Origin: Solirubrobacteraceae bacterium
GTDB taxonomy: Bacteria; Actinomycetota; Thermoleophilia; Solirubrobacterales; Solirubrobacteraceae
Reading direction: 5' to 3'
DNA: 64,000 nt
Assembly (NCBI GenBank): GCA_030690545.1
Contig: JAUYGN010000094.1
Coordinates: forward strand, 1 to 64,000
The notes beneath the pieces are model-generated. The model was not told the DNA's origin. It saw only the letters and a list, made by a program, of their open reading frames with translations, and made no database searches. The position numbers and the translations under genes are program-made. This document shows positions 1 to 64,000 of this stretch, in pieces (within the stretch, counting starts at the first letter, position 1; every line of letters starts with the position of its first letter).

Positions 1-267
1 CGGCGGCGCGCTGCGCGCGGGCGGCGAGGCGCGCCGCGCCGGAGCGCTCGGACGCGGCGCCAGCACGATCGGGGCGCGCTCGGCGGTCCGCGCCTGCGCG
101 TCGTCAGCGCCGATCACGAGCGCCGACTGACGGACCGACTCGGCGACCGGGTCCGACCAGCCGCCGAAGGCGAACACGGCGCTGACGGCGAGCAGCGACA
201 GCGCCGCGGCAGCGACGAGCGACACGCTGGCGCCGATCGATGCGAAAAGAGCGCGGGTCCCTGACAT
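1..267 (-). CDS. Hypothetical protein with N-terminal hydrophobic/signal segment (partial, runs off left edge)
   Basis: Minus-strand frame from ATG at 267 reads MSGTRALFASIGASVSLVAAAALSLLAVSAVFAFGGWSDPVAESVRQSALVIGADDAQ..., open to the window edge. Confidence 0.55.
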   Translation of the reverse strand, partial: MSGTRALFASIGASVSLVAAAALSLLAVSAVFAFGGWSDPVAESVRQSALVIGADDAQARTAERAPIVLAPRPSAPARRASPPARSAPP

Positions 268-295
268 CCATGACGGCTATCGGCAGATCGGGCGA

Positions 296-913
296 TCACC
301 TGAAGACCCCGCGCGGATCTTGTGAGGCATTCGACTCCCAGCTGCGGTCGGGCGTGATCCGCGGCGGACGGTGCGACGTGTCGACGATCAGGCACTGCCA
401 GCTCCTGGGGTCCGGTCGCGGCACGCAGGTGCGGTACAGATCGACGTCGACGACGACGGAATCCGCGCGGTCGACATGGGCGCGCGCGAAGGCATCGCCG
501 TTTGCATCGACCCACAGCCGCACCGCCGCCGACTGCTCGGCGAACGCATGCTGCGAGGCCTGCAGCTCCGGCCGGTGGACGAGCCCGGCGACGAGGAACG
601 ACACGGCGACCACGCCGAGTGCCGTCAGGCCGGCGTAGTCCTCGGCGACGATCGTCGGCAGATCGCGCCGGCGGCGACGCAGCACGAAGCCGCCGAGCCT
701 GCCGAGCAGCGCGACCGCGACGACGTTCAGGCAGCCCGCCAGCAGCAGTGCCGCGACGAAGCCGCTGCCCTCGCCGGCGACCGGCAGCCAGTGCAACAGA
801 CCGGCCTCGACGACGGTCGCGACGGCGAACGCCGGCCACAGCCAGGCGCCGCGCCGGCGCCAGCGCAGGCGCCGCAGCCGTTGCCGGCGCGGACCCTCAG
901 CGATCTCCGCCAT
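296..913 (-). CDS. Hypothetical membrane protein (about 205 aa)
   Basis: C-terminal part of the 296..2044 ORF; internal ATG at 913 gives MAEIAEGPRRQRLRRLRWRRRGAWLWPAFAVATVVEAGLLHW... with several hydrophobic helices. Confidence 0.6.
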   Translation of the reverse strand: MAEIAEGPRRQRLRRLRWRRRGAWLWPAFAVATVVEAGLLHWLPVAGEGSGFVAALLLAGCLNVVAVALLGRLGGFVLRRRRRDLPTIVAEDYAGLTALGVVAVSFLVAGLVHRPELQASQHAFAEQSAAVRLWVDANGDAFARAHVDRADSVVVDVDLYRTCVPRPDPRSWQCLIVDTSHRPPRITPDRSWESNASQDPRGVFR

Positions 914-1039
914 GCCAAGCAGCGTACGTACCCGGTACGCTCGCAGATGACGGTTCGCATCTCGCGCGGAGATCCCGACGAGATGTCGACAGGCGAGGTC
1001 GGCGATCCCGCTCTCGACGACCGCGTACGAAAGGTGAAG

Positions 1040-2116
1040 ATGGCGACGGGCAGCACGGACGTTCACATCGGTCCCAACACACCCGCCCCGCAGAGCGCTT
1101 CCTCGCATCTGACGATCGACGACCGCGTCGGCCTGCTGCGCGCGATGCTGCTGATGCGCGCGATCGAGGAGCGGGCGATGAACCTCTACCGGCAGGGCAA
1201 GGTGCCGGGCTCGTTCTACGACGGCTTCGGGCAGGAGGCCGTCTCGGTCGGCGCGACCTGGGCGATGGCCGGCGCCGACCGCCTCTGCGTCCTGCACCGC
1301 GACCTCGGCGCGCACCTCGTGCGCGGCGTGCAGCCGTCGAACGTCCTCGCCCAGTACATGGGCCGCGAGGCCGGCATCACGAGCGGCCGCGACGGCAACG
1401 TGCACTTCGGCGACTACCGCACCGGCTGCGTCGGGATGGTCTCGATGCTGCCCGACATGATGCTCGTCGCCGCCGGCATGGCGATGGCCTTCAAGCTGCG
1501 CAACGAGGCGCGCTGCGCGCTGACGTGGTTCGGCGACGGGTCGACCTCGCGCGGCGACTTCCACGAGGCGATGAACTGGGCCGGGCTGCAGCAGCTGCCG
1601 GTGATCTTCGTGCTCGAGAACAACCAGTTCGCCTACTCGACGCCGATCGACCAGCAGTTCGCCGTCAACCCGGTGCAGCGTGCCGCCGGCTACGGCTTTC
1701 CCGGCGTGTCGGTCGACGGCAACGACGCCGAGGCGGTCTTCGAGGCGACGCGCGAGGCGCGCGAGCGGGCGATCTCCGGCGGCGGGCCGACGCTGATCGA
1801 GGCCGTCACGATGCGGATGCACGGTCACGGCGCGCACGACGACATGAAGTACGTGCCCAAGGCGCTCGTCGACGAGTGGCGCCAGAAGGACCCGATCGAC
1901 CGCCAGAGCGCGCGCGTCAGGGAGCTCGGGGTCGACGTCGACGCGCTCCGCGCGGAGGTCCGCGCGGAGGTCGACGCGGCGGCCAAGCAGGCGCTCGCCG
2001 GCCCGATGCCCGATCCGGCGACGGCGACCGACCGCCTCTTCCATCCGCGCGACGCCGACGAGATCCTGCTCGAGGACGGCGCCGCCCCGTGGAGCGGCTT
2101 CGGGACCTCGCGATGA
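1040..2116 (+). CDS. pdhA: 2-oxoacid/pyruvate dehydrogenase E1 component, alpha subunit
   Basis: MATGSTDVHIG...LLRAMLLMRAIEERAMNLYRQGKVPGSFYDGFGQEAVSVG...WFGDGSTSRGDFHEAMNWAGLQQLPVIFVLENNQFAYSTP: ThDP-binding GDGS...NN signature. Confidence 0.9.
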   Translation: MATGSTDVHIGPNTPAPQSASSHLTIDDRVGLLRAMLLMRAIEERAMNLYRQGKVPGSFYDGFGQEAVSVGATWAMAGADRLCVLHRDLGAHLVRGVQPSNVLAQYMGREAGITSGRDGNVHFGDYRTGCVGMVSMLPDMMLVAAGMAMAFKLRNEARCALTWFGDGSTSRGDFHEAMNWAGLQQLPVIFVLENNQFAYSTPIDQQFAVNPVQRAAGYGFPGVSVDGNDAEAVFEATREARERAISGGGPTLIEAVTMRMHGHGAHDDMKYVPKALVDEWRQKDPIDRQSARVRELGVDVDALRAEVRAEVDAAAKQALAGPMPDPATATDRLFHPRDADEILLEDGAAPWSGFGTSR

Positions 2117-3078
2117 GCGAGCTGACGTACCTGCGCGCGATCTCCGACGGGCTGCGCACGGAGATGCGCGACGACGAGCGCGTCCTGCTGATGGGCGAGG
2201 ACATCGGCGTCTACGGCGGCGCCTTCAAGGTGACCGACGGCTTCATCGAGGAGTTCGGCGCCGACCGCGTGATGGACACGCCGCTGGCCGAGTCGGGGAT
2301 CGTCGGCACGGCCGTCGGCGCGGCCGTCGTCGGCTTGCGTCCGGTCTGCGAGATGCAGTTCGCCGACTTCGTCTCATGCGGCTTCGATCAGATCGTCAAC
2401 GTCGCCGGCAAGATGCTCTACCGCCAGGGACTGCCGGTGAACATCACCGTGCGCCTGCCGAGCGGCGGCGGCTTCTCGGGCGGTCCGTTCCACTCCCAGA
2501 ACCCCGAGGCCTGGTTCATGCACTCGCCGGGCCTGAAGGTCGTCGCGCCGAGCACCGCGGAGGACGCCAAGGGCCTGATGATCGCGAGCATCCGCGACCC
2601 CAACCCGGTCATCTACATGGAGCACAAGAACCTCTACCGGCGCGTGAAGGGCGAGGTTCCCGACGGCTCCTACGAGACGCCGTTCAGCGCGCGCGTCGCG
2701 CGCGCGGGCACGGACCTCGTCGTGATCACCTACGGCGCGATGGTGCACACGGCGCTGGAGGCGACCGAGGACCTCGAGGACGCCTCGGTCATGGTGCTCG
2801 ACCTGCGCTCGCTCGTCCCGCTCGACGAGCGCGCGATCCTCGACGCCGTCCGCGAGTGCTCGAAGGTCGTGATCGTCGACGAGGCCAACCAGACCTGCGC
2901 GGCCGGCGCGCAGGTCGCGGCGATGATCGCCGAGCACGGCTTCGAGGATCTCGACGGACCCGTCGTCCGCGTTGCCGCACCCGACGTCCCGATCCCCTTC
3001 TCGCCGCCGCTCGAGGCGGCCGTCCTGCCCTCCGTCGATCGCGTCAGGGAGGCCTGCCGTCAGCTCCTCGAGTACTGA
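2113..3078 (+). CDS. pdhB: 2-oxoacid/pyruvate dehydrogenase E1 component, beta subunit
   Basis: MSELTYLRAISDGLRTEMRDDERVLLMGEDIGVYGGAFKVTDG...; ATGA overlap with the E1 alpha stop. Confidence 0.9.
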   Translation: MSELTYLRAISDGLRTEMRDDERVLLMGEDIGVYGGAFKVTDGFIEEFGADRVMDTPLAESGIVGTAVGAAVVGLRPVCEMQFADFVSCGFDQIVNVAGKMLYRQGLPVNITVRLPSGGGFSGGPFHSQNPEAWFMHSPGLKVVAPSTAEDAKGLMIASIRDPNPVIYMEHKNLYRRVKGEVPDGSYETPFSARVARAGTDLVVITYGAMVHTALEATEDLEDASVMVLDLRSLVPLDERAILDAVRECSKVVIVDEANQTCAAGAQVAAMIAEHGFEDLDGPVVRVAAPDVPIPFSPPLEAAVLPSVDRVREACRQLLEY

Positions 3079-3103
3079 TCCGGCGACCGTCGTCGACGTG
3101 ACG

Positions 3104-4399
3104 ATGCCGCAGATGGGCGTCTCCGTCGCCGAGGGCACGGTCGTGCTGTGGCGCAAGCAGCGCGGCGACTGGGTGCAGGCCGACGAGACGATCTGCGAGA
3201 TCTCGACGGACAAGATCGACACCGAGGTGCCGGCGCCCGCGTCCGGGCGCGTCGTCGAGGTGCTCGTGCAGGTCGGCGCGACCGTCGACGTCGGCGTCAC
3301 GCTCGCGCGAATCGCCACCGACGCGCGCCCCGGCGAGCCGCACAGCTCCGAGGACGATCGCCCGCCGGCCGAGGCTCCTGCGCCCGAAGCTGTGGATCCG
3401 CCGCCGGCTGTGGATCCGCCGCCGGCTGCGGCATCCGCTGCGCCGCCGCCAGCCGCGCCGGAGCGGCCGCCGGCACCGAGCGGGCGCGCGCGCCGCGCAG
3501 CGCGGCGCTACAGCCCCGTCGTCCAGCGGATCGCCGACGAGCACGACATCGACCTCGATGAGGTGCAGGGCAGCGGCCGCGACGGCCGCGTGCAGAAGAA
3601 GGACGTCATGGCCGTGGTCGCCGCCCGCGGCGGGCCTGCGGCCGGCGACGCCGGCACCGCCGAGCCGACGTTGCACATCGAGAGCCCCTATCGACCCGGC
3701 GCCGGCGGCTCGGCGAGCGGTCCCTACACGCCGCCCGAGGGGCGGCCGCTGTCGCGCATGCGCCAGGCGATCGGCGTCCACATGAAGCACTCGCAGGACA
3801 CCGCGGCGACGTGCACGACCTGGATCGAGGTCGACGTCTCGCGGATCGAGCTCGCGCGCCGCAAGCTCGGCATCACCGCGCTGCCGCTGATCGCCCGCTG
3901 CACGATCGGCGCGCTCGTCGAGTTCCCGCTGCTGAACGCCTGGCTGGAGGGCGACACCCACACGGTGCACGAGCAGGTCAACCTCGGCATCGCCGTCGCG
4001 CTCGGCGAGGACGGCCTGATCGTGCCGGTCGTGCGCGGCGCCCAGGACCTCTCGCCGGAGGGCCTGTCGCGGCGCATCCGCGATCTCGCGCGGCGCGCTC
4101 GCGCCCGAGAGCTGACCCCCGACGACGTCCACGGCGCGACGTTCACGATCACGAACCCGGGGCAGTTCGGCTCGATGATGGCGACGCCCGTCATCGCGCA
4201 GCCGCAGGTCGCGATCCTCGACGTCGAGGCGATCGTCAAGCGCCCGGTCGTCGTCACCGACGCCTTCGGCGACGACGCCATCGCGATCCGCCCGATGGTC
4301 ATCCTCGGCCTCTCGTGGGACCACCGCGCGCTCGACGGCGCGCTCGCCGCCCGCTTCCTGGCCGGCGTGAAGAAGCGCGTCGAGGGCTACGAGGCGTGA
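3104..4399 (+). CDS. Dihydrolipoamide acyltransferase E2 (lipoyl domain, E3-binding domain, catalytic domain)
   Basis: Lipoyl motif EISTDKIDTEVPAPASG; peripheral-subunit-binding domain YSPVVQRIADEHDIDLDEVQGSGRDGRVQKKDV; catalytic DHRALDGA near C-terminus. Start could be GTG 3098. Confidence 0.88.
   Translation: MPQMGVSVAEGTVVLWRKQRGDWVQADETICEISTDKIDTEVPAPASGRVVEVLVQVGATVDVGVTLARIATDARPGEPHSSEDDRPPAEAPAPEAVDPPPAVDPPPAAASAAPPPAAPERPPAPSGRARRAARRYSPVVQRIADEHDIDLDEVQGSGRDGRVQKKDVMAVVAARGGPAAGDAGTAEPTLHIESPYRPGAGGSASGPYTPPEGRPLSRMRQAIGVHMKHSQDTAATCTTWIEVDVSRIELARRKLGITALPLIARCTIGALVEFPLLNAWLEGDTHTVHEQVNLGIAVALGEDGLIVPVVRGAQDLSPEGLSRRIRDLARRARARELTPDDVHGATFTITNPGQFGSMMATPVIAQPQVAILDVEAIVKRPVVVTDAFGDDAIAIRPMVILGLSWDHRALDGALAARFLAGVKKRVEGYEA
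3389..3424 (+). repeat. Two tandem copies of an 18-bp unit (GCTGTGGATCCGCCGCCG) in the E2 linker
   Basis: 3389-3406 and 3407-3424 are identical; encodes the Pro/Ala-rich inter-domain linker. Confidence 0.85.
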
Positions 4400-4411
4400 C
4401 CGCGCCAGACC

Positions 4412-4783
4412 TCAGAGGTCGAGGTAGCGCTTGAAGAAGTAGGGCGTCGCGGGCAGCCGCAGGAGGTCTGCGTCGGCGTCAGCGGGCCGGAACGCGACGT
4501 CGACCCGTGAGCCGATGACGTAGCCGCGCAGCTTGTGCCCGGCGCTCTCGCCCCAGCGAGCCATCCCCTGGGGCTCGGGCGTCTCGGCGAGGGCCGGGTC
4601 GTCGGCCAGCACGCCGACGACGCTCTTCGTGCAGCGAGCGCAGTCGTACAGCGTCATCGGACCGGCCTCGTCGATCGTCATCTCGTCGAGGCGCTGCTCG
4701 AGGCCACACGAGCACGTCAGCAGGAAGTCGTGGTCGGTCGTCTCGGGCCGGCCGGCCGCGCGAAACGGATCGCAGTAGCGCAT
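4412..4783 (-). CDS. Hypothetical protein with CxC and CxxC motifs
   Basis: MRYCDPFRAAGRPETTDHDFLLTCSCGLEQRLDEMTIDEAGPMTLYDCARCTKSVVG...; convergent with E2. Confidence 0.6.
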   Translation of the reverse strand: MRYCDPFRAAGRPETTDHDFLLTCSCGLEQRLDEMTIDEAGPMTLYDCARCTKSVVGVLADDPALAETPEPQGMARWGESAGHKLRGYVIGSRVDVAFRPADADADLLRLPATPYFFKRYLDL

Positions 4784-4818
4784 CCCGCGCGAGCCTAGCC
4801 CCAATCGCCGCAGAACGT

Positions 4819-4856
4819 GCGAAGGGCGCGCCGGGAGGAGTCGGCGCGCCCTTCGC
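4819..4856. promoter_or_regulatory. Perfect 15-bp inverted repeat (8-nt loop) in a divergent intergenic region
   Basis: GCGAAGGGCGCGCCG-ggaggagt-CGGCGCGCCCTTCGC. Confidence 0.6.
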
Positions 4857-5007
4857 GGGAGCTGCGAGGAGCTCGTCGCACCGACAGACTGGCGAAGCGG
4901 GAGGAGAGGCCGGCCAGGCGGTGCGCGAGTGCGTGGCCCGACCATCGTGCACGAGCCCTATCCAGAAGTCCAATACCAGATCCCGCGGCAACTCATAAGC
5001 TGTGTGT

Positions 5008-5934
5008 ATGGAGCTGCGCCAGCTGCGCTATCTCGTCGCCCTCGCCGACGAGCGCCATTTCACGCGCGCCGCGGCGCGCGAGCACATCGCGCAGCCCGCG
5101 CTCTCACAGCAGATCCGCCGGCTGGAGACCGAGGTGGGGCTGGCGCTCGTCGAGCGCACGACGCGGCGCGTCGCACTGACCGACGCCGGTGAGCTGCTCG
5201 TCGCGCGCGCCCGCCACATCATCGCCGAGCTCGACGCCGCGCAGGCCGAGCTGCAGACGCTGGCCGGCGTGCAGGGCGGTCGCCTGTCGGTCGGCGCGCT
5301 GCACACGATGGGCCCGGTCGACCTGTCGCTGCTGCTGGCCTCCTTTCATCGCAACCATCCCGCGGTCGAGCTCACGGTGCGCGAGCAGTCCAGCGAGGAG
5401 CTCGCCGAGATGCTGCGCGACGACGTCATCGACCTCGCCTTCCTGTCGGTCACCGAGCACATCCAGCGCCGCGGGCTGGAGCTGTACCGGCTCGTCTCCG
5501 AGCAGCTCGTCGCGGTCCTGCCGACGCAGCATCCGCTCGCCGGGCGCGAGGGCGTGCGACTGGCCGATCTCGCGGGCGAGCCGTTCATCAGCTTCCGCAG
5601 GGGCTCGCGACTGCGCGAGCTGCTCGACTGGGGCGCGGCGGACGCCGGCTTCGAGCCGCGCGTCGCGCTGGAGTCCAACGAGAGCCGGCGAATCCGCAGC
5701 CTCGTGTCCGGCGGGCTGGGCGTCGCGATCCTGCCGCGCTCGGACGCGGCGAGCACGGGCGCACCGGTCGCGGTCGCGCGGCTGATCGAGCCCGAGCTGA
5801 GGCGCGACGTCACGCTCGCCTCACGGGCCGGCCGGCGCCACTCGCCCGCGGCGACCGCGTTCCTCGCGCTGACGCGGCGCGTCTTCGACGGCTCGGGCGA
5901 GCCCGCTGACTCGCCTGCGATCATCGATCCATGA
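5008..5934 (+). CDS. LysR-family transcriptional regulator
   Basis: MELRQLRYLVALADERHFTRAAAREHIAQPALSQQIRRLETEVGLALVERTTRRVALTDAG. Confidence 0.92.
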   Translation: MELRQLRYLVALADERHFTRAAAREHIAQPALSQQIRRLETEVGLALVERTTRRVALTDAGELLVARARHIIAELDAAQAELQTLAGVQGGRLSVGALHTMGPVDLSLLLASFHRNHPAVELTVREQSSEELAEMLRDDVIDLAFLSVTEHIQRRGLELYRLVSEQLVAVLPTQHPLAGREGVRLADLAGEPFISFRRGSRLRELLDWGAADAGFEPRVALESNESRRIRSLVSGGLGVAILPRSDAASTGAPVAVARLIEPELRRDVTLASRAGRRHSPAATAFLALTRRVFDGSGEPADSPAIIDP

Positions 5935-6704
5935 CCGAAGAGCTCTGGGTCTGCCATCTGCCCGTGATCGAGTACCGCGCGGCCCTGGCGCTGCAGGAGC
6001 GCGTGCGCTCGGCGCGCCAGGAGAACCGCGTCCCCGACACGCTGCTGGCACTCGAGCATCCCCGGGTCTATACGCGCGGACGCCGCTCCGACCCCAGCGA
6101 GCTGCCGCTGGGCGAGGACTGGTACCGCGACCAGGGGATCGACATCGTCGACACCGCCCGCGGCGGCAAGCTCACGTACCACGGCCCGGGCCAGCTCGTC
6201 GGCTACCCGATCATGCGCATCGACGATGTCGTCGCCTACCTGCGCACGATGGAGCGCGCGATCGTCGGCGCACTTGGCGAGATCGGCGTCAGCGCCCGCT
6301 CGCGGCCCGACGAGGGACCGGACTACACCGGCGTCTGGATCGCGGAGCGCAAGATCGCCTCGATCGGCGTCCATGTCGCGCGCGGCGTGACGACGCACGG
6401 CTTCGCGATCAACGTCGACAACGACCTCGAGCCGTTCGGCTGGGTCGTCGCCTGCGGCCTCGGCGGCGTGCAGATGACGTCCGTCGCCGTCGAGCTCGCC
6501 GCTGACGCGGGCGGCGCGGCCGGATCGCTGCACGCCGTGCGCGAGCGCGTCACCGCGCACTTCGCAGCCGCCTACGACCGCGACGCTCGGGCGATCTCCT
6601 TCGAGGCGCTGACCGCCGCGCTCGGCGATGCGCCCGAGATCGCAGCGAACGCGCTCGGCGCGGCACCCGCGCCTGCGCCCGCGGGTCCCCGCGCGAGCGC
6701 GTGA
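5931..6704 (+). CDS. lipB: Octanoyltransferase LipB
   Basis: RGGKLTYHGPGQLVGYPIMRI and GVHVARGVTTHGFAINVDNDLEPF motifs; ATGA overlap with LysR. Confidence 0.93.
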   Translation: MTEELWVCHLPVIEYRAALALQERVRSARQENRVPDTLLALEHPRVYTRGRRSDPSELPLGEDWYRDQGIDIVDTARGGKLTYHGPGQLVGYPIMRIDDVVAYLRTMERAIVGALGEIGVSARSRPDEGPDYTGVWIAERKIASIGVHVARGVTTHGFAINVDNDLEPFGWVVACGLGGVQMTSVAVELAADAGGAAGSLHAVRERVTAHFAAAYDRDARAISFEALTAALGDAPEIAANALGAAPAPAPAGPRASA

Positions 6705-7417
6705 GCCGAGTCCTGAACGCGGTCCGGCGACGCGCCGCGGCCGTGCGCCACCGCGGAACGACGGTCGGCTGCCCGATCTGCGAGCGCACCTTCGACCGCT
6801 TCAAGGACGCCTGGAACCGGCCGAACGCGCTCTGCTGGCGCTGCGGATCGCACGAGCGCCACCGCGCGCAGTGGCTGCTGTTCGAGCGCCGCCCGCAGCT
6901 GCTGCGCGACGCGCGCTCGCTGCTGCACTTCTCGCCCGAGTGGTGCCTGCGCCAGCGGCTGGCCGCGACCGACGGCCTGCGCTACGTGACGACCGACCTC
7001 GATCCCGCGCAGGAGGCCGAGCTGCGCCTCGACGTCACCGCGCTGCAGCTGCCCGACGAGGCCTTCGACGCGGTGATCTGCTCGCACGTGCTCGAGCACG
7101 TCGACGACGACGTGGCCGCGATGCGCGAGCTGTGCCGGGTCACCGCCGCCGGCGGCTTCGCGCTCGTCATGGTCCCGCTCGCGCTGGACCGCGCGACGAC
7201 CTACGAGGACGCATCGATCACCGCCCCCGAGGACCGCCGCCGCGCGTTCCTGCAGCACGACCACGTCCGCCTGTACGCGCCGGACATCGCCGACCGGCTG
7301 CGCGCCGCCGGGTTCGCCGTCGAGGTCGTCGACCTGCACGCCGAGCTCGGTCCCGACGGCGCCGCCCGCCACGGCCTGCTGCCCTCGGACCTGGCCTTCC
7401 TCTGCCGCCCCGGCTGA
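6701..7417 (+). CDS. SAM-dependent methyltransferase with N-terminal Cys4 zinc-ribbon-like motif
   Basis: GTG start overlapping lipB stop; CPICERTFDRFKDAWNRPNALCWRCGSHERHR then Rossmann methyltransferase pattern ...FDAVICSHVLEHVDDDVAAMREL. Confidence 0.8.
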   Translation: MSRVLNAVRRRAAAVRHRGTTVGCPICERTFDRFKDAWNRPNALCWRCGSHERHRAQWLLFERRPQLLRDARSLLHFSPEWCLRQRLAATDGLRYVTTDLDPAQEAELRLDVTALQLPDEAFDAVICSHVLEHVDDDVAAMRELCRVTAAGGFALVMVPLALDRATTYEDASITAPEDRRRAFLQHDHVRLYAPDIADRLRAAGFAVEVVDLHAELGPDGAARHGLLPSDLAFLCRPG

Positions 7418-7438
7418 CCGCTACCCTCGAAGGACACG

Positions 7439-8425
7439 ATGGCAACCGAGCAACGCAGGCTCTCGACGCGGTCTCGCGCCAACCCCGGCGGGATGGACGT
7501 GCTCAGCGTGCTCGGTCCGGACGTGCGTCCGATGCGCGAGCGCAAGCCGCCGTGGTTCAAGGTCCCGGCGCCGGGCGGCGAGCGCTACCGCGAGCTGACG
7601 CAGCTGATCGCCGACGAGAACCTGCACACCGTCTGCCAGGAGGCGGCCTGCCCGAACGTCGGCGAGTGCTGGGAGCGCGGCACCGCGACGTTCATGATCC
7701 TCGGCGACACCTGCACGCGGCGCTGCGGCTTCTGCAACGTGCGCACCGGCAAGCCGACCTGGAACGACCCGCTCGAGCCCGCCCGCGTCGCGCGCTCGAT
7801 CGCGAAGATGGGTCTGCGCCACGCGGTCATCACGTCCGTCGACCGCGACGACCTGCCCGACTACGGCGCGAGCGCGTTCGTCGGCGTCATCCGCCAGACT
7901 CGTCGTCAGGCGCCGCGCTGCAAGGTCGAGGTCCTGACGCCCGACTTCCGCGGCCAGGAGATGCCGCTCGCGAAGGTCATCGCCGAGCGGCCCGACGTCT
8001 TCAACCACAACGTCGAGGTCGTGCCGCGCCTGTATCCGATCGCCCGCCGCGGCTCGCGCTGGGAGCGCTCCTGCCGCGTGCTGCGCAACGCCAAGGAGCT
8101 CGGCGGCGGCGCGGTGACGACGAAGTCCGGCCTGATGGTCGGGCTCGGCGAGACGCACGACGAGATGGTCGACGCCTTCGCGACGCTGCGCGAGCACGGC
8201 GTCCAGGTGCTCACCGTCGGCCAGTACCTGCGCCCGACCGAGCGCCACCTGCCGGTCGTGCGCTACTGGCACCCGGACGAGTTCAAGGCGCTCGAGATCG
8301 CCGCCTACGAGCTCGGCTTCGACCACATCGCCGCCGGCCCGCTCGTGCGCTCGAGCTACCACGCCGACCAGCACGTGCCGCAGGACGAGCCCGGCAGCGG
8401 CCCGCTCGCCGTCGCCGCTCCTTGA
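7439..8425 (+). CDS. lipA: Lipoyl synthase LipA (radical SAM)
   Basis: CQEAACPNVGECWERGTATFMILGDTCTRRCGFCNV: both LipA cysteine motifs. Confidence 0.96.
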   Translation: MATEQRRLSTRSRANPGGMDVLSVLGPDVRPMRERKPPWFKVPAPGGERYRELTQLIADENLHTVCQEAACPNVGECWERGTATFMILGDTCTRRCGFCNVRTGKPTWNDPLEPARVARSIAKMGLRHAVITSVDRDDLPDYGASAFVGVIRQTRRQAPRCKVEVLTPDFRGQEMPLAKVIAERPDVFNHNVEVVPRLYPIARRGSRWERSCRVLRNAKELGGGAVTTKSGLMVGLGETHDEMVDAFATLREHGVQVLTVGQYLRPTERHLPVVRYWHPDEFKALEIAAYELGFDHIAAGPLVRSSYHADQHVPQDEPGSGPLAVAAP

Positions 8426-8430
8426 CTTCG

Positions 8431-8461
8431 GATACCGTCGGTATCAAAGTACCGCCGGTAC
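8431..8461. promoter_or_regulatory. Two adjacent short palindromes, candidate operator (TetR-type)
   Basis: GATACC-GTC-GGTATC (8431-8445) and GTACC-GCC-GGTAC (8449-8461) just downstream of TTGACT and 20 bp upstream of the GST gene. Confidence 0.6.
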
Positions 8462-8480
8462 GCGAGCGAGGGAGGCGCCG

Positions 8481-9335
8481 GTGCCGGACAAGGTCAGGTT
8501 CTATGGCTTCACAGGGTCCAACTCGGTCTACACGGGCCGGCTGCTGCTCGAGCACAAGGGGCTCGAGTACCGGTTCGTCAAGCTGCCGCCCGCCGCGCAC
8601 GCGTTCATCCTGCTCGCGCTCGGATTCCCGACGATGGGCGCCCCGGCGCTGAAGATCGGTGGCCGCCGCGTCTCGGGGACGCGCTGGATCGCCCGCGCGC
8701 TCGACGAGCTGTACCCCGACGACCCGCTCTTCCCGGCCGACGCGGAGCTGCGCCGCGAGGTCCAGCGCGCCGAGCGCTGGGGCGAGGAGCTGCAGAACGC
8801 GACGCGGCGGACGTTCTACAGCGCGGCGCGGCGCGACCGCGACGCGTTCATGAGCGTCCTCGGCTCGGGCCGCGGCCCGGTGAGGCGCGCCGGCCTGCGG
8901 CTCATGTCGCCGATCATCATCCGGCTCGCGACCGGCGTGCACCGCGCGAGCGACGACGCCGCGCGCGAGGACATCGAGCTGCTGCCCGAGCGCCTCGACC
9001 AGATCGATGCCTGGATCGCCGCGGGCGTGCTCAACGGCGAGTCGCTCAACGCCGCCGACTACCAGATCGCCGTCAACGTCTCGGCGCTACTGCTCTGCGA
9101 CGACTTCATCCCGTTCGTCGACGGCCGCCCGGCGGCGGAGCTCGCGCGACGCGTCGCACCAGACTATGTCGGCCACCTCGACCCGGTCGTGCCCGACGAG
9201 TGGATGGCCGAGCTGCGGACCGCGTACGCCCGCAGCGCAGCCGGCGCAGGCGCCGTCGCGCCTGCGCCGAACGGGACGAGCGTCGCCGACAGCGACGCCA
9301 CGCGCGTCGCTTCGCTCATGCGCGCGAGCCTCTGA
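8481..9335 (+). CDS. Glutathione S-transferase-like protein
   Basis: MPDKVRFYGFTGSNSVYTGRLLLEHKGLEYRFVKLPP... thioredoxin-fold N-domain and helical C-domain pattern. Confidence 0.75.
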   Translation: MPDKVRFYGFTGSNSVYTGRLLLEHKGLEYRFVKLPPAAHAFILLALGFPTMGAPALKIGGRRVSGTRWIARALDELYPDDPLFPADAELRREVQRAERWGEELQNATRRTFYSAARRDRDAFMSVLGSGRGPVRRAGLRLMSPIIIRLATGVHRASDDAAREDIELLPERLDQIDAWIAAGVLNGESLNAADYQIAVNVSALLLCDDFIPFVDGRPAAELARRVAPDYVGHLDPVVPDEWMAELRTAYARSAAGAGAVAPAPNGTSVADSDATRVASLMRASL

Positions 9336-9363
9336 GCGGCGCCACGTGGCGACGGCACCCCGC

Positions 9364-9936
9364 ATGACGCGCGCCGAGCGCAGCGCGCAGACGCGCGGCG
9401 ACCTGCTCGCGGCCGCCCAGCGGCGCTTCTTCGAGAACGGCTACCACGCGACGACGGTCGACGACATCGCCGACGAGGCCGGCTACACGAAGGGTGCGGT
9501 CTACTCGACGTTCGGCAGCAAGGCAGCGATCTTCCTCGCCCTGTTCGACGAGATCGTCGACCAGCGCCTCGCGGCGACGCGCGCGATCGTCGACCCCGAC
9601 GCGCCGACCGCGGAGAACCTCGCGGCGCTCGCCGCCCAGCCCGTCGAGGAGCGCAACGCGCGCTTCCTGCTGCTCTCGATCGAGTTCTGGGTCCACGCCG
9701 CGCGCGAACCGGCGCTGCTGGACGCGTTCTCCGAGCGCTACCGGCGACTGCGCGCGAGCCTCGCCGAGCTGGCCCCGCACGACAGCGCGCTCGGCGCGGA
9801 GCGCTGGGCGCTCGTCACGCTGGCGCTCTCCAACGGCTTCGCGCTGGAGCGGCTGATCGACCCCGACGGCGTGCCCGGCGATCTGATGGCCGACGTCCAG
9901 GCGCGGCTGCTGGCGGGCATCCGGCCGATCCCGTGA
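9364..9936 (+). CDS. TetR-family transcriptional regulator
   Basis: [65 protein letters not shown]. Confidence 0.92.
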
Positions 9937-9995
9937 CGGCCGGCGCCTCGACGGTGCCGCCCGTGCGCGCCGGGTAGGGTGCGGTCCGGGCGCCC

Positions 9996-10766
9996 GTGTT
10001 CCCGCTCAAGGACAACATCCCGACCGACCGGACGCCGTTGCTCACGATCGCGTTCATCGCGATCAACGTGTTCGTCTACTTCGTCCTGCAGAAGGGCGGG
10101 ATCTTCGACGGGCCCGACGACCAGATCGTCGTCGACTACGGCGCGATCCCGTACGAGATCACGAACCCCGGCGATCAGTGCGGGATCGCCGGCGGGCAGG
10201 TCGTCTGCGAGGGCCAGCCCGGCGTCTCCGGCAGCGCGCCCGACCAGCCGGCCACGATCGTGACGATCTTCAGCTCGATGTTCATGCACGGCAGCATCCT
10301 GCACCTCGGCGGCAACATGCTGTTCCTGTGGATCTTCGGCAACAACGTCGAGGACGCGATGGGCCACGTGAGGTTCCTCGCCTTCTACCTGCTCGGCGGC
10401 GTCGCGGCGCTGTTCGGCCAGGTCATCATCGACCCCAGCGCGGCGATCCCGACGATCGGCGCGTCGGGCGCGGTCGCGGCCGTGCTCGGCGGCTACATCC
10501 TGCTCTACCCGCGCGCACGGGTGGTGACGGTGATCTTCATCGTCTTCTTCTTCACGATCATCGAGCTGCCGGCGATGCTGATCCTCGGCTTCTGGTTCCT
10601 GCAGCAGGTCGCGTTCGGCTACTTCGATCTCGCCAATCCGACGGGCGGCGGCGGCGTCGCGTACTTCGCCCACATCGGCGGCTTCCTCTTCGGGCTGGCG
10701 GCGATCAAGCTCTTCGCCAACCGCGCGAAGGACTACTCGCCGCCGCCGAAGTACCCCGTGTACTGA
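9996..10766 (+). CDS. Rhomboid-family intramembrane serine protease
   Basis: GTG start; [27 protein letters not shown] and [14 protein letters not shown] (GASG catalytic Ser) and AHIGGFLFG. Confidence 0.92.
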
Positions 10767-10815
10767 GTCGACCCTCCCGGCGGGCGCGCTGCTCCGCGGC
10801 GAGGAGGCTCACGCG

Positions 10816-11588
<773 letters not shown>

Positions 11589-11592
<4 letters not shown>

Positions 11593-12371
11593 GCGGTCGC
11601 CCCGGCGATCCGCGCCGACAGCGTGACGGCGAGGACGCCGGCGACGAAGACGGCGTCGGCCCGGCCGAACGCGAGCGGGTGCAGCTGCGGCATGGTCCCG
11701 TTATACCCGCGCGCGAGCATCGCGTGGTAGACGCGCTCGCCGCGGCTGTACGTGCGCAGGAACATCGCGCTCGCCATCCGGCCCATCGCGCCGACCTGCA
11801 GCGCGTTGCGCGGGGCGTACCCGCGCGAGACGAGCGCCGCCCGCATCCGGCCGGCCTCCTCGACGATGACGAACAGGTAGCGATACATGAACGCCGCGAT
11901 CAGCACGAGCAGGCGCGGCATGCGCATCGCCTCGAGGCCGCGCAGGACCGACGGGAACGTCGTCGTCGCGCCGAGCAGCGCGGCGCCGACCGTCCCGATC
12001 AGCGCCTTCGCGGAGACGGCGCCGAGGACTTCGAGACCGGCCTGGTGAATCGTCAGCGGGCCGAATGCCCAGCTGTCCCCGCCGCTGCGCACGAACGGCA
12101 CGAAGACGGCGACGAGCAGCACGAGCGGCAAGATGAAGCGCACCCGCCGCCACACCGCCCGGGGGCTGACGCGCGCCGCCGCCGCGTAGGTCGCGAGCAC
12201 CGCGACGCAGCAGACGTAGACCGGCCAGTGCGCAAGCGGGGTCGAGACGGCGATGATCGTGACCGAGAACAGGCCGACGATCTTCGCGCGCGGATCGAGC
12301 CGGTGAACGCGGCTGCCGGGGTCGCCGGCGAGGCCGGTCAGCTCGAGCGCGTGGCTGCACAGCCCGCTCAC
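11589..12371 (-). CDS. cbiQ: ECF transporter transmembrane protein CbiQ
   Basis: RVHRLDPRAKIVGLFSVTIIAVSTPL...MYRYLFVIVEEAGRMRAALVSRG. Confidence 0.9.
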
Positions 12372-12425
12372 CGCGGCTGCTCGCCTGCCGGTGCCGGCTC
12401 AGGCACCGCCTGAGCCGGCACCGGT

Positions 12426-12752
12426 TCAGGCAGTGGTGGCGCCGCCGCCACCGTCGCGGCGTCTGATGAGGAGTGCGAGCCCGTAGCCGAGGCCGAACAT
12501 GAACAGCGTTCCGACGAAGCCGGCCACGCCGGTCGCGACGCGCTCGTCGTCGATGCCGGGGAACGCGTAGTCGGGGATCGGCGACGACTCGTGCAGCGGC
12601 GTGTCCTTCGCCGCCTCGACGAACGCCTTGTCCTCGGCGACCCGCTCGAGGCCGTCGGGGGTCGATGCCGCGAACGGCGACACCGCAGTCGCAAGCCCGA
12701 CGGCGACGGCGAGCCCGACGATCGTGAACAGCTTCAGCGGAACGCGGCTCAT
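12426..12752 (-). CDS. PDGLE-domain (CbiN-like) protein
   Basis: MSRVPLKLFTIVGLAVAVGLATAVSPFAASTPDGLERVAEDKAF...SPIPDYAFPGIDDERVATGVAGFVGTL. Confidence 0.85.
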   Translation of the reverse strand: MSRVPLKLFTIVGLAVAVGLATAVSPFAASTPDGLERVAEDKAFVEAAKDTPLHESSPIPDYAFPGIDDERVATGVAGFVGTLFMFGLGYGLALLIRRRDGGGGATTA

Positions 12753-13456
12753 CGTGCTCCCTCCCCGGCCAGCGCCGGCGCGCCAGCCGCGTAGCGCTCG
12801 GGATCGCCGATCGCGATCAGGTCCGGCCTGGAGGCGAGCACGGCGGAGACGGCGGCCACCGTGATCACCGCCTCGCCGATGCCGATCAGCGCGTGCACGC
12901 CGACCATCGCCGGCAGCACCGTGCCGAGCGGGACGGTGCCGGAGATCGCCAGCTGCAGCGCGGTCGCGATCGCGCCGACCATGACCGCCGTCCAGGCGAC
13001 GACGGCGACCGTCCCGAGGAAGGCTCCGCGCGTCTTCGGCAGCACGCGCAGCGCCGCCACCATCAGGAAGCCCGCGAGCAGCGCGCCGAGCGCGCCCATG
13101 TTGACGATGTTCGCCCCCAGGACCGTGATCCCGCCGTCGGCGAACGCGATCGCCTGCACGGCGATGACGACCGCCGTGACGATGCACGCGATCCACGGGC
13201 CGAGCAGCACGGCCGCGAGCGCCGCGCCGAGGAAGTGGCCACTCGTGCCGCCGGCGACGGGGAAGTTCAGCATCTGGCCGGCGAAGATGAAGGCGGCGAG
13301 GACGCCGAGCAGCGGAACGCGGTCCTCGGTCAGGCTGACGTTCGCGACCCGCAGGCCGTAGGCGATGATCACGATCGCCACCACCCAGAGAACGGCCGAG
13401 ACCCCGTTGCTGAGGAACCCGTCCGGAATGTGCAATGCGATCGGCAGGCTGTACAT
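12749..13456 (-). CDS. cbiM: Cobalt/nickel transporter substrate-specificity protein CbiM
   Basis: MYSLPIALHIPDGFLSNGVSAVLWVVAIV: mature-like MHIPDGFL motif plus multiple TM helices. Confidence 0.92.
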   Translation of the reverse strand: MYSLPIALHIPDGFLSNGVSAVLWVVAIVIIAYGLRVANVSLTEDRVPLLGVLAAFIFAGQMLNFPVAGGTSGHFLGAALAAVLLGPWIACIVTAVVIAVQAIAFADGGITVLGANIVNMGALGALLAGFLMVAALRVLPKTRGAFLGTVAVVAWTAVMVGAIATALQLAISGTVPLGTVLPAMVGVHALIGIGEAVITVAAVSAVLASRPDLIAIGDPERYAAGAPALAGEGAR

Positions 13457-13525
13457 CGACCTTCTCCCCCTCGCTTGAAGCGCTCGGACATTGCGGATCC
13501 AGCCGTTACAGCCTGACTGTCCATT

Positions 13526-13554
13526 AGACGGTGAGGCCGGGACTGCGACCGTCT
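13526..13554. promoter_or_regulatory. 7-bp inverted repeat in the cbiM/arsR divergent region
   Basis: AGACGGT-(15 nt)-ACCGTCT. Confidence 0.35.
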
Positions 13555-13654
13555 TGCAGATTCAACTGCTTGCGCGAGCGCAATGCAAGGGCGTACCCGC
13601 ATGCGTCGTCGCGCCAGTCAGCACCGCCGTGCGGCGCTGCGTGCCCCAGAGTTG

Positions 13655-13682
13655 ACATGCGTAGATGTGCATGTAAGCATGT
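13655..13682. promoter_or_regulatory. Imperfect palindrome overlapping a TTGACA-like element: candidate ArsR/SmtB operator
   Basis: ACATGCGTAGATGTGCATGTAAGCATGT with ACATGC/GCATGT arms; TTGACA at 13652-13657; arsR ATG at 13687. Confidence 0.55.
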
Positions 13683-13686
13683 GGGC

Positions 13687-14079
13687 ATGGGCCAGGCACA
13701 TGGAGTCAGCTCGGCGACGCCCGTCAGCGCCGAGGACGCGCGCCACGTGGCGCGGGTGATGGGCGCGCTCTCGACGCCCAGCCGGGTCCGGATCCTCGCG
13801 CGCCTGCGCGAGGGACCGGCGACCGTGGGCGAGCTCGCGATCGCGATCGCGATGGAGCAACCGGCCGTCTCGCACCAGCTGCGGATCCTGCGCGACCTGG
13901 GGCTCGTCCTCGGCAGCCGCAACGGCCGTCACGTGATCTACGGGCTTCACGATCCCCATGTGGCGACGCTGCTCGACGAGGCGCTGCGCCACATCGAGCA
14001 TCTGCGCGCCGGCGACGCCGAGCCTCCACGACCGCCTGCCCTCGACACCACGACACCGACGACGCAAGGAGCACCATGA
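13687..14079 (+). CDS. ArsR/SmtB-family metal-sensing repressor (NmtR/CzrA-like alpha5 site)
   Basis: VMGALSTPSRVRILARLREGPATVGELAIAIAMEQPAVSHQLRILRDLGLV...; C-terminal DPHVATLLDEALRHIEH gives D-x-H-x10-H-x2-H. Confidence 0.9.
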   Translation: MGQAHGVSSATPVSAEDARHVARVMGALSTPSRVRILARLREGPATVGELAIAIAMEQPAVSHQLRILRDLGLVLGSRNGRHVIYGLHDPHVATLLDEALRHIEHLRAGDAEPPRPPALDTTTPTTQGAP

Positions 14080-14279
14080 CCGAGGAGCACGCCCACGACG
14101 CACCGCATGCCCACGAGCACGAGCACGGTGACGTCAAGCACTCACATGCCCACACGGGCCACGACCACGAGCACGTCGAGCACGAGCACGAGCACACCCA
14201 CAACGGCGATACGCACGTCCACGCTCACGTGCACGAGGCCGGCCTCGAGGACGTCCACGAGCACGAGCACGCCGCGTAG
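14076..14279 (+). CDS. Histidine-rich mini-protein (67 aa), probable metal-binding/storage
   Basis: MTEEHAHDAPHAHEHEHGDVKHSHAHTGHDHEHVEHEHEHTHNGDTHVHAHVHEAGLEDVHEHEHAA; ATGA overlap with arsR. Confidence 0.8.
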   Translation: MTEEHAHDAPHAHEHEHGDVKHSHAHTGHDHEHVEHEHEHTHNGDTHVHAHVHEAGLEDVHEHEHAA

Positions 14280-14299
14280 CCAGCACCACCCCGACAGCA

Positions 14300-14352
14300 C
14301 GATCCTGCCGGACCGAGGCCTGGTGATCGCCCCGCCTCACCCGGCAGGATCG
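14300..14352. terminator. Long stem-loop downstream of the His-rich gene, possible terminator without U tract
   Basis: CGATCCTGCCGG (14300-14311) and CCGGCAGGATCG (14341-14352), with nested GAGGC/GCCTC. Confidence 0.5.
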
Positions 14353-14441
14353 TTGCGCACCGGGGTGGGGCGTATGAGCCTCGCCCGGCGAGGACGACGC
14401 GCCACACCCCTGCAGGACGTGACCCGAGGCGGGCGAGGCGA

Positions 14442-14543
14442 TCAGGCGTCCGGCTCGGCGAGGTCGGCGATGTCCTGCAGGTCGAGCGGCCGAGCGGCCG
14501 CTCGCTTCATGGCGAGCAGACGCTCGGCGCCGAGCCCCGCGAT
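14442..14543 (-). pseudogene. Possible C-terminal remnant of a nucleotidyltransferase (AbiEii/DUF6036-like) gene
   Basis: Minus frame ending TGA at 14442 reads ...GLGAERLLAMKRAAARPLDLQDIADLAEPDA*, resembling LLAMKxxAxRPRDLxDIxxL tails; no intact upstream ORF in that frame. Confidence 0.35.
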
Positions 14544-14643
14544 CGCAGGTCATGCCGGGCGTCGCGTCGACGGTGCCGACCTCGCGACGCCCTGCGGGAC
14601 CGCAGCAGGAGTGCCAGGTCCACGATCGCTGCGCCGTGACCCG

Positions 14644-15258
14644 TCAGATCGGGGGCCGCGGGTCGTACTGGATGCCCCGCTTCACCTGACGCGCACGATC
14701 CGCGCCGGCCAGCCGCGCCACGAGGTGCAGCGCCATGTCGATGCCGGCACTGACGCCGGCCGAGGTGACGACGTCTCCATCGTCGACCCAACGGTCGTGT
14801 GCGCGCACGTCCACCGTCGGGTCCAGCGTGCGCAGCTCGTCCAGGGCGCCCGAGTGGGTCGTCGCCGGACGTCCGCTCAGCAGCCCGGCGGCGGCGTAGA
14901 CGAGCGAGCCGGTGCAAACGCTGGTCAGCAACGGCACGATGGCGCGCTGGGCGCGCACCCAATCCAGGTGCGCAGAGTCGCGCAGCAGGCGGCGCGTGCC
15001 GGCTCCGCCGGGGTGCACGAGCACGTCCAGCCGCGGGGCGTCGTCGAGCGCGAAGTGCGCTCCGATCACGAGGCCCTTGGCAGCGGTGACCGGACGACCG
15101 TCGTGCGACAGGCACGCCGCAGCCCATCCGTCCTGCGGGTGCTCCCGCGTCCAGTGCGCGAGGACCTCCCACGGGCCGACGGCGTCGAGCTCCTCGACCC
15201 CGTCGAACAGCAGGATCCCGATGTGACGCCGGCGCGACATGGTCCGACCAGCGGTCAT
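14644..15258 (-). CDS. DJ-1/PfpI (ThiJ) family protein
   Basis: RRRHIGILLFDGVEELDAVGPWEVL...LVHPGGAGTRRL...VCTGSLVYAAAGLLSGRPATTHSGALDEL. Confidence 0.88.
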   Translation of the reverse strand: MTAGRTMSRRRHIGILLFDGVEELDAVGPWEVLAHWTREHPQDGWAAACLSHDGRPVTAAKGLVIGAHFALDDAPRLDVLVHPGGAGTRRLLRDSAHLDWVRAQRAIVPLLTSVCTGSLVYAAAGLLSGRPATTHSGALDELRTLDPTVDVRAHDRWVDDGDVVTSAGVSAGIDMALHLVARLAGADRARQVKRGIQYDPRPPI

Positions 15259-15428
15259 GTCGCCGGACTATACGAGCGCCCCCGGGTCCGTCGCTCGGCC
15301 AGGAGGTCATCACGTGCGGGCGCGCGCGTACGCGCCCCGACCACGACCGGCAGGCCGCGGCGGGCCAGCGGCCCTGCGGGGGAGCCAGCACGTCGCCATG
15401 CTCCCCGCAGGGCCTCCGATCCGGCCCG

Positions 15429-17300
15429 TCAGCGCCTGACGTTGACCGCGTAGCGCTTGCCCGCCGCGACCACCGTGTAGCTGCCGGCGCCGATGCGCCG
15501 CGGGGAGCGCAGCGTCACCCGGCCGTTGCTGCGCAGGATCTTGCCGCGTGCGATCACCCTGCCCTGACGGACGAGCCGCGCGGGGAACGTCCGCACCGAC
15601 GCCTTCGCCGCACGCGGGTTGGCGGCCGCGCGGACGCCGCAGCTGATGCTGCGACCGTCCTTGCTCACGCGGCACGTCGTCGCGCGCGCTGCCGGCGTCC
15701 TCGTGGTCGTCGGCCTGCTCTTGGCGACGGCGCGGTCGCCGCGCCCGTCAGACGCGAGCGCGATGCTCGCCGCTGCGTCTGTGCCCGGAGCGCCTGCGAC
15801 GCCCGTGGTGCCCGGAGCGCCCGCGGCGCCCGGAGCGCCAGGTGCGCCAGCCGGACCGGGCTGCGAGACGCCGCCACCCGTGGGCGGCGGACCTGCCGGC
15901 GGCGGGGTCGGCTGGCTCCCGCCGCGACCGAGCAGCGTCGCGTAGAGGTCCGTCTGGTCGATCAGGCCGGTGACGTTCGCACCCTGCGGTCCCTTCGCCG
16001 CGACGCGGACCGTCGAGCCCGTGTGCGACGAGCCGACGGCCTGCGTGCTGTAGGCGACGGTCATCGGATCGCCGTCCGCCGTGCGCACGGTCGCCGTCTG
16101 GACCCCGCTGTTGGCGCCCGGGACGATCTGCGTCGAGTGCGCGTGGTCGGAGGTGACGATGATCAGCGTGTCGGGGTTGCTGCGCTGGTAGTCGAGCGCG
16201 ACCTTGACCGCCTCGTCGAGCACGACGACGTCGCCGATCGCGCCGCAGATGTCGGCGGCGTGCTCCTGCTTGTCGACCATCGCGCTCTCGACCTGCAAGA
16301 AGAAGCCCTTGCTGTTGTCGAGCAGCTGGATCGCCTTGCGCGTCATCTGCGCCAGCGACGGCTGGATGCCGCGATCGGCCACCGTGCAGCGGGTGTCGGG
16401 GCCGCCAACGCCGCCGGGCTGCGCGACGAGCGGGTTGTAGCGCGGCGTCATGTTGCCGTTGGCGAACAGGCCGAGGATCGGGCCCTCGGACAGCGTCTCG
16501 ATGTCCTCCAGCGCCGCCCGCGTGTCGACGTAGTGGTAGTTGCGGGAGTTCTGCGCGTAGTTGAGCACCGTCCCGCCGGCGTCGATGTTCTGGTTGAAGC
16601 GGCTCAGGCCACCACCGAGGATCACGTCGATGCGATTGTCGACGAGCTGCTCGGCGATCGAGCCCTTGCCGCCGTTGACCTTCCGCGCATGCGCGCAGTT
16701 GCCCATGTCCGCCGGGCCCTGGCATGCGCGCGCGTTGATGTGCGATGCGGCTGCCGCCGGCGTCGCATCGGTGATCTCCGACGTCGTGACGTTGCCCGTT
16801 CGCTTGCCCTCTGCCCTGTACTGCTCGAGCACCGTGACGTAGTCCTCGCCGGGGACCGTGTCGGCGATGCTGGGCCCCTGCGAGACGCGGCCGTCGACGG
16901 TCTTGCGACCCGTCGACCAGGCCGAGGCGGTCGGCGCGGAGTCCGACACGTAGTTGATCGGGTAGTCGGGGCCGGGTCCGGTCTTCAGGCCGTGGACGGT
17001 CATGTCGCCGACGAACGGCAGCTTGTCGAGCTCGAAGCGACCGTTCGCTCCGAGCGCGTAGTTGCGCGCCGCGGTGATCATCGACTCGTCGGTTCCGTCG
17101 CCGATCAGCAGGATGACGTTGCGGGGCTTGGACGAGTCGATCTGCGCGGCCAGGTCGGCGGAGCGGTCGGCGAAGCCGAGCGGGCCGACGGCGAGGGCGG
17201 CAGCCGCCGAGGCGAGCAGCGCTGCGGACAGTCCGCCGGCGGCGAGTGCGCCGCGACGGCTGAAGCGATGGATCATCGGGAGATTCCTCCTCAGGAACAC
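15429..17300 (-). CDS. phoA: Alkaline phosphatase with collagen-like Gly-X-Y insert before the C-terminal domain
   Basis: NVILLIGDGTDESMITAARNYA...VSDSAPTASAWSTGRKT...VTSDHAHSTQIV; GPAGAPGAPGAAGAPGTTGVAGAPGTDAA. Start may be the internal ATG MIHRFSRRG at 17276. Confidence 0.9.
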   Translation of the reverse strand: MFLRRNLPMIHRFSRRGALAAGGLSAALLASAAAALAVGPLGFADRSADLAAQIDSSKPRNVILLIGDGTDESMITAARNYALGANGRFELDKLPFVGDMTVHGLKTGPGPDYPINYVSDSAPTASAWSTGRKTVDGRVSQGPSIADTVPGEDYVTVLEQYRAEGKRTGNVTTSEITDATPAAAASHINARACQGPADMGNCAHARKVNGGKGSIAEQLVDNRIDVILGGGLSRFNQNIDAGGTVLNYAQNSRNYHYVDTRAALEDIETLSEGPILGLFANGNMTPRYNPLVAQPGGVGGPDTRCTVADRGIQPSLAQMTRKAIQLLDNSKGFFLQVESAMVDKQEHAADICGAIGDVVVLDEAVKVALDYQRSNPDTLIIVTSDHAHSTQIVPGANSGVQTATVRTADGDPMTVAYSTQAVGSSHTGSTVRVAAKGPQGANVTGLIDQTDLYATLLGRGGSQPTPPPAGPPPTGGGVSQPGPAGAPGAPGAAGAPGTTGVAGAPGTDAAASIALASDGRGDRAVAKSRPTTTRTPAARATTCRVSKDGRSISCGVRAAANPRAAKASVRTFPARLVRQGRVIARGKILRSNGRVTLRSPRRIGAGSYTVVAAGKRYAVNVRR

Positions 17301-17672
17301 TGATACGTCGATGGACGTGATGCGCCCGGGAGTCTTCGATCCGCATCGCGCACAGCCGTGTTCCGGCCGTTACGCCGGCGTGAAGATCTTGTGGCGAGCG
17401 CCCGCCGGGAGCGCGTGGTCAGGCGGACCGCTCACCGGCGGCGCTCAGCTCGCTCGGCCATGCGGGAGCGAGCTGCGGCTCGTGCAGCGTTGCGAGCTCG
17501 CGCTGCTCGCGCGCAGCGCCCGCATCTGGCGCACGCGCTGCAAGGAGCCGGGCACCAGACAGCGACCCTCCTCTGGCACGATCGACGCGGGCGCGCCCGT
17601 CGCCGCTCCACGAGCCATCACGACACCCTCCCGGCCCGCATAATGCGAGGCTATCTCAGTCATGGGCGATAC

Positions 17673-17690
17673 GCTCGAAGTCGTTCGAGC
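17673..17690. terminator. Short hairpin downstream of the second arsR
   Basis: GCTCGAA-gtcg-TTCGAGC. Confidence 0.4.
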
Positions 17691-17709
17691 TGCGCCTTGG
17701 GATGCGCCG

Positions 17710-18123
17710 TCAGTCGTCGCCGTGCGAGACGTGCTGCAGCGCGACGTCCATCAGCACGCGGATGTGGGCGTCGGCGAGGGCGTAGTAGACGATCCGGCCC
17801 TCGCGGCGGTTGCGCACGGCACGCTGCGCGCGCAGGATCCGCAGGTGCTGGGAGGTCGCGGTCTCCGACAGGCCAACGCTCGCCGCCAGGTCGCAGACGC
17901 ACAGCTCGCCGGCCTCCAGCAGCGCAGCGACGATCTTCACGCGCGCCGGCTCGGAGAGCACCCGGAACGTCGCCGCGAGCTCACCGGCGAGCTCGGGCGC
18001 CGGCAGGCGCTCGCGCACGGACGCGACGCGCTGCGGGTTGACGACCCGCGTCAGGCAGCGTTCGAGCGGCACCGCCTCGTCGTCGGCGGGCGTCACGTCC
18101 TCGCGTTCGCCGGCATCGCTCAT
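17710..18123 (-). CDS. ArsR/SmtB-family metal-responsive repressor with CVCD motif
   Basis: VLSEPARVKIVAALLEAGELCVCDLAASVGLSETATSQHLRILRAQRAVRNRREGRIVYYALADAHIRVLMDVALQHVSH; upstream start 18156 also possible. Confidence 0.9.
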   Translation of the reverse strand: MSDAGEREDVTPADDEAVPLERCLTRVVNPQRVASVRERLPAPELAGELAATFRVLSEPARVKIVAALLEAGELCVCDLAASVGLSETATSQHLRILRAQRAVRNRREGRIVYYALADAHIRVLMDVALQHVSHGDD

Positions 18124-18209
18124 CGTGGTGCCGAGTCTACGCCGAACGACCGGCACGCCCCCCGGAGCGCCGGCCGCCCCGTTGCGGCGCCCCGGCAGCG
18201 GCTGCGCGG

Positions 18210-20684
<2,475 letters not shown>

Positions 20685-20781
20685 CAGCTTGCCTCGATAT
20701 CCGCCCGTGAACGTGTCATCTGCGCAGACGTGAAGATATACCGTTCGCGCGCGTCCTACCACCGGAAGGCGTGGCCGATCG

Positions 20782-21564
20782 CTACGGCGGCATCGCTCGC
20801 CGCTGCCGGCCCCGCACGAGCGCGCTCAACGCTGCGGCCCGCGCGGATGCGTGCCGCTGTGTCGCATCCGCCTCGCCCTCGCCGCTGCGTGCCGCCAGCT
20901 CGCGGATGTCGGCGACCTCCCCGCACCACGTGTCGGCCAGCACGCGGTCGTGGGTGATCAGCAGGACGCCGAGCTCCTGCTCGGCCTGGATCGCGGCGAT
21001 CGCCTCGAGCAGGGCGGCCTGCGTCGAGACGTCGAGCATCGACGACAGCTCGTCGCAGATCAGATAGCGCGGCGCCACGATCAACGCTCGGGCGAGGCAG
21101 GCACGCTGCAGCTGCCCCTCGGAGACCTCGTGCGGGAAGCGCTCGAGCAGGTCGTACGTCAGGCCGACCCGCGTCGCCCAGTCGTGCAGCAGGACCGCGC
21201 ACTCGGCGTCGCGCGCGGCCAGCAGGCGGCTCGCCACAAGCGGCTCGAGGATCGCCTCGCCGACGCGCAGGCGCGGGTCGACCGCCATCCGCGGCGACTG
21301 GAAGACGAGCTGCACGCGATGGCGCAGCTCGCAACGGCAGTGCACCCCCCACACGTCGATGCGATCGCCGTCGACCGTCAGCGAGCCGTCGTCGGGGGCG
21401 AGCAGCATCGCCATCACCTGCGCGAGCGTGCTCTTGCCCGACCCGCTGGGACCGACGAGGCCGAGGCGCTGACCGCGCTCGAGCTGCAACGATGCGCCGT
21501 CGACGGCGACGACGTGCCCGCCGGACGCGCGGTAGCTCTTGCTGATGCGCTCAGCGCGCAGCAT
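20782..21564 (-). CDS. Peptide/nickel ABC transporter ATPase (NikE/DppF-like)
   Basis: GPSGSGKSTLAQVMAMLL...EVSEGQLQRACLARALIVAPRYLICDELSSMLD. Confidence 0.85.
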   Translation of the reverse strand: MLRAERISKSYRASGGHVVAVDGASLQLERGQRLGLVGPSGSGKSTLAQVMAMLLAPDDGSLTVDGDRIDVWGVHCRCELRHRVQLVFQSPRMAVDPRLRVGEAILEPLVASRLLAARDAECAVLLHDWATRVGLTYDLLERFPHEVSEGQLQRACLARALIVAPRYLICDELSSMLDVSTQAALLEAIAAIQAEQELGVLLITHDRVLADTWCGEVADIRELAARSGEGEADATQRHASARAAALSALVRGRQRRAMPP

Positions 21565-22492
21565 GGACGAAGCAGCGCGCGAGCACGCCGTCGGGTGCGG
21601 GATAGAGGTCGGGCAGCGCCTCGGTGCAGCGATCGAAGCGATCCGGGCAGCGATCGGCGAACGCGCAGTGGCCGGGCAGCGCGGTCAGCTCCGGCGCCAT
21701 GCCGGGGATCGACTTGCCCTCGCGCTCGGGCAGCGCGCGAAGCAGCTCGCGACCGTACGGATGCGCCGGCGCCTCGAAGAACGCCGCCGTCGGGCCGAGC
21801 TCGACGATCCGGCTGGCGTACAGCAGCGCGATCCACCCGGCCAGCCGCTGCGCGAGGCGCAGGTCGTGCGTGATGACGAGCAGCGACGCGCCGCGCGCCG
21901 AGATCTCCTGCAGCTGGGCGGCGGTCGTCTCGACGAGCTCGGAGTCCAGGCCCGACGTCGGCTCGTCGGCGATCACGACGTCGGGCTCGCCGACGAGCGC
22001 CATCGCGTTGACGATCCGCTGCTGCATGCCGCCCGACAGCTGGTGGATGTAGCGCCCGCCGATGAAGTCGAAGTCCAGGCCGAGCTCGCCGAGCAGCGCG
22101 CGCAGCCGCCTGCGCGCCTGCTCCTCGCTCAGCCCGCGGGCACGCGCACCCTCGATCAGCTGGCCGCCGAGCGTGCGCACGGGATTCAGCGACGACGCCG
22201 GGCTCTGCGGGATCAGCGCCATGCGCCTGGCTCGCAGCTCGCGCAGCGCGGCCGGCGCGAGGCCGAGCAGCTCGGTGCCGCCGAGCCGGACCGAGCCCGC
22301 GACGTCGACGTTGCGCGGCAGCAGCGACAGCAGCGTGTGGGCGAGCACGGTCTTGCCGCTGCCGCTCTCACCGACGACGAGCAGCAACTCGCCCGGCTCG
22401 ATCGCGACGCTCGCCTCCGACAGCGCCCGCACGATGCCGCGTCGCGTGCGGAAGCCGACCGACAGCGCGTCCACCTCGAGCAGCGCGCTCAC
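21551..22492 (-). CDS. Peptide/nickel ABC transporter ATPase (NikD/DppD-like)
   Basis: GTG start overlapping upstream TGA; GESGSGKTVLAHTLLSLLP...LSGGMQQRIVNAMALVGEPDVVIADEPTSGLD. Confidence 0.87.
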   Translation of the reverse strand: MSALLEVDALSVGFRTRRGIVRALSEASVAIEPGELLLVVGESGSGKTVLAHTLLSLLPRNVDVAGSVRLGGTELLGLAPAALRELRARRMALIPQSPASSLNPVRTLGGQLIEGARARGLSEEQARRRLRALLGELGLDFDFIGGRYIHQLSGGMQQRIVNAMALVGEPDVVIADEPTSGLDSELVETTAAQLQEISARGASLLVITHDLRLAQRLAGWIALLYASRIVELGPTAAFFEAPAHPYGRELLRALPEREGKSIPGMAPELTALPGHCAFADRCPDRFDRCTEALPDLYPAPDGVLARCFVHAAR

Positions 22493-23388
22493 AGCTCGAG
22501 CTCCGAGCGCCAGCGCGGGTGCAGGTGCTCGCGCCAGTACTCCGCGATCGTGCCGATCGTCATCGCGATCGCCAGCAGCGCCAGGCCGGGGAACAGCGCG
22601 ATCCACCAGCCGCCGGCGAGCAGCGAGCGTTGCCCGTCGGCGAGGATGTTGCCGAGCGATGCCTGGTGGGGCTCCAGGCCGAGCCCGAGGAACGAGTACG
22701 CCGACTCGTGGAACACGGCGTGCGGCACGGTCAGGACGAACGCCAGGCCGACCGCCGGCAGGAGGTGGGGCAGGTAGTGGCGCCGCGCGAGCCGGTGGCG
22801 GCTCGCGCCGCCGCCGATCGCCGCCAACACGAACGGGCGCTCGCGCACCGACAGCAGCTCCCCGCGCACGATCCGCGCCAGCGACGGCCAGTGCGTGAAG
22901 CCGATCGCGAGCATGATCGCGCCCGTGCCGCCGAGCACCGGGCGGAAGAGCACGAGCAGCAGGACGCCGAACAGGAAGTGGTTCTGCGACGCGAAGACAT
23001 CGGTCATGCGCATCAGCACGGCGTCGGCCCTGCCGCCGAGCGTCCCCGCCAGCACTCCGACGAGTGCGCCGACGGCGACGGCCGCAAGCGATGCCAGGAC
23101 GGCGATCACGAGCGAGATGCGAACACCGTGCAGCACCCGCGTGAGCAGGTCGCGACCGACTTCGTCGGTGCCCATCGGATGCGCCGCAGTGGGCCCCTCG
23201 AGCACGTGGTCGAGATCGACGGCGGTGTCGTCGAGCGGCGCGACGACGTTCGCCAGCAGCCCGGCGACGACGAGCAGCGCGAGCACGCCCGCCGCGACGC
23301 GCATGTACGTCGGCCAGCGCCGCGCCGTCTCGACGAGCCGCTGCGTCAGCCCGCCGCGCAGGCGCAGCGCGGCGCCGGCCGCGCTCAT
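22489..23388 (-). CDS. Peptide/nickel ABC transporter permease (NikC/DppC-like)
   Basis: HPMGTDEVGRDLLTRVLHGVRISL...SYSFLGLGLEPHQASLGNILADGQ-type motif. Confidence 0.87.
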   Translation of the reverse strand: MSAAGAALRLRGGLTQRLVETARRWPTYMRVAAGVLALLVVAGLLANVVAPLDDTAVDLDHVLEGPTAAHPMGTDEVGRDLLTRVLHGVRISLVIAVLASLAAVAVGALVGVLAGTLGGRADAVLMRMTDVFASQNHFLFGVLLLVLFRPVLGGTGAIMLAIGFTHWPSLARIVRGELLSVRERPFVLAAIGGGASRHRLARRHYLPHLLPAVGLAFVLTVPHAVFHESAYSFLGLGLEPHQASLGNILADGQRSLLAGGWWIALFPGLALLAIAMTIGTIAEYWREHLHPRWRSELEL

Positions 23389-24350
23389 GCCGCCGCCTCG
23401 CGCACGCGCGGGTCCATGACGCGGTACAGCACGTCGGCCAGCAGGTTGCCGAGCACGACGAAGACCGACGCGCACAACGTGATCCCGAGGATCATCGGGA
23501 TGTCCTCGCTGAGCGCCGCCTGCAGCGCGAGCTGCCCGAGCCCGGGCCAGCCGAAGATGCTCTCGATCAGCACGGCGCCGCCGACGAGCTCGGCGAGGTG
23601 CGTGCCGGTCAGCGTGACGAACGGGATCAGCGCGTTGGGCAGCGCGTAGCGCAGCAGCACCGCGACCTCGCCGATCCCCTGAGCACGAGCGAATTGCACG
23701 TGGTCCTCGCGCAGGACCTCCAGCAGCGTGTTGCGCACGTAGAGCGTGAACCACGCGTAGCCCGTCAGCGCGAGCACGACCATCGGCAGGATCAGGTGGT
23801 CGAAGTCGATGCTCGCGCTCTGCACCGAGCGCGGGTCCGACGTGAATCCGGCCGGCAGCCAGCCGAGCTCGATCGAGAAGACGTACAGCGCCAGCAGCCC
23901 GACCCAGAACGACGGCGCGGCCGTGTTGAAGTAGCACGACGTCCGTACCAGCCAGTCGAAGACGGTCCCGCGAAAGGCCGCCGCGAGCACCCCGAAGACG
24001 AGGCCGCCGACGAGGACGAGCAGCAGCGCCCCGCCGATCAGCGCGATCGACGCACTCGCCCGCGACACGATCTCCGGGCCGACCGGCTGACCGCCGGCGA
24101 CGATCGAGTGGCCCATGTCGCCCCGGGCGATGTTGCCGATCCAGCGTCCGAAGCGCTCGTGGAGCGGCTGGTCGAAGCCCCACGCGCGGGCGATCTCGGC
24201 CTTGCGCTCGGTGCTGACGTTGCTCTCCGCGCCGACGTACGCCTCGACGGGATCGAACGGCGAGATCTCGGTCAGCGCGAACGTGACGGTCGCGACCGCC
24301 AGCAGGACGAGCGGCAGCACCGCCAGGCGCCGTGCGATGAGCTTGAGCAT
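23385..24350 (-). CDS. Peptide/nickel ABC transporter permease (NikB/DppB-like)
   Basis: MLKLIARRLAVLPLVLLAVATVTFALTEISPFDP...GWPGLGQLALQAALSEDIPMILGI. Confidence 0.88.
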   Translation of the reverse strand: MLKLIARRLAVLPLVLLAVATVTFALTEISPFDPVEAYVGAESNVSTERKAEIARAWGFDQPLHERFGRWIGNIARGDMGHSIVAGGQPVGPEIVSRASASIALIGGALLLVLVGGLVFGVLAAAFRGTVFDWLVRTSCYFNTAAPSFWVGLLALYVFSIELGWLPAGFTSDPRSVQSASIDFDHLILPMVVLALTGYAWFTLYVRNTLLEVLREDHVQFARAQGIGEVAVLLRYALPNALIPFVTLTGTHLAELVGGAVLIESIFGWPGLGQLALQAALSEDIPMILGITLCASVFVVLGNLLADVLYRVMDPRVREAAA

Positions 24351-24369
24351 GACGCCCGGCCGGATCGGC

Positions 24370-25980
24370 TCAGCTCTTGGGCTCGATCGTCCAGTCCTCG
24401 AGATTCCAGGTCGTCCCGCGCGAGAAGCCGTGCGCGTGCGGCTCGACCTGCGGCTCGACGCCCTGCACGCGCTTGGACACGACCGAGATGTGGCGCAGGC
24501 GCACGAGCCACAGCCAGCTGGCGTCCTCTGCGAGCGCCTCCTGGAGCTTCACGTAGTCCTGCTTGCGCTCGTCCTGGTCGAGCTTGGAGCGCGCGGCGTC
24601 GAGCGCCGCGTCGATCTCGGCGTTGCGCGTGCGCGGGTAGTTCGTGAACGGATCGTCGTCGTTGGCGAACGTCGAGTGAAACAGCGTGTAGAGCTCGATG
24701 TCGGGGTCATACGGCGTGCCGTAGCCGAACTCCGTCGCGCCCCGGTCCTGGCGCTTCTCGATGACGTCGAAGGTCAGGCCCTCGAGCTTGACGTCGACGC
24801 CGATCTCCTTCATCTGCGCGGCGAAGGCGAGCGCGACGTCCTTGCGCACGCTGTCGCTGGCCGGATACATCAGCGTGAACGAGAGATCGCGGCCGCCCTT
24901 GGAGCGCGTCGCGTCGCCGCTGCGCGTCCAGCCGGCGGCGTCGAGCAGGCGACCGGCCTCGTCGGGGTCGTAGGGCCGCTCGGCGACCGGGCTGTAGGCC
25001 CAGTGGCCCTTCATGATCGGTCCGAAGGCCGGTTCGCCGGCACCCGCCAGCGCGCCCTCGACGATCTTCTCGCGGTCGACCGCGAACGACAGCGCGCGCC
25101 GCACGGCGGCATCGCGCAGCACCGGGTCGCGGTTGGGCAGCGCGGCCACGCGCGCGTCGGCGGTGGGGATCTCGAAGACGTTGTAGTTGCCGTTGCGGCG
25201 CACGCGATCGGCGAGCTTCGGCACGATTCCGGCGGCGTCGATCGTGCCCTTCTCGAGCAGGGCGACGCGGGCGTTCTCGTCCTCGACGGCCGTCAGCACG
25301 ATGCGCTGGATCTTCGGGGCTCCGCGGAAGTAGTCGGGGTTGGCCTCCATCACGATCCGGCCGCCCGGCTCGAACTCCTCGAGGACGTACGGGCCGGTGC
25401 CGACCGGCTTGCGATTGAAGGCGGTCGTCTTGATGTCCTCGCCCTCGAGCCGGGCGGCTGGGACGATCCCGATCTGCAGCTTGTCGTCGAAGGCCGGATC
25501 GGCGCGGTTGAGCGTGAACCGCACCGTCGTGTCGTCGACCGCCGTCGCCTCGTCGAGCGAGTCGAGCAGCGTCGCCAGCGGCGAGGCTGAGTCCTCGTCG
25601 AGGATCGCGTTGTAGGTGAACGCGACGTCCTTGGCCGTGAACGCCGTGCCGTCGTGGAACTTGACGTCGTCGCGCAGCCTGACCGTCACGGTCCTGCCGT
25701 CGTCGCTGCGCTCGGGCATCTCGCTGGCGAGATCGGGCTCGGCGGTCAGGTCCTTGGCGTAGCGCAGCAGTCCGTTGAAGAACTTCTGGTTGCCCTCGTA
25801 GACGTTGTCGGAGGCGATCGGGTTGAGGTTCTCCGGCTGGCCCGGCAGCGCGATGACGAGCGTGCCGCTCGCGACCGCGTCGTCGCCCGCTGTGTCGTCG
25901 CCGGCGCCGCCGCAGCCGGCGAGCCCGATCGCCAGCGCGACGAGTCCTGCGGCGACGCTTCCGAGATGCAGCTTGCTCAT
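24370..25980 (-). CDS. ABC transporter substrate-binding lipoprotein, peptide/nickel family 5
   Basis: MSKLHLGSVAAGLVALAIGLAGCGG lipobox; ...VRLRDDVKFHDGTAFTAKDVAFTYNAILDE. Confidence 0.88.
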   Translation of the reverse strand: MSKLHLGSVAAGLVALAIGLAGCGGAGDDTAGDDAVASGTLVIALPGQPENLNPIASDNVYEGNQKFFNGLLRYAKDLTAEPDLASEMPERSDDGRTVTVRLRDDVKFHDGTAFTAKDVAFTYNAILDEDSASPLATLLDSLDEATAVDDTTVRFTLNRADPAFDDKLQIGIVPAARLEGEDIKTTAFNRKPVGTGPYVLEEFEPGGRIVMEANPDYFRGAPKIQRIVLTAVEDENARVALLEKGTIDAAGIVPKLADRVRRNGNYNVFEIPTADARVAALPNRDPVLRDAAVRRALSFAVDREKIVEGALAGAGEPAFGPIMKGHWAYSPVAERPYDPDEAGRLLDAAGWTRSGDATRSKGGRDLSFTLMYPASDSVRKDVALAFAAQMKEIGVDVKLEGLTFDVIEKRQDRGATEFGYGTPYDPDIELYTLFHSTFANDDDPFTNYPRTRNAEIDAALDAARSKLDQDERKQDYVKLQEALAEDASWLWLVRLRHISVVSKRVQGVEPQVEPHAHGFSRGTTWNLEDWTIEPKS

Positions 25981-26173
25981 CGTTCCTCGCCTTCGCTTCC
26001 GTGAGCGCGAACCGGCGCCGATGCCCTGGTCGGCGCACCTCCCCGCGACCGGTCCGTGATCCCGCGAGCACGGGACGACGCGACCGTAACACACTGGTGC
26101 TAGGACTTGCAATGTCGTCGCGTTTACTGCCCGGTCGCGTTTGCTGGGCGTTCTCGAGGCCTTCAGCCGACCG

Positions 26174-26680
26174 ATGCGCTACGTTGCGATCGTGACCGTC
26201 TCGCCGGACCGCGCTCCCGTCGTCGTCACCACCCTCGACGAGGCGATCGACGCCGTCCGCGCCACCGGGCTGCGCCTCACCGCGGCCCGCCGACTCGTGC
26301 TCGAAGCGCTGCTCGCGGCACGCGGGCCGATCAGCGCCGAGGACATCGCCGACGGCCTCGGCGGCACGATGACCCAATCGGACATCGCCTCCGTCTACCG
26401 CAACCTCGAGACGCTCGGCGAGCTCGGGCTCGTGCGCCACTTCCACGCCGGACACGGTCCCGGCCGCTACGTGCTGGAAGGCCTCGGCGAGCACGAGTAC
26501 CTCGCCTGCGAATCCTGCGGCAAGCTCGAGTCCGTCCAGCCGCAGGCGCTCGACCCCGTCCGCGACAGCGTCCGCGAGCTGACCGGCTTCGAGGCACGCT
26601 TCTCGCACTTCCCGATCGTCGGCCTCTGCGCCGCCTGCGCCGCCGAGAAGCGCACGGCCCGCACCACCCACACACACTGA
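26174..26680 (+). CDS. Fur-family metalloregulator
   Basis: GLRLTAARRLVLEALLAARGPISAEDIADGL...SDIASVYRNLETLGELGLVRHFH...ACESCGKLES...GLCAACAAEK; exact start uncertain (ATG 26141 or 26174). Confidence 0.9.
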   Translation: MRYVAIVTVSPDRAPVVVTTLDEAIDAVRATGLRLTAARRLVLEALLAARGPISAEDIADGLGGTMTQSDIASVYRNLETLGELGLVRHFHAGHGPGRYVLEGLGEHEYLACESCGKLESVQPQALDPVRDSVRELTGFEARFSHFPIVGLCAACAAEKRTARTTHTH

Positions 26681-26796
26681 CGCGCGTCGCCCGGTCCCGC
26701 TCCGAGCGTCGACATTCCCGATCCGCCGGGCAGCGGGCGCCATGCCGGGTCGCGTGACGTTGGCGCCGACGACCCGTCGCGCCTACGCTGTCGGTC

Positions 26797-27189
26797 ATGC
26801 CGGTCCGCTACTGGTTTCGCTGTGACGTCTGCGGCTGCCTGCCAGACGACGCGACGCGCAGCGCGATCGGCGCCTCCACGCGGGAGGACCTGTTCGGCGA
26901 GCTGATCGACGCGATGCCCGGCAAATGGCTCGTGTGGCACGCCGGCGGCTTGCTCGGCCCGCGCCGCTACGCCTGCCCGGACCATCGCAAGCAGCTGTTG
27001 AAGTCGATCCGCTACCACTACGCCTACTGCGGCGAGCAGTGGGTCTGGAAGCGCCCTCCCTACCCGCAGCGCTGGCCTCCGGACGGGATCGCCGACGCCG
27101 ACGACGGCACGCTCACGATCCCCGACTGGTTCACGCCCGGACCCGGCGCGACCGGCGGGCCTGCCGCGGAGGATCCCGGAGCGGCGTAG
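26797..27189 (+). CDS. Hypothetical protein (130 aa, Cys-containing)
   Basis: MPVRYWFRCDVCGCLPDDATRSAIGASTREDLFGEL...; good codon bias. Confidence 0.55.
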   Translation: MPVRYWFRCDVCGCLPDDATRSAIGASTREDLFGELIDAMPGKWLVWHAGGLLGPRRYACPDHRKQLLKSIRYHYAYCGEQWVWKRPPYPQRWPPDGIADADDGTLTIPDWFTPGPGATGGPAAEDPGAA

Positions 27190-27195
27190 CCCGGC

Positions 27196-27684
27196 TCAGC
27201 CCTGAGGCCCCGACCGGCGGGCGTCCTCCTCGTCGCGGCCCGGGTCCTGATCCTTGACCCCGCGGCGGCGGCGCACCTCGGTGACCGTGTCGGCCGGCGG
27301 CGTCGGCAGCTTGAACGTCGTGATCCCGTACTCCAGCGCGAGCTCGACCTGCGCGGCGTCGTAGGCCTGGCGCGCCCGGGCCCAGTCGCTGCCGGCGCCA
27401 TTGATCTGCAGCCAGCGGCCGTTGTAGACGAGCGCCAGGCTGGCCTCCGATTGCACCTCATGCGCGACGACGATGTCCATCGACAGCGGCTCCGCGCCGG
27501 CCGCCAGCAGCGCACGCAGCTCGCGCAGGCTGGTGAGCGTCGTCGTCGCGTCGTCCCACTCCAGCGTGACCTCGCAGACGAGCGGATCCAGCGGGCCGGC
27601 CTCGACGGCGGCCAGCGCGGCGTCGACGATCACGTCGAGGTCCGTCCAGCCGTTCCAGCGCTCGCTGAGGGAGAACCCCTCCAT
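27196..27684 (-). CDS. Hypothetical protein (162 aa)
   Basis: MEGFSLSERWNGWTDLDVIVDAALAAVEAGPLDPLVCEVTLEWDD... Confidence 0.55.
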   Translation of the reverse strand: MEGFSLSERWNGWTDLDVIVDAALAAVEAGPLDPLVCEVTLEWDDATTTLTSLRELRALLAAGAEPLSMDIVVAHEVQSEASLALVYNGRWLQINGAGSDWARARQAYDAAQVELALEYGITTFKLPTPPADTVTEVRRRRGVKDQDPGRDEEDARRSGPQG

Positions 27685-27752
27685 GACCCGCGAGCATAGC
27701 CGCGCTCGGCCGTGTCGCAGCGCTTCAGGCGATCGTGGTCAGACGAGCGCGC

Positions 27753-28232
27753 TCAGGCAAGGCGAGCGGCGACATGAGCCGCCATCTTCGCCACGGTCGG
27801 GACCGGATCGTCGGTCGCGCGCTCGACGGCGTCACGCAATCCGACCATCCGACGCGCGCTGATCTGATCGAGCGCCATCAGTACCACCCAGGGATCGTCG
27901 GGCCGCTCGAGAGCTTCTCTCAGCAGCGGCTCGGCAGCCGGCGGATCGATGCGCACGAGCGCCATCAGCGCGTCGATCCGGGTCGAGCGGTAGTGCTCGT
28001 TGCGCGGCTGGCGCCACAGCGCGATCAGCGCTTCCCGATCTCCCTCGCGCCTCGCCTGCTTGATCTGGCGTCCCAGCTGCCGCCGCGCGCGACGGGCCTT
28101 GCGACCGCCGCGCTCCAGGTCATCGAGTGCGGCAGACGGCGCGGCCTCCGCCGCGCCGACACCCAAGAGCCGCAGAACCTTGGCAAGCAGCTCGAAGACC
28201 AGCGTGAAGACGGCTTCGACGATGGCGAACAT
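27753..28232 (-). CDS. Membrane-anchored HEAT-like protein
   Basis: MFAIVEAVFTLVFELLAKVLRLLG... then helical repeats DALMALVRIDPPAAEPLLREALERPDDPWVVLMALDQI. Confidence 0.55.
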   Translation of the reverse strand: MFAIVEAVFTLVFELLAKVLRLLGVGAAEAAPSAALDDLERGGRKARRARRQLGRQIKQARREGDREALIALWRQPRNEHYRSTRIDALMALVRIDPPAAEPLLREALERPDDPWVVLMALDQISARRMVGLRDAVERATDDPVPTVAKMAAHVAARLA

Positions 28233-28265
28233 CAGCAGATCCAGGTCGCGCCGCAGAACCAGCGC

Positions 28266-30566
28266 TCAGCCAGGCGGTCGGCCCCCCGCAAGCCGGGCCG
28301 CCGCGACCGCGACCTGCCCGAACGCGATCTGGCCGTCGTTGGGCGCCAGCTGCTCGGGCACGAGCACGCGCAGGCCGGCGGCGTCGAGCGCCTCGACGGT
28401 GAGCTCGAGCAGCAGCCGGTTCTGAAAGACGCCGCCCGACAGGACGGCGAGCTGCAGCTGCTGGCGCTCGGCGACGAGCACCAGCACGTCGGCGGTCGCG
28501 CGCGCCAGGCCGGCGTGAAAGCGCGCCGAGATCGCCGAGACGGGCACGCCGGCGGCGATGTCGTCGAGCATGGCGAGGATCATCGGGCGCGGGTCGAGCG
28601 CGACCGCCTCGCCGCGGTGCTCGAACTCCAGCGGGTAGGGATCGGCGGCGGCGCGGTCGGCGAGCGCCTCGAACTCGATCGCGCCCTGCCCCTCGTAGGT
28701 CACCTCCAGGCGCACGCCGCAGATCGCGGCGACGGCGTCGAACAGCCGGCCGATGCTCGAGGTGAACGGCGAGCCGGTGCCCTGCAGCGACATCCGCGCG
28801 ACCATGTTCCAGCGCTGCTGGACGATGTCGGCGAAGGCGGGCGGCAGCGCCACCTGCATGTCCGTCAGCCAGGCGCAGGCCATCCGCCACGGCTCGTGGA
28901 TCGCGCGCTCGCCGCCGGGCAGGCGGATCGGCCGCAGCCGACCCGAGCGCGCGATGCGATCGAGGCCGCCGACGAGGATCTCGCCGCCCCACACCGTGCC
29001 GTCGGTCCCGTAGCCGGTGCCGTCGAAGATCGCGCCGACCGCGGGACCCGTCTCGCCGTGCTCGGCGAGCGTCGCCGCGAGATGCGCGTGGTGGTGCTGG
29101 ACGGAGAGCAGCGTGACGTCCTCGCGGCCGAGCGCGTAGCGCGTCGAGAGGTAGTCCGGATGCAGGTCGTGGACGACGACCTGCGGCGTCACCTCGAAGA
29201 GCCGCTCGAAGTGCGCGATGCCGTGCTCCAGCGACTGCAGCGTCTCGTAGTTCTTCAGATCGCCGATGTGGTGGCTGCACCAGGCGCGAGCGTCCTTCGC
29301 GACGCAGAAGGCGTTCTTCTGCTCGGCGCCGACGCCGAGCAGGTGCTCGGGCGCGGCGATCGGCAGGTCGAGGCTGACGGGCACGTAGCCGCGCGAGCGG
29401 CGCAGCAGCAGCGGGCGCTCGCGCACGACGCGCACCACGGAGTCGTCCGTGCGCGTCGCGATCGGCCGGTCGTGGACGAGGAAGCGGTCGGCGATCCGGC
29501 TCAGCCGCTCGCGGGCGTCGTCGTCGTCGAAGGCGATCGGCTCGTCGGACAGGTTGCCGCTCGTGAAGACGAGCGGCACGCCGGCGTCGGTCGCGAGCAG
29601 CTCGTGCAGCGGCGTGTAGGGGAGCATCAGCCCGAGCTCCGGCGCGCCGGGCGCGACCGACGGCGCGACGTCGGCGTCGCCGAGCCGGCGGGCGAGCACG
29701 ATCGGGCGCGCGCGCGAGGTCAGCAGCGCCTCCTCGGCCGCGTCGAGCTCGACGAGCCGGCGGGCGGCGTCGACGTCGGCGACGAGCAGCGCGAACGGCC
29801 GGTCCTCGCGGTGCTTGCGCGCGCGCAGCGCGGCGACCGCCTGCTCGTCGTCGGCACGGCAGGCGAGGTGGTAGCCGCCGAGGCCCTTGACCGCGACGAT
29901 CCTGCCGGCCAGCAGGTCGTCGGCCGCCGCCCGCAGCGGGTCGTCGACGTCGGCCACCGGCTCGCCGTCGCGCTCGAGCAGGCGGACCTGTGGTCCGCAG
30001 GCCGGGCAGGCGTTGGGCTGGGCGTGAAAGCGCCGGTCCGCCGGGTCGTCGTACTCGGCCCGGCAGGCGTCGCACATCGCAAAGCCGGCCATCGTCGTCA
30101 GCGGGCGGTCGTAGGGGATCCCCTCGACGATCGTGAAGCGCGGCCCGCAGTTCGTGCAGTTCGTGAACGGATAGCGGTGGCGGCGGTCGGCCGGATCGGC
30201 GAGCTCGGCCAGGCAGTCGGCGCAGGTCGCGCTGTCGGGCGTGACGGGCGCCGTCGCCGCGCCACCGCGCTCGCTGGCGACGATCTGAAAGCCGGGCGCG
30301 CCGAGCAGCGGCACGGGCTCGGCGGCGATGTCGCGCACGTCGGCGAGCGCCGGCGCGTCGGAGCGCAGCCGGGCGACGAACGCCTCGACCGCTCCGGCCG
30401 GCCCCTCGGCCTCGACAAGCACGCCGCGCTCGTCGTTGAGGACCCAGCCGGCGATCCCCAGCTCGCCCGCGAGGCGGTAGACGAAGGGGCGGTAGCCGAC
30501 GCCCTGCACCGTACCGTCGACGCGAACGCGAACGCGCCGCAGGGACCCGTCGGACCGGGTGCTCAT
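28266..30566 (-). CDS. hypF: Hydrogenase maturation carbamoyltransferase HypF
   Basis: Acylphosphatase domain VDGTVQGVGYRPFVYRLA; CxxC-x18-CxxC zinc fingers; YrdC and carbamoyltransferase domains (HHAHLAATLAEH). Confidence 0.96.
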   Translation of the reverse strand: MSTRSDGSLRRVRVRVDGTVQGVGYRPFVYRLAGELGIAGWVLNDERGVLVEAEGPAGAVEAFVARLRSDAPALADVRDIAAEPVPLLGAPGFQIVASERGGAATAPVTPDSATCADCLAELADPADRRHRYPFTNCTNCGPRFTIVEGIPYDRPLTTMAGFAMCDACRAEYDDPADRRFHAQPNACPACGPQVRLLERDGEPVADVDDPLRAAADDLLAGRIVAVKGLGGYHLACRADDEQAVAALRARKHREDRPFALLVADVDAARRLVELDAAEEALLTSRARPIVLARRLGDADVAPSVAPGAPELGLMLPYTPLHELLATDAGVPLVFTSGNLSDEPIAFDDDDARERLSRIADRFLVHDRPIATRTDDSVVRVVRERPLLLRRSRGYVPVSLDLPIAAPEHLLGVGAEQKNAFCVAKDARAWCSHHIGDLKNYETLQSLEHGIAHFERLFEVTPQVVVHDLHPDYLSTRYALGREDVTLLSVQHHHAHLAATLAEHGETGPAVGAIFDGTGYGTDGTVWGGEILVGGLDRIARSGRLRPIRLPGGERAIHEPWRMACAWLTDMQVALPPAFADIVQQRWNMVARMSLQGTGSPFTSSIGRLFDAVAAICGVRLEVTYEGQGAIEFEALADRAAADPYPLEFEHRGEAVALDPRPMILAMLDDIAAGVPVSAISARFHAGLARATADVLVLVAERQQLQLAVLSGGVFQNRLLLELTVEALDAAGLRVLVPEQLAPNDGQIAFGQVAVAAARLAGGRPPG

Positions 30567-31810
30567 CGGGCGGGCGCCGGCGGCCCTGCCAGCTCGACGA
30601 GCTCGCGCAGCACGTGGTAGACGCTCGCCTGCGCCTCCTGGATGCGCGGGATGTTCTGCGAGCGCGAGACGACGACGTGGTCGGCGAGATTGCCCTGCGC
30701 GACGTTGCCGCCGTCGTAGCCGACGAAGGCGATCGTCACGAGCTTTCGCTTGCGCGCCTCGCGCAGCGCCTCGAGGATGCTCAGCGAGTTGCCGCTCGTC
30801 GACAGCGCGAGCAGCACGTCGCCCTCGCGCCCGTAGGCGATCACCTGGCGCTGGAAGATCTCCTCGGTGCCGATGTCGTTGGCGACCGCGGTGATGATCC
30901 CGGTGTCCTCGGTGAGGTCCAACGCGCGGCGTGCAGGGCCGCCGAACAGCGGGGTGTGGAAGTCGGCGACGACGTCCATCGCGTCGGTCGCCGAGCCGCC
31001 GTTGCCGATCGCGATCAGCCGGCCGCCGGCGTCGAGCCGCTCGCGCAGGACGCGGGCGGCGTCGAGCAACGTGTCGCAGCCATCGGTCAGCGACTGCGCG
31101 CGCAGCGCCGCGATCTCGTCGGCCTTCAGCAGCATCGACTTGCGGACGTCCTCGAGGATGTCGTCGAGGTTGTGCTCCTGCTGGGTCAGGAACGGATACA
31201 GGAAGCTCGACGCGCCGGGGTCGTGGACCGGCTTCGCGCCCCGTCCCTCGAGCAGGCCGCGGTGGTCGAGGAAGATGTGGACGAGCTCCCACAGCAGGTG
31301 GTACAGCGTCTCGACGATCTCCTGGCGGATGAACGGGTCGGCGACCGCCGACAGGTCGAACTCCCATTCGGCGCCCGATCCGGGCGCGAACGCGATCGTC
31401 AGGCAGCCGCGCTCGCGCGCCGCGGCGAGCGCCGCGAACGTGTCGGCGTCGTCGCCGAAGCCCATCGCGATGTCGTCGCCCTCGGCCTCGAGCGCAACCT
31501 GGTCGGCGACCGAGCCGCCTTCGCCGGCGATGCCGAGCGCGGGCAGCGCGCTCTTGCCGACGATCACCGGATGGACGAACTCGACCGCGACGTGACGCGC
31601 GTCGGAGCGGTCGGCGGGCGTCGCGCCGAACGCCACGAGCCGGCCGTCGCGCGCGAAGCGCTCGGCCATCTTGTGGCACAGTCGCGCGAGCCGCTGCGCC
31701 TCAGCCTCGAAGAAGCGGGCGTTGGCGTCGCTGCGCTCGCGCAGCAGCGTCTGGACCCGTTCCGCCCCGGTGCTGGTGGTCGGGCTCACACCACCGGGCG
31801 CCTGCGTCAC
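30563..31810 (-). CDS. Tandem SIS-domain protein (phosphoheptose isomerase-like), in hyp operon
   Basis: GTG start at 31810; second half RLIAIGNGGSATDAMDVVADFH...DVLLALSTSGNSLSILEAL; first half RLVAFGATPADRSDARHVAVEFVHPVIVG. Confidence 0.85.
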   Translation of the reverse strand: MTQAPGGVSPTTSTGAERVQTLLRERSDANARFFEAEAQRLARLCHKMAERFARDGRLVAFGATPADRSDARHVAVEFVHPVIVGKSALPALGIAGEGGSVADQVALEAEGDDIAMGFGDDADTFAALAAARERGCLTIAFAPGSGAEWEFDLSAVADPFIRQEIVETLYHLLWELVHIFLDHRGLLEGRGAKPVHDPGASSFLYPFLTQQEHNLDDILEDVRKSMLLKADEIAALRAQSLTDGCDTLLDAARVLRERLDAGGRLIAIGNGGSATDAMDVVADFHTPLFGGPARRALDLTEDTGIITAVANDIGTEEIFQRQVIAYGREGDVLLALSTSGNSLSILEALREARKRKLVTIAFVGYDGGNVAQGNLADHVVVSRSQNIPRIQEAQASVYHVLRELVELAGPPAPAR

Positions 31811-32550
31811 GCCGGCGCGTGCTCGTGGTCGGGGTGATCGTGGTCGGCGTGATCGTGGTCGTGCGCGGCCTCCGCGGCGACCCGCGCCGGCAGCGCCTTC
31901 AGCCAGGCGCGAACCTCGTCGACGCCCTCGCCCGTCTTCGCGCTGACGCGCATCACGGTCGCGTCGTGGTTGACCTGCTTGATGTTCGCCTCGAGGCGAT
32001 CGACGTCGAAGTCGAGGTGCTGCAGAAGGTCGACCTTGTTGATGATCACGAGCTCGCAGGCACGGAACATCAGCGGGTACTTGAGCGGCTTGTCCTCGCC
32101 CTCGGTGACCGAGCAGACCATGATCCGCGAGTCCTCGCCGATCCGGAACTCGGCCGGGCAGACGAGATTGCCGACGTTCTCGACGATCAGGACGTCGATC
32201 TTGTCCAGCGGGACCGCCGGCAGCGCCGAGCGCACCATGTTCGCGTCGAGATGGCACTCGCCGCCGAAGCCGTTGTCGGTGTTGAGCTGGACGACGGGGA
32301 TGTGCAGCACCGACAGCCGGTCGGCGTCGAAGCTGCCCTGCACGTCGCCCTCCAGCACGCCGACGCGCAGGCCTTCCTCGGCGATGTCCTCGAGCGCCCG
32401 CTCGAGCAGCGTCGTCTTACCCGCGCCGGGCGCGCTCATCAGGTTCACGACGGTCACGTCGGAGCGATCGAAATCGCTGCGATTGGCGCCCGCGATCGTG
32501 TTGTTCGCGTCGAGCGCGTCCTCGACGACCCTCACCTTGGTGCGGTGCAT
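31807..32550 (-). CDS. hypB: Hydrogenase nickel incorporation GTPase HypB (His-rich C-terminus)
   Basis: NLMSAPGAGKTTLLERAL, ENVGNLVCPAEF, INKVDLL; tail HDHDHADHDHPDHEH. Confidence 0.96.
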   Translation of the reverse strand: MHRTKVRVVEDALDANNTIAGANRSDFDRSDVTVVNLMSAPGAGKTTLLERALEDIAEEGLRVGVLEGDVQGSFDADRLSVLHIPVVQLNTDNGFGGECHLDANMVRSALPAVPLDKIDVLIVENVGNLVCPAEFRIGEDSRIMVCSVTEGEDKPLKYPLMFRACELVIINKVDLLQHLDFDVDRLEANIKQVNHDATVMRVSAKTGEGVDEVRAWLKALPARVAAEAAHDHDHADHDHPDHEHAPA

Positions 32551-32897
32551 GCGGCGTCCTCCTCGTCTTCGACCTCGATCGACTCGACCATGAACTCTTC
32601 GCCCGTCGCGACCTCGACGGCGCCCGGTCCGCAGGTGCCGCAGATGAACGCCGGGATCTCGATCTCCCACTCGTTCTCACAGGTGTTGCACCGCAGCACC
32701 GCCGGCACGTCGACGATCTCCAGCGTAGCGCCCTCGCAGGGGGTGTCCTTGCCCACGATCGCGAGGTAGAACAGCAGCGTGTCCTTGACGACCTGACGCA
32801 GCCGACCGACGCGCAGCGTGATGTGCGTGACCCTGCGTCCCGCCGCGTGCTTGTTGACGGTCTGGACGATCGCGTTGGACAGGTCGAACTCGTGCAT
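32532..32897 (-). CDS. hypA: Hydrogenase nickel chaperone HypA
   Basis: MHEFDLSNAIVQTVNKHAAGRRVTHITLRVGRL; zinc site CNTCENEWE...CGTCG. Confidence 0.93.
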   Translation of the reverse strand: MHEFDLSNAIVQTVNKHAAGRRVTHITLRVGRLRQVVKDTLLFYLAIVGKDTPCEGATLEIVDVPAVLRCNTCENEWEIEIPAFICGTCGPGAVEVATGEEFMVESIEVEDEEDAACTAPR

Positions 32898-32915
32898 CTG
32901 GCCGCCCCGGCCGAT

Positions 32916-33548
32916 CTAGGTCGGCTCGTCGACGGCGTACGCCTCGTCCGTCAAGAGCTCCGTGGCGGTCTGGATGACGAGGTCGACGGCGCGGTCGACG
33001 GCCTCCTCGACGACCGGGCTCAGGCCCATGCCCATCTCCTCGACGGTCTGCGGCTCGCAGGCGACGATGACGACCTTGCCCGGCCAGCCGCCGGTCAGCT
33101 TGATGAAGCGCAGGACCGTCTCGGGGTCCATCGCATGCGGGTTGAGGACATCGCCGTCCTCGACGGAGTCGCCGGACACCTCGTCCTCGTCGACCTCCAT
33201 GACGTACAGCGTGCCGGGCGAGCCGCCCTGCCGGCTGACGTCGATCATCAGCAGGCCGTCGTAGCCGTACATGACCTGGTAGGCGAGGTCCAGGCCGCCG
33301 GTGCCGAAGTCGATCACCGCGACGCCCTCGGGCAGCTCGCGGCCCTCGATGCGCCGCGCGACCTCGCTGCCGAAGCCGTCGTCGCGCTGCCAGGAGTTGC
33401 CGATGCCGGCGATCAGCACCCGCTTGGGGCGGTCGGTCACGTCGGGCTCGTGCAGCTCCAGCGGCGCGTCGGGCGCCGGCGGGCGCCAGGTGTCCTTCGG
33501 CGGCTCCAGCGTCTCTCGCGCGCGCTCGGCGTCTTCGCTCATCGTCAT
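32916..33548 (-). CDS. [NiFe]-hydrogenase maturation protease
   Basis: RVLIAGIGNSWQRDDGFGSEVARRI...IDFGTGGLDLAYQVMYGYDGLLMIDVS. Confidence 0.9.
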   Translation of the reverse strand: MTMSEDAERARETLEPPKDTWRPPAPDAPLELHEPDVTDRPKRVLIAGIGNSWQRDDGFGSEVARRIEGRELPEGVAVIDFGTGGLDLAYQVMYGYDGLLMIDVSRQGGSPGTLYVMEVDEDEVSGDSVEDGDVLNPHAMDPETVLRFIKLTGGWPGKVVIVACEPQTVEEMGMGLSPVVEEAVDRAVDLVIQTATELLTDEAYAVDEPT

Positions 33549-34702
33549 GACGGCACCACCTCGACCTCCTCGGCAAAGAAGAACAGAAAGCGGCCGCTCT
33601 CGCCGAGGATCTCCTGCATCGGATCGTCGTCGATCGTGACGCCGAGATGCAGGCGGTCGTCGACGCGCAAGAAGAGCCGGTGGATCGTCGCGGTGCGGCC
33701 GTTGAGCATCTTGTCGTACACGTCGGCGTCCTGCGGCGGGTGCAGGACGACCTTCTGGCCGCGGTGGTACGTGACCCCCTCGTAGGTCACCTGGCGCTCG
33801 CCGGGCGGATCCTCGAGCCGCACGCGGCCGTGCAGGTCCATCAGCTGCTGCGGCGTCGTCGCGTCGGCGCGGGCGAGCATCTCGCGCACCTTCGGGTCCT
33901 GCGCGCCGATCTCCTCGCGCTCCTGGTCCGACAGCGCCTGGATGTGCAGGACGAGCGCCTCTTCGATCTCGGTGCCGTCGAAGAAGTCGTTGACGCTCTC
34001 GGGCGCGATCTCGGGATGGTCGGGCAGCATGATCGTCGGCGCCAGCAGCGCGTCGTCCTTCGGCGAGGCGAGCACCGGCCAGGTGTTGACCTGACAGCAG
34101 CCCGCGACGCCGTCGTCGCCGCGCTCGAGCGGGGAGATGAACGTCGGAGCCGGGTGGGTGGGTGCGGTTACATGCGACAGCAGATGCGTCGAGAGCATGC
34201 TCTTCAGCAGCGCGTCCTTGCGATCGCCCGTCGCCTCCTCCTCGGTCAGCGGCGTGACGTTCTCGACCTGCAGCGTCACGCGACCACGCCCGTCGGGCAG
34301 CCGGTCGATGATCAGCTCGGCGCGGCCTTCGAGCTCGTCGAACTCGAACGACACGGTCGACGGTGCGGCGCCGAGCTGGACGCGCCGCTCGACGGCCTTG
34401 TGCTTGTCGCCGGAGGCCTGCAGGAAGCGCACCTCGCCGGTCACGAGCGCCTCGGCCGACGTCACGATGCCCTGCATCTGCATGCGATCGAAGGCGTGCG
34501 TCTCGTTGCGCGCGTAGTCGGCCGGGTAGACGATCCCGAACGGCGTCGGGGTCGCGTTCTTCGTCGCGCCCGGCGTGTACGGGTACAGCGCGTAGCCCTC
34601 GAACAGGAGGGAGTCGACGAGCCGCTCGAGATGGGTCTTCGTCGAGGTGGCGCCGACGTCGGAGGGGCTCTCCGGCGTGATCGGCTCGATGCCGCTGCTC
34701 AT
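33545..34702 (-). CDS. Conserved hypothetical protein of the hydrogenase operon (385 aa)
   Basis: MSSGIEPITPESPSDVGATSTKTHLERLVDSLLFEGYALYPYTPGATKNATPTPFGIVYPADYAR...; tightly coupled to neighbours. Confidence 0.75.
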   Translation of the reverse strand: MSSGIEPITPESPSDVGATSTKTHLERLVDSLLFEGYALYPYTPGATKNATPTPFGIVYPADYARNETHAFDRMQMQGIVTSAEALVTGEVRFLQASGDKHKAVERRVQLGAAPSTVSFEFDELEGRAELIIDRLPDGRGRVTLQVENVTPLTEEEATGDRKDALLKSMLSTHLLSHVTAPTHPAPTFISPLERGDDGVAGCCQVNTWPVLASPKDDALLAPTIMLPDHPEIAPESVNDFFDGTEIEEALVLHIQALSDQEREEIGAQDPKVREMLARADATTPQQLMDLHGRVRLEDPPGERQVTYEGVTYHRGQKVVLHPPQDADVYDKMLNGRTATIHRLFLRVDDRLHLGVTIDDDPMQEILGESGRFLFFFAEEVEVVPS

Positions 34703-34761
34703 CGCGGGGACCTGCCTTCCGTGTCGAGGCTGCGCGGAGTGCACGGGGAGCGCACGCGCAT
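34699..34761 (-). CDS. Possible 20-aa micro-ORF bridging two genes
   Basis: ATG...TGA reading MRVRSPCTPRSLDTEGRSPR*, with 4-bp ATGA overlaps at both ends. Confidence 0.3.
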   Translation of the reverse strand: MRVRSPCTPRSLDTEGRSPR

Positions 34762-35468
34762 CAGGACGACCCCTCCGAGTCGACGTGCGGCGCTCGCTCG
34801 AGCAACTCCAGGACGGTCGCGTCGTAGCTGTGCAGGCCGCGCTCGCGCTTGCGATCGGTGAGCGCCTGCAGCGTGTCGTCGTGCAACAGCACGAAGCCCG
34901 AGTTGCCGTGGTGGTGCTTCATCATGTTGCGCCAGACGCCGACCGGCATCCGGTACTGCGCCGACGTCGACCACGGCAGATGCACGACCTGCACCTGGCG
35001 TTGGGCGCCCTCGTAGAGGATCCGGCCCGTGAAGTGCATCGTCAGCGGGACCTCGCCGTCGGGCAGGGCCGACACGTAGCGCGAGGCGACGACCTCGAGG
35101 TCCGCGGTGCAGGGCACCTCGAGGCCGAACGTCGTGGCGCCGGTGAACGAGTGCACCATCGTCGTCGCGTGGCACCACAGGAAGCTGCGCGTCGTCGAGG
35201 GCCAGCGCTCGGGGGCGCCGAAGAGGTCGAACAGCTCCGCGCGGGTGTCCGCGTCGTACTCGCGGCGCGCCGGGTCGAAGTTGATCTGCGCGGTCAGCGA
35301 GATCGCGTAGATCGGGCGGTCCTTGGGCTCGAAGGCGCTGAGCTCGAAGCGCAGCGTCGGCTGCGCGGCGAACGGCTCGTGCGCGGCGCCTAGCACCTCG
35401 AAGGTGACCTCCGGACCGAAGTCACGCTCGCCCGCGGCCGGCGGGCGAAGATCGGGCATCGGGCTCAT
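34761..35468 (-). CDS. Conserved hypothetical protein (DUF6084-like) of group 1h hydrogenase operons
   Basis: MSPMPDLRPPAAGERDFGPEVTFEVLGAAHEPFAAQPTLRFELSAFEPKDRPIYAISLTAQINFDPARR... Confidence 0.7.
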   Translation of the reverse strand: MSPMPDLRPPAAGERDFGPEVTFEVLGAAHEPFAAQPTLRFELSAFEPKDRPIYAISLTAQINFDPARREYDADTRAELFDLFGAPERWPSTTRSFLWCHATTMVHSFTGATTFGLEVPCTADLEVVASRYVSALPDGEVPLTMHFTGRILYEGAQRQVQVVHLPWSTSAQYRMPVGVWRNMMKHHHGNSGFVLLHDDTLQALTDRKRERGLHSYDATVLELLERAPHVDSEGSS

Positions 35469-36109
35469 ATGACTCCAGCCTTGTCACGGACGTAGTCGAA
35501 GAACTTCGGCACGGCATCCTCGATCGCGCTGCCGCCGGAGATGCCCTGCCAGGTGGACTTGATCAGGCCGACGAGCCGGTAGCACTCGTCGATCGGCACG
35601 ATCGCGTGCTGGTGCGCGCCGACCATCCGGTTGACGACGAGCGCCTCCGCGTCGGCCTCGAGGTCGAGCAGGATCGGGTTGTACTCGACGAGCTTGTCCC
35701 AGCTCTCGAGGTGCAGCTCGCACTCGGTCGCTCCGGCCGGGCTCGGATAGAGCGCGACGACGGTATTCGTCCCGGTCGAGCGCATGAAGAACGCGAGGCC
35801 GACCGGCAGCTGGAAGGCCGACCACAGCTCGTCGGGAAAGACGAAGTCGTCGAGCCAGAGCGTGCGCGTGCTGACCGGGCAGTAGTTCTCCAGCCCGGAC
35901 TTCATCGCCAGGCACGGCTCGCAGGCGCAGAGGATGCGCCGCTCGTTGAGCTCGAGCAGGTGGCGATGCTCGTCGGACAGCGGCTGTCCGCACAGCTCGC
36001 ACTTTTCCGTCTGCGCAACTGGCGCGGGCCGCGCGAGGCGGCCCAGGCCAGTCACGAGAGTGGAGGGCAGACGACCGCTGGCGGTCACGTACCCACGCCC
36101 GAGGGACAC
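35465..36109 (-). CDS. Conserved hypothetical protein (DUF5947-like), Cys-rich
   Basis: EKCELCGQPLSDEHRHLLELNERRILCACEPCLAMKSGLENYCPVSTRT... Confidence 0.7.
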   Translation of the reverse strand: MSLGRGYVTASGRLPSTLVTGLGRLARPAPVAQTEKCELCGQPLSDEHRHLLELNERRILCACEPCLAMKSGLENYCPVSTRTLWLDDFVFPDELWSAFQLPVGLAFFMRSTGTNTVVALYPSPAGATECELHLESWDKLVEYNPILLDLEADAEALVVNRMVGAHQHAIVPIDECYRLVGLIKSTWQGISGGSAIEDAVPKFFDYVRDKAGVI

Positions 36110-36702
36110 TCGGTGTACGGCGCGTCGGCCATCGGCAGCACCGGACCACCGACCTGAACCATCGGCAGCGACAGGCCCGCGGGCCCGTCGTCCTTCGCGT
36201 CGTCCAGACCGACGGCGCCCTCGACCTCGAGACCGAGCAGATCCGGAGCGGCAGCGTCGATCGCCTCACGCAACGCGTGCTCGAGCGTCGCGGCAGACGA
36301 GGGACATCCGTTGCAGCTGCCCTGCAGCTGCAGGCGCGCCACACCGTCCTGGACGCCCAGCAGCTCGACGTTCCCGCCATGGGAGGCGAGAAACGGTCGC
36401 ACGCTGTCGAGCGCTTGGGTGACGCGCTCCTGGAGCGGCACGGGGTACAGCCCGTGGATCAGCAGCAGGCTGGCGACGATGCCGTCGTCGAGCAGCGCGT
36501 CGCGGATCGGGAGTCCGGGCTCCCCGGCGTCCGCGAGGACGCCGAGGATCCGGTCCAGACCAGCTCCGTACAGCTCGAGAACCGCGCCGACGAGCTCCTG
36601 CACGCGCTGCTGCGCGACAGGATCGGCGATGTCGTCGAGCGAGCCCAGGAGCTCCTGGACCCGCTCGACCAGCTCTTCCGGAGCTTGGGCTTCAGTAGCC
36701 AC
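36085..36702 (-). CDS. NifU C-terminal-domain-like protein
   Basis: GTG start; SVRPFLASHGGNVELLGVQDGVARLQLQGSCNGCPSSAATLEHALREAI. Confidence 0.87.
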   Translation of the reverse strand: MATEAQAPEELVERVQELLGSLDDIADPVAQQRVQELVGAVLELYGAGLDRILGVLADAGEPGLPIRDALLDDGIVASLLLIHGLYPVPLQERVTQALDSVRPFLASHGGNVELLGVQDGVARLQLQGSCNGCPSSAATLEHALREAIDAAAPDLLGLEVEGAVGLDDAKDDGPAGLSLPMVQVGGPVLPMADAPYTECPSGVGT

Positions 36703-36710
36703 TTGGGCCC

Positions 36711-38492
36711 CTAGCACATCCCCGTCGGCGTGTGCTGAACCTTCGTGACACGGCCCTTGCCGTTGTACATGTGCACGCCACACGGCAGGCACGGGTCGAA
36801 GGAGCGCACAGCGCGCATGATGTCGATCCCCTTGAAGTTGTCCGGCCCGTTCTCCTCGAAGATCGGGGTGTTCTGGACAGCGTCCTCGTAGGGTCCCGGG
36901 GTCCCGAACTTGTCGCGCGGGTTCCCGTTCCACGGGGTCGGGGGATACGGCTGGTAGTTCGCGACCTTGCCCTTGCGAATCACCATGTGGTGGCTGATGA
37001 CGCCGCGAGCGGCCTCGTGGAACCCGCAGGAGACTGCCTCCTCCGGAACCGTGAAGCTGTTCCACGACTTCGTGCGGCCGGCGCGGACCTCGACGAGTGC
37101 CTTCTCGAGGTTGTACAGACCGATCAGCGCGGAGATCGGCTGATGGTAGGTACGGGCGCGGTCACGCTCGATCGCGTTGGACCACGGCGGGATCTTCCAC
37201 TCGAGCTCCATCTCGGGCATGTTCAGCGACTTCGGCAGCACCATCTGGATGCTGTGACCCGTCGCCTTGAGGTACCCGAGATCGACGAGCCCGGCCTTCG
37301 CCGTGCACCAGTTGCGCGCGAACGGGCCGCCTCCGGTGTCCGTCGCGACGTAGATGTCGTTGCGCTTGTCGTACATGCGCGGCGCAGCGACCCACGAGTA
37401 CTTGTCGTTGAAGTCACGCTTCTGCGGACGCGGCAGGGTCTGCTTGTTCCACGGGTGGCGCTTGTCCACCGGATTGCCAAGCGGATCGTGCGTGACGAAC
37501 GTCTCCTCCTGGTCCCAATCGTCGAAGTACGAGTGGCCCAGCAGGATCCGCATCGCGAGGTTGATCTCGACCAGGTCGGTCGTGATCAGCTCGCCCTTGA
37601 ACACGAGGCCCGGCGTGATGAACCGCTTGCGGCCCCAGTCGGTCATCGTCTTGTACTCGTACGTCACGTACTCGGGATCGTCGAACGCGCCCCAGCAGAT
37701 GATGTCCGTGTCGCGGTAGCCGACCCGCTCGTAGCCCGGCATGGCCTCGTAGAAGAAGTCATACAGGTCGTCGTGCATCGGCACCGTGCGCTTGATGTAG
37801 TCCATGTAGCGCATGAGCCGCACGTAGTAGTCGGTCATCGTCTGATGCGTGATGTCCGCGCTGCAACCGCCCGGCAGGATCGTCGAGGGGTGCGTGTGCC
37901 GGCCGCCGAAGAGGCAGTACATCTCACGCGTGTACCGGGCGACGCCGAGCGTCTCCAGGTAGAACGAACCCGTGAACGGGTTCAGCGCGCGCATGATGTC
38001 CGCGATCGTCTTGTAGCCGTGGATGTCCGAGTGCGGGGCCGACGTGTTCTCGGCCTTCGCCAGGACGGACGGGTTGGTCTCCTTGACCATCTGCTCGCAG
38101 AAGTCCACGTTGGCCATGCAATCGTTGAAGATCGCATGGTCGAACATGTAGTCCGCGGTCTCGGCCAGGTTGAAGGCATAGTCGCCGAGCTTCGGCGGCT
38201 TGACCCCATAGGCCATGTTCTGGTTCAGGCAGGAGACCGTACAGTGGTTGTCTCCGCAGATGCCGCAGATACGACTCGTGATGAAGTGCGTATCACGCGG
38301 ATCGATGCCCTTCATGAAGATGTCGAATCCACGGAAGATCATCGACGTGCTGTAGCACTTGTTGACCTTGCGGTTCGTGAAGTCGATCTCCGTGTGGATG
38401 CCGAGCGACCCGACGATACGGGTGATCGGATCCCACGCCATCTCCTTGACGACGACCCCGGAGGTCGCAGTCGGTGTCTGAAGTGTGGCCAT
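36711..38492 (-). CDS. hhyL: [NiFe]-hydrogenase large subunit, group 1h-like
   Basis: L1 motif SRICGICGDNHCTVSC; L2 motif DPCLPCGVH followed by a cleavable-looking tail MYNGKGRVTKVQHTPTGMC. Confidence 0.94.
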   Translation of the reverse strand: MATLQTPTATSGVVVKEMAWDPITRIVGSLGIHTEIDFTNRKVNKCYSTSMIFRGFDIFMKGIDPRDTHFITSRICGICGDNHCTVSCLNQNMAYGVKPPKLGDYAFNLAETADYMFDHAIFNDCMANVDFCEQMVKETNPSVLAKAENTSAPHSDIHGYKTIADIMRALNPFTGSFYLETLGVARYTREMYCLFGGRHTHPSTILPGGCSADITHQTMTDYYVRLMRYMDYIKRTVPMHDDLYDFFYEAMPGYERVGYRDTDIICWGAFDDPEYVTYEYKTMTDWGRKRFITPGLVFKGELITTDLVEINLAMRILLGHSYFDDWDQEETFVTHDPLGNPVDKRHPWNKQTLPRPQKRDFNDKYSWVAAPRMYDKRNDIYVATDTGGGPFARNWCTAKAGLVDLGYLKATGHSIQMVLPKSLNMPEMELEWKIPPWSNAIERDRARTYHQPISALIGLYNLEKALVEVRAGRTKSWNSFTVPEEAVSCGFHEAARGVISHHMVIRKGKVANYQPYPPTPWNGNPRDKFGTPGPYEDAVQNTPIFEENGPDNFKGIDIMRAVRSFDPCLPCGVHMYNGKGRVTKVQHTPTGMC

Positions 38493-38510
38493 GTGTGTGT
38501 GCTCTCCTCT

Positions 38511-39575
38511 TTACTTCCAGTGAGGCGTGTAGCCGGTTGTGATCTCGGCTCTCGGGTGACGCCACTCAGGCTCCTTGTCGCCGATCCTGTTGATCGACTG
38601 ATTCCGGAAGTACCTCAGCAGCGGTCCGTAGGTGAACTTCGCCGTGTTCGACGACAGCTTCGCCTTGGAATCCTCATCCATGAACGGCATGAACTTGTCG
38701 GGGAAGCCCGGCATCGTGCAAGCCATGCAGATGCCACCCACGTTCGGGCAGCCGCCGACCCCGCTCTGCCAACCGCGGATCGGGACGTTGCACTTCACGA
38801 CCGGACCCTTGCACCCGAGCTTGACCAAGCACCGGTGGTCGGAGCCGTACTCCGTCGCGAAGTTGCCGTGCTCGTAGAAGGCGGCGCGATTGCAGCCCTC
38901 GTGCACGGTCCGGCCGAAGTGCGCAACCAGCCGGTGCTGCTCGTCGAGCTCCGGAACCGGCGCGATGCCGGCCAGTGCCATGACGAGAAGCGTGAGCGCC
39001 TCGGTCGTGTTGTCCGGCTGCGCGGGGCAACCGGGGATGTTGACGATGGGCAGCCCCGCGGCGGAGGTCCAGCCCCAGCCGAGGTAGTCGCACAGGCCCA
39101 TCGCGCCCGTCGGGTTGTTCTTCATGGCCGGAATCCCGCCATACGTCGCGCAGGTGCCAAGGGCAACCGTCGCAGCGGACTTCGGCGCGAGGCGATCGAT
39201 CCACTCGTTCGTGGTGATCGGCTGGCCGTTGGACGGGTTGACTCCCATCCCGGCCCAGTGACCCTCGCCGTTGATCTTCTCGTTGGGGATCGATCCCTCG
39301 ACGATGAGGACGAACGGGTCGAGCTTGCCGGCCTCGGCGTCATACCAGGCCTGCAGGAACTCCGCGCCGTTCTCGTACGCGAGCACGGGCGTGTGAGCCA
39401 CGACCTTCGGCATGCCCGGAATCGCGCCCGTGATGATGTCCTCAAGGCTGGGGTTGACCGCCGACGTCATGGCGACCGAGTCGCCGTCGCAGCTCAATCC
39501 CGACGTCAGCCAGATGACGTGAGCAGTGATCTGCTCCGTCTCATGCTGGCGTGGTGCGAACTCGATTGATGCCAT
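38511..39575 (-). CDS. hhyS: [NiFe]-hydrogenase small subunit, group 1h-like
   Basis: IWLTSGLSCDGDSVAMTSAVNPSLEDIITG (CxxD in place of CxxC); no Tat signal; C-terminal Fe-S cysteine motifs. Confidence 0.93.
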   Translation of the reverse strand: MASIEFAPRQHETEQITAHVIWLTSGLSCDGDSVAMTSAVNPSLEDIITGAIPGMPKVVAHTPVLAYENGAEFLQAWYDAEAGKLDPFVLIVEGSIPNEKINGEGHWAGMGVNPSNGQPITTNEWIDRLAPKSAATVALGTCATYGGIPAMKNNPTGAMGLCDYLGWGWTSAAGLPIVNIPGCPAQPDNTTEALTLLVMALAGIAPVPELDEQHRLVAHFGRTVHEGCNRAAFYEHGNFATEYGSDHRCLVKLGCKGPVVKCNVPIRGWQSGVGGCPNVGGICMACTMPGFPDKFMPFMDEDSKAKLSSNTAKFTYGPLLRYFRNQSINRIGDKEPEWRHPRAEITTGYTPHWK

Positions 39576-39594
39576 GTGAGCTCCTCCCTTTCGA

Positions 39595-40683
39595 CTAACA
39601 GATGCGCGGCAACGGATCGCCCACGAGCTGATCCATCACCCGCTTGCCTCCGAAGGCGGTCGCCATCAGCACCATGCCTTCGGGTTCGGTCTTGCATTCG
39701 CCGATCTCGGCGGCCTCTTCGCCGCCCGGCATTGACCGCAACGCGGCCAGCGCTGCGTCCGCCGCCTCGGGGGCGACGATCGCAACGAGCTTTCCCTCGT
39801 TTGCCACGTGCATCGGGTCGATCCCGAGGATCTCCGCGGCTCCCGCTACCGCCGGGTGCACTGGCACCGCGGCCTCGTTGATGACCATCGCGATTCGCGA
39901 TGCCCGTGCGAGCTCGTTGAGGACCGATGCGACGCCGCCGCGGGTCGCGTCGCGCAGGCAGCGCAGCGACGGACCGGCCTCGTCCAGCAGCTTGTCGACC
40001 ATCGGCCAAAGAGATTGGGTGTCGGACGTGATGTCCGCGTCGAGCTCGAACTCTCCGCGGGCGAGCATGATCGCCGTGCCGTGGTCGCCGATCCGTCCGG
40101 AGACGAGGATCTTGTCGCCCGGTGTCAGGGAGGACGGCGACAGGCTCGCGCGGTCGTCGAGGACGCCGAGCCCGGTCGTGCACATGTACATCTGGTCGCA
40201 GGCGCCGCGCTCGACGACCTTCGTGTCGCCGGCGACGATCGGCACGCCGGCCTCCACCGCCGCGGCCGCGATCGCCGCGACCTGCTCCTTGAGGACGTCG
40301 GCCGGCAGGCCCTCCTCGAGGATCAGCGACAGCGTCAGCGCGAGCGGCTTGGCGCCGGCCATCGCGAGGTCGTTGACCGTGCCGTTGACGGCGAGCTCGC
40401 CGATCGTGCCGCCCGGGAAGCTGATCGGGTTGACGACGAAGGAGTCCGTCGTCATCGCGACGTTGCCGCCGAGCACCGGCACCGTGCCGGCGTCGGCGAG
40501 CGCCTCGAGCGTGGCGTTGGCGAAGGCGGGAACGAGCAGGCCCTCGATGAGGCTGGCCGTCGCCTTGCCGCCGGCGCCGTGGGCCATCGTGATCTGCGTG
40601 TCGCGGAACTTCTGGCGCTTCGCGCGGGCGGTCTCGATGATGTTGAGCACCTTCTGCTCACGCTCTGAGACCTCGGAGGGCAC
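39595..40683 (-). CDS. hypE: Hydrogenase maturation protein HypE
   Basis: ITMAHGAGGKATASLIEGLLVPAF...DSFVVNPISFPGGTIGELAVNGTVNDLAM...ending PRIC. Confidence 0.95.
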   Translation of the reverse strand: MPSEVSEREQKVLNIIETARAKRQKFRDTQITMAHGAGGKATASLIEGLLVPAFANATLEALADAGTVPVLGGNVAMTTDSFVVNPISFPGGTIGELAVNGTVNDLAMAGAKPLALTLSLILEEGLPADVLKEQVAAIAAAAVEAGVPIVAGDTKVVERGACDQMYMCTTGLGVLDDRASLSPSSLTPGDKILVSGRIGDHGTAIMLARGEFELDADITSDTQSLWPMVDKLLDEAGPSLRCLRDATRGGVASVLNELARASRIAMVINEAAVPVHPAVAGAAEILGIDPMHVANEGKLVAIVAPEAADAALAALRSMPGGEEAAEIGECKTEPEGMVLMATAFGGKRVMDQLVGDPLPRIC

Positions 40684-41798
40684 TAGACGACCTCGCGCTC
40701 GCGGGCGAAGCGCCCGTAGTTGTAGTAGGCCGCACAGGCGCCCTCGCTGGACACCATGCACGTGCCGATCGGCCGCTCGGGCGTACAGCCGGAGCCGAAG
40801 ACCTTGCACTCCCAGGGCTTGATGACGCCCTTGAGGACCTCGCCGCACTGGCACGCCTTCGGGTCGGCGACGCGGATGCCGGGGACGCTGTACTGGATCT
40901 CGGCGTCCATGTCGGCGTAGGCCTCGGAGAGCTTCAGCCCGCTCTGCGAGATGAAGCCCATCCCGCGCCACTCGAAGTGCGGACGCAGCTCGAAGACCTC
41001 GGACATGACTTCCAGCGCGCGCGGGTTGCCGTCGTAGGGCACGACGCGCGCGTACTGGTTCTCGACCTCGCAGCGGCCCTCCTTGAGCTGCGTGAGGATC
41101 ATGTGGATCGCGTGCAGCACGTCGAGCGGCTCGAAGCCGGCGACGGAGATCGGCTTGCCGTACTCCGTCGGGATGAACTCGAACGGCCGCACGCCGACGA
41201 CCGTCGAGACGTGGCCCGGGCCGATGAACCCGTCCAGGCGCAGGTCGGGCGAGTCGAGCAGCGCGCGCAGCGGCGGCACGATCGTGACGTGGTTGCACAT
41301 GCAGAAGAAGTTCTTGACGCCTTCCGCCTTCGCCCGCTTGAGCGTCAGCGCCGTCGACGGTGCCGTCGTCTCGAAGCCGATCGCGAAGAAGACGACCGGG
41401 CGGTCGGGGTTCGCCTTGGCGATCCGCAGCGCATCCAGCGGCGAGTAGACCATCCGGATGTCGGCGCCCTCGGCCTTGGCGTCCAGCAGCGTGCCGTCGG
41501 AGCCGGGCACGCGCAGCATGTCGCCGAAGCAGGTGAAGATCACGTCGGGCTCGTGCGCGAGCGCAATGCCGTCGTCGACGCGGCCCATGGGGATCACGCA
41601 GACCGGGCAGCCGGGACCGTGGACGAGCTCGACGTTGGCGGGCAGCAGGTCGTCGATCCCGTACTTGTAGATCGAGTGGGTGTGGCCGCCGCAGACCTCC
41701 ATGAGCTTGTAGTGGCGGCCGGGCTCCACGAGGCCGAGGATCTCGCCCGCCAGCACCTGCCCGAGGGCAGGATCGCGGAACTCGTCGACATGCTTCAT
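40683..41798 (-). CDS. hypD: Hydrogenase maturation protein HypD
   Basis: LMEVCGGHTHSIYKYGIDDLLPANVELVHGPGCPVCVIP; GFETTAPSTA. Confidence 0.96.
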   Translation of the reverse strand: MKHVDEFRDPALGQVLAGEILGLVEPGRHYKLMEVCGGHTHSIYKYGIDDLLPANVELVHGPGCPVCVIPMGRVDDGIALAHEPDVIFTCFGDMLRVPGSDGTLLDAKAEGADIRMVYSPLDALRIAKANPDRPVVFFAIGFETTAPSTALTLKRAKAEGVKNFFCMCNHVTIVPPLRALLDSPDLRLDGFIGPGHVSTVVGVRPFEFIPTEYGKPISVAGFEPLDVLHAIHMILTQLKEGRCEVENQYARVVPYDGNPRALEVMSEVFELRPHFEWRGMGFISQSGLKLSEAYADMDAEIQYSVPGIRVADPKACQCGEVLKGVIKPWECKVFGSGCTPERPIGTCMVSSEGACAAYYNYGRFAREREVV

Positions 41799-42058
41799 TG
41801 CGGGGCCTCCTCGGTAAGCCTTGCGATCGCCGTGCCGGCGTGAACAAGGAGTCGGTCCCCCGGCGCCACCGGGGCGACTAGGTCTATCTCGACCGTCTCC
41901 GAGCTCCCGTCGTCATCAGCGCAGAGCGCGAGCCCTCTGCCTTCGTCCAGGCGCAGGACGGTCAGCGGGATGGCGACGTCGCCGCACGTGATGCAGCCCG
42001 TCGTGACATCGCAGGTCGGAGCCAGCGCAGCTGCTGCGTTGGCGATCAGGCGCGTCAT
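41795..42058 (-). CDS. HypC-like protein lacking the canonical N-terminal MC motif
   Basis: MTRLIANAAAALAPTCDVTTGCITCGDVAIPLTVLRLDEGRGLALCADDDGSSETVEIDLVAPVAPGDRLLVHAGTAIARL. Confidence 0.8.
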   Translation of the reverse strand: MTRLIANAAAALAPTCDVTTGCITCGDVAIPLTVLRLDEGRGLALCADDDGSSETVEIDLVAPVAPGDRLLVHAGTAIARLTEEAPQ

Positions 42059-42333
42059 TCGATGATGCTCGCCTTCAGCTCTTCGAGCTCGTTCTCGTAG
42101 TCCTCGCCCATGCTCTCGAGCATGCGGCGGGTCTCCAGCGCCTCGGCCTCGTCGACCTTCGACATCGCGAAGCCGACGTGGATGAGCACCCAGTCGCCGG
42201 GGCCGACGCCGACGCCGTCATCGTCGAGAAGCCCGATGTTGACGTTGCGCTGCACGCCCGCGACATCGACCTTCGCAAGACGGTTGCCCTCGTCTACGAC
42301 CTCAAGGATCCGACCAGGAATCGCCAAGCACAT
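42055..42333 (-). CDS. hypC: Hydrogenase assembly chaperone HypC
   Basis: MCLAIPGRILEVVDEGNRLAKVDVAGVQRNVNIGLLDDDGVGVGPGDWVLIHVGFAMSKVDEAEA. Confidence 0.95.
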   Translation of the reverse strand: MCLAIPGRILEVVDEGNRLAKVDVAGVQRNVNIGLLDDDGVGVGPGDWVLIHVGFAMSKVDEAEALETRRMLESMGEDYENELEELKASIIE

Positions 42334-42400
42334 ATCGGTCGTAAACCTCCCGTCTCATCCGGCATTTGCCCAACGGCTTTGCGAACTGCGCTACGGACCG

Positions 42401-42422
42401 CTCTCCTCACGAGCAAGGAGAG
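42401..42422. promoter_or_regulatory. Perfect 7-bp inverted repeat in the divergent region upstream of the hydrogenase operon
   Basis: CTCTCCT-cacgagca-AGGAGAG. Confidence 0.4.
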
Positions 42423-42550
42423 TCGTATCACTCGCGCACGCGGCGCGCTAGATGTGTAGATCACCTTGTGCCCGGGCTCGCGGCCGTGGTACCAACGGGC
42501 GGTCGGGACCAGCAGCTGTGCCGAAGCCGGGAAAGGGAGGATGAAGCCGC

Positions 42551-42856
42551 GTGTCAAATGGCCGATTGGTGACGCAGGATCCGATTGAGCAGGCGCTGGA
42601 CAAACTCGGGTCCTTTGGAGTGCCCGTGACCGAGATCGGGGAGAAGGCTGGCGCGATCTTCGGCCAGCTGGGCTCCTTCGATCTGTTCGAGATCGTCGAC
42701 CAGGTCGGTGCGATCGATCCGAGCCAGCTCGACGTCGGGGAGATCCTCGGCGAGATGAAGGCGAAGTACGACGAGCTCGATCCCGCGCTGAAGGTCCCCG
42801 TGGCGATCGTCGCCGGCTTCGTCGGCGCCCGGGTGGTGAGGTGGATTGTCCGCTAG
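42551..42856 (+). CDS. Hypothetical protein with C-terminal TM helix, divergent from the hydrogenase operon
   Basis: GTG start; VSNGRLVTQDPIEQALDKLGSFGVPVTEIGEKAG...KVPVAIVAGFVGARVVRWIVR. Confidence 0.6.
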   Translation: MSNGRLVTQDPIEQALDKLGSFGVPVTEIGEKAGAIFGQLGSFDLFEIVDQVGAIDPSQLDVGEILGEMKAKYDELDPALKVPVAIVAGFVGARVVRWIVR

Positions 42857-42946
42857 CCGACCGTGCGGCCGCCCCGCCACGCGCCGACGGGCCGGGCTGG
42901 CGGCAACGATCTGTACCCGCGCGCGTGTAAGAAGAGGACTGGGCCG

Positions 42947-43453
42947 ATGACTCAGGCGATCACGAATGACACGGCCGGCGGCGTGCCCAACGCACCCGGC
43001 GGCGCGCCCGCACCACTGATCCCTGCGCCGGCGCAGCCGGGTATGGTCACGGTGCGGGAGGACATGCTGGCCTCTGCGGCATTGGCGGTGGGTTTCGTCG
43101 CTGGCGCAGGCGGGGTCGGCGCGGCCGTCGGCATGCCCTTCCGGGCGGTCGGCCTTGGACGTCGGACACCACCAGCGTTGAAAGGGATGCGAATGCGCAA
43201 CAGGAAGCTGAACGCCCAGCTCGCGCCGGCGATGTACTCGCTCGCCGCGACGAACAGCCAGCTGCTCGGACTCGTCGGCAGCCGCCGCCCGGTCCTGGCC
43301 CTCGCCAAGCTCGGGGTCGCAGCCGCGGCCGTCGCCTATGTCACCGCCGACGAGGCGACGCGCAAGCAGATGCTCGACCAGGCGACGGGACTGCTCGAGC
43401 AGGGCGCCGGGGCGCTGTCGAGCTCGGGCCTGCTCGACAAGGTCTTCAAGTAG
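42947..43453 (+). CDS. Hypothetical membrane protein
   Basis: MTQAITNDTAGGVPNAPGGAPAPLIPAPAQPGMVTVREDMLASAALAVGFVAGAGGVGAAVGMPFRAVG... Confidence 0.6.
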   Translation: MTQAITNDTAGGVPNAPGGAPAPLIPAPAQPGMVTVREDMLASAALAVGFVAGAGGVGAAVGMPFRAVGLGRRTPPALKGMRMRNRKLNAQLAPAMYSLAATNSQLLGLVGSRRPVLALAKLGVAAAAVAYVTADEATRKQMLDQATGLLEQGAGALSSSGLLDKVFK

Positions 43454-43577
43454 ACAACGGCTGCGCCCGCGTGCTCCGAGGCTTCGGGGCACGCGGTGCT
43501 TCGCCCACCCGGCGACCGCCTGAACCTACGCCCGTGCGAGGAGCGGGCGCGGGGTGAGGCGCCGGCTCCGCTGCTGA

Positions 43578-44345
43578 TCAGGCCTTCGCCTTCGCCTCGG
43601 CGTGGATGCGGCCCTTGCCCTTGGCGTTGCACAGCCGCCCGCCTTCGCGCCCGTGACGGACGGCCGCGAGCTCGGCCATGATCGAGAGCGCGGTCTCGCG
43701 CGCGTTCGTGGCGCCGAGGTCCAGTCCGACCGGCGCGCTGATCCGTGCCTGATCGGCCTCTGACACACCGGCCGCGACGAGGCGCTCGCGCCTGTCGGCC
43801 TGCGCGCGCTTGGAGCCCATCGCGCCGATGTAGGCAACATCGGCGGCGAGCACGGTGAGCAGCGTCGCGTCGTCGAGCTTGGGATCGTGGGTGAGGATCA
43901 CGATGTAGGTCGCCTTGTCGAGCGCGCCGAGCTGCTCGAACGCCTCCTCGGGCCAGGCCGCAACGACGCCGAGGGCGTCCGGGAAGCGCTCGGGCGTCGC
44001 AAAGCGGGCGCGCGGGTCGACGACGTAGGGGCGCCATCCGCAGACGCGGGCCAGCGCCGACAGGTGCTGGGCGTACTCGACGGCGCCGAAGATGACGATC
44101 CGCGGGTCGGGCGCCGTCACGTCGATGAAGAGGTCGCCCCGGATCTCGGAGCTCTCCTTCCACATGAGATCGTCGGCGTCGGCCTTGCCCTGGGCGTCGA
44201 GCTCGGGATCGCCGAGCGTGCCCTCCGAGGTACCGTCGGGTTGTACGAGCAGCTTCTCGCCGAGATGCTCGCCGCGGACCACGGTGACGAGCGCCGCGCG
44301 CCCGTCCTCGCGTGCGATCTGCGCAAAGTCCTCGTGAACGCTCAC
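43578..44345 (-). CDS. XdhC Rossmann-domain protein (CoxF-like)
   Basis: RIVIFGAVEYAQHLSALARVCGWRPYVVDPRARFATPERFP...AYIGAMGSKRAQADRRERL. Confidence 0.85.
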   Translation of the reverse strand: MSVHEDFAQIAREDGRAALVTVVRGEHLGEKLLVQPDGTSEGTLGDPELDAQGKADADDLMWKESSEIRGDLFIDVTAPDPRIVIFGAVEYAQHLSALARVCGWRPYVVDPRARFATPERFPDALGVVAAWPEEAFEQLGALDKATYIVILTHDPKLDDATLLTVLAADVAYIGAMGSKRAQADRRERLVAAGVSEADQARISAPVGLDLGATNARETALSIMAELAAVRHGREGGRLCNAKGKGRIHAEAKAKA

Positions 44346-44656
44346 GGCTGGAAGCGCTCCACCCAGACGTCGATCTCGCCGCCGCACGGCAGCCCGACGT
44401 CCCAGGCTTCCTCGTCGGCGATGCCGAACGTCAGCAGCTGCGGCGCAGCGCCGGTCAGGACCTTGTCGGCGACCTCGATGACGGCGCCCTCGACGCAGCC
44501 TCCGGACACCATGCCCGAGACCTCGCCGCGATTGTTGATCGCCATCTTCGCGCCCGGCGGGCGCGGTGCCGAGCGGCGTGTCGCGGTGATCGTCGCGATC
44601 GCGACCTGCGCGCCGTCGGCGATCCACCGGTCGACGTCCTCGATTACGTCCTTCAT
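44342..44656 (-). CDS. XdhC N-terminal CoxI-domain protein (stand-alone)
   Basis: AQVAIATITATRRSAPRPPGAKMAINNRGEVSGMVSGGCVEGAVIEVADKV...FGIADEEAWDVGLPCGGEIDVWVE. Confidence 0.88.
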   Translation of the reverse strand: MKDVIEDVDRWIADGAQVAIATITATRRSAPRPPGAKMAINNRGEVSGMVSGGCVEGAVIEVADKVLTGAAPQLLTFGIADEEAWDVGLPCGGEIDVWVERFQP

Positions 44657-44804
44657 CTGGCTTGGCTCCTTCCTGCAACGACCCGGGCCCTGATACTAGC
44701 TTGGGGTACCCGGTCGACCGGCGAGCGGATCGCCAGCTGGCGCGCCGGCGATGCGCGGCCAACGACGGCCGGGGCGCACGCGCGCACCCGGCCGGACAGG
44801 CGTC

Positions 44805-45230
44805 TTACGCGTTGCCGACGTTCGCCGTGAACTGCTTGACGAGCCCGGTCAGCACGCCGACGACGGTGCCCTCGCCCATCGAACCGGCCTTGCCGCTCAC
44901 GTTCGCGACCGCGTTGACGGTGCCGGTGCCACCGCTGATGCTGATCGTGACGTCGCCGTTGGCGGCGCTCTGCCCGCCGGCCTCGGTCGTCTTGGCCTTG
45001 ATCTTGACGGTCTTGCTGCCGGGGTTCGAGGACTCGATCGTGACGGGGCCGACGAACTTCATGCCCATCGCGCCCATCTTGACGTCGATCTCGGCCTTGA
45101 CGGACTCCGGGCCGTCGGCGGACTTGACCTTGGCGCCGGGCACGCAGGGCACGAGCTTGTTCAGGTCGCTGATGATGCCCCAGGCGTGGTCGGGGTTGGA
45201 CACCGAAAACGTTTCGTTCAGGGTTGGCAT
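44805..45230 (-). CDS. coxG: CoxG / SRPBCC family protein
   Basis: MPTLNETFSVSNPDHAWGIISDLNKLVPCVPGAKVKSADG...IDVKMGAMGMKFVGPVTIE. Confidence 0.87.
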   Translation of the reverse strand: MPTLNETFSVSNPDHAWGIISDLNKLVPCVPGAKVKSADGPESVKAEIDVKMGAMGMKFVGPVTIESSNPGSKTVKIKAKTTEAGGQSAANGDVTISISGGTGTVNAVANVSGKAGSMGEGTVVGVLTGLVKQFTANVGNA

Positions 45231-45428
45231 TCTGCGATCTCTCCTCCGTAGTGCGGGCTGAAAAGGGCGGCTGTGCGTGGGGGGGACCCCTATAGCGCGC
45301 GGTGAACCGCCGCCGCCGGGCGCTGAGCAGCCGCGGAGTATTTCAGGTTCCGCGCGGATCCGCCCTTGCGCGGGCGCCAAGCAGGGGGGGAGCGGGCGAA
45401 AAGACGTCCGGCTTCATAGAATCGCCGG

Positions 45429-45953
45429 ATGGCTATTCAGGCAGGTACCTACAAGCTCGGACCGGACAACGCCTCTCTTCATGTGGAGACGGGTCGCAGC
45501 GGCGCTGCGGCCAAAGCAGGGCATGACCTCGTGATCGACGTCACGTCCTGGGATGCGACGCTCGAGATCGGCGACAGCTCGAGCCTGACGCTCAACGCCG
45601 ATCCCACGGCACTGCATGTGCGCGAGGGCAAGGGCGGCCTGCAGGCACTCGGCGACGACGACAAGGCGGACATCCGCAAGACGATCGACAAGGACATCCT
45701 CAAGAAGAAGAGCATCACCTTCACGTCGTCGAGCGTGGAGGACACCGGCAGCGGCCTGAAGATCAGCGGCGACCTCGAGATGGGCGGCAAGTCCAAGCCC
45801 GTCAGCTTCGACGTCAGCGAGAGCGACGGCACCCTGACCGGCAGCACGACCGTCAACCAGAGCGACTGGGGCATCAAGCCGTACTCCGCGCTGTTCGGCG
45901 CGCTGAAGGTCAACGACGACGTCAAGGTCGTCGTCGAGGCCAAGCTCGGCTGA
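45429..45953 (+). CDS. YceI-family protein
   Basis: MAIQAGTYKLGPDNASLHVETGRSGAAAKAGHDLVIDVTSWDATLEI...SGDLEMGGKSKPVSFDVS. Confidence 0.85.
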   Translation: MAIQAGTYKLGPDNASLHVETGRSGAAAKAGHDLVIDVTSWDATLEIGDSSSLTLNADPTALHVREGKGGLQALGDDDKADIRKTIDKDILKKKSITFTSSSVEDTGSGLKISGDLEMGGKSKPVSFDVSESDGTLTGSTTVNQSDWGIKPYSALFGALKVNDDVKVVVEAKLG

Positions 45954-45982
45954 CGAAGGGACGCCGTCGGTACGATGGTCGG

Positions 45983-46150
45983 GTGCGTCTGATCGTCGCC
46001 CATATCGCCGGGATTCCGATCGAGGAGTCCCTGGCGATGGCCGTCCCGGTGCTCGGGGCGTCCTACGCGGCGCTGATGGCAAGCCTGCGCTCGCGCCGCG
46101 CGGCATGGAAGCACCGCAAGACCGACGCCGACACGAAGACGGACGTTTAA
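45983..46150 (+). CDS. Small membrane protein (55 aa), not in supplied ORF track
   Basis: GTG start: VRLIVAHIAGIPIEESLAMAVPVLGASYAALMASLRSRRAAWKHRKTDADTKTDV*. Confidence 0.5.
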   Translation: MRLIVAHIAGIPIEESLAMAVPVLGASYAALMASLRSRRAAWKHRKTDADTKTDV

Positions 46151-46154
46151 CGAC

Positions 46155-46179
46155 CACCGGCCTGCGATGCAGGCCGGTG
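46155..46179. terminator. Perfect 11-bp hairpin between convergent genes
   Basis: CACCGGCCTGC-gat-GCAGGCCGGTG. Confidence 0.65.
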
Positions 46180-46205
46180 CGTCACGACGGATGTCCCAGT
46201 GGACG

Positions 46206-46655
46206 CTAGTCGCGGAACGTCGTCTGCGCGTCGAGCGAACCCTCGAGCTGACGACCGTCGGGTCCAGCGGGCAACTCGATCGCTCCGGCGTGTGCGTAGA
46301 GCGCGATCTCCTCGATGCGCTTGCCGCCGAAGTTGTCGCCCGTCCAGCTCAGCGACTGCGGCGACGTGCCGAGCATGCCGCCAGCCAGATAGCGCGACTT
46401 GTCCTTGATCTTGGCGCACGTCTTGCGGACGGCGTTCTGCACCCCCGGGCTCGAGCTCGTGATGTAGCCGTGCCCCTGCCCGAAGCGGTCGAGATCCTGC
46501 CCGACGACCTTGACGTCGCCCGCCGGCAGACCGAGCTCGTCGCCGACGACCTGCGCCAAGAGCGAGTCCTGCCCGCCGCCGTCGCAGCTGAGGCTCAGCG
46601 TGCACTTGCCGGTTGGATGAACCCGCAGATAGACACAACGGTACGCACTAGCCAT
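46206..46655 (-). CDS. Stand-alone CoxL/xanthine-dehydrogenase-like Moco-domain fragment ('mini-CoxL', 149 aa)
   Basis: RVHPTGKCTLSLSCDGGGQDSLLAQVVGDELGLPAGDVKVVGQDLDRFGQGHGYITSSSPGVQNAVRKTCAKIKDKSRYLAG collinear with an internal segment of CoxL at 51385-51813. Confidence 0.75.
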   Translation of the reverse strand: MASAYRCVYLRVHPTGKCTLSLSCDGGGQDSLLAQVVGDELGLPAGDVKVVGQDLDRFGQGHGYITSSSPGVQNAVRKTCAKIKDKSRYLAGGMLGTSPQSLSWTGDNFGGKRIEEIALYAHAGAIELPAGPDGRQLEGSLDAQTTFRD

Positions 46656-46810
46656 GGACAGCTCCCCTCATATGTGCCGATACCTGCACAGTCACGCTCC
46701 TTCCCAAGGATGGGGCGACCACGGATGGCCGCCGGTCAAGCGGGCGCCAGTATGACAGCTCCGAAGGCACCGCGCCCGTCCCGGTGATGCCTGCGGATGT
46801 CCAGAGATGC

Positions 46811-48232
46811 TCATATGCCTGAGTTGGACCCAGGCGACGTATTGCCCTTGTAGGCGCCATATCCGCTGGGCATCCGGACATGCGCCTCCGTCGTGCCGGC
46901 GAACCCCCACGTCTCCTCCTCGGGCTCGTCGTCAAGCGTCGGGACCTTCCAACTCGCGAGCATCGGATCATGATCGCGCTCGGCGGCGATCGCATCGGCG
47001 ACCTCCTCCAAAGACTTCAGCGTGTGGCCGCTGACGAGGGCGTCGCAATGCGGCAGCGCAGCGACGAGGCCGCCGGCCTTGGGCGAGAAGCCCTGCGCCG
47101 CGACGCGGGGATTGACCCAGACGATCCGGTAGGCGAGGCGCGACAGCCGCTGCATCTCGCGGCCGACGAGCTCGGGGTCGCCGCGCTCCCAGCCATCGGA
47201 CAGGATCACGACGACGGAACCGCGCGCCATCCCGCGACGCCCGTAGCGGTCGTTGAACTCCTTCAGCGCATCGCCGATCCGCGTGCCGCTGGACCAGTCG
47301 GGCGCCGCCTCTGTCGCGCGTCGGATCGCCCGCTGCGGGTTACGCCCGGCAAGCTGCTTGGTGAGGCGAGTCAGGCGCGTGGCGAAGACGAACGCCTCGG
47401 CGTACGGGCCCGTCGCGCGGGCCGCGTGCAGGAACTGCAGGTACGCGCGCGCGTAGGGCTCCATCGAGCCCGAGATGTCGCACAGCAGCACGAGCCTGCG
47501 CGGATGAGAGCGGCGGCGCTTGCGCGCGAGCACGATCGGGTCGCCGCCGGTGTGCAGGCTCTTGCGCAGCGTGCGGCGCATGTCCATGTGCTCGCCGTGG
47601 CGCCCGCGGCGCTTGCGGCGCGTGACGCGCTCGGGGGTGGCGAGCTGCAGGCGAACCATGAGCTTGTACAGCAGGGCGAGCTCCTCGGAGCTCAGCGCCT
47701 GGAAGTTCTTCTGGCTGAGGGCCTCCTCCTCGCTTGCCTCCTGCAGCGGGACGAGCGTCTCCTTCTGGTCTTCGTCCTCGTCCTGCTCGTCCTCATCGTC
47801 GCCGTCGCCGGCGTTGATGCTCATCGCGTCCTGGCCGCCCTCGCGCTCCATGACGTTCTGGTCGCTCATCTCGTCGGGCGTCTCGCTGTCGATCCGATCG
47901 ACCGGCGCGTCCTCGAGCTCGACGTCGTAGTCGTCGGGGTTGATCGCCCGCTTGCGGGTTCCGAACACCTCGCCGAAGATGCGGTCGAACGCCGCCACCT
48001 GCTGAAAGCCGGTGACGAAGATCGCCCGCGTCGTGCAGTACAGCCGACGACGCGAGACCGGCTTGGTGAGCTTCAGCGCACGCGTGTACTGCTCGGTCTG
48101 CGACGGCGTGACCGGCACGCCCGCCTCGTGCAGCCGCTGACTGAACGCGCTCGCGAGCCCCGGCAGGTCGACGTCGAAGTCGACGACCTTGAACTCGGGG
48201 ACCGGGTCCGCGCCGTTGGACGTCTTGGCCAC
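46811..48232 (-). CDS. coxE: VWA-domain protein CoxE
   Basis: RRLVLLCDISGSMEPYARAYLQFLHAA (MIDAS DxSxS); central acidic region. Confidence 0.88.
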   Translation of the reverse strand: MAKTSNGADPVPEFKVVDFDVDLPGLASAFSQRLHEAGVPVTPSQTEQYTRALKLTKPVSRRRLYCTTRAIFVTGFQQVAAFDRIFGEVFGTRKRAINPDDYDVELEDAPVDRIDSETPDEMSDQNVMEREGGQDAMSINAGDGDDEDEQDEDEDQKETLVPLQEASEEEALSQKNFQALSSEELALLYKLMVRLQLATPERVTRRKRRGRHGEHMDMRRTLRKSLHTGGDPIVLARKRRRSHPRRLVLLCDISGSMEPYARAYLQFLHAARATGPYAEAFVFATRLTRLTKQLAGRNPQRAIRRATEAAPDWSSGTRIGDALKEFNDRYGRRGMARGSVVVILSDGWERGDPELVGREMQRLSRLAYRIVWVNPRVAAQGFSPKAGGLVAALPHCDALVSGHTLKSLEEVADAIAAERDHDPMLASWKVPTLDDEPEEETWGFAGTTEAHVRMPSGYGAYKGNTSPGSNSGI

Positions 48233-48281
48233 TAGCCGTCGTTCCCGTGCGGACCGTGCGTATGTGCGGAGGCGGCCACCC

Positions 48282-49202
48282 CTACCGCTCCTCGATCAGC
48301 TGCTCCAGGCCGGCCGCGCGAACGACGTCCTGATCCTCGCTGTACTTCAGCACCGAGCCGAGCGTGCGGTCGGCGGACTCGACGTCGAGATGATCGACGC
48401 CGAGCAGGTCCAAGGCGGAGACCCAGTCGATCGCCTCGGCGATGCCGGGCGGCTTCTGGATGTCAGACGCGCGCATGCGCGAGACGGCATCGGCGACCTG
48501 GACCGCGAGGATCGCCGAGGCGCCCTTGACGCGGCGGCGGACGATGTCGACCTCGCGTTGCGGGTCCGGGTAGTCGATCCACTGGTACAGGCAGCGGCGC
48601 TTGACGGCATCGTGCAGGTCGCGCGTGCGGTTGGAGGTGAGGATGACGATCGGCGGGTGCGTCGCGGTGATCGTCCCGATCTCGGGAATCGTGACGGTCG
48701 CCTCGGCGAGCAGCTCGAGCAGGAAGGCCTCGAAGTCGTCGTCGGCACGGTCGAGCTCGTCGATCAGCAGGACCGCGGGCCGCGGGCCCTTGTGCTCGAG
48801 CGCCTCCAGCAGCGGGCGGCGGATCAGGTAGTCGGGTCCGAACAGGCCCTTCTCGTCGAGATCCTCGCCCTTGGCGTCGGCGATCCGGATGCTCAGCAGC
48901 TGGCGCGGATAGTTCCACTCGTAGAGCGCCTCGGAGGCGTCGATGCCCTCGTAGCACTGCAGGCGGATCAGCGGCGTGTTCATCACCTGCGCGAGCGCCT
49001 TGGCAAGCTCGGTCTTGCCGACGCCGGCCTCGCCCTCGAGCAGTAGCGGCTGCGGCAGTCGCAGGGCCAGGAAGGCCGAGGTCGCGAGGCCCTCGTCGGC
49101 GAGGTAGTCGACGTCTCCCAGCAGCTGCCCGAGCTTGTCCACGCTCGGGATCAGGCGGCGCATCTCTTCTTCCAGCTCGTCGCTTCGCTTCAGTCGGCTC
49201 AT
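48282..49202 (-). CDS. coxD: MoxR-type AAA+ ATPase CoxD
   Basis: LLLEGEAGVGKTELAKALAQVMNTPLIRLQCYEGIDASEALYEWNYPRQLL...AVLLIDELDRADDDFEAFLLELL. Confidence 0.92.
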   Translation of the reverse strand: MSRLKRSDELEEEMRRLIPSVDKLGQLLGDVDYLADEGLATSAFLALRLPQPLLLEGEAGVGKTELAKALAQVMNTPLIRLQCYEGIDASEALYEWNYPRQLLSIRIADAKGEDLDEKGLFGPDYLIRRPLLEALEHKGPRPAVLLIDELDRADDDFEAFLLELLAEATVTIPEIGTITATHPPIVILTSNRTRDLHDAVKRRCLYQWIDYPDPQREVDIVRRRVKGASAILAVQVADAVSRMRASDIQKPPGIAEAIDWVSALDLLGVDHLDVESADRTLGSVLKYSEDQDVVRAAGLEQLIEER

Positions 49203-49819
49203 GCTGTCACCTCCGTGTAGCCGGCTGCAGCGAGCACGGCCTGGTAGTCCTCGGGCGTATCAACGTCCAGCGGAATGTTGCCTGCGACCGGCACATCTAC
49301 GACATCTCCGGCGCGCTCGTCGAGCAGGCGCCAGACGCCCTTGTCGCCGTGCAGGTCGGCGAGTTGGGAAAAGACCCTGCGATGAAAGGCGATCGGATGG
49401 CCGCGGCCGTCGTCGTAGCGGCACACCGCGAGCGGTGCGTCGCCGCGGGCCGCCAGCAGCGCCCGGACCGTCTCCGGCGTGACGCCGGGCTGGTCTCCAA
49501 GCATCAATACGAGCACCTCGCAGCGCTGGTTCACCGCGCCGAGCGCAGCCGCGATCGAGGACGAGCAGCCCTCGCCGTAGGAATCGTTGACGACGACCTC
49601 CGCGCCGGTGAAGTCGACGCGCTCGCGCACCTCTTCCGCCGCGCCGCCGATCGGAACGACGAGCTGGTCGAAGCCGCATGCGCGGGCGGTGGCGATCGTG
49701 TGGTCCAGCAGCGTGCCGTCGCCGTAGGGCAGCAGCTGCTTGGGTTGACCGAGGCGCTTGGAGCCGCCGGCACCGAGCACGAGCCCGGTGACGAACGACT
49801 CAGCCGGCGGGGACGGCAT
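49199..49819 (-). CDS. MobA/MocA-like molybdenum cofactor nucleotidyltransferase
   Basis: TGLVLGAGGSKRLGQPKQLLPYGDGTLLDHTIATARACGFDQLVVPIGG...LMLGDQPGVTPETVRALL. Confidence 0.88.
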   Translation of the reverse strand: MPSPPAESFVTGLVLGAGGSKRLGQPKQLLPYGDGTLLDHTIATARACGFDQLVVPIGGAAEEVRERVDFTGAEVVVNDSYGEGCSSSIAAALGAVNQRCEVLVLMLGDQPGVTPETVRALLAARGDAPLAVCRYDDGRGHPIAFHRRVFSQLADLHGDKGVWRLLDERAGDVVDVPVAGNIPLDVDTPEDYQAVLAAAGYTEVTA

Positions 49820-50903
49820 CCAGGTGCTCCCGCTGGTACTTCGTCTTGCAGCCGTCGCAGCAGAAGTAGACCGTCTCGCCGTCGTGCTCGACATGCGGGG
49901 TGTCCGCGGAGGCGATCACCGTCATGCCGCAGATCGGGTCGACGGCGGTCGTCGCGGTGGCCGGTGCGGCTGGCGGCGTGTCGCCGGCGAGGCTCGCTGC
50001 GTACTCCGTCTTGCAGGCCTCGCGGCAGAAGTAGATCGTCTCGCCGTCGTGCTCGAGCTGCGGCGTGTCAGGCGCCATCGTGACGGTCATGCCGCAGATC
50101 GGATCGACGGCGAACGTCGGCGGTGCCTCGGCGCTCGGGGAACGCAGCGGCGGCGTGTAGGCATCGCCGTAGCGGACCTCGATCAGCCGCGCGAGGATCG
50201 TCAGCGCGACCTCGGGCGGAGTGCGGGCGCCGATGTCGATGCCGGCCGGGTAGTCGACGCGCGCGAGCTGCTGCTCGGGCACCCCGGCGTCGCGCAGCTC
50301 CTCGATCAGGGCGGCACCGCGCTTCGGGCTGACGACGAGTCCGACGTAGGGAAGCTCGGCCTCGAGGCCGGCGCGGATCGCCTCGAGCTCACCCTTGCCG
50401 TGTGCGGCGATGACGATGCCGAGGTCACCCTCCTGCACGTTGGCCGCGTTGTCGCCGACCGCGGCGATGTCCAGGTCGAACTGGGGACCGAGCTGCTCCA
50501 GCGCGGCCGCGATCGGCTTCGAACCGACGACGTTCACGCGAGGGGTCGGCAATGTCGGCTCCAGGAAGATCTCGATTGCGCCACCGGAGAGGCAGCTGTT
50601 GAGGACCGTCACCGCGCCGTCCTCGTCGGCGTCCTGCCGGCCTGCGACCTCTTCCTCCGTCGGCAGGATCCGCAGGAGGACGGGCTCGCCGGACTTCATC
50701 GCCGTCCAGGCGAACAGCCGGACGCTGTGCTCGGCGCAGATGCCGCCGACGAAGCCTTCGATATTGCCATCGCTCGTGATGAGCGCGACGTCTCCCGCGT
50801 GGGCGCTCGTCGGACGCTGGGCGCGTACGACGGTCGCCGTTGCGAAGGCCGCGCCCTGCGCGGCGAGCTCCTCAGCTCGCCGCGCCAGCGCGTCATTTCT
50901 CAC
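49800..50903 (-). CDS. XdhC/CoxF-like protein fused to two C-terminal YHS domains
   Basis: GTG start; CoxI/XdhC domain GNIEGFVGGICAEHSVRL; YHS repeats FAVDPICGMTVTMAPDTPQLEHDGETIYFCREACKTEYA and TAVDPICGMTVIASADTPHVEHDGETVYFCCDGCKTKYQ. Confidence 0.9.
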   Translation of the reverse strand: MRNDALARRAEELAAQGAAFATATVVRAQRPTSAHAGDVALITSDGNIEGFVGGICAEHSVRLFAWTAMKSGEPVLLRILPTEEEVAGRQDADEDGAVTVLNSCLSGGAIEIFLEPTLPTPRVNVVGSKPIAAALEQLGPQFDLDIAAVGDNAANVQEGDLGIVIAAHGKGELEAIRAGLEAELPYVGLVVSPKRGAALIEELRDAGVPEQQLARVDYPAGIDIGARTPPEVALTILARLIEVRYGDAYTPPLRSPSAEAPPTFAVDPICGMTVTMAPDTPQLEHDGETIYFCREACKTEYAASLAGDTPPAAPATATTAVDPICGMTVIASADTPHVEHDGETVYFCCDGCKTKYQREHLDAVPAG

Positions 50904-53326
50904 TGCGGGGGCTGCGCGTTTCCGTTCATCGCGGCCCACACGCGGGCGGGGAAGCACGGGATGTCCATGTACTTGATCCCCTTGGCGTGGTAGAGCGCGT
51001 CGACGACCGCGTTGGCGATGCACGGCGGGGACCCCACGCAGGGGGACTCGCCGACACCCTTGGCGCCGATCGGATGGTGCGGACACGGCGTGACCGTCTC
51101 GCCGAGCTCGAAGCCGTGCTCCGGGCACTCGAGCGCCGTCGGCAACAGGTAGTCCATGAACGATGCGTTCATGCAGTTGCCCGACTCGTCGAACGAGATG
51201 ATCTCCATCAGCGCCTGGCCGATGCCCTCGACGAGTCCGCCGTGGATCTGGCCCTCGACGACCAGCGGGTTGATCCGCACGCCGCAGTCATCGACCGCGA
51301 TGAAGCGGCGCATGTGGACCTTGCCGGTGCCGGGATCGACGTCGACCACCGCGATGTACGCCCCGAAGGGGTACGTCAGGTTGGGCGGGTCGTACACGGC
51401 GTTGGCGTCCAGGCCGCCCTCGAGCCCCTCGGGGAGGTTCGTGGCGCTGTAGGCGTACTCCGCGATCCGCTCGATCGTGGCGCCGCGCTCCGGATCGCCG
51501 CGCACGAACCAGCGACCCTTCTCCCACGCCAGGTCCTCGGCGCGGCTCTCGAGCATCAGCGCGGCGAACTGGCGAGCCTTGTCGCGCACCTTGCGCGACA
51601 CGACGGCCACGGCGCCGCCGGAGACCGGCGTCGACCGGCTGCCGTACGTGCCCAGGCCGTACGGCGTCTTGTCCGTGTCGCCATGGCGAACCATGATGTG
51701 GTTCGGGGAGATGCCGAGCTCCTCGGCGACGATCTGCGCGAACGTCGTCTCGTGGCCCTGCCCCTGCGTCTGGGCGGAGATCGACACGACGGCCTTGCCG
51801 GACGGATGGACGCGCAGCTCGGCGCCGTCGTTCATCGCCAGGCCGAGGATGTCCATGTGGCGGCGCGGACCGGCGCCGACCCCCTCCGTGAAGAAGGAGA
51901 TGCCGATGCCCATCAACTCGCCCTTGGCGAGCTTCTCCTGTTGTTCTCGTCGTAGGCCGTCGTAGTCCGCCATCTCCAGGGCGAGCTTCATCGCCTTGTG
52001 GTAGTCGCCCGAGTCGTAGACCCAGCCGGTCGCCGACTCGTAGGGGAACTGGTCGGAGCGGATGAAGCTGCGCATGCGCAGATCGACCGGATCGGTCCGC
52101 ATCTCCATCGCCAGCGCGTCGACCATCCGCTCGACGAGGTAGACGGCCTCGGTGATGCGGAAGGAGCAGCGGTAGGCGACGCCGCCCGGTGCCTTGTTCG
52201 TGTACACGGCCTTGACCTGGCAGTGCGCGCCCTGGAGGTCGTAGGACCCCGTGACGATGTGGAAGAACCCGGCCGGGAACTTCGTCGCCTGAGCGGTCGA
52301 GTCGAACGCGCCGTGGTCGGCGATCGCGTCGACGCGCAGGCCGGTGATCTTGCCGCCCTTGGAGCACATCTCGCTGTACATGAGGTAGTCGCGAGCGAAC
52401 CCGGTCGAGGCGAGGTTCTCCGAGCGGTCCTCGATCCACTTGACGGGAGCGCCGGCCACGATCGAACCGGCGATCGCGCAGACGTAGCCCGGGTAGACCG
52501 GCACCTTGTTGCCGAACCCGCCGCCGATGTCGTTGCAGAGGATGCGGATGTTCTGCTCCGGCAGACCCGCCACCTGCGCGTACACCGTGCGGTGCGCGTG
52601 CGGCGCCTGGTTGCCGTTGTAGATGTTCAGCTGACCGGTCGCCGGGTTCATGTCGGCGACCATGCCACACGTCTCCATCGGACACGGATGGCTGCGCGGG
52701 TCGAGCACCGTGCGGATGGCGACGACGTCGGCCTCGGCGAACACGCGGTCGCATGTCGCCTTGTCGCCGGCCTCCCACAGCGGGCTGGCGAGGTTGTCGA
52801 CCTGGCCGACCTTGTCGTCGCGGATCAGCGGGGCGTCGGGATCGAGCGCCTTGCGGCAGTTGACGACCGCCGGCAGCACGTCGTAGTCGACCTCGATCAG
52901 CTGCAGTGCGTCCTGCGCCGCGTAGGCATCGGTCGCGATGACGAACGCCACCTCCTGGAGGTGGAAGCGGACCTTGTCTCCGGCGAGCACGGCCTGCGTG
53001 TCGTAGGAGATCGTCGGCATCCAGGCCAGACCGAGCGTCTCGAGATCCTTCGCGATGACGACCGCGGCGACCTTCGGGTGCGCGAGCGCAGCCGACGTGT
53101 CGATCGAGTTGATCGTCGCGTGGGCGTACGGCGAGCGCAGGATGGCGCTGTGCAGCATGCCGGGCAGGCGGACGTCGTCCATGTAGTCGCCGAGGCCGCG
53201 GATGAAGCGCGCGTCCTCCTTGCGCTTCATGTGGCCGAAGCCGATCGGCGCGTCGGTGACCTCGCCCCAGGTGCCGCCGCCGGCCCAGCCGGGGTTGCGG
53301 CCGGGAGTTGTCTCAATGGTTGCCAT
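50900..53326 (-). CDS. coxL: Aerobic carbon monoxide dehydrogenase large subunit, form I
   Basis: Form I active-site loop VAYRCSFR (coded at 52157-52177) and Moco-binding motifs; ends GAKGVGESPCVG... Confidence 0.95.
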   Translation of the reverse strand: MATIETTPGRNPGWAGGGTWGEVTDAPIGFGHMKRKEDARFIRGLGDYMDDVRLPGMLHSAILRSPYAHATINSIDTSAALAHPKVAAVVIAKDLETLGLAWMPTISYDTQAVLAGDKVRFHLQEVAFVIATDAYAAQDALQLIEVDYDVLPAVVNCRKALDPDAPLIRDDKVGQVDNLASPLWEAGDKATCDRVFAEADVVAIRTVLDPRSHPCPMETCGMVADMNPATGQLNIYNGNQAPHAHRTVYAQVAGLPEQNIRILCNDIGGGFGNKVPVYPGYVCAIAGSIVAGAPVKWIEDRSENLASTGFARDYLMYSEMCSKGGKITGLRVDAIADHGAFDSTAQATKFPAGFFHIVTGSYDLQGAHCQVKAVYTNKAPGGVAYRCSFRITEAVYLVERMVDALAMEMRTDPVDLRMRSFIRSDQFPYESATGWVYDSGDYHKAMKLALEMADYDGLRREQQEKLAKGELMGIGISFFTEGVGAGPRRHMDILGLAMNDGAELRVHPSGKAVVSISAQTQGQGHETTFAQIVAEELGISPNHIMVRHGDTDKTPYGLGTYGSRSTPVSGGAVAVVSRKVRDKARQFAALMLESRAEDLAWEKGRWFVRGDPERGATIERIAEYAYSATNLPEGLEGGLDANAVYDPPNLTYPFGAYIAVVDVDPGTGKVHMRRFIAVDDCGVRINPLVVEGQIHGGLVEGIGQALMEIISFDESGNCMNASFMDYLLPTALECPEHGFELGETVTPCPHHPIGAKGVGESPCVGSPPCIANAVVDALYHAKGIKYMDIPCFPARVWAAMNGNAQPPQ

Positions 53327-53328
53327 AG

Positions 53329-53856
<528 letters not shown>

Positions 53857-53866
53857 GGGTCTCCTC

Positions 53867-54748
53867 CTAGCTGACGGCCGTGGCGGCCGCGCGGCTGAGA
53901 GCGCGTGTGGTCAGGACGCCGGCGACGTGGCGCTTGTAGTCGGCCGGACCGCGACCGTCGCTGTTGGGCGAGCAGTCGGCTGCGGCCATCTGACCGCACT
54001 GGGCGAACAGATCCTCCGACGGCGCCTGACCGACGAGCGCCTTCTCGGCGCGCTCGATGTGCAGCGTGGTCGGACCGACGGCGCTACAGGCGACGCCCGC
54101 GAACGTGATGCGGCCGCCCTCGATCGCCAGCGCGGCGGAGGCGGCGACGATCGCGAAGTCTCCGGCGCGACGCTCGACCTTCTCGTGGGCGCCACCGAAG
54201 CCCGAATGAGTCGGGATCCGGACCTCGATCAGCATCTCCGTCGGCTGAACGGAGGTCATGTAGGGACCGAGATGGAACTCCTCCATGCCGACGACGCGCT
54301 CCGCGCCACCGGGCCCGCGCAGCACGGCCTCGCCCTTGAGGGCGACGACGACGCCGGAGAGGTCCTCGGCCGGATCGGACTGGCAGAGCGATCCGCCCAT
54401 CGTTCCGCGATTGCGCACGACCGGGTCGGCGAGGACGGCCTCGGCCTCCCGGAAGATGTGCGGGAACACCTGGGAGAGCAGGTCGGACTCGAGCATGTTG
54501 ACGTGACGCGTGAGCGCCCCGATGCGAATCTCGTTGCCCTCTTGACGGATGTAGTTCAGCTCCGACTCAAGCGGGTTGATGTCGATCACGTGACCGGGGT
54601 TGGCGAGGCGCAGCTTCATCATCGGGATGAGGCTGTACCCGCCCGCCAGGATGCGCGCGTTCCCGCCCAGCGCTTGCAACTGCGCTATGGCGTCGTCGAC
54701 GCTCGTGGCCCGCGAGTACTCGCAGGGCGCGGGGGTCTGCATTGCCAA
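53867..54748 (-). CDS. coxM: Carbon monoxide dehydrogenase medium FAD-binding subunit
   Basis: ARILAGGYSLIPMMKLRLANPGHVIDINPL (AGGYS/TIGG-type FAD motif) and NRGTMGGSLCQSDPAEDL. Confidence 0.94.
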   Translation of the reverse strand: MAMQTPAPCEYSRATSVDDAIAQLQALGGNARILAGGYSLIPMMKLRLANPGHVIDINPLESELNYIRQEGNEIRIGALTRHVNMLESDLLSQVFPHIFREAEAVLADPVVRNRGTMGGSLCQSDPAEDLSGVVVALKGEAVLRGPGGAERVVGMEEFHLGPYMTSVQPTEMLIEVRIPTHSGFGGAHEKVERRAGDFAIVAASAALAIEGGRITFAGVACSAVGPTTLHIERAEKALVGQAPSEDLFAQCGQMAAADCSPNSDGRGPADYKRHVAGVLTTRALSRAAATAVS

Positions 54749-54802
54749 GGTGTGACGCTCCTCTCCTCCGAAAGTGGTCCGGAGGTGATCCTATGCACGC
54801 TA

Positions 54803-54847
54803 CGATCCGCTTGCAACCCATATGAAGGGATCGCTTAATTGACCCTT
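54803..54847. promoter_or_regulatory. Overlapping inverted repeats at the coxM/lysR divergent promoter
   Basis: CGATCC (54803-54808)/GGATCG (54828-54833) and AAGGG (54825-54829)/CCCTT (54843-54847), spanning the lysR start. Confidence 0.4.
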
Positions 54848-55801
54848 TCGCAGCTACGGAGCTTCCTGGCGGTGGCACGACTCGGCTCCGTCAAGGCCGC
54901 AGCCCGTGCGCTGGAGGTCTCGGAGCCGGCGGTATCTGGCGCGGTTGGAGCCTTGCGCCGGGAGCTCGGCGACAAGTTGTACGTGCGAGCGGGCGGGATC
55001 CTCGAGCTGACGGCGGGCGGCCGGCGGCTGGCGAGCGCGGCCAGCGACATCCTCGAGCTCGAGGCGGAGGCGCGCCGCGCGTTCCGCGAGACCGACCGCG
55101 AGCGGTCGGTCGTGCGCGTGGCAGCGACGCCGCCGTTCGCGGAGTTCGCCGCCGGTCCGCTGCTGAACGCGTTCAGCCACCGCCACGAGGGCATCGAGGT
55201 CGAGCTGCAGGTCGCGCGGCGCGAGGAGTTCGCCTCGCTGCTCGCCGACCGTGCGGCCGACGTCGCGCTCGGCGCCCCGGCGACCGACCGCGCCGACGTG
55301 CCGGCGATGGTCTCCGAGCCGTTCTTGCGCTACGGGCTGATCGTCGTGGCCGCGCCGGGGCACACCCTGTCGGCGTCCAAGGGCCTCGCGCCGGCCGCGC
55401 TCGTCAGCACGCCCTGGCTGCTCGGTCCCTACGAGAGCGAGCGATCGACCGATACGGGCGCGTTCCTGGCGCGTCAGTCGATCGCCCCGCGCCGGACTCG
55501 GGCCTATCCGAACTTCGCGGCGGCGACCGCGCAGGTCGCGTCGGGACGCGGCGTGACGCTCGCGATCGCCCATACCGTGCGCGACGAGCTCGAGCGCGGC
55601 GCGCTCGTCGAGCTCGACGTGCGCGGTACGCCGATCTCCGGCCTCTGGTACGTCAGCACGCTGCGACGCCAGCTGCGCACCCCGTCTGCGGAGGCGCTGC
55701 GGGCCTTCGTCACGACACCCGAGGCGACGCGAGCGATCCTCGCCCGCGGGGGCGGCGTCCCGGCGGAGCGCTTCGTGCACATGGGCACGCGCTGGAGCTG
55801 A
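54839..55801 (+). CDS. LysR-family regulator divergent from coxMSL
   Basis: TTG start; LTLSQLRSFLAVARLGSVKAAARALEVSEPAVSGAVGALRRELGDKLYVRAGG. Confidence 0.9.
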   Translation: MTLSQLRSFLAVARLGSVKAAARALEVSEPAVSGAVGALRRELGDKLYVRAGGILELTAGGRRLASAASDILELEAEARRAFRETDRERSVVRVAATPPFAEFAAGPLLNAFSHRHEGIEVELQVARREEFASLLADRAADVALGAPATDRADVPAMVSEPFLRYGLIVVAAPGHTLSASKGLAPAALVSTPWLLGPYESERSTDTGAFLARQSIAPRRTRAYPNFAAATAQVASGRGVTLAIAHTVRDELERGALVELDVRGTPISGLWYVSTLRRQLRTPSAEALRAFVTTPEATRAILARGGGVPAERFVHMGTRWS

Positions 55802-55848
55802 TCGACCCTGCCGGCAGGGTCGAGGCGGCCACGCGGACCGGGCCGGCG

Positions 55849-56058
55849 TCAGCTTGCCGCGCCCTCCTGCTCGAGCCGCTTGATCTCCTGGAACGTCGAG
55901 GCGGCGTTGTGCTCCTCGTTCTCGCAATAGCGCGGCGGCGGGCCCTGGCGGGCAGCGCGGTTGTCCTTGCGCGGAGGCTCGACGGCCTCCTGCTCGCATC
56001 CGGGGTACAGGCAGATGACCTTCTCGCCCGGCGCCTTCTCGCTCCTCGTGGTCTCCAT
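55849..56058 (-). CDS. Small Cys/His protein, putative zinc-binding (69 aa)
   Basis: METTRSEKAPGEKVICLYPGCEQEAVEPPRKDNRAARQGPPPRYCENEEHNAASTFQEIKRLEQEGAAS. Confidence 0.6.
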   Translation of the reverse strand: METTRSEKAPGEKVICLYPGCEQEAVEPPRKDNRAARQGPPPRYCENEEHNAASTFQEIKRLEQEGAAS

Positions 56059-56263
56059 GCGCTCTCCTCCTGCTTGGTCCCGTGGTTATCGCCGCAGTCG
56101 TAACGTAGCAATCGCTTCATCGGCCGCAACGTTGGCGCCCTCGCGGTCTTCGATCGTGCGCGCGGGCACGTGGCCGAGGGCGCGGATTCCGGAGCCGGGC
56201 CGGGTGTTTCGCTACGGTTCGGTCATCCTGGACGGGACGCTACCTATGCATCCGGAGCCGACT

Positions 56264-56755
56264 ATGAGCAGCGAACTTCTGACCCATCTCGACGAGGACG
56301 GGCGTGCCCGCATGGTCGACGTGGGCGCCAAGCCCGAGACCGATCGCGTCGCGACCGCCCGCGCGGTCGTGCGGATGACGCCGCAGACCGTCATTGCGGT
56401 GCGGGACGGCGACGCGCCGAAGGGCGACGTGATCGGCACCGCGCGGCTGGCCGCGATCCAGGCGGCCAAGCGGACCGACCAATGGATCCCGCTCGCGCAC
56501 ACGCTGCCGCTGAACTCGGTCGACGTCGACATCGACGTCGACGCGCCGGCCGGCGCAGTGATCGTGACGGTCACCGCGCGCGTATACGCCCGCACCGGCG
56601 TCGAGATGGAGGCTATGGTCGGCTGCGCCGCCGCTGCGCTGACGATCTACGACATGGTCAAGGGCATCGAGCGCGGAGTCGTCGTGGAGCGGGTAGAGCT
56701 GCTCACCAAGAGTGGGGGTCGATCGGGGACATGGAGGCGTGATGAGCAAGATTGA
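56264..56755 (+). CDS. moaC: Cyclic pyranopterin monophosphate synthase MoaC
   Basis: TDQWIPLAHTLPLNSVDVDI...VEMEAMVGCAAAALTIYDMVKGI; alternative start 56246. Confidence 0.94.
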   Translation: MSSELLTHLDEDGRARMVDVGAKPETDRVATARAVVRMTPQTVIAVRDGDAPKGDVIGTARLAAIQAAKRTDQWIPLAHTLPLNSVDVDIDVDAPAGAVIVTVTARVYARTGVEMEAMVGCAAAALTIYDMVKGIERGVVVERVELLTKSGGRSGTWRRDEQD

Positions 56756-57740
56756 TCCACTGACAGACGGGCATCGCCGGCTGATCCGCGACGTGCGGGT
56801 CTCGGTCACGGATCGCTGCAACTTCCGCTGCCAGTACTGCATGCCTGCCGAAGGACTGCCGTGGCTGGAACGCGATGCGGTCCTGAGCTTCGAGGAACTC
56901 GAGCGTCTCGTCGGGGTGCTCTCGTCGATGGGCGTGCACGACGTGCGCCTGACCGGCGGCGAGCCGCTCGTGCGACGCGACTTTCCCCGCCTGGCCGCGA
57001 TGCTCGCCAAGGTGCCGGGGGTCGAGGACCTCAGCGTGACGACGAACGGCTTCCTGCTCGAGCGCGACGCCGAGGCACTCGTCGCCGCGGGGATCAACCG
57101 CTTCAACGTGTCCGTCGACTCGCTGCAGCGCGACCGCTTCTTCGAGATGACGCGGCGCGACGCCCTGCCCCGCGTCCTGCGTGGCCTGGAGAAGCTCGCG
57201 ACCTTTCCCGACGCGCACCCGATCAAGATCAACGCGGTCGGCATGCGCGGCTTCACGGAGACCGAGATCGTGCCGATGGCCGAGTTCGCGCGCAGCCACC
57301 CCTACCAGGTGCGCTTCATCGAGTTCATGCCGCTCGATGCCGACCATTCCTGGGATCCCAGCCTCGTCCTCACCGGCGACGAGATCCGCGCCGCGATCCA
57401 CGAGGTCTATCCGCTCGAGGCCGAGCCGCGCGAGCCGAGCGCGACGGCACGTGTCTACCGCTTCGCGGACGGCAAGGGCAGGATCGGCTTCATCAACCCG
57501 CTGTCCGAGCCGTTCTGCGGCGACTGCGACCGGATCAGGGTCACCGCCGAGGGCAAGCTGCGAACCTGCCTGTTCAGCCTGCACGAGACCGATCTGCGCG
57601 GCCCACTGCGCGAGGGCGTGTCCGACGACGAGCTGCGCGAGATCATCCGCGACGCCGTCTGGCGCAAGGAGCTCAAGCACCACGTCAACGAGCCGGGCTT
57701 CCGCCAGCCCGAGCGAACGATGTCGCAGATCGGCGGCTAA
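56742..57740 (+). CDS. moaA: GTP 3',8-cyclase MoaA
   Basis: VSVTDRCNFRCQYCMPAEGLPWL radical SAM motif; C-terminal Fe-S motif CGDCDRIRVTAEGKLRTCLF. Confidence 0.96.
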   Translation: MSKIDPLTDGHRRLIRDVRVSVTDRCNFRCQYCMPAEGLPWLERDAVLSFEELERLVGVLSSMGVHDVRLTGGEPLVRRDFPRLAAMLAKVPGVEDLSVTTNGFLLERDAEALVAAGINRFNVSVDSLQRDRFFEMTRRDALPRVLRGLEKLATFPDAHPIKINAVGMRGFTETEIVPMAEFARSHPYQVRFIEFMPLDADHSWDPSLVLTGDEIRAAIHEVYPLEAEPREPSATARVYRFADGKGRIGFINPLSEPFCGDCDRIRVTAEGKLRTCLFSLHETDLRGPLREGVSDDELREIIRDAVWRKELKHHVNEPGFRQPERTMSQIGG

Positions 57741-57888
57741 TCCTCCCGAGCACGAGGCCCGTTGACCCGTTTCGTCCTCGCTCGCGTACGGGTTGGTAAG
57801 GGGTCTGCCGGGCTCGTGATGTGGCGCCCTGGCGGTCTATCCCCAGAAGTAGGATCGCTAGCTCATCCAGAGGGAGGTGCAGGGATAC

Positions 57889-58326
57889 ATGGGAAACAAG
57901 AGCCTCGCGGCCGGGGCGTCTCTGCTGATCGGGGCGGCATACGTCGGGGTCGGCATCATCGGATTCTTCATCACCGGGTTCGGGAACTTCCTGGCGGACA
58001 CCGACGACACGCTGCTGTTCGGGTTCGCCAGCATCAATCCGCTGCACAACCTGGTGCACATCGTCGTCGGCGCGTTCCTGATCGCGATGACGCGGTTCTC
58101 GACGCCGACGACCGAAGGCGCGCTGATGGGCGTCGGCCTGTTCTACATCGTCGCCTTCGTGATCGGCGTGGTCGCGCCGGACAACCTGACGATCATCTCG
58201 ATGAACGGCGCCGGCGACGGCGAGAACTTCGTGCATATCTTCACGGGCGTGACGGCACTGACCGCCGGGCTCATCTCGGTCGCACAGTCCGAGGCCGCGG
58301 CGAAGAAGAGCGGCATCCGAAGCTAG
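57889..58326 (+). CDS. DUF4383-type four-TM membrane protein
   Basis: MGNKSLAAGASLLIGAAYVGVGIIGFFITGF...INPLHNLVHIVVGAFLIAM. Confidence 0.75.
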   Translation: MGNKSLAAGASLLIGAAYVGVGIIGFFITGFGNFLADTDDTLLFGFASINPLHNLVHIVVGAFLIAMTRFSTPTTEGALMGVGLFYIVAFVIGVVAPDNLTIISMNGAGDGENFVHIFTGVTALTAGLISVAQSEAAAKKSGIRS

Positions 58327-58390
58327 GAGGCCCAGCACGAGCTGGAGTGCCGCGAAGCACAGCGGCGCTCACGGCGATACCTGGTTGCGC

Positions 58391-58427
58391 AACGGCACGC
58401 GACGCTCATCGAGCGTCGCGTGCCGTT
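58391..58427. terminator. Perfect 17-bp hairpin between convergent genes
   Basis: AACGGCACGCGACGCTC-atc-GAGCGTCGCGTGCCGTT. Confidence 0.8.
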
Positions 58428-58461
58428 CGCGTCTGCGGATGCCGTTGCGCGGCGCGCGCGC

Positions 58462-58836
58462 TCAGGCCGTCACCACCTGGCCGCGCCCGCCTTCGACGAA
58501 GCCATTGATGATCATGATGAGCGGGCGCTCGATGTCGAGCTCCTCGAGCGTCGTGCGCAGATACCACTGGACCTTCGTGAACGCATCGTCGGTGATCTTC
58601 AGGTTCGCGTGCGAGTCGCCGAGCGCGCGGCCCTCGTAGGCCAGCGTTCCGCCGCCGAGGGCGAAGGTCAGAAACTGGCGCTGATGGTGCTTGAGCCTGT
58701 CCCGATCGATGCCGGCGAAGTACGGCTGCAGCTCCGGGTCCGCCCACAGCTTCTCGTAGAAGACGTCGACGACCTTCTCGATCCCTTCGGCGCCTCCGAT
58801 GGACTGGTACATCGCGTCGTGAGTCTCCGTCGCCAT
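58462..58836 (-). CDS. Group I-type truncated hemoglobin
   Basis: MYQSIGGAEGIEKVVDVFYEKLWADPELQPYFAGIDRDRLKHHQRQFLTFALGGGTLAYEGRALGDSHANLKI. Confidence 0.92.
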   Translation of the reverse strand: MATETHDAMYQSIGGAEGIEKVVDVFYEKLWADPELQPYFAGIDRDRLKHHQRQFLTFALGGGTLAYEGRALGDSHANLKITDDAFTKVQWYLRTTLEELDIERPLIMIINGFVEGGRGQVVTA

Positions 58837-58945
58837 ATGGCGCTGATCCTTTCTGCTGGAACGATCCTCCCGCCGCGAGGCTAAGTCGACAACGTGTCGA
58901 TGCTGCGTCAGCCAGATGAACGCCGCGTGAACGGCACCGCGGCGC

Positions 58946-59479
58946 TCAGCTGTGGCTGTGGCTGCCGAAGGCGAGCGCCAGCAGGCTGGCCGACGCGAGC
59001 ATCATGCCCAACCGCACCGCGTGGTTTCCGCGCAGCCAGCCGAACAGCCGGCCTGCGCGGCCGGACGGCCGCAGCCACGCGCCGACGAGCGCTGCCAGCG
59101 CGAGCTGGTCGAGCGTCGCGACGGTGTCGGCGACCGCGATCGGCTCCGGCTCCCAGGCCCAGGGCCCGATCGGCATGCCAGCCGTCCGAGACATCAGCCA
59201 GATCGCCGTGACCGCGAGGCTGCCGTACAGCGCCACGCGCAGCAGCCGTTCGCCGGCGCGGCCGCGATACACCGCGTAGGCCCAGCCGAGCTGCGCGTAC
59301 GCGACGACGCCGAAGAACACGCCGAACGCCCACCAGTGCGGGGCGTGGTCGATGCCCGCCTTGATGTGGATGACACCGGCGGCCGCGGCGAGGCCGGCGG
59401 CGACGACGAGCGTCTGGGCCTGCGGCGGCCGATCGCCGCGCGTCGCAGGCCCGGTCCGCGGTGACGGGGCCGTGATCAC
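58946..59479 (-). CDS. Hypothetical membrane protein (177 aa)
   Basis: GTG start overlapping upstream TGA; AQTLVVAAGLAAAAGVIHIKAGIDHAPHWWAFGVFFGVVAYAQLGWA. Confidence 0.65.
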   Translation of the reverse strand: MITAPSPRTGPATRGDRPPQAQTLVVAAGLAAAAGVIHIKAGIDHAPHWWAFGVFFGVVAYAQLGWAYAVYRGRAGERLLRVALYGSLAVTAIWLMSRTAGMPIGPWAWEPEPIAVADTVATLDQLALAALVGAWLRPSGRAGRLFGWLRGNHAVRLGMMLASASLLALAFGSHSHS

Positions 59480-60060
59480 GGCGGCGTGTGCCGGAACGAC
59501 TCGACGATCGCGCCGAACGTCGGCAGCAACGACGGCATCAGCGTGGCAGGCACCGTCTGCATGACCATCTGGATGAGACGCTGTCGCTTGAAGAGGAAGT
59601 AGTGGATGTGGGCACCCTCGGCGTCGCCTTCGGAACGGTAGGCGTATTCGTAGCGCCATCCCGGCAGGCCACCGACCGTGACGGCCTCAGGCTCGTTCAC
59701 TGAGGTGATGCGGTCGTCAGCCTTCAGCAGATCATCGGTCAGCGGACGGACGACCGGCAGCGTCTCAGCGGTCACCTGAGCGAGGTCGGACTTGCGGACG
59801 CTGATGCTGACCGACGCCGTCTGGTCGGGCGTTGCCACGAGGATCCGGACGGCCTGGTCCTTCGATGCCCGGCGCTGCCAACCGGCGGGATACGTGATCG
59901 CGACGTCCGTCAGCGTGTCGCGGAACGTCGTCGTCGTAGGCTCGGTGGGCGAGGGCTCCGGAACGATGCTGCGCCCCACGACCCCGCCGACCACAAGGGC
60001 GAGGAGGGCGGCGAGGGCGAGTGCCCCCACAACGCCCCCTACCAGCCACTTGCGATTCAC
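59476..60060 (-). CDS. Hypothetical membrane-anchored extracytoplasmic protein
   Basis: GTG start VNRKWLVGGVVGALALAALLALVVGGVVGRSIVPEPSPTEPTTTTFRDTLTDVAITYPAGWQRR... Confidence 0.65.
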   Translation of the reverse strand: MNRKWLVGGVVGALALAALLALVVGGVVGRSIVPEPSPTEPTTTTFRDTLTDVAITYPAGWQRRASKDQAVRILVATPDQTASVSISVRKSDLAQVTAETLPVVRPLTDDLLKADDRITSVNEPEAVTVGGLPGWRYEYAYRSEGDAEGAHIHYFLFKRQRLIQMVMQTVPATLMPSLLPTFGAIVESFRHTPP

Positions 60061-60073
60061 AATGCACCAGCGC

Positions 60074-60104
60074 AAAAAAGAGCCCGGCCGAAGCCGGACT
60101 CTTT
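60074..60104 (-). terminator. Rho-independent terminator of the right-edge membrane-protein operon
   Basis: Minus strand AAAGAGTCCGGC-TTCG-GCCGGGCTCTTTTTT: 12-bp stem, UUCG tetraloop, U tract. Confidence 0.88.
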
Positions 60105-60112
60105 CTCGATGT

Positions 60113-60868
60113 TCAGCGCTCCCAGGGCCTGAGGCCCTTGCCTGAGAGCCGCCCGAGCTGATCCTCCGGCGGTGCCGGGGCCGGTGGCGCTGCGCCCGGC
60201 GCAGCCCCGCTCGGTGCCTGCGGCGCCGCCGGCGGTGCCGGCGGTGCCGGTGGCGGGGTCTCGACCTTCCGACCCTGCGCGTCCCGCGGACGCGTACCCT
60301 CGGTCAGCACCGGCTCGTACGGGCTGTGCACGGGATCCTTGCCGATGACCGGCGCCTTCGGGATGTTCTTCGTCGGATCGCGACGATCTGGCGGGGCCGG
60401 GTACAGCTTCGCGACCTCCGACGTCGAGTACTTCGGGTCGCGAACCGCGGCGCCCTTGGCGTGCGCGACGCCGATCGGCGCCCCGCGACCGAGGCCCGCG
60501 AGAATGCCCACGCCGCGCGTGTACACGGTGCCCACGTTGACGACCTTGCCGCTGCGGTTGACGCGCTTGAGGAACTTCGCGCCCTCGCCCGGGAAGAGCG
60601 ACTCGACGAGGCCCGCTGAGTCCGGGCCCGCCTTCTTGAGCATGAGGTTCTCGAGCGCGTCGCGCGTGACGACGAGGTTCGCGTTGATGTCGTCGACGAC
60701 GGGGTTGACCGGGTTCGTCTTGGTGACGATCTGGCCGACCAGCGGAAGCACGACGGACAGTCCCGCGTTGATCTTGAACAGCTGCAGGATCGTCGCGATC
60801 AGGTAAATCGCCAGCTCGGCGACGATCACGGCGATCAGCAGGATGATGATGGCTACCTGAATCTCCAC
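60113..60868 (-). CDS. Hypothetical bitopic membrane protein with Pro/Ala-rich C-terminus
   Basis: MEIQVAIIILLIAVIVAELAIYLIATILQLFKINAG...PPPAPPAPPAAPQAPSGAAPGAAPPAPAPP. Confidence 0.65.
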   Translation of the reverse strand: MEIQVAIIILLIAVIVAELAIYLIATILQLFKINAGLSVVLPLVGQIVTKTNPVNPVVDDINANLVVTRDALENLMLKKAGPDSAGLVESLFPGEGAKFLKRVNRSGKVVNVGTVYTRGVGILAGLGRGAPIGVAHAKGAAVRDPKYSTSEVAKLYPAPPDRRDPTKNIPKAPVIGKDPVHSPYEPVLTEGTRPRDAQGRKVETPPPAPPAPPAAPQAPSGAAPGAAPPAPAPPEDQLGRLSGKGLRPWER

Positions 60869-60877
60869 CGAAGCCCC

Positions 60878-61138
60878 CTAGTAGTCCGGAAGGGCGGCAT
60901 TCAGCGAGCCGCCGTAGTCGAGGACCGAGTTCTTGATCGACCCGATGTACCCCTGCGTCGTGAGCAGGACGGCCACGGCGTCGAGATCCTTCGACGCCGC
61001 CGCAGCCACGCCGGCGATCGCATCGATCTTCGCCGGAATGCTCGTCGCGGCCGCGAGGACGCGCTTGAGCAGCTGCATGAGCAGCAGGACGACGACGGCC
61101 AGGACGATGACCATGATCCAAAGTGCTGCGTCAGCCAT
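60878..61138 (-). CDS. Small bitopic membrane protein (86 aa)
   Basis: MADAALWIMVIVLAVVVLLLMQLLKRVLAAATSIPAKIDAIAGVAAAASKDLDAVAVLLTTQGYIGSIKN. Confidence 0.65.
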   Translation of the reverse strand: MADAALWIMVIVLAVVVLLLMQLLKRVLAAATSIPAKIDAIAGVAAAASKDLDAVAVLLTTQGYIGSIKNSVLDYGGSLNAALPDY

Positions 61139-61141
61139 GGA

Positions 61142-61420
61142 TCAGCCCCCCTGTGCCTTGCGGACGACGAGGCGGGCCTTGCCCGCGATCACCGGCAGCG
61201 TGTCGACGATGATCTTCAGTGGGCCGTTGACGTCGGCGACGAGCCTGTCCAGCGGGCGCAGATGCTGCGACTCCACCGTCGCAAGCGCGCCGCCCAGCGT
61301 CCCCAAGCCCTCGGAGATGATCTCCAAGCGCTTGGCGACCATCGTCAGGGCCACCGTGAGGATGACGACCAGCAACGCTGGCTCGACCATGCTCAGGATG
61401 ATCATGAGTTCGGTGCTCAT
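61142..61420 (-). CDS. Small bitopic membrane protein (92 aa)
   Basis: MSTELMIILSMVEPALLVVILTVALTMVAKRLEIISEGLGTLGGALATVESQHLRPLDRLVADVNGPLKIIVD. Confidence 0.65.
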   Translation of the reverse strand: MSTELMIILSMVEPALLVVILTVALTMVAKRLEIISEGLGTLGGALATVESQHLRPLDRLVADVNGPLKIIVDTLPVIAGKARLVVRKAQGG

Positions 61421-61722
61421 ACCGTCTCCCCCGCCGCGGTGTAGCCATCCGTCAGTGCGTTCATGTAGCCGTCCTGGATGATCGCCTCTTCGATGATCAG
61501 GTTCAGGACCGGCGGCGTGGCGGCAAGCTTCGGGATGTTCGCCGTCTGCGAGGCCACGATGCCTGCCGTCTCCAGCAGGCTCGCGACGCTCGCCTGGATG
61601 TCCTTCACGAGGCTCAGCAGGAGCATCATGAGGATGATCACGACGACGAGCACGACTGCGCCCATGCCGAGAACGATCTGCCACGCGGCATGTGTGTCCG
61701 GTGCTGCGATCACATCGATCAT
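61417..61722 (-). CDS. Small bitopic membrane protein (101 aa)
   Basis: MIDVIAAPDTHAAWQIVLGMGAVVLVVVIILMMLLLSLVKDIQASVASLLETAGIVASQTANIPKL. Confidence 0.65.
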   Translation of the reverse strand: MIDVIAAPDTHAAWQIVLGMGAVVLVVVIILMMLLLSLVKDIQASVASLLETAGIVASQTANIPKLAATPPVLNLIIEEAIIQDGYMNALTDGYTAAGETV

Positions 61723-61979
61723 TTGCCCACCGCCACCTTCCGCAGCGCCCGGGCCATGTGGAGGATCCGGACTGCTGAGTCGTTGACCCGGTCGACGCCG
61801 TCGGACAGGCTCGCGGACTGAGCCCTGACGGTGTCGACGCCTGCATCTGCCTCTTGGGCCTGGTCAGCGATCCGGGCTGCCATCGTCAGGATGACGGCCA
61901 CGATGATGACCACCACCACGATGATGAAAAAGGACAGCCCAAGGCCGATGTACCAGTCTGTGTAACTAGTTTCGTCCAT
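61719..61979 (-). CDS. Small bitopic membrane protein (86 aa)
   Basis: MDETSYTDWYIGLGLSFFIIVVVVIIVAVILTMAARIADQAQEADAGVDTVRAQSASLSDGVDRV. Confidence 0.65.
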   Translation of the reverse strand: MDETSYTDWYIGLGLSFFIIVVVVIIVAVILTMAARIADQAQEADAGVDTVRAQSASLSDGVDRVNDSAVRILHMARALRKVAVGK

Positions 61980-61981
61980 GG

Positions 61982-62758
61982 CTACCTCCTGCACGCGTTG
62001 CCGCGGGGCTTGACGACGTTACCCAGGAGACCGCCCAGGTCGACTGCGGCGCTGCAGTCGATCGAGTTGGCATGGCCGACGATGTGGGACCCGAAGGGAC
62101 CACCTCGGCCGTCCTGACCAACGTTCGCATCGATCCCGATGAAGTCCTGCTTGATCGCCTTGGCGGTCGTATCGATCTCCGTTGCGAGACCGACGATCGT
62201 CGCGACCGTTCGATCGATGTTGTTGACCCGGCTGAGAATCGAGCCACCGCTCGAGAGGATGTTCCGAACGCTGCCGTTGATCGATTGAGCAGAGTTCAGG
62301 ATCGTCCTGCCCTTGCTCCCGATCGACTTGACGCTCGTATTGATCTCACTCGCGTTGGCGAAGATCTGATCGACGGTCCCGCCGATCTCCAGCACGGTGC
62401 CGTTGATCTCGCCGGCCACCGAGTTGATCTCTCCGACCTTGCCGAGAATGGACTTCAGCTTGGGATCGATTCCCTTGCTGGCGACCTCAAGAGTCCGGGC
62501 GAAGTGTCCGGACAGCGGCGCCGCCGCTGCCCGGATCTTCGTCGAGGTCTCCGAGATCGTCTTCGCCTCCGCGATGAAGCCGGCGTCCGTGCCGATCTCA
62601 TCCACGTTTGGCTTGATGACTGCCACCGAGCGGTCGATCGATCGTGCGGCCAGCAGCGTCCCGGTGAGGAACATCACCGAGAGCAGCGCCCACGCGATCA
62701 GGATCACGAGCACGACGGGCGACATGCCCCGTGCTCCGCTGAGGATGTCACGCAACAT
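61982..62758 (-). CDS. TM-anchored heptad-repeat protein with C-terminal Cys...Cys cap (paralogue A)
   Basis: SVAGEIN/GTVLEIG/GTVDQIF/ANASEIN/TSVKSIG/SKGRTIL/NSAQSIN/GSVRNIL...; ends IDCSAAVDLGGLLGNVVKPRGNACRR. Confidence 0.7.
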   Translation of the reverse strand: MLRDILSGARGMSPVVLVILIAWALLSVMFLTGTLLAARSIDRSVAVIKPNVDEIGTDAGFIAEAKTISETSTKIRAAAAPLSGHFARTLEVASKGIDPKLKSILGKVGEINSVAGEINGTVLEIGGTVDQIFANASEINTSVKSIGSKGRTILNSAQSINGSVRNILSSGGSILSRVNNIDRTVATIVGLATEIDTTAKAIKQDFIGIDANVGQDGRGGPFGSHIVGHANSIDCSAAVDLGGLLGNVVKPRGNACRR

Positions 62759-62764
62759 GGCTAA

Positions 62765-63505
62765 TCAGCAATTCGTCTCGCCGCCGAGCAGGCCGACGAG
62801 AGAGGCGACAAGGGACTCGCAGATGCTCTGCAGATGCCGCGACGCGTCGGTCAGACCAGCGTCGATCTTGTTCGTGTCGGACAGAATTCCGCTCAGACCC
62901 TCGCCGCTGTTGATGCTCGCGACGAGCGGCGGAACGGCGCCAACGCCCTGGCTGGCCGGCGAATGCGCCGCCCGCAGGACCTGGTTGATCGTCCGAACGC
63001 GGTTGTTGACCGTGACGAGCACGCCCGACGTGTCACGCAGGGAGCCGCGAATCGTCACGAGGACGTTCGTCGTGCCCTTCAGCGAGTTCGACGTGTCGAC
63101 GAGCGATCCATCGATGGTCTGCAGGTCACCGGTCGTGTCGACGAGCGAGGACGACGTGCTCAGCAGCGAGCTCGACGTGGTCTTCAGGGCGTTGTCGACG
63201 CGCCCCGTCGAACCGTTGATCGAGGTCAGGCTGTTGAGGATCGAGACGCCCTGGCCCGGAATGGGCTTGAGAGCCTCGTCGATCGCCGTCAGGTTGCCGT
63301 TGATCTCCCGGATGTAGCCCGGGAGCGGATCGGCATCGCTGCCGACTTCCACCAGCGTCTCGTCGGTCGTCCCGAGTGCCTTGTCGATCGAGTTCAGGGC
63401 GCTCGTGATGCCGGACAGGAATCCGATCACCACGACCACGACCAGAATCAGGATCGTGCCGAAGATCCATGTCCAGCGGAGATCTGTTGCTATGCCACGC
63501 TGCAC
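62765..63505 (-). CDS. TM-anchored heptad-repeat protein with C-terminal Cys...Cys cap (paralogue B)
   Basis: SLLSTSS/SLVDTTG/DLQTIDG/SLVDTSN/SLKGTTN/VLVTIRG/SLRDTSG/VLVTVNN; ends ICESLVASLVGLLGGETNC. Confidence 0.7.
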   Translation of the reverse strand: MQRGIATDLRWTWIFGTILILVVVVVIGFLSGITSALNSIDKALGTTDETLVEVGSDADPLPGYIREINGNLTAIDEALKPIPGQGVSILNSLTSINGSTGRVDNALKTTSSSLLSTSSSLVDTTGDLQTIDGSLVDTSNSLKGTTNVLVTIRGSLRDTSGVLVTVNNRVRTINQVLRAAHSPASQGVGAVPPLVASINSGEGLSGILSDTNKIDAGLTDASRHLQSICESLVASLVGLLGGETNC

Positions 63506-63554
63506 GGGGTCCTCCTCGAAATCACGGCGTTACTGATCGTGCGGCTTGACGGAC

Positions 63555-64000
63555 TCATGGCGCGATGCCCCTGCAGTCCTGGCGGTTGGCGTTGCCGCCA
63601 CCGATGTTGAGCTTGTTGTCGATGCAGCCCGCGGTGTCCAGGATCGCGACCGAGTCCCCGAGGATGTTGCCCGAGTCGGTCTTGATGCCCCTGGCGATGC
63701 CGAGCGTCTCGGTCAGGCCACCCACGATCACGCTTGCGTCGCGATCGATGATCTGGGCGATCCCGAGGATGCCCGAACCGGGACCGGCGATCGTGCGGAT
63801 GCTCGTCGCGGTGCGGTTGATCGTGCCCGCCACGTCGTTGATGCCGCCGGCGACCCCGTCGATCGACTTGGCCGTCGTGTTGATCTCACCCGCCGTGTTG
63901 TTGATGCTGCGAGCAGCCCCGTTGATCGTCGTGGCACTCGTGTTGATCGTGCCGGCGGTCGAGAGGATCGTGCTTGCAAGGCTGTCGATCGACGTCGCGT
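63555..64000 (-). CDS. Heptad-repeat protein with C-terminal Cys...Cys cap (paralogue C, N-terminus beyond window)
   Basis: Frame open to the edge: STAGTIN/TSATTIN/GAARSIN/NTAGEIN/TTAKSID/GVAGGIN/DVAGTIN/RTATSIR; ends CIDNKLNIGGGNANRQDCRGIAP. Confidence 0.7.
   Translation of the reverse strand, partial: ATSIDSLASTILSTAGTINTSATTINGAARSINNTAGEINTTAKSIDGVAGGINDVAGTINRTATSIRTIAGPGSGILGIAQIIDRDASVIVGGLTETLGIARGIKTDSGNILGDSVAILDTAGCIDNKLNIGGGNANRQDCRGIAP

What the first reader, a model, noticed from the sequence alone, without database searches (positions are those of the whole stretch)
60113..64000. Operon of bitopic membrane proteins with strict heptad repeats and a C-terminal Cys...Cys cap: best candidate for an undescribed system
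At least eight consecutive minus-strand genes, closely spaced or overlapping, end at a clear terminator (60074-60104). Each gene whose N-terminus is in the window starts with one very hydrophobic helix; the N-terminus of the last lies outside. The last three encoded in the window (61982-62758, 62765-63505, 63555-64000) have exact 7-residue repeats of the form xxAxxI[N/D] or SLxxTxx and end in a short Cys...Cys segment (CSAAVDLGGLLGNVVKPRGNAC; CESLVASLVGLLGGETNC; CIDNKLNIGGGNANRQDC). I recognise no family. Inference: a membrane-anchored fibrous or coiled-coil assembly, possibly disulfide-capped, with the smaller TM proteins as partners.
Basis: partly seen in the sequence, partly recalled or inferred. 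Interest (0 to 1): 0.82.

Follow-up and report, generated by a model that had tools for sequence, protein, structure and literature searches.

The report
Membrane cassette for trace-gas oxidation enzymes
Eight related membrane-anchored helical proteins, encoded in one operon of a soil actinobacterium, belong to a gene family that almost always sits beside the enzymes that burn atmospheric carbon monoxide and hydrogen, and they probably tie those dissolved enzymes to the membrane where their electrons are used.

Summary
The operon is real: eight minus-strand genes (60113 to contig base 64364, 364 bases beyond the window), a strong terminator, one N-terminal membrane helix per protein, and three long proteins with significant heptad repeats and an invariant C-terminal Cys pair. 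It is not an isolated unknown. The window is a trace-gas island with form I Mo-CO dehydrogenase and group 1h [NiFe]-hydrogenase. The five small proteins are homologous to the cassette that, in another actinobacterial family, lies between the small and large hydrogenase genes, an arrangement published as HylTM1-5 of group 1l [NiFe]-hydrogenase (PMC9561532). New here: the same cassette is built into CO-dehydrogenase operons in two separate lineages with different gene orders. The window's copy belongs to the first, which includes cultured Solirubrobacter. The three heptad proteins are elongated paralogues of the small ones. Of 74 cassette loci, 58 have a CODH or hydrogenase subunit gene in the fetched stretch; 7 have no partner. 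Best explanation: a cytoplasm-facing, membrane-anchored helical platform that docks these cytosolic dehydrogenases at the membrane, probably giving them access to menaquinone. Docking is inferred from gene order, topology and co-phylogeny; nothing was tested biochemically.

The parts
63555..64000 (-). HEP-A: TM plus consecutive xxAxxIN-type heptads plus C-terminal Cys pair; gene continues to contig base 64364 (269 aa)
62765..63505 (-). HEP-B: TM plus SLxxTxx heptads plus C-terminal Cys pair (246 aa)
61982..62758 (-). HEP-C: TM plus heptads with 17 consecutive Ile at one register plus C-terminal Cys pair (258 aa)
61719..61979 (-). D: small single-TM protein, HylTM-like (86 aa)
61417..61722 (-). 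E: small single-TM protein, HylTM-like (101 aa), with the C-terminal QDGYMNALTDG motif invariant in the 13 aligned members of CODH-linked clade 1
61142..61420 (-). F: small single-TM protein, HylTM-like (92 aa)
60878..61138 (-). G: small single-TM protein, HylTM-like (86 aa)
60113..60868 (-). H: single-TM protein (251 aa) with a conserved cytoplasmic extension (YTRGxLxLAxLGRxAPI) found in CODH clade 1
60071..60104 (-). Intrinsic terminator ending the operon
59476..60075 (-). PsbP/DcrB-like membrane-anchored protein, conserved neighbour of the heptad triple
57889..58326 (+). DUF4383 membrane protein, frequent neighbour of the heptad triple
50900..54742 (-). coxM-coxS-coxL, form I Mo-CO dehydrogenase (AYRCSFR motif)
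44805..45230 (-). CoxG-like protein (named by own recognition of the sequence; no NCBIfam model matched)
46811..49202 (-). AAA ATPase and VWA protein (MadB/MadC-like, in the place of CoxD/CoxE)
36711..39575 (-). [quoted passage not shown]
28266..42333 (-). Hydrogenase maturation and accessory genes (HypF, HypB, HypA, HypE, HypD, HypC and others) around the hydrogenase

Best explanation
The operon encodes a heteromeric membrane platform for cytosolic trace-gas dehydrogenases. Five short proteins (D-H) each place one helix in the membrane and an amphipathic helix in the cytoplasm. Three elongated paralogues (HEP-A, B, C) add long coiled-coil rods capped by a conserved Cys pair. The bundle holds form I Mo-CO dehydrogenase, and in other lineages a group 1l-type [NiFe]-hydrogenase, at the membrane, where electrons can pass to menaquinone. 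Functionally this would be analogous to HucM, which ties group 2a hydrogenase to the membrane. Shown here: homology of the cassette across CODH- and hydrogenase-linked loci, its operon position, the partner-specific clades, the N-out/C-in charge signature of D-H, and paralogy within the eight. Inferred: physical complex, docking and quinone access.
For: Cassette directly upstream of coxMSL on the same strand, in places overlapping coxM by 23 nt or lying between coxM(S) and coxMSL. In family f23, cassette between hylS and hylL, with 12-113 nt to hylS and 23-33 nt to hylL. In f21, f33 and f70, cassette directly after coxG of a coxMSL operon. 58 of 74 loci have an enzyme subunit gene in the fetched stretch, and 7 more are explained by truncation or accessory genes. 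The cassette tree separates two CODH clades (support 100 each) among hydrogenase-linked ones; CoxL proteins with a cassette form two clades (0.999 and 1.0). E C-termini are clade-specific: QDGYMNALTDG, EGLxHHLFLxRVL or REELLRHEKLL. K+R is higher on the C-terminal flank of the membrane helix in 90-98% of each of the five families D-H (235 proteins). HucM precedent: PMC10017518. HylTM1-5 precedent: PMC9561532.
Against: Many CODH clusters (L193-L206) lack the cassette, so it is not essential for the enzyme. Clusters with it also keep coxG, so it is not a CoxG replacement. In the window the operon is separate from coxMSL (6.8 kb away, terminator between) and also near a group 1h hydrogenase. Seven loci have no such partner (L051, L092, L163, L166, L167, L180, L189). 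Quinone binding, complex formation and stoichiometry are untested. The HEP-C model is not usable (pLDDT 38).
Confidence: 0.55

Rival explanations
1. The eight proteins are a membrane-bound assembly or maturation factor for the metalloenzymes (cofactor insertion or folding at the membrane) rather than a permanent part of the working enzyme.
For: The cassette travels with maturation genes: HypC/D/E/F, CooC-like ATPases, AAA/VWA pair, XdhC and CoxG. Two outlying loci lie beside trigger factor, ClpP and ClpX.
Against: Insertion between hylS and hylL and direct coupling to coxM point to a structural role. Mo-Cu and Ni-Fe cofactors need different chemistry, yet the same cassette serves both. No catalytic motif is visible.
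Confidence: 0.18
2. The proteins organise CODH, hydrogenase and the respiratory chain into a membrane patch or fibre (spatial scaffold), without touching electron flow.
For: Long heptad rods and heteromeric paralogues suit a scaffold; PDB profile hits are generic trimeric or chemoreceptor coiled coils.
Against: Most cassettes occur without the HEP rods (HEP-B in 7 of 249 class genomes against 27 with the cassette). Partner-specific C-terminal motifs suggest direct contact.
Confidence: 0.12
3. One reading: an extracytoplasmic, disulfide-capped fibrous assembly unrelated to the enzymes.
For: The C-terminal Cys pair is invariant, and HEP-B has more positive charge before its membrane helix.
Against: HEP-A and HEP-C carry the positive charge after the helix, and all three are paralogues of C-in proteins. 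Among the loci read, complete HEP triples were found only in or near hydrogenase or CODH clusters; one further pair of HEP-B hits, G412:C2, was not examined.
Confidence: 0.07
4. Passenger genes: the operon rides in a mobile trace-gas island and has no functional tie to the enzymes.
For: Some CODH and hydrogenase clusters lack it, and a few loci are isolated.
Against: Different gene orders in different lineages all keep it next to the enzymes, including inside hylS-hylL.
Confidence: 0.05

Closest known systems
HylTM1-5 of group 1l [NiFe]-hydrogenase clusters (PMC9561532, citing Ortiz et al. 2021)
   Same: Five short predicted single-TM proteins next to a trace-gas dehydrogenase. Homologous profiles: the f23 loci hylS-D-E-F-G-F'-hylL match the published arrangement.
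   Different: In the window the cassette is CODH-type by sequence and tree, is not between hydrogenase subunits, has an extended H protein, and is preceded by three elongated heptad paralogues.
HucM stalk of group 2a hydrogenase Huc (PMC10017518)
   Same: Works like it in the proposed model: a helical membrane-associated element joined to a cytosolic trace-gas enzyme.
   Different: HucM is one peripheral protein that forms a tetramer; here there are eight bitopic proteins. No sequence relationship was found or tested directly.
CoxG, proposed membrane anchor of Mo-CODH (PMC6794299)
   Same: Same pathway and the same proposed job of linking CODH to the membrane.
   Different: CoxG is a different protein that is also present in the cassette-bearing clusters.
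Trimeric autotransporter stalks and chemoreceptor coiled coils (PDB 2wpr, 2ch7)
   Same: Heptad periodicity of the HEP rods.
   Different: Generic coiled-coil similarity only, with no shared domains or context.

Membership tests
HylTM1-5 (group 1l hydrogenase TM cassette) | Five short single-TM proteins encoded consecutively | tested here: met
   D-H, (H is long, 251 aa, in this clade)
HylTM1-5 (group 1l hydrogenase TM cassette) | Sequence homology to the cassette lying between hylS and hylL | tested here: met
   Profiles built without f23 rows match the f23 loci: D 4e-11 to 1e-16, E 4e-21 to 9e-23; one tree. F, G and H matches there are weaker and partly cross-assigned
HylTM1-5 (group 1l hydrogenase TM cassette) | Position between hydrogenase small and large subunit genes | tested here: not met
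   The window cassette is 6.8 kb from coxL and 20.5 kb from hhyS, and hhyS-hhyL are adjacent
HylTM1-5 (group 1l hydrogenase TM cassette) | A group 1l hydrogenase in the genome | tested here: inconclusive
   G000 has only the group 1h enzyme and one on C111 resembling group 2a; subgroup assignment by HydDB was not possible
Mce/MlaD proteins | MlaD/MCE domain | tested here: not met
   Only sub-threshold hits: TIGR00996 12.4 bits, E 0.064, cut-off 140.5 bits
Methyl-accepting chemotaxis proteins | MCP signalling domain above cut-off | tested here: not met
   PF00015 at 16.3 bits against 34.6
HucM | Oligomeric amphipathic coiled-coil tube that binds menaquinone | not testable with these tools
   Needs structure or biochemistry

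The most novel reading that the evidence does not exclude
HEP-A, B and C together with D-H form one hetero-oligomeric cytoplasm-facing stalk that delivers menaquinone (or, through the six distal cysteines, electrons) to both CO dehydrogenase and hydrogenase. It would be a shared electron-entry hub for two atmospheric gases, evolved independently of HucM.
Probability: 0.2. Interest if true: 0.85.

Novelty: new variant of a known kind. Interest (0 to 1): 0.62.

Why it matters
How cytosolic form I CO dehydrogenases and high-affinity hydrogenases hand electrons to membrane quinones is an open question for the bacteria that consume much of the atmosphere's CO and H2. A cassette built into CODH operons in two lineages and into hydrogenase operons in others is a concrete candidate. 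It occurs in cultured Solirubrobacter species (S. soli DSM 22325, S. taibaiensis, S. phytolaccae), so it can be tested.

Tried and rejected
Known-family searches of all eight proteins in NCBIfam and PHROGs, and of the eight plus the downstream PsbP-like protein in Pfam: nothing convincing, and for Pfam and NCBIfam nothing above a curated cut-off; weak MCP, laminin, baseplate-hub and ZorA hits read as coiled-coil bias. PDB profile searches with HEP-C, E and H: generic coiled coils or nothing meaningful. Mce hypothesis: no MCE domain and no YrbE or ABC partner in the operon. A plasmid search with hylL found only hydrogenases at 40-43% identity. Literature: only one held paper uses 'HylTM'; the original PNAS paper is not held, so priority there could not be read.
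Full report
The observation. The eight genes, their spacing, the terminator, the N-terminal membrane helices, the heptads in the three long proteins and the Cys pairs are all in the sequence. The operon begins just outside the window: the first gene starts at contig base 64364 by comparison with relatives, and the next gene upstream, on the other strand, looks like an alpha/beta-hydrolase from its sequence (not tested). Heptad periodicity is far beyond shuffles in the three long proteins but absent in the two smaller proteins tested, E and H. In 27 close orthologues the two C-terminal cysteines are invariant and the only ones; 15 distant orthologues keep the pair, one with two extra cysteines.

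The neighbourhood. The window is a trace-gas oxidation island. It holds a [NiFe]-hydrogenase whose large subunit matches the Cupriavidus necator hydrogenase 5aa5, a group 1h enzyme according to PMC9561532 (E 9e-279), hyp genes, a form I CO dehydrogenase (TIGR02416 at 1188 bits; best PDB match 8uem; AYRCSFR motif), CoxG-like, AAA/VWA and XdhC-like genes, MoaA and MoaC.

Relatives. Profiles of four of the small proteins (alignments A1-A4) and a local D alignment were made, and the E profile was searched without reference to context. In the class sample, 27 of 249 genomes carry E; in the phylum sample, 36 of 398. I read the surroundings of 74 cassette loci, window included; a few of these came from the relatives search and not from the two samples. 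In 58 a CoxL, HylS/L or HhyS/L gene lies in the fetched stretch, in most cases within 2 kb and at most 6.8 kb for the nearest one. In 7 more the partner is indicated by accessory or partner genes or lies just outside a cut stretch (L039, L041, L042, L053, L054, L088, L179). L094 and L093 have a hydrogenase about 16 and 41 kb away on the same contig. Seven have none. With about 30 CoxL and roughly 100 hydrogenase large-subunit genes in 249 genomes of about 3 Mb, I estimate that a random site would lie this close in well under 1% of cases.

Gene orders. Thermoleophilia CODH type: D-E-F-G-H directly before coxM-S-L, sometimes sandwiched as coxM(-S)-D-E-F-G-H-coxM-S-L, including Solirubrobacter isolates. 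Families f21, f33 and f70: coxM-S-L-XdhC-coxG-G-H-D-E-F. Family f46: coxG-G-H-D-E-F followed by HEP-A-B-C. Family f23: hylS-D-E-F-G-F'-hylL. Others: divergent from hylS as D-G-E-F, or near hylSL with HEP-A-B-C.

Trees. In the concatenated cassette tree the window copy sits in CODH clade 1 (support 100). CODH clade 2 with some partnerless loci is separate (support 100), and hydrogenase-linked copies lie between them. The rooting is midpoint only, so 'two recruitments' is the simplest reading, not proof. CoxL proteins that carry a cassette also form two clades (FastTree support 0.999 and 1.0), and the cassette-free CoxLs of the same class fall outside them (L098_3038 is a second, non-adjacent CoxL of a cassette locus, and L207 has its cassette cut by the contig end). 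The C-terminus of E is clade-specific, and H has a conserved extension in CODH clade 1.

Paralogy and topology. Profile-profile comparison links the families: E-G 96%, D-E 95%, D-G 94%, F-H 97%, F-HEP-B 95%, G-HEP-C 93%, G-HEP-A 92%, D-HEP-A 90%; reversed-sequence controls for these pairs stay below 10%. HEP-A/HEP-C give 99.9% against 56-73% reversed, a warning that heptads alone score. Other pairs, such as E-F, show no link. So the operon is largely one expanded family, in two subgroups (D, E, G, HEP-A, HEP-C and F, H, HEP-B). K+R counts are higher after the membrane helix in 90-98% of sequences of each family D-H, which predicts the C-terminus inside; HEP-A and HEP-C agree, HEP-B does not. 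Orientation of the rods is therefore probable, not settled.

Prior knowledge. [quoted passage not shown] The f23 loci match that. I found no held paper describing the cassette in CODH operons or the heptad triple, but the library is partial and the PNAS paper was not held. Filing: a HylTM-like cassette by homology, failing the positional feature; hence a new variant of a known kind.

Mechanism. M. smegmatis CODH is described as primarily cytosolic (PMC6794299), group 1h enzymes lack a known membrane subunit (own knowledge), and HucM shows that a helical membrane-associated stalk can bring menaquinone to such an enzyme (PMC10017518). The cassette's position, C-in topology and partner-specific tails fit docking. 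Quinone conduction by the HEP rods and a redox or metal role of the Cys caps are speculation.

Noticed in passing
window 46206-46655 (-): A 149-aa stand-alone protein with a partial molybdopterin-binding domain (PF20256), conserved downstream of the VWA gene in many Thermoleophilia CODH clusters; a CoxL-like fragment kept as its own gene.
   Followed up: partly
G000 contig C111, L220:6779-9395: A second [NiFe]-hydrogenase in the same genome, beginning MTALDLFVSPLGRVEG, which resembles group 2a Huc; subgroup not tested.
   Followed up: partly
window 33545-36702 (-): NifU-domain protein, DUF5947, DUF6084 and an unnamed 385-aa protein follow the group 1h hydrogenase and recur in the same order in G001 and G006 (L208, L209).
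   Followed up: no
L092 (G006:C48) and L189 (G524:C9): Divergent cassette copies near ClpX and a valyl-type tRNA synthetase (trigger factor seen in L092, ClpP in L189); in L189 also upstream of an Mrp-type Na+/H+ antiporter operon.
   Followed up: partly
L166, L167, L180: Copies without enzyme genes but close to CODH clade 2 in the tree; L166 carries the clade-2 tail motif and lies next to a DsbH-like thioredoxin protein and a penicillin amidase.
   Followed up: partly
L105 and L108/L109: Cassette contigs binned as Thermomicrobiales and Frankiaceae MAGs are 86-94% identical to the window type and look like binning errors.
   Followed up: no
window 42626-42856 and 43193-43453 (+): Two small proteins between HypC and the XdhC gene without any Pfam match.
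   Followed up: no
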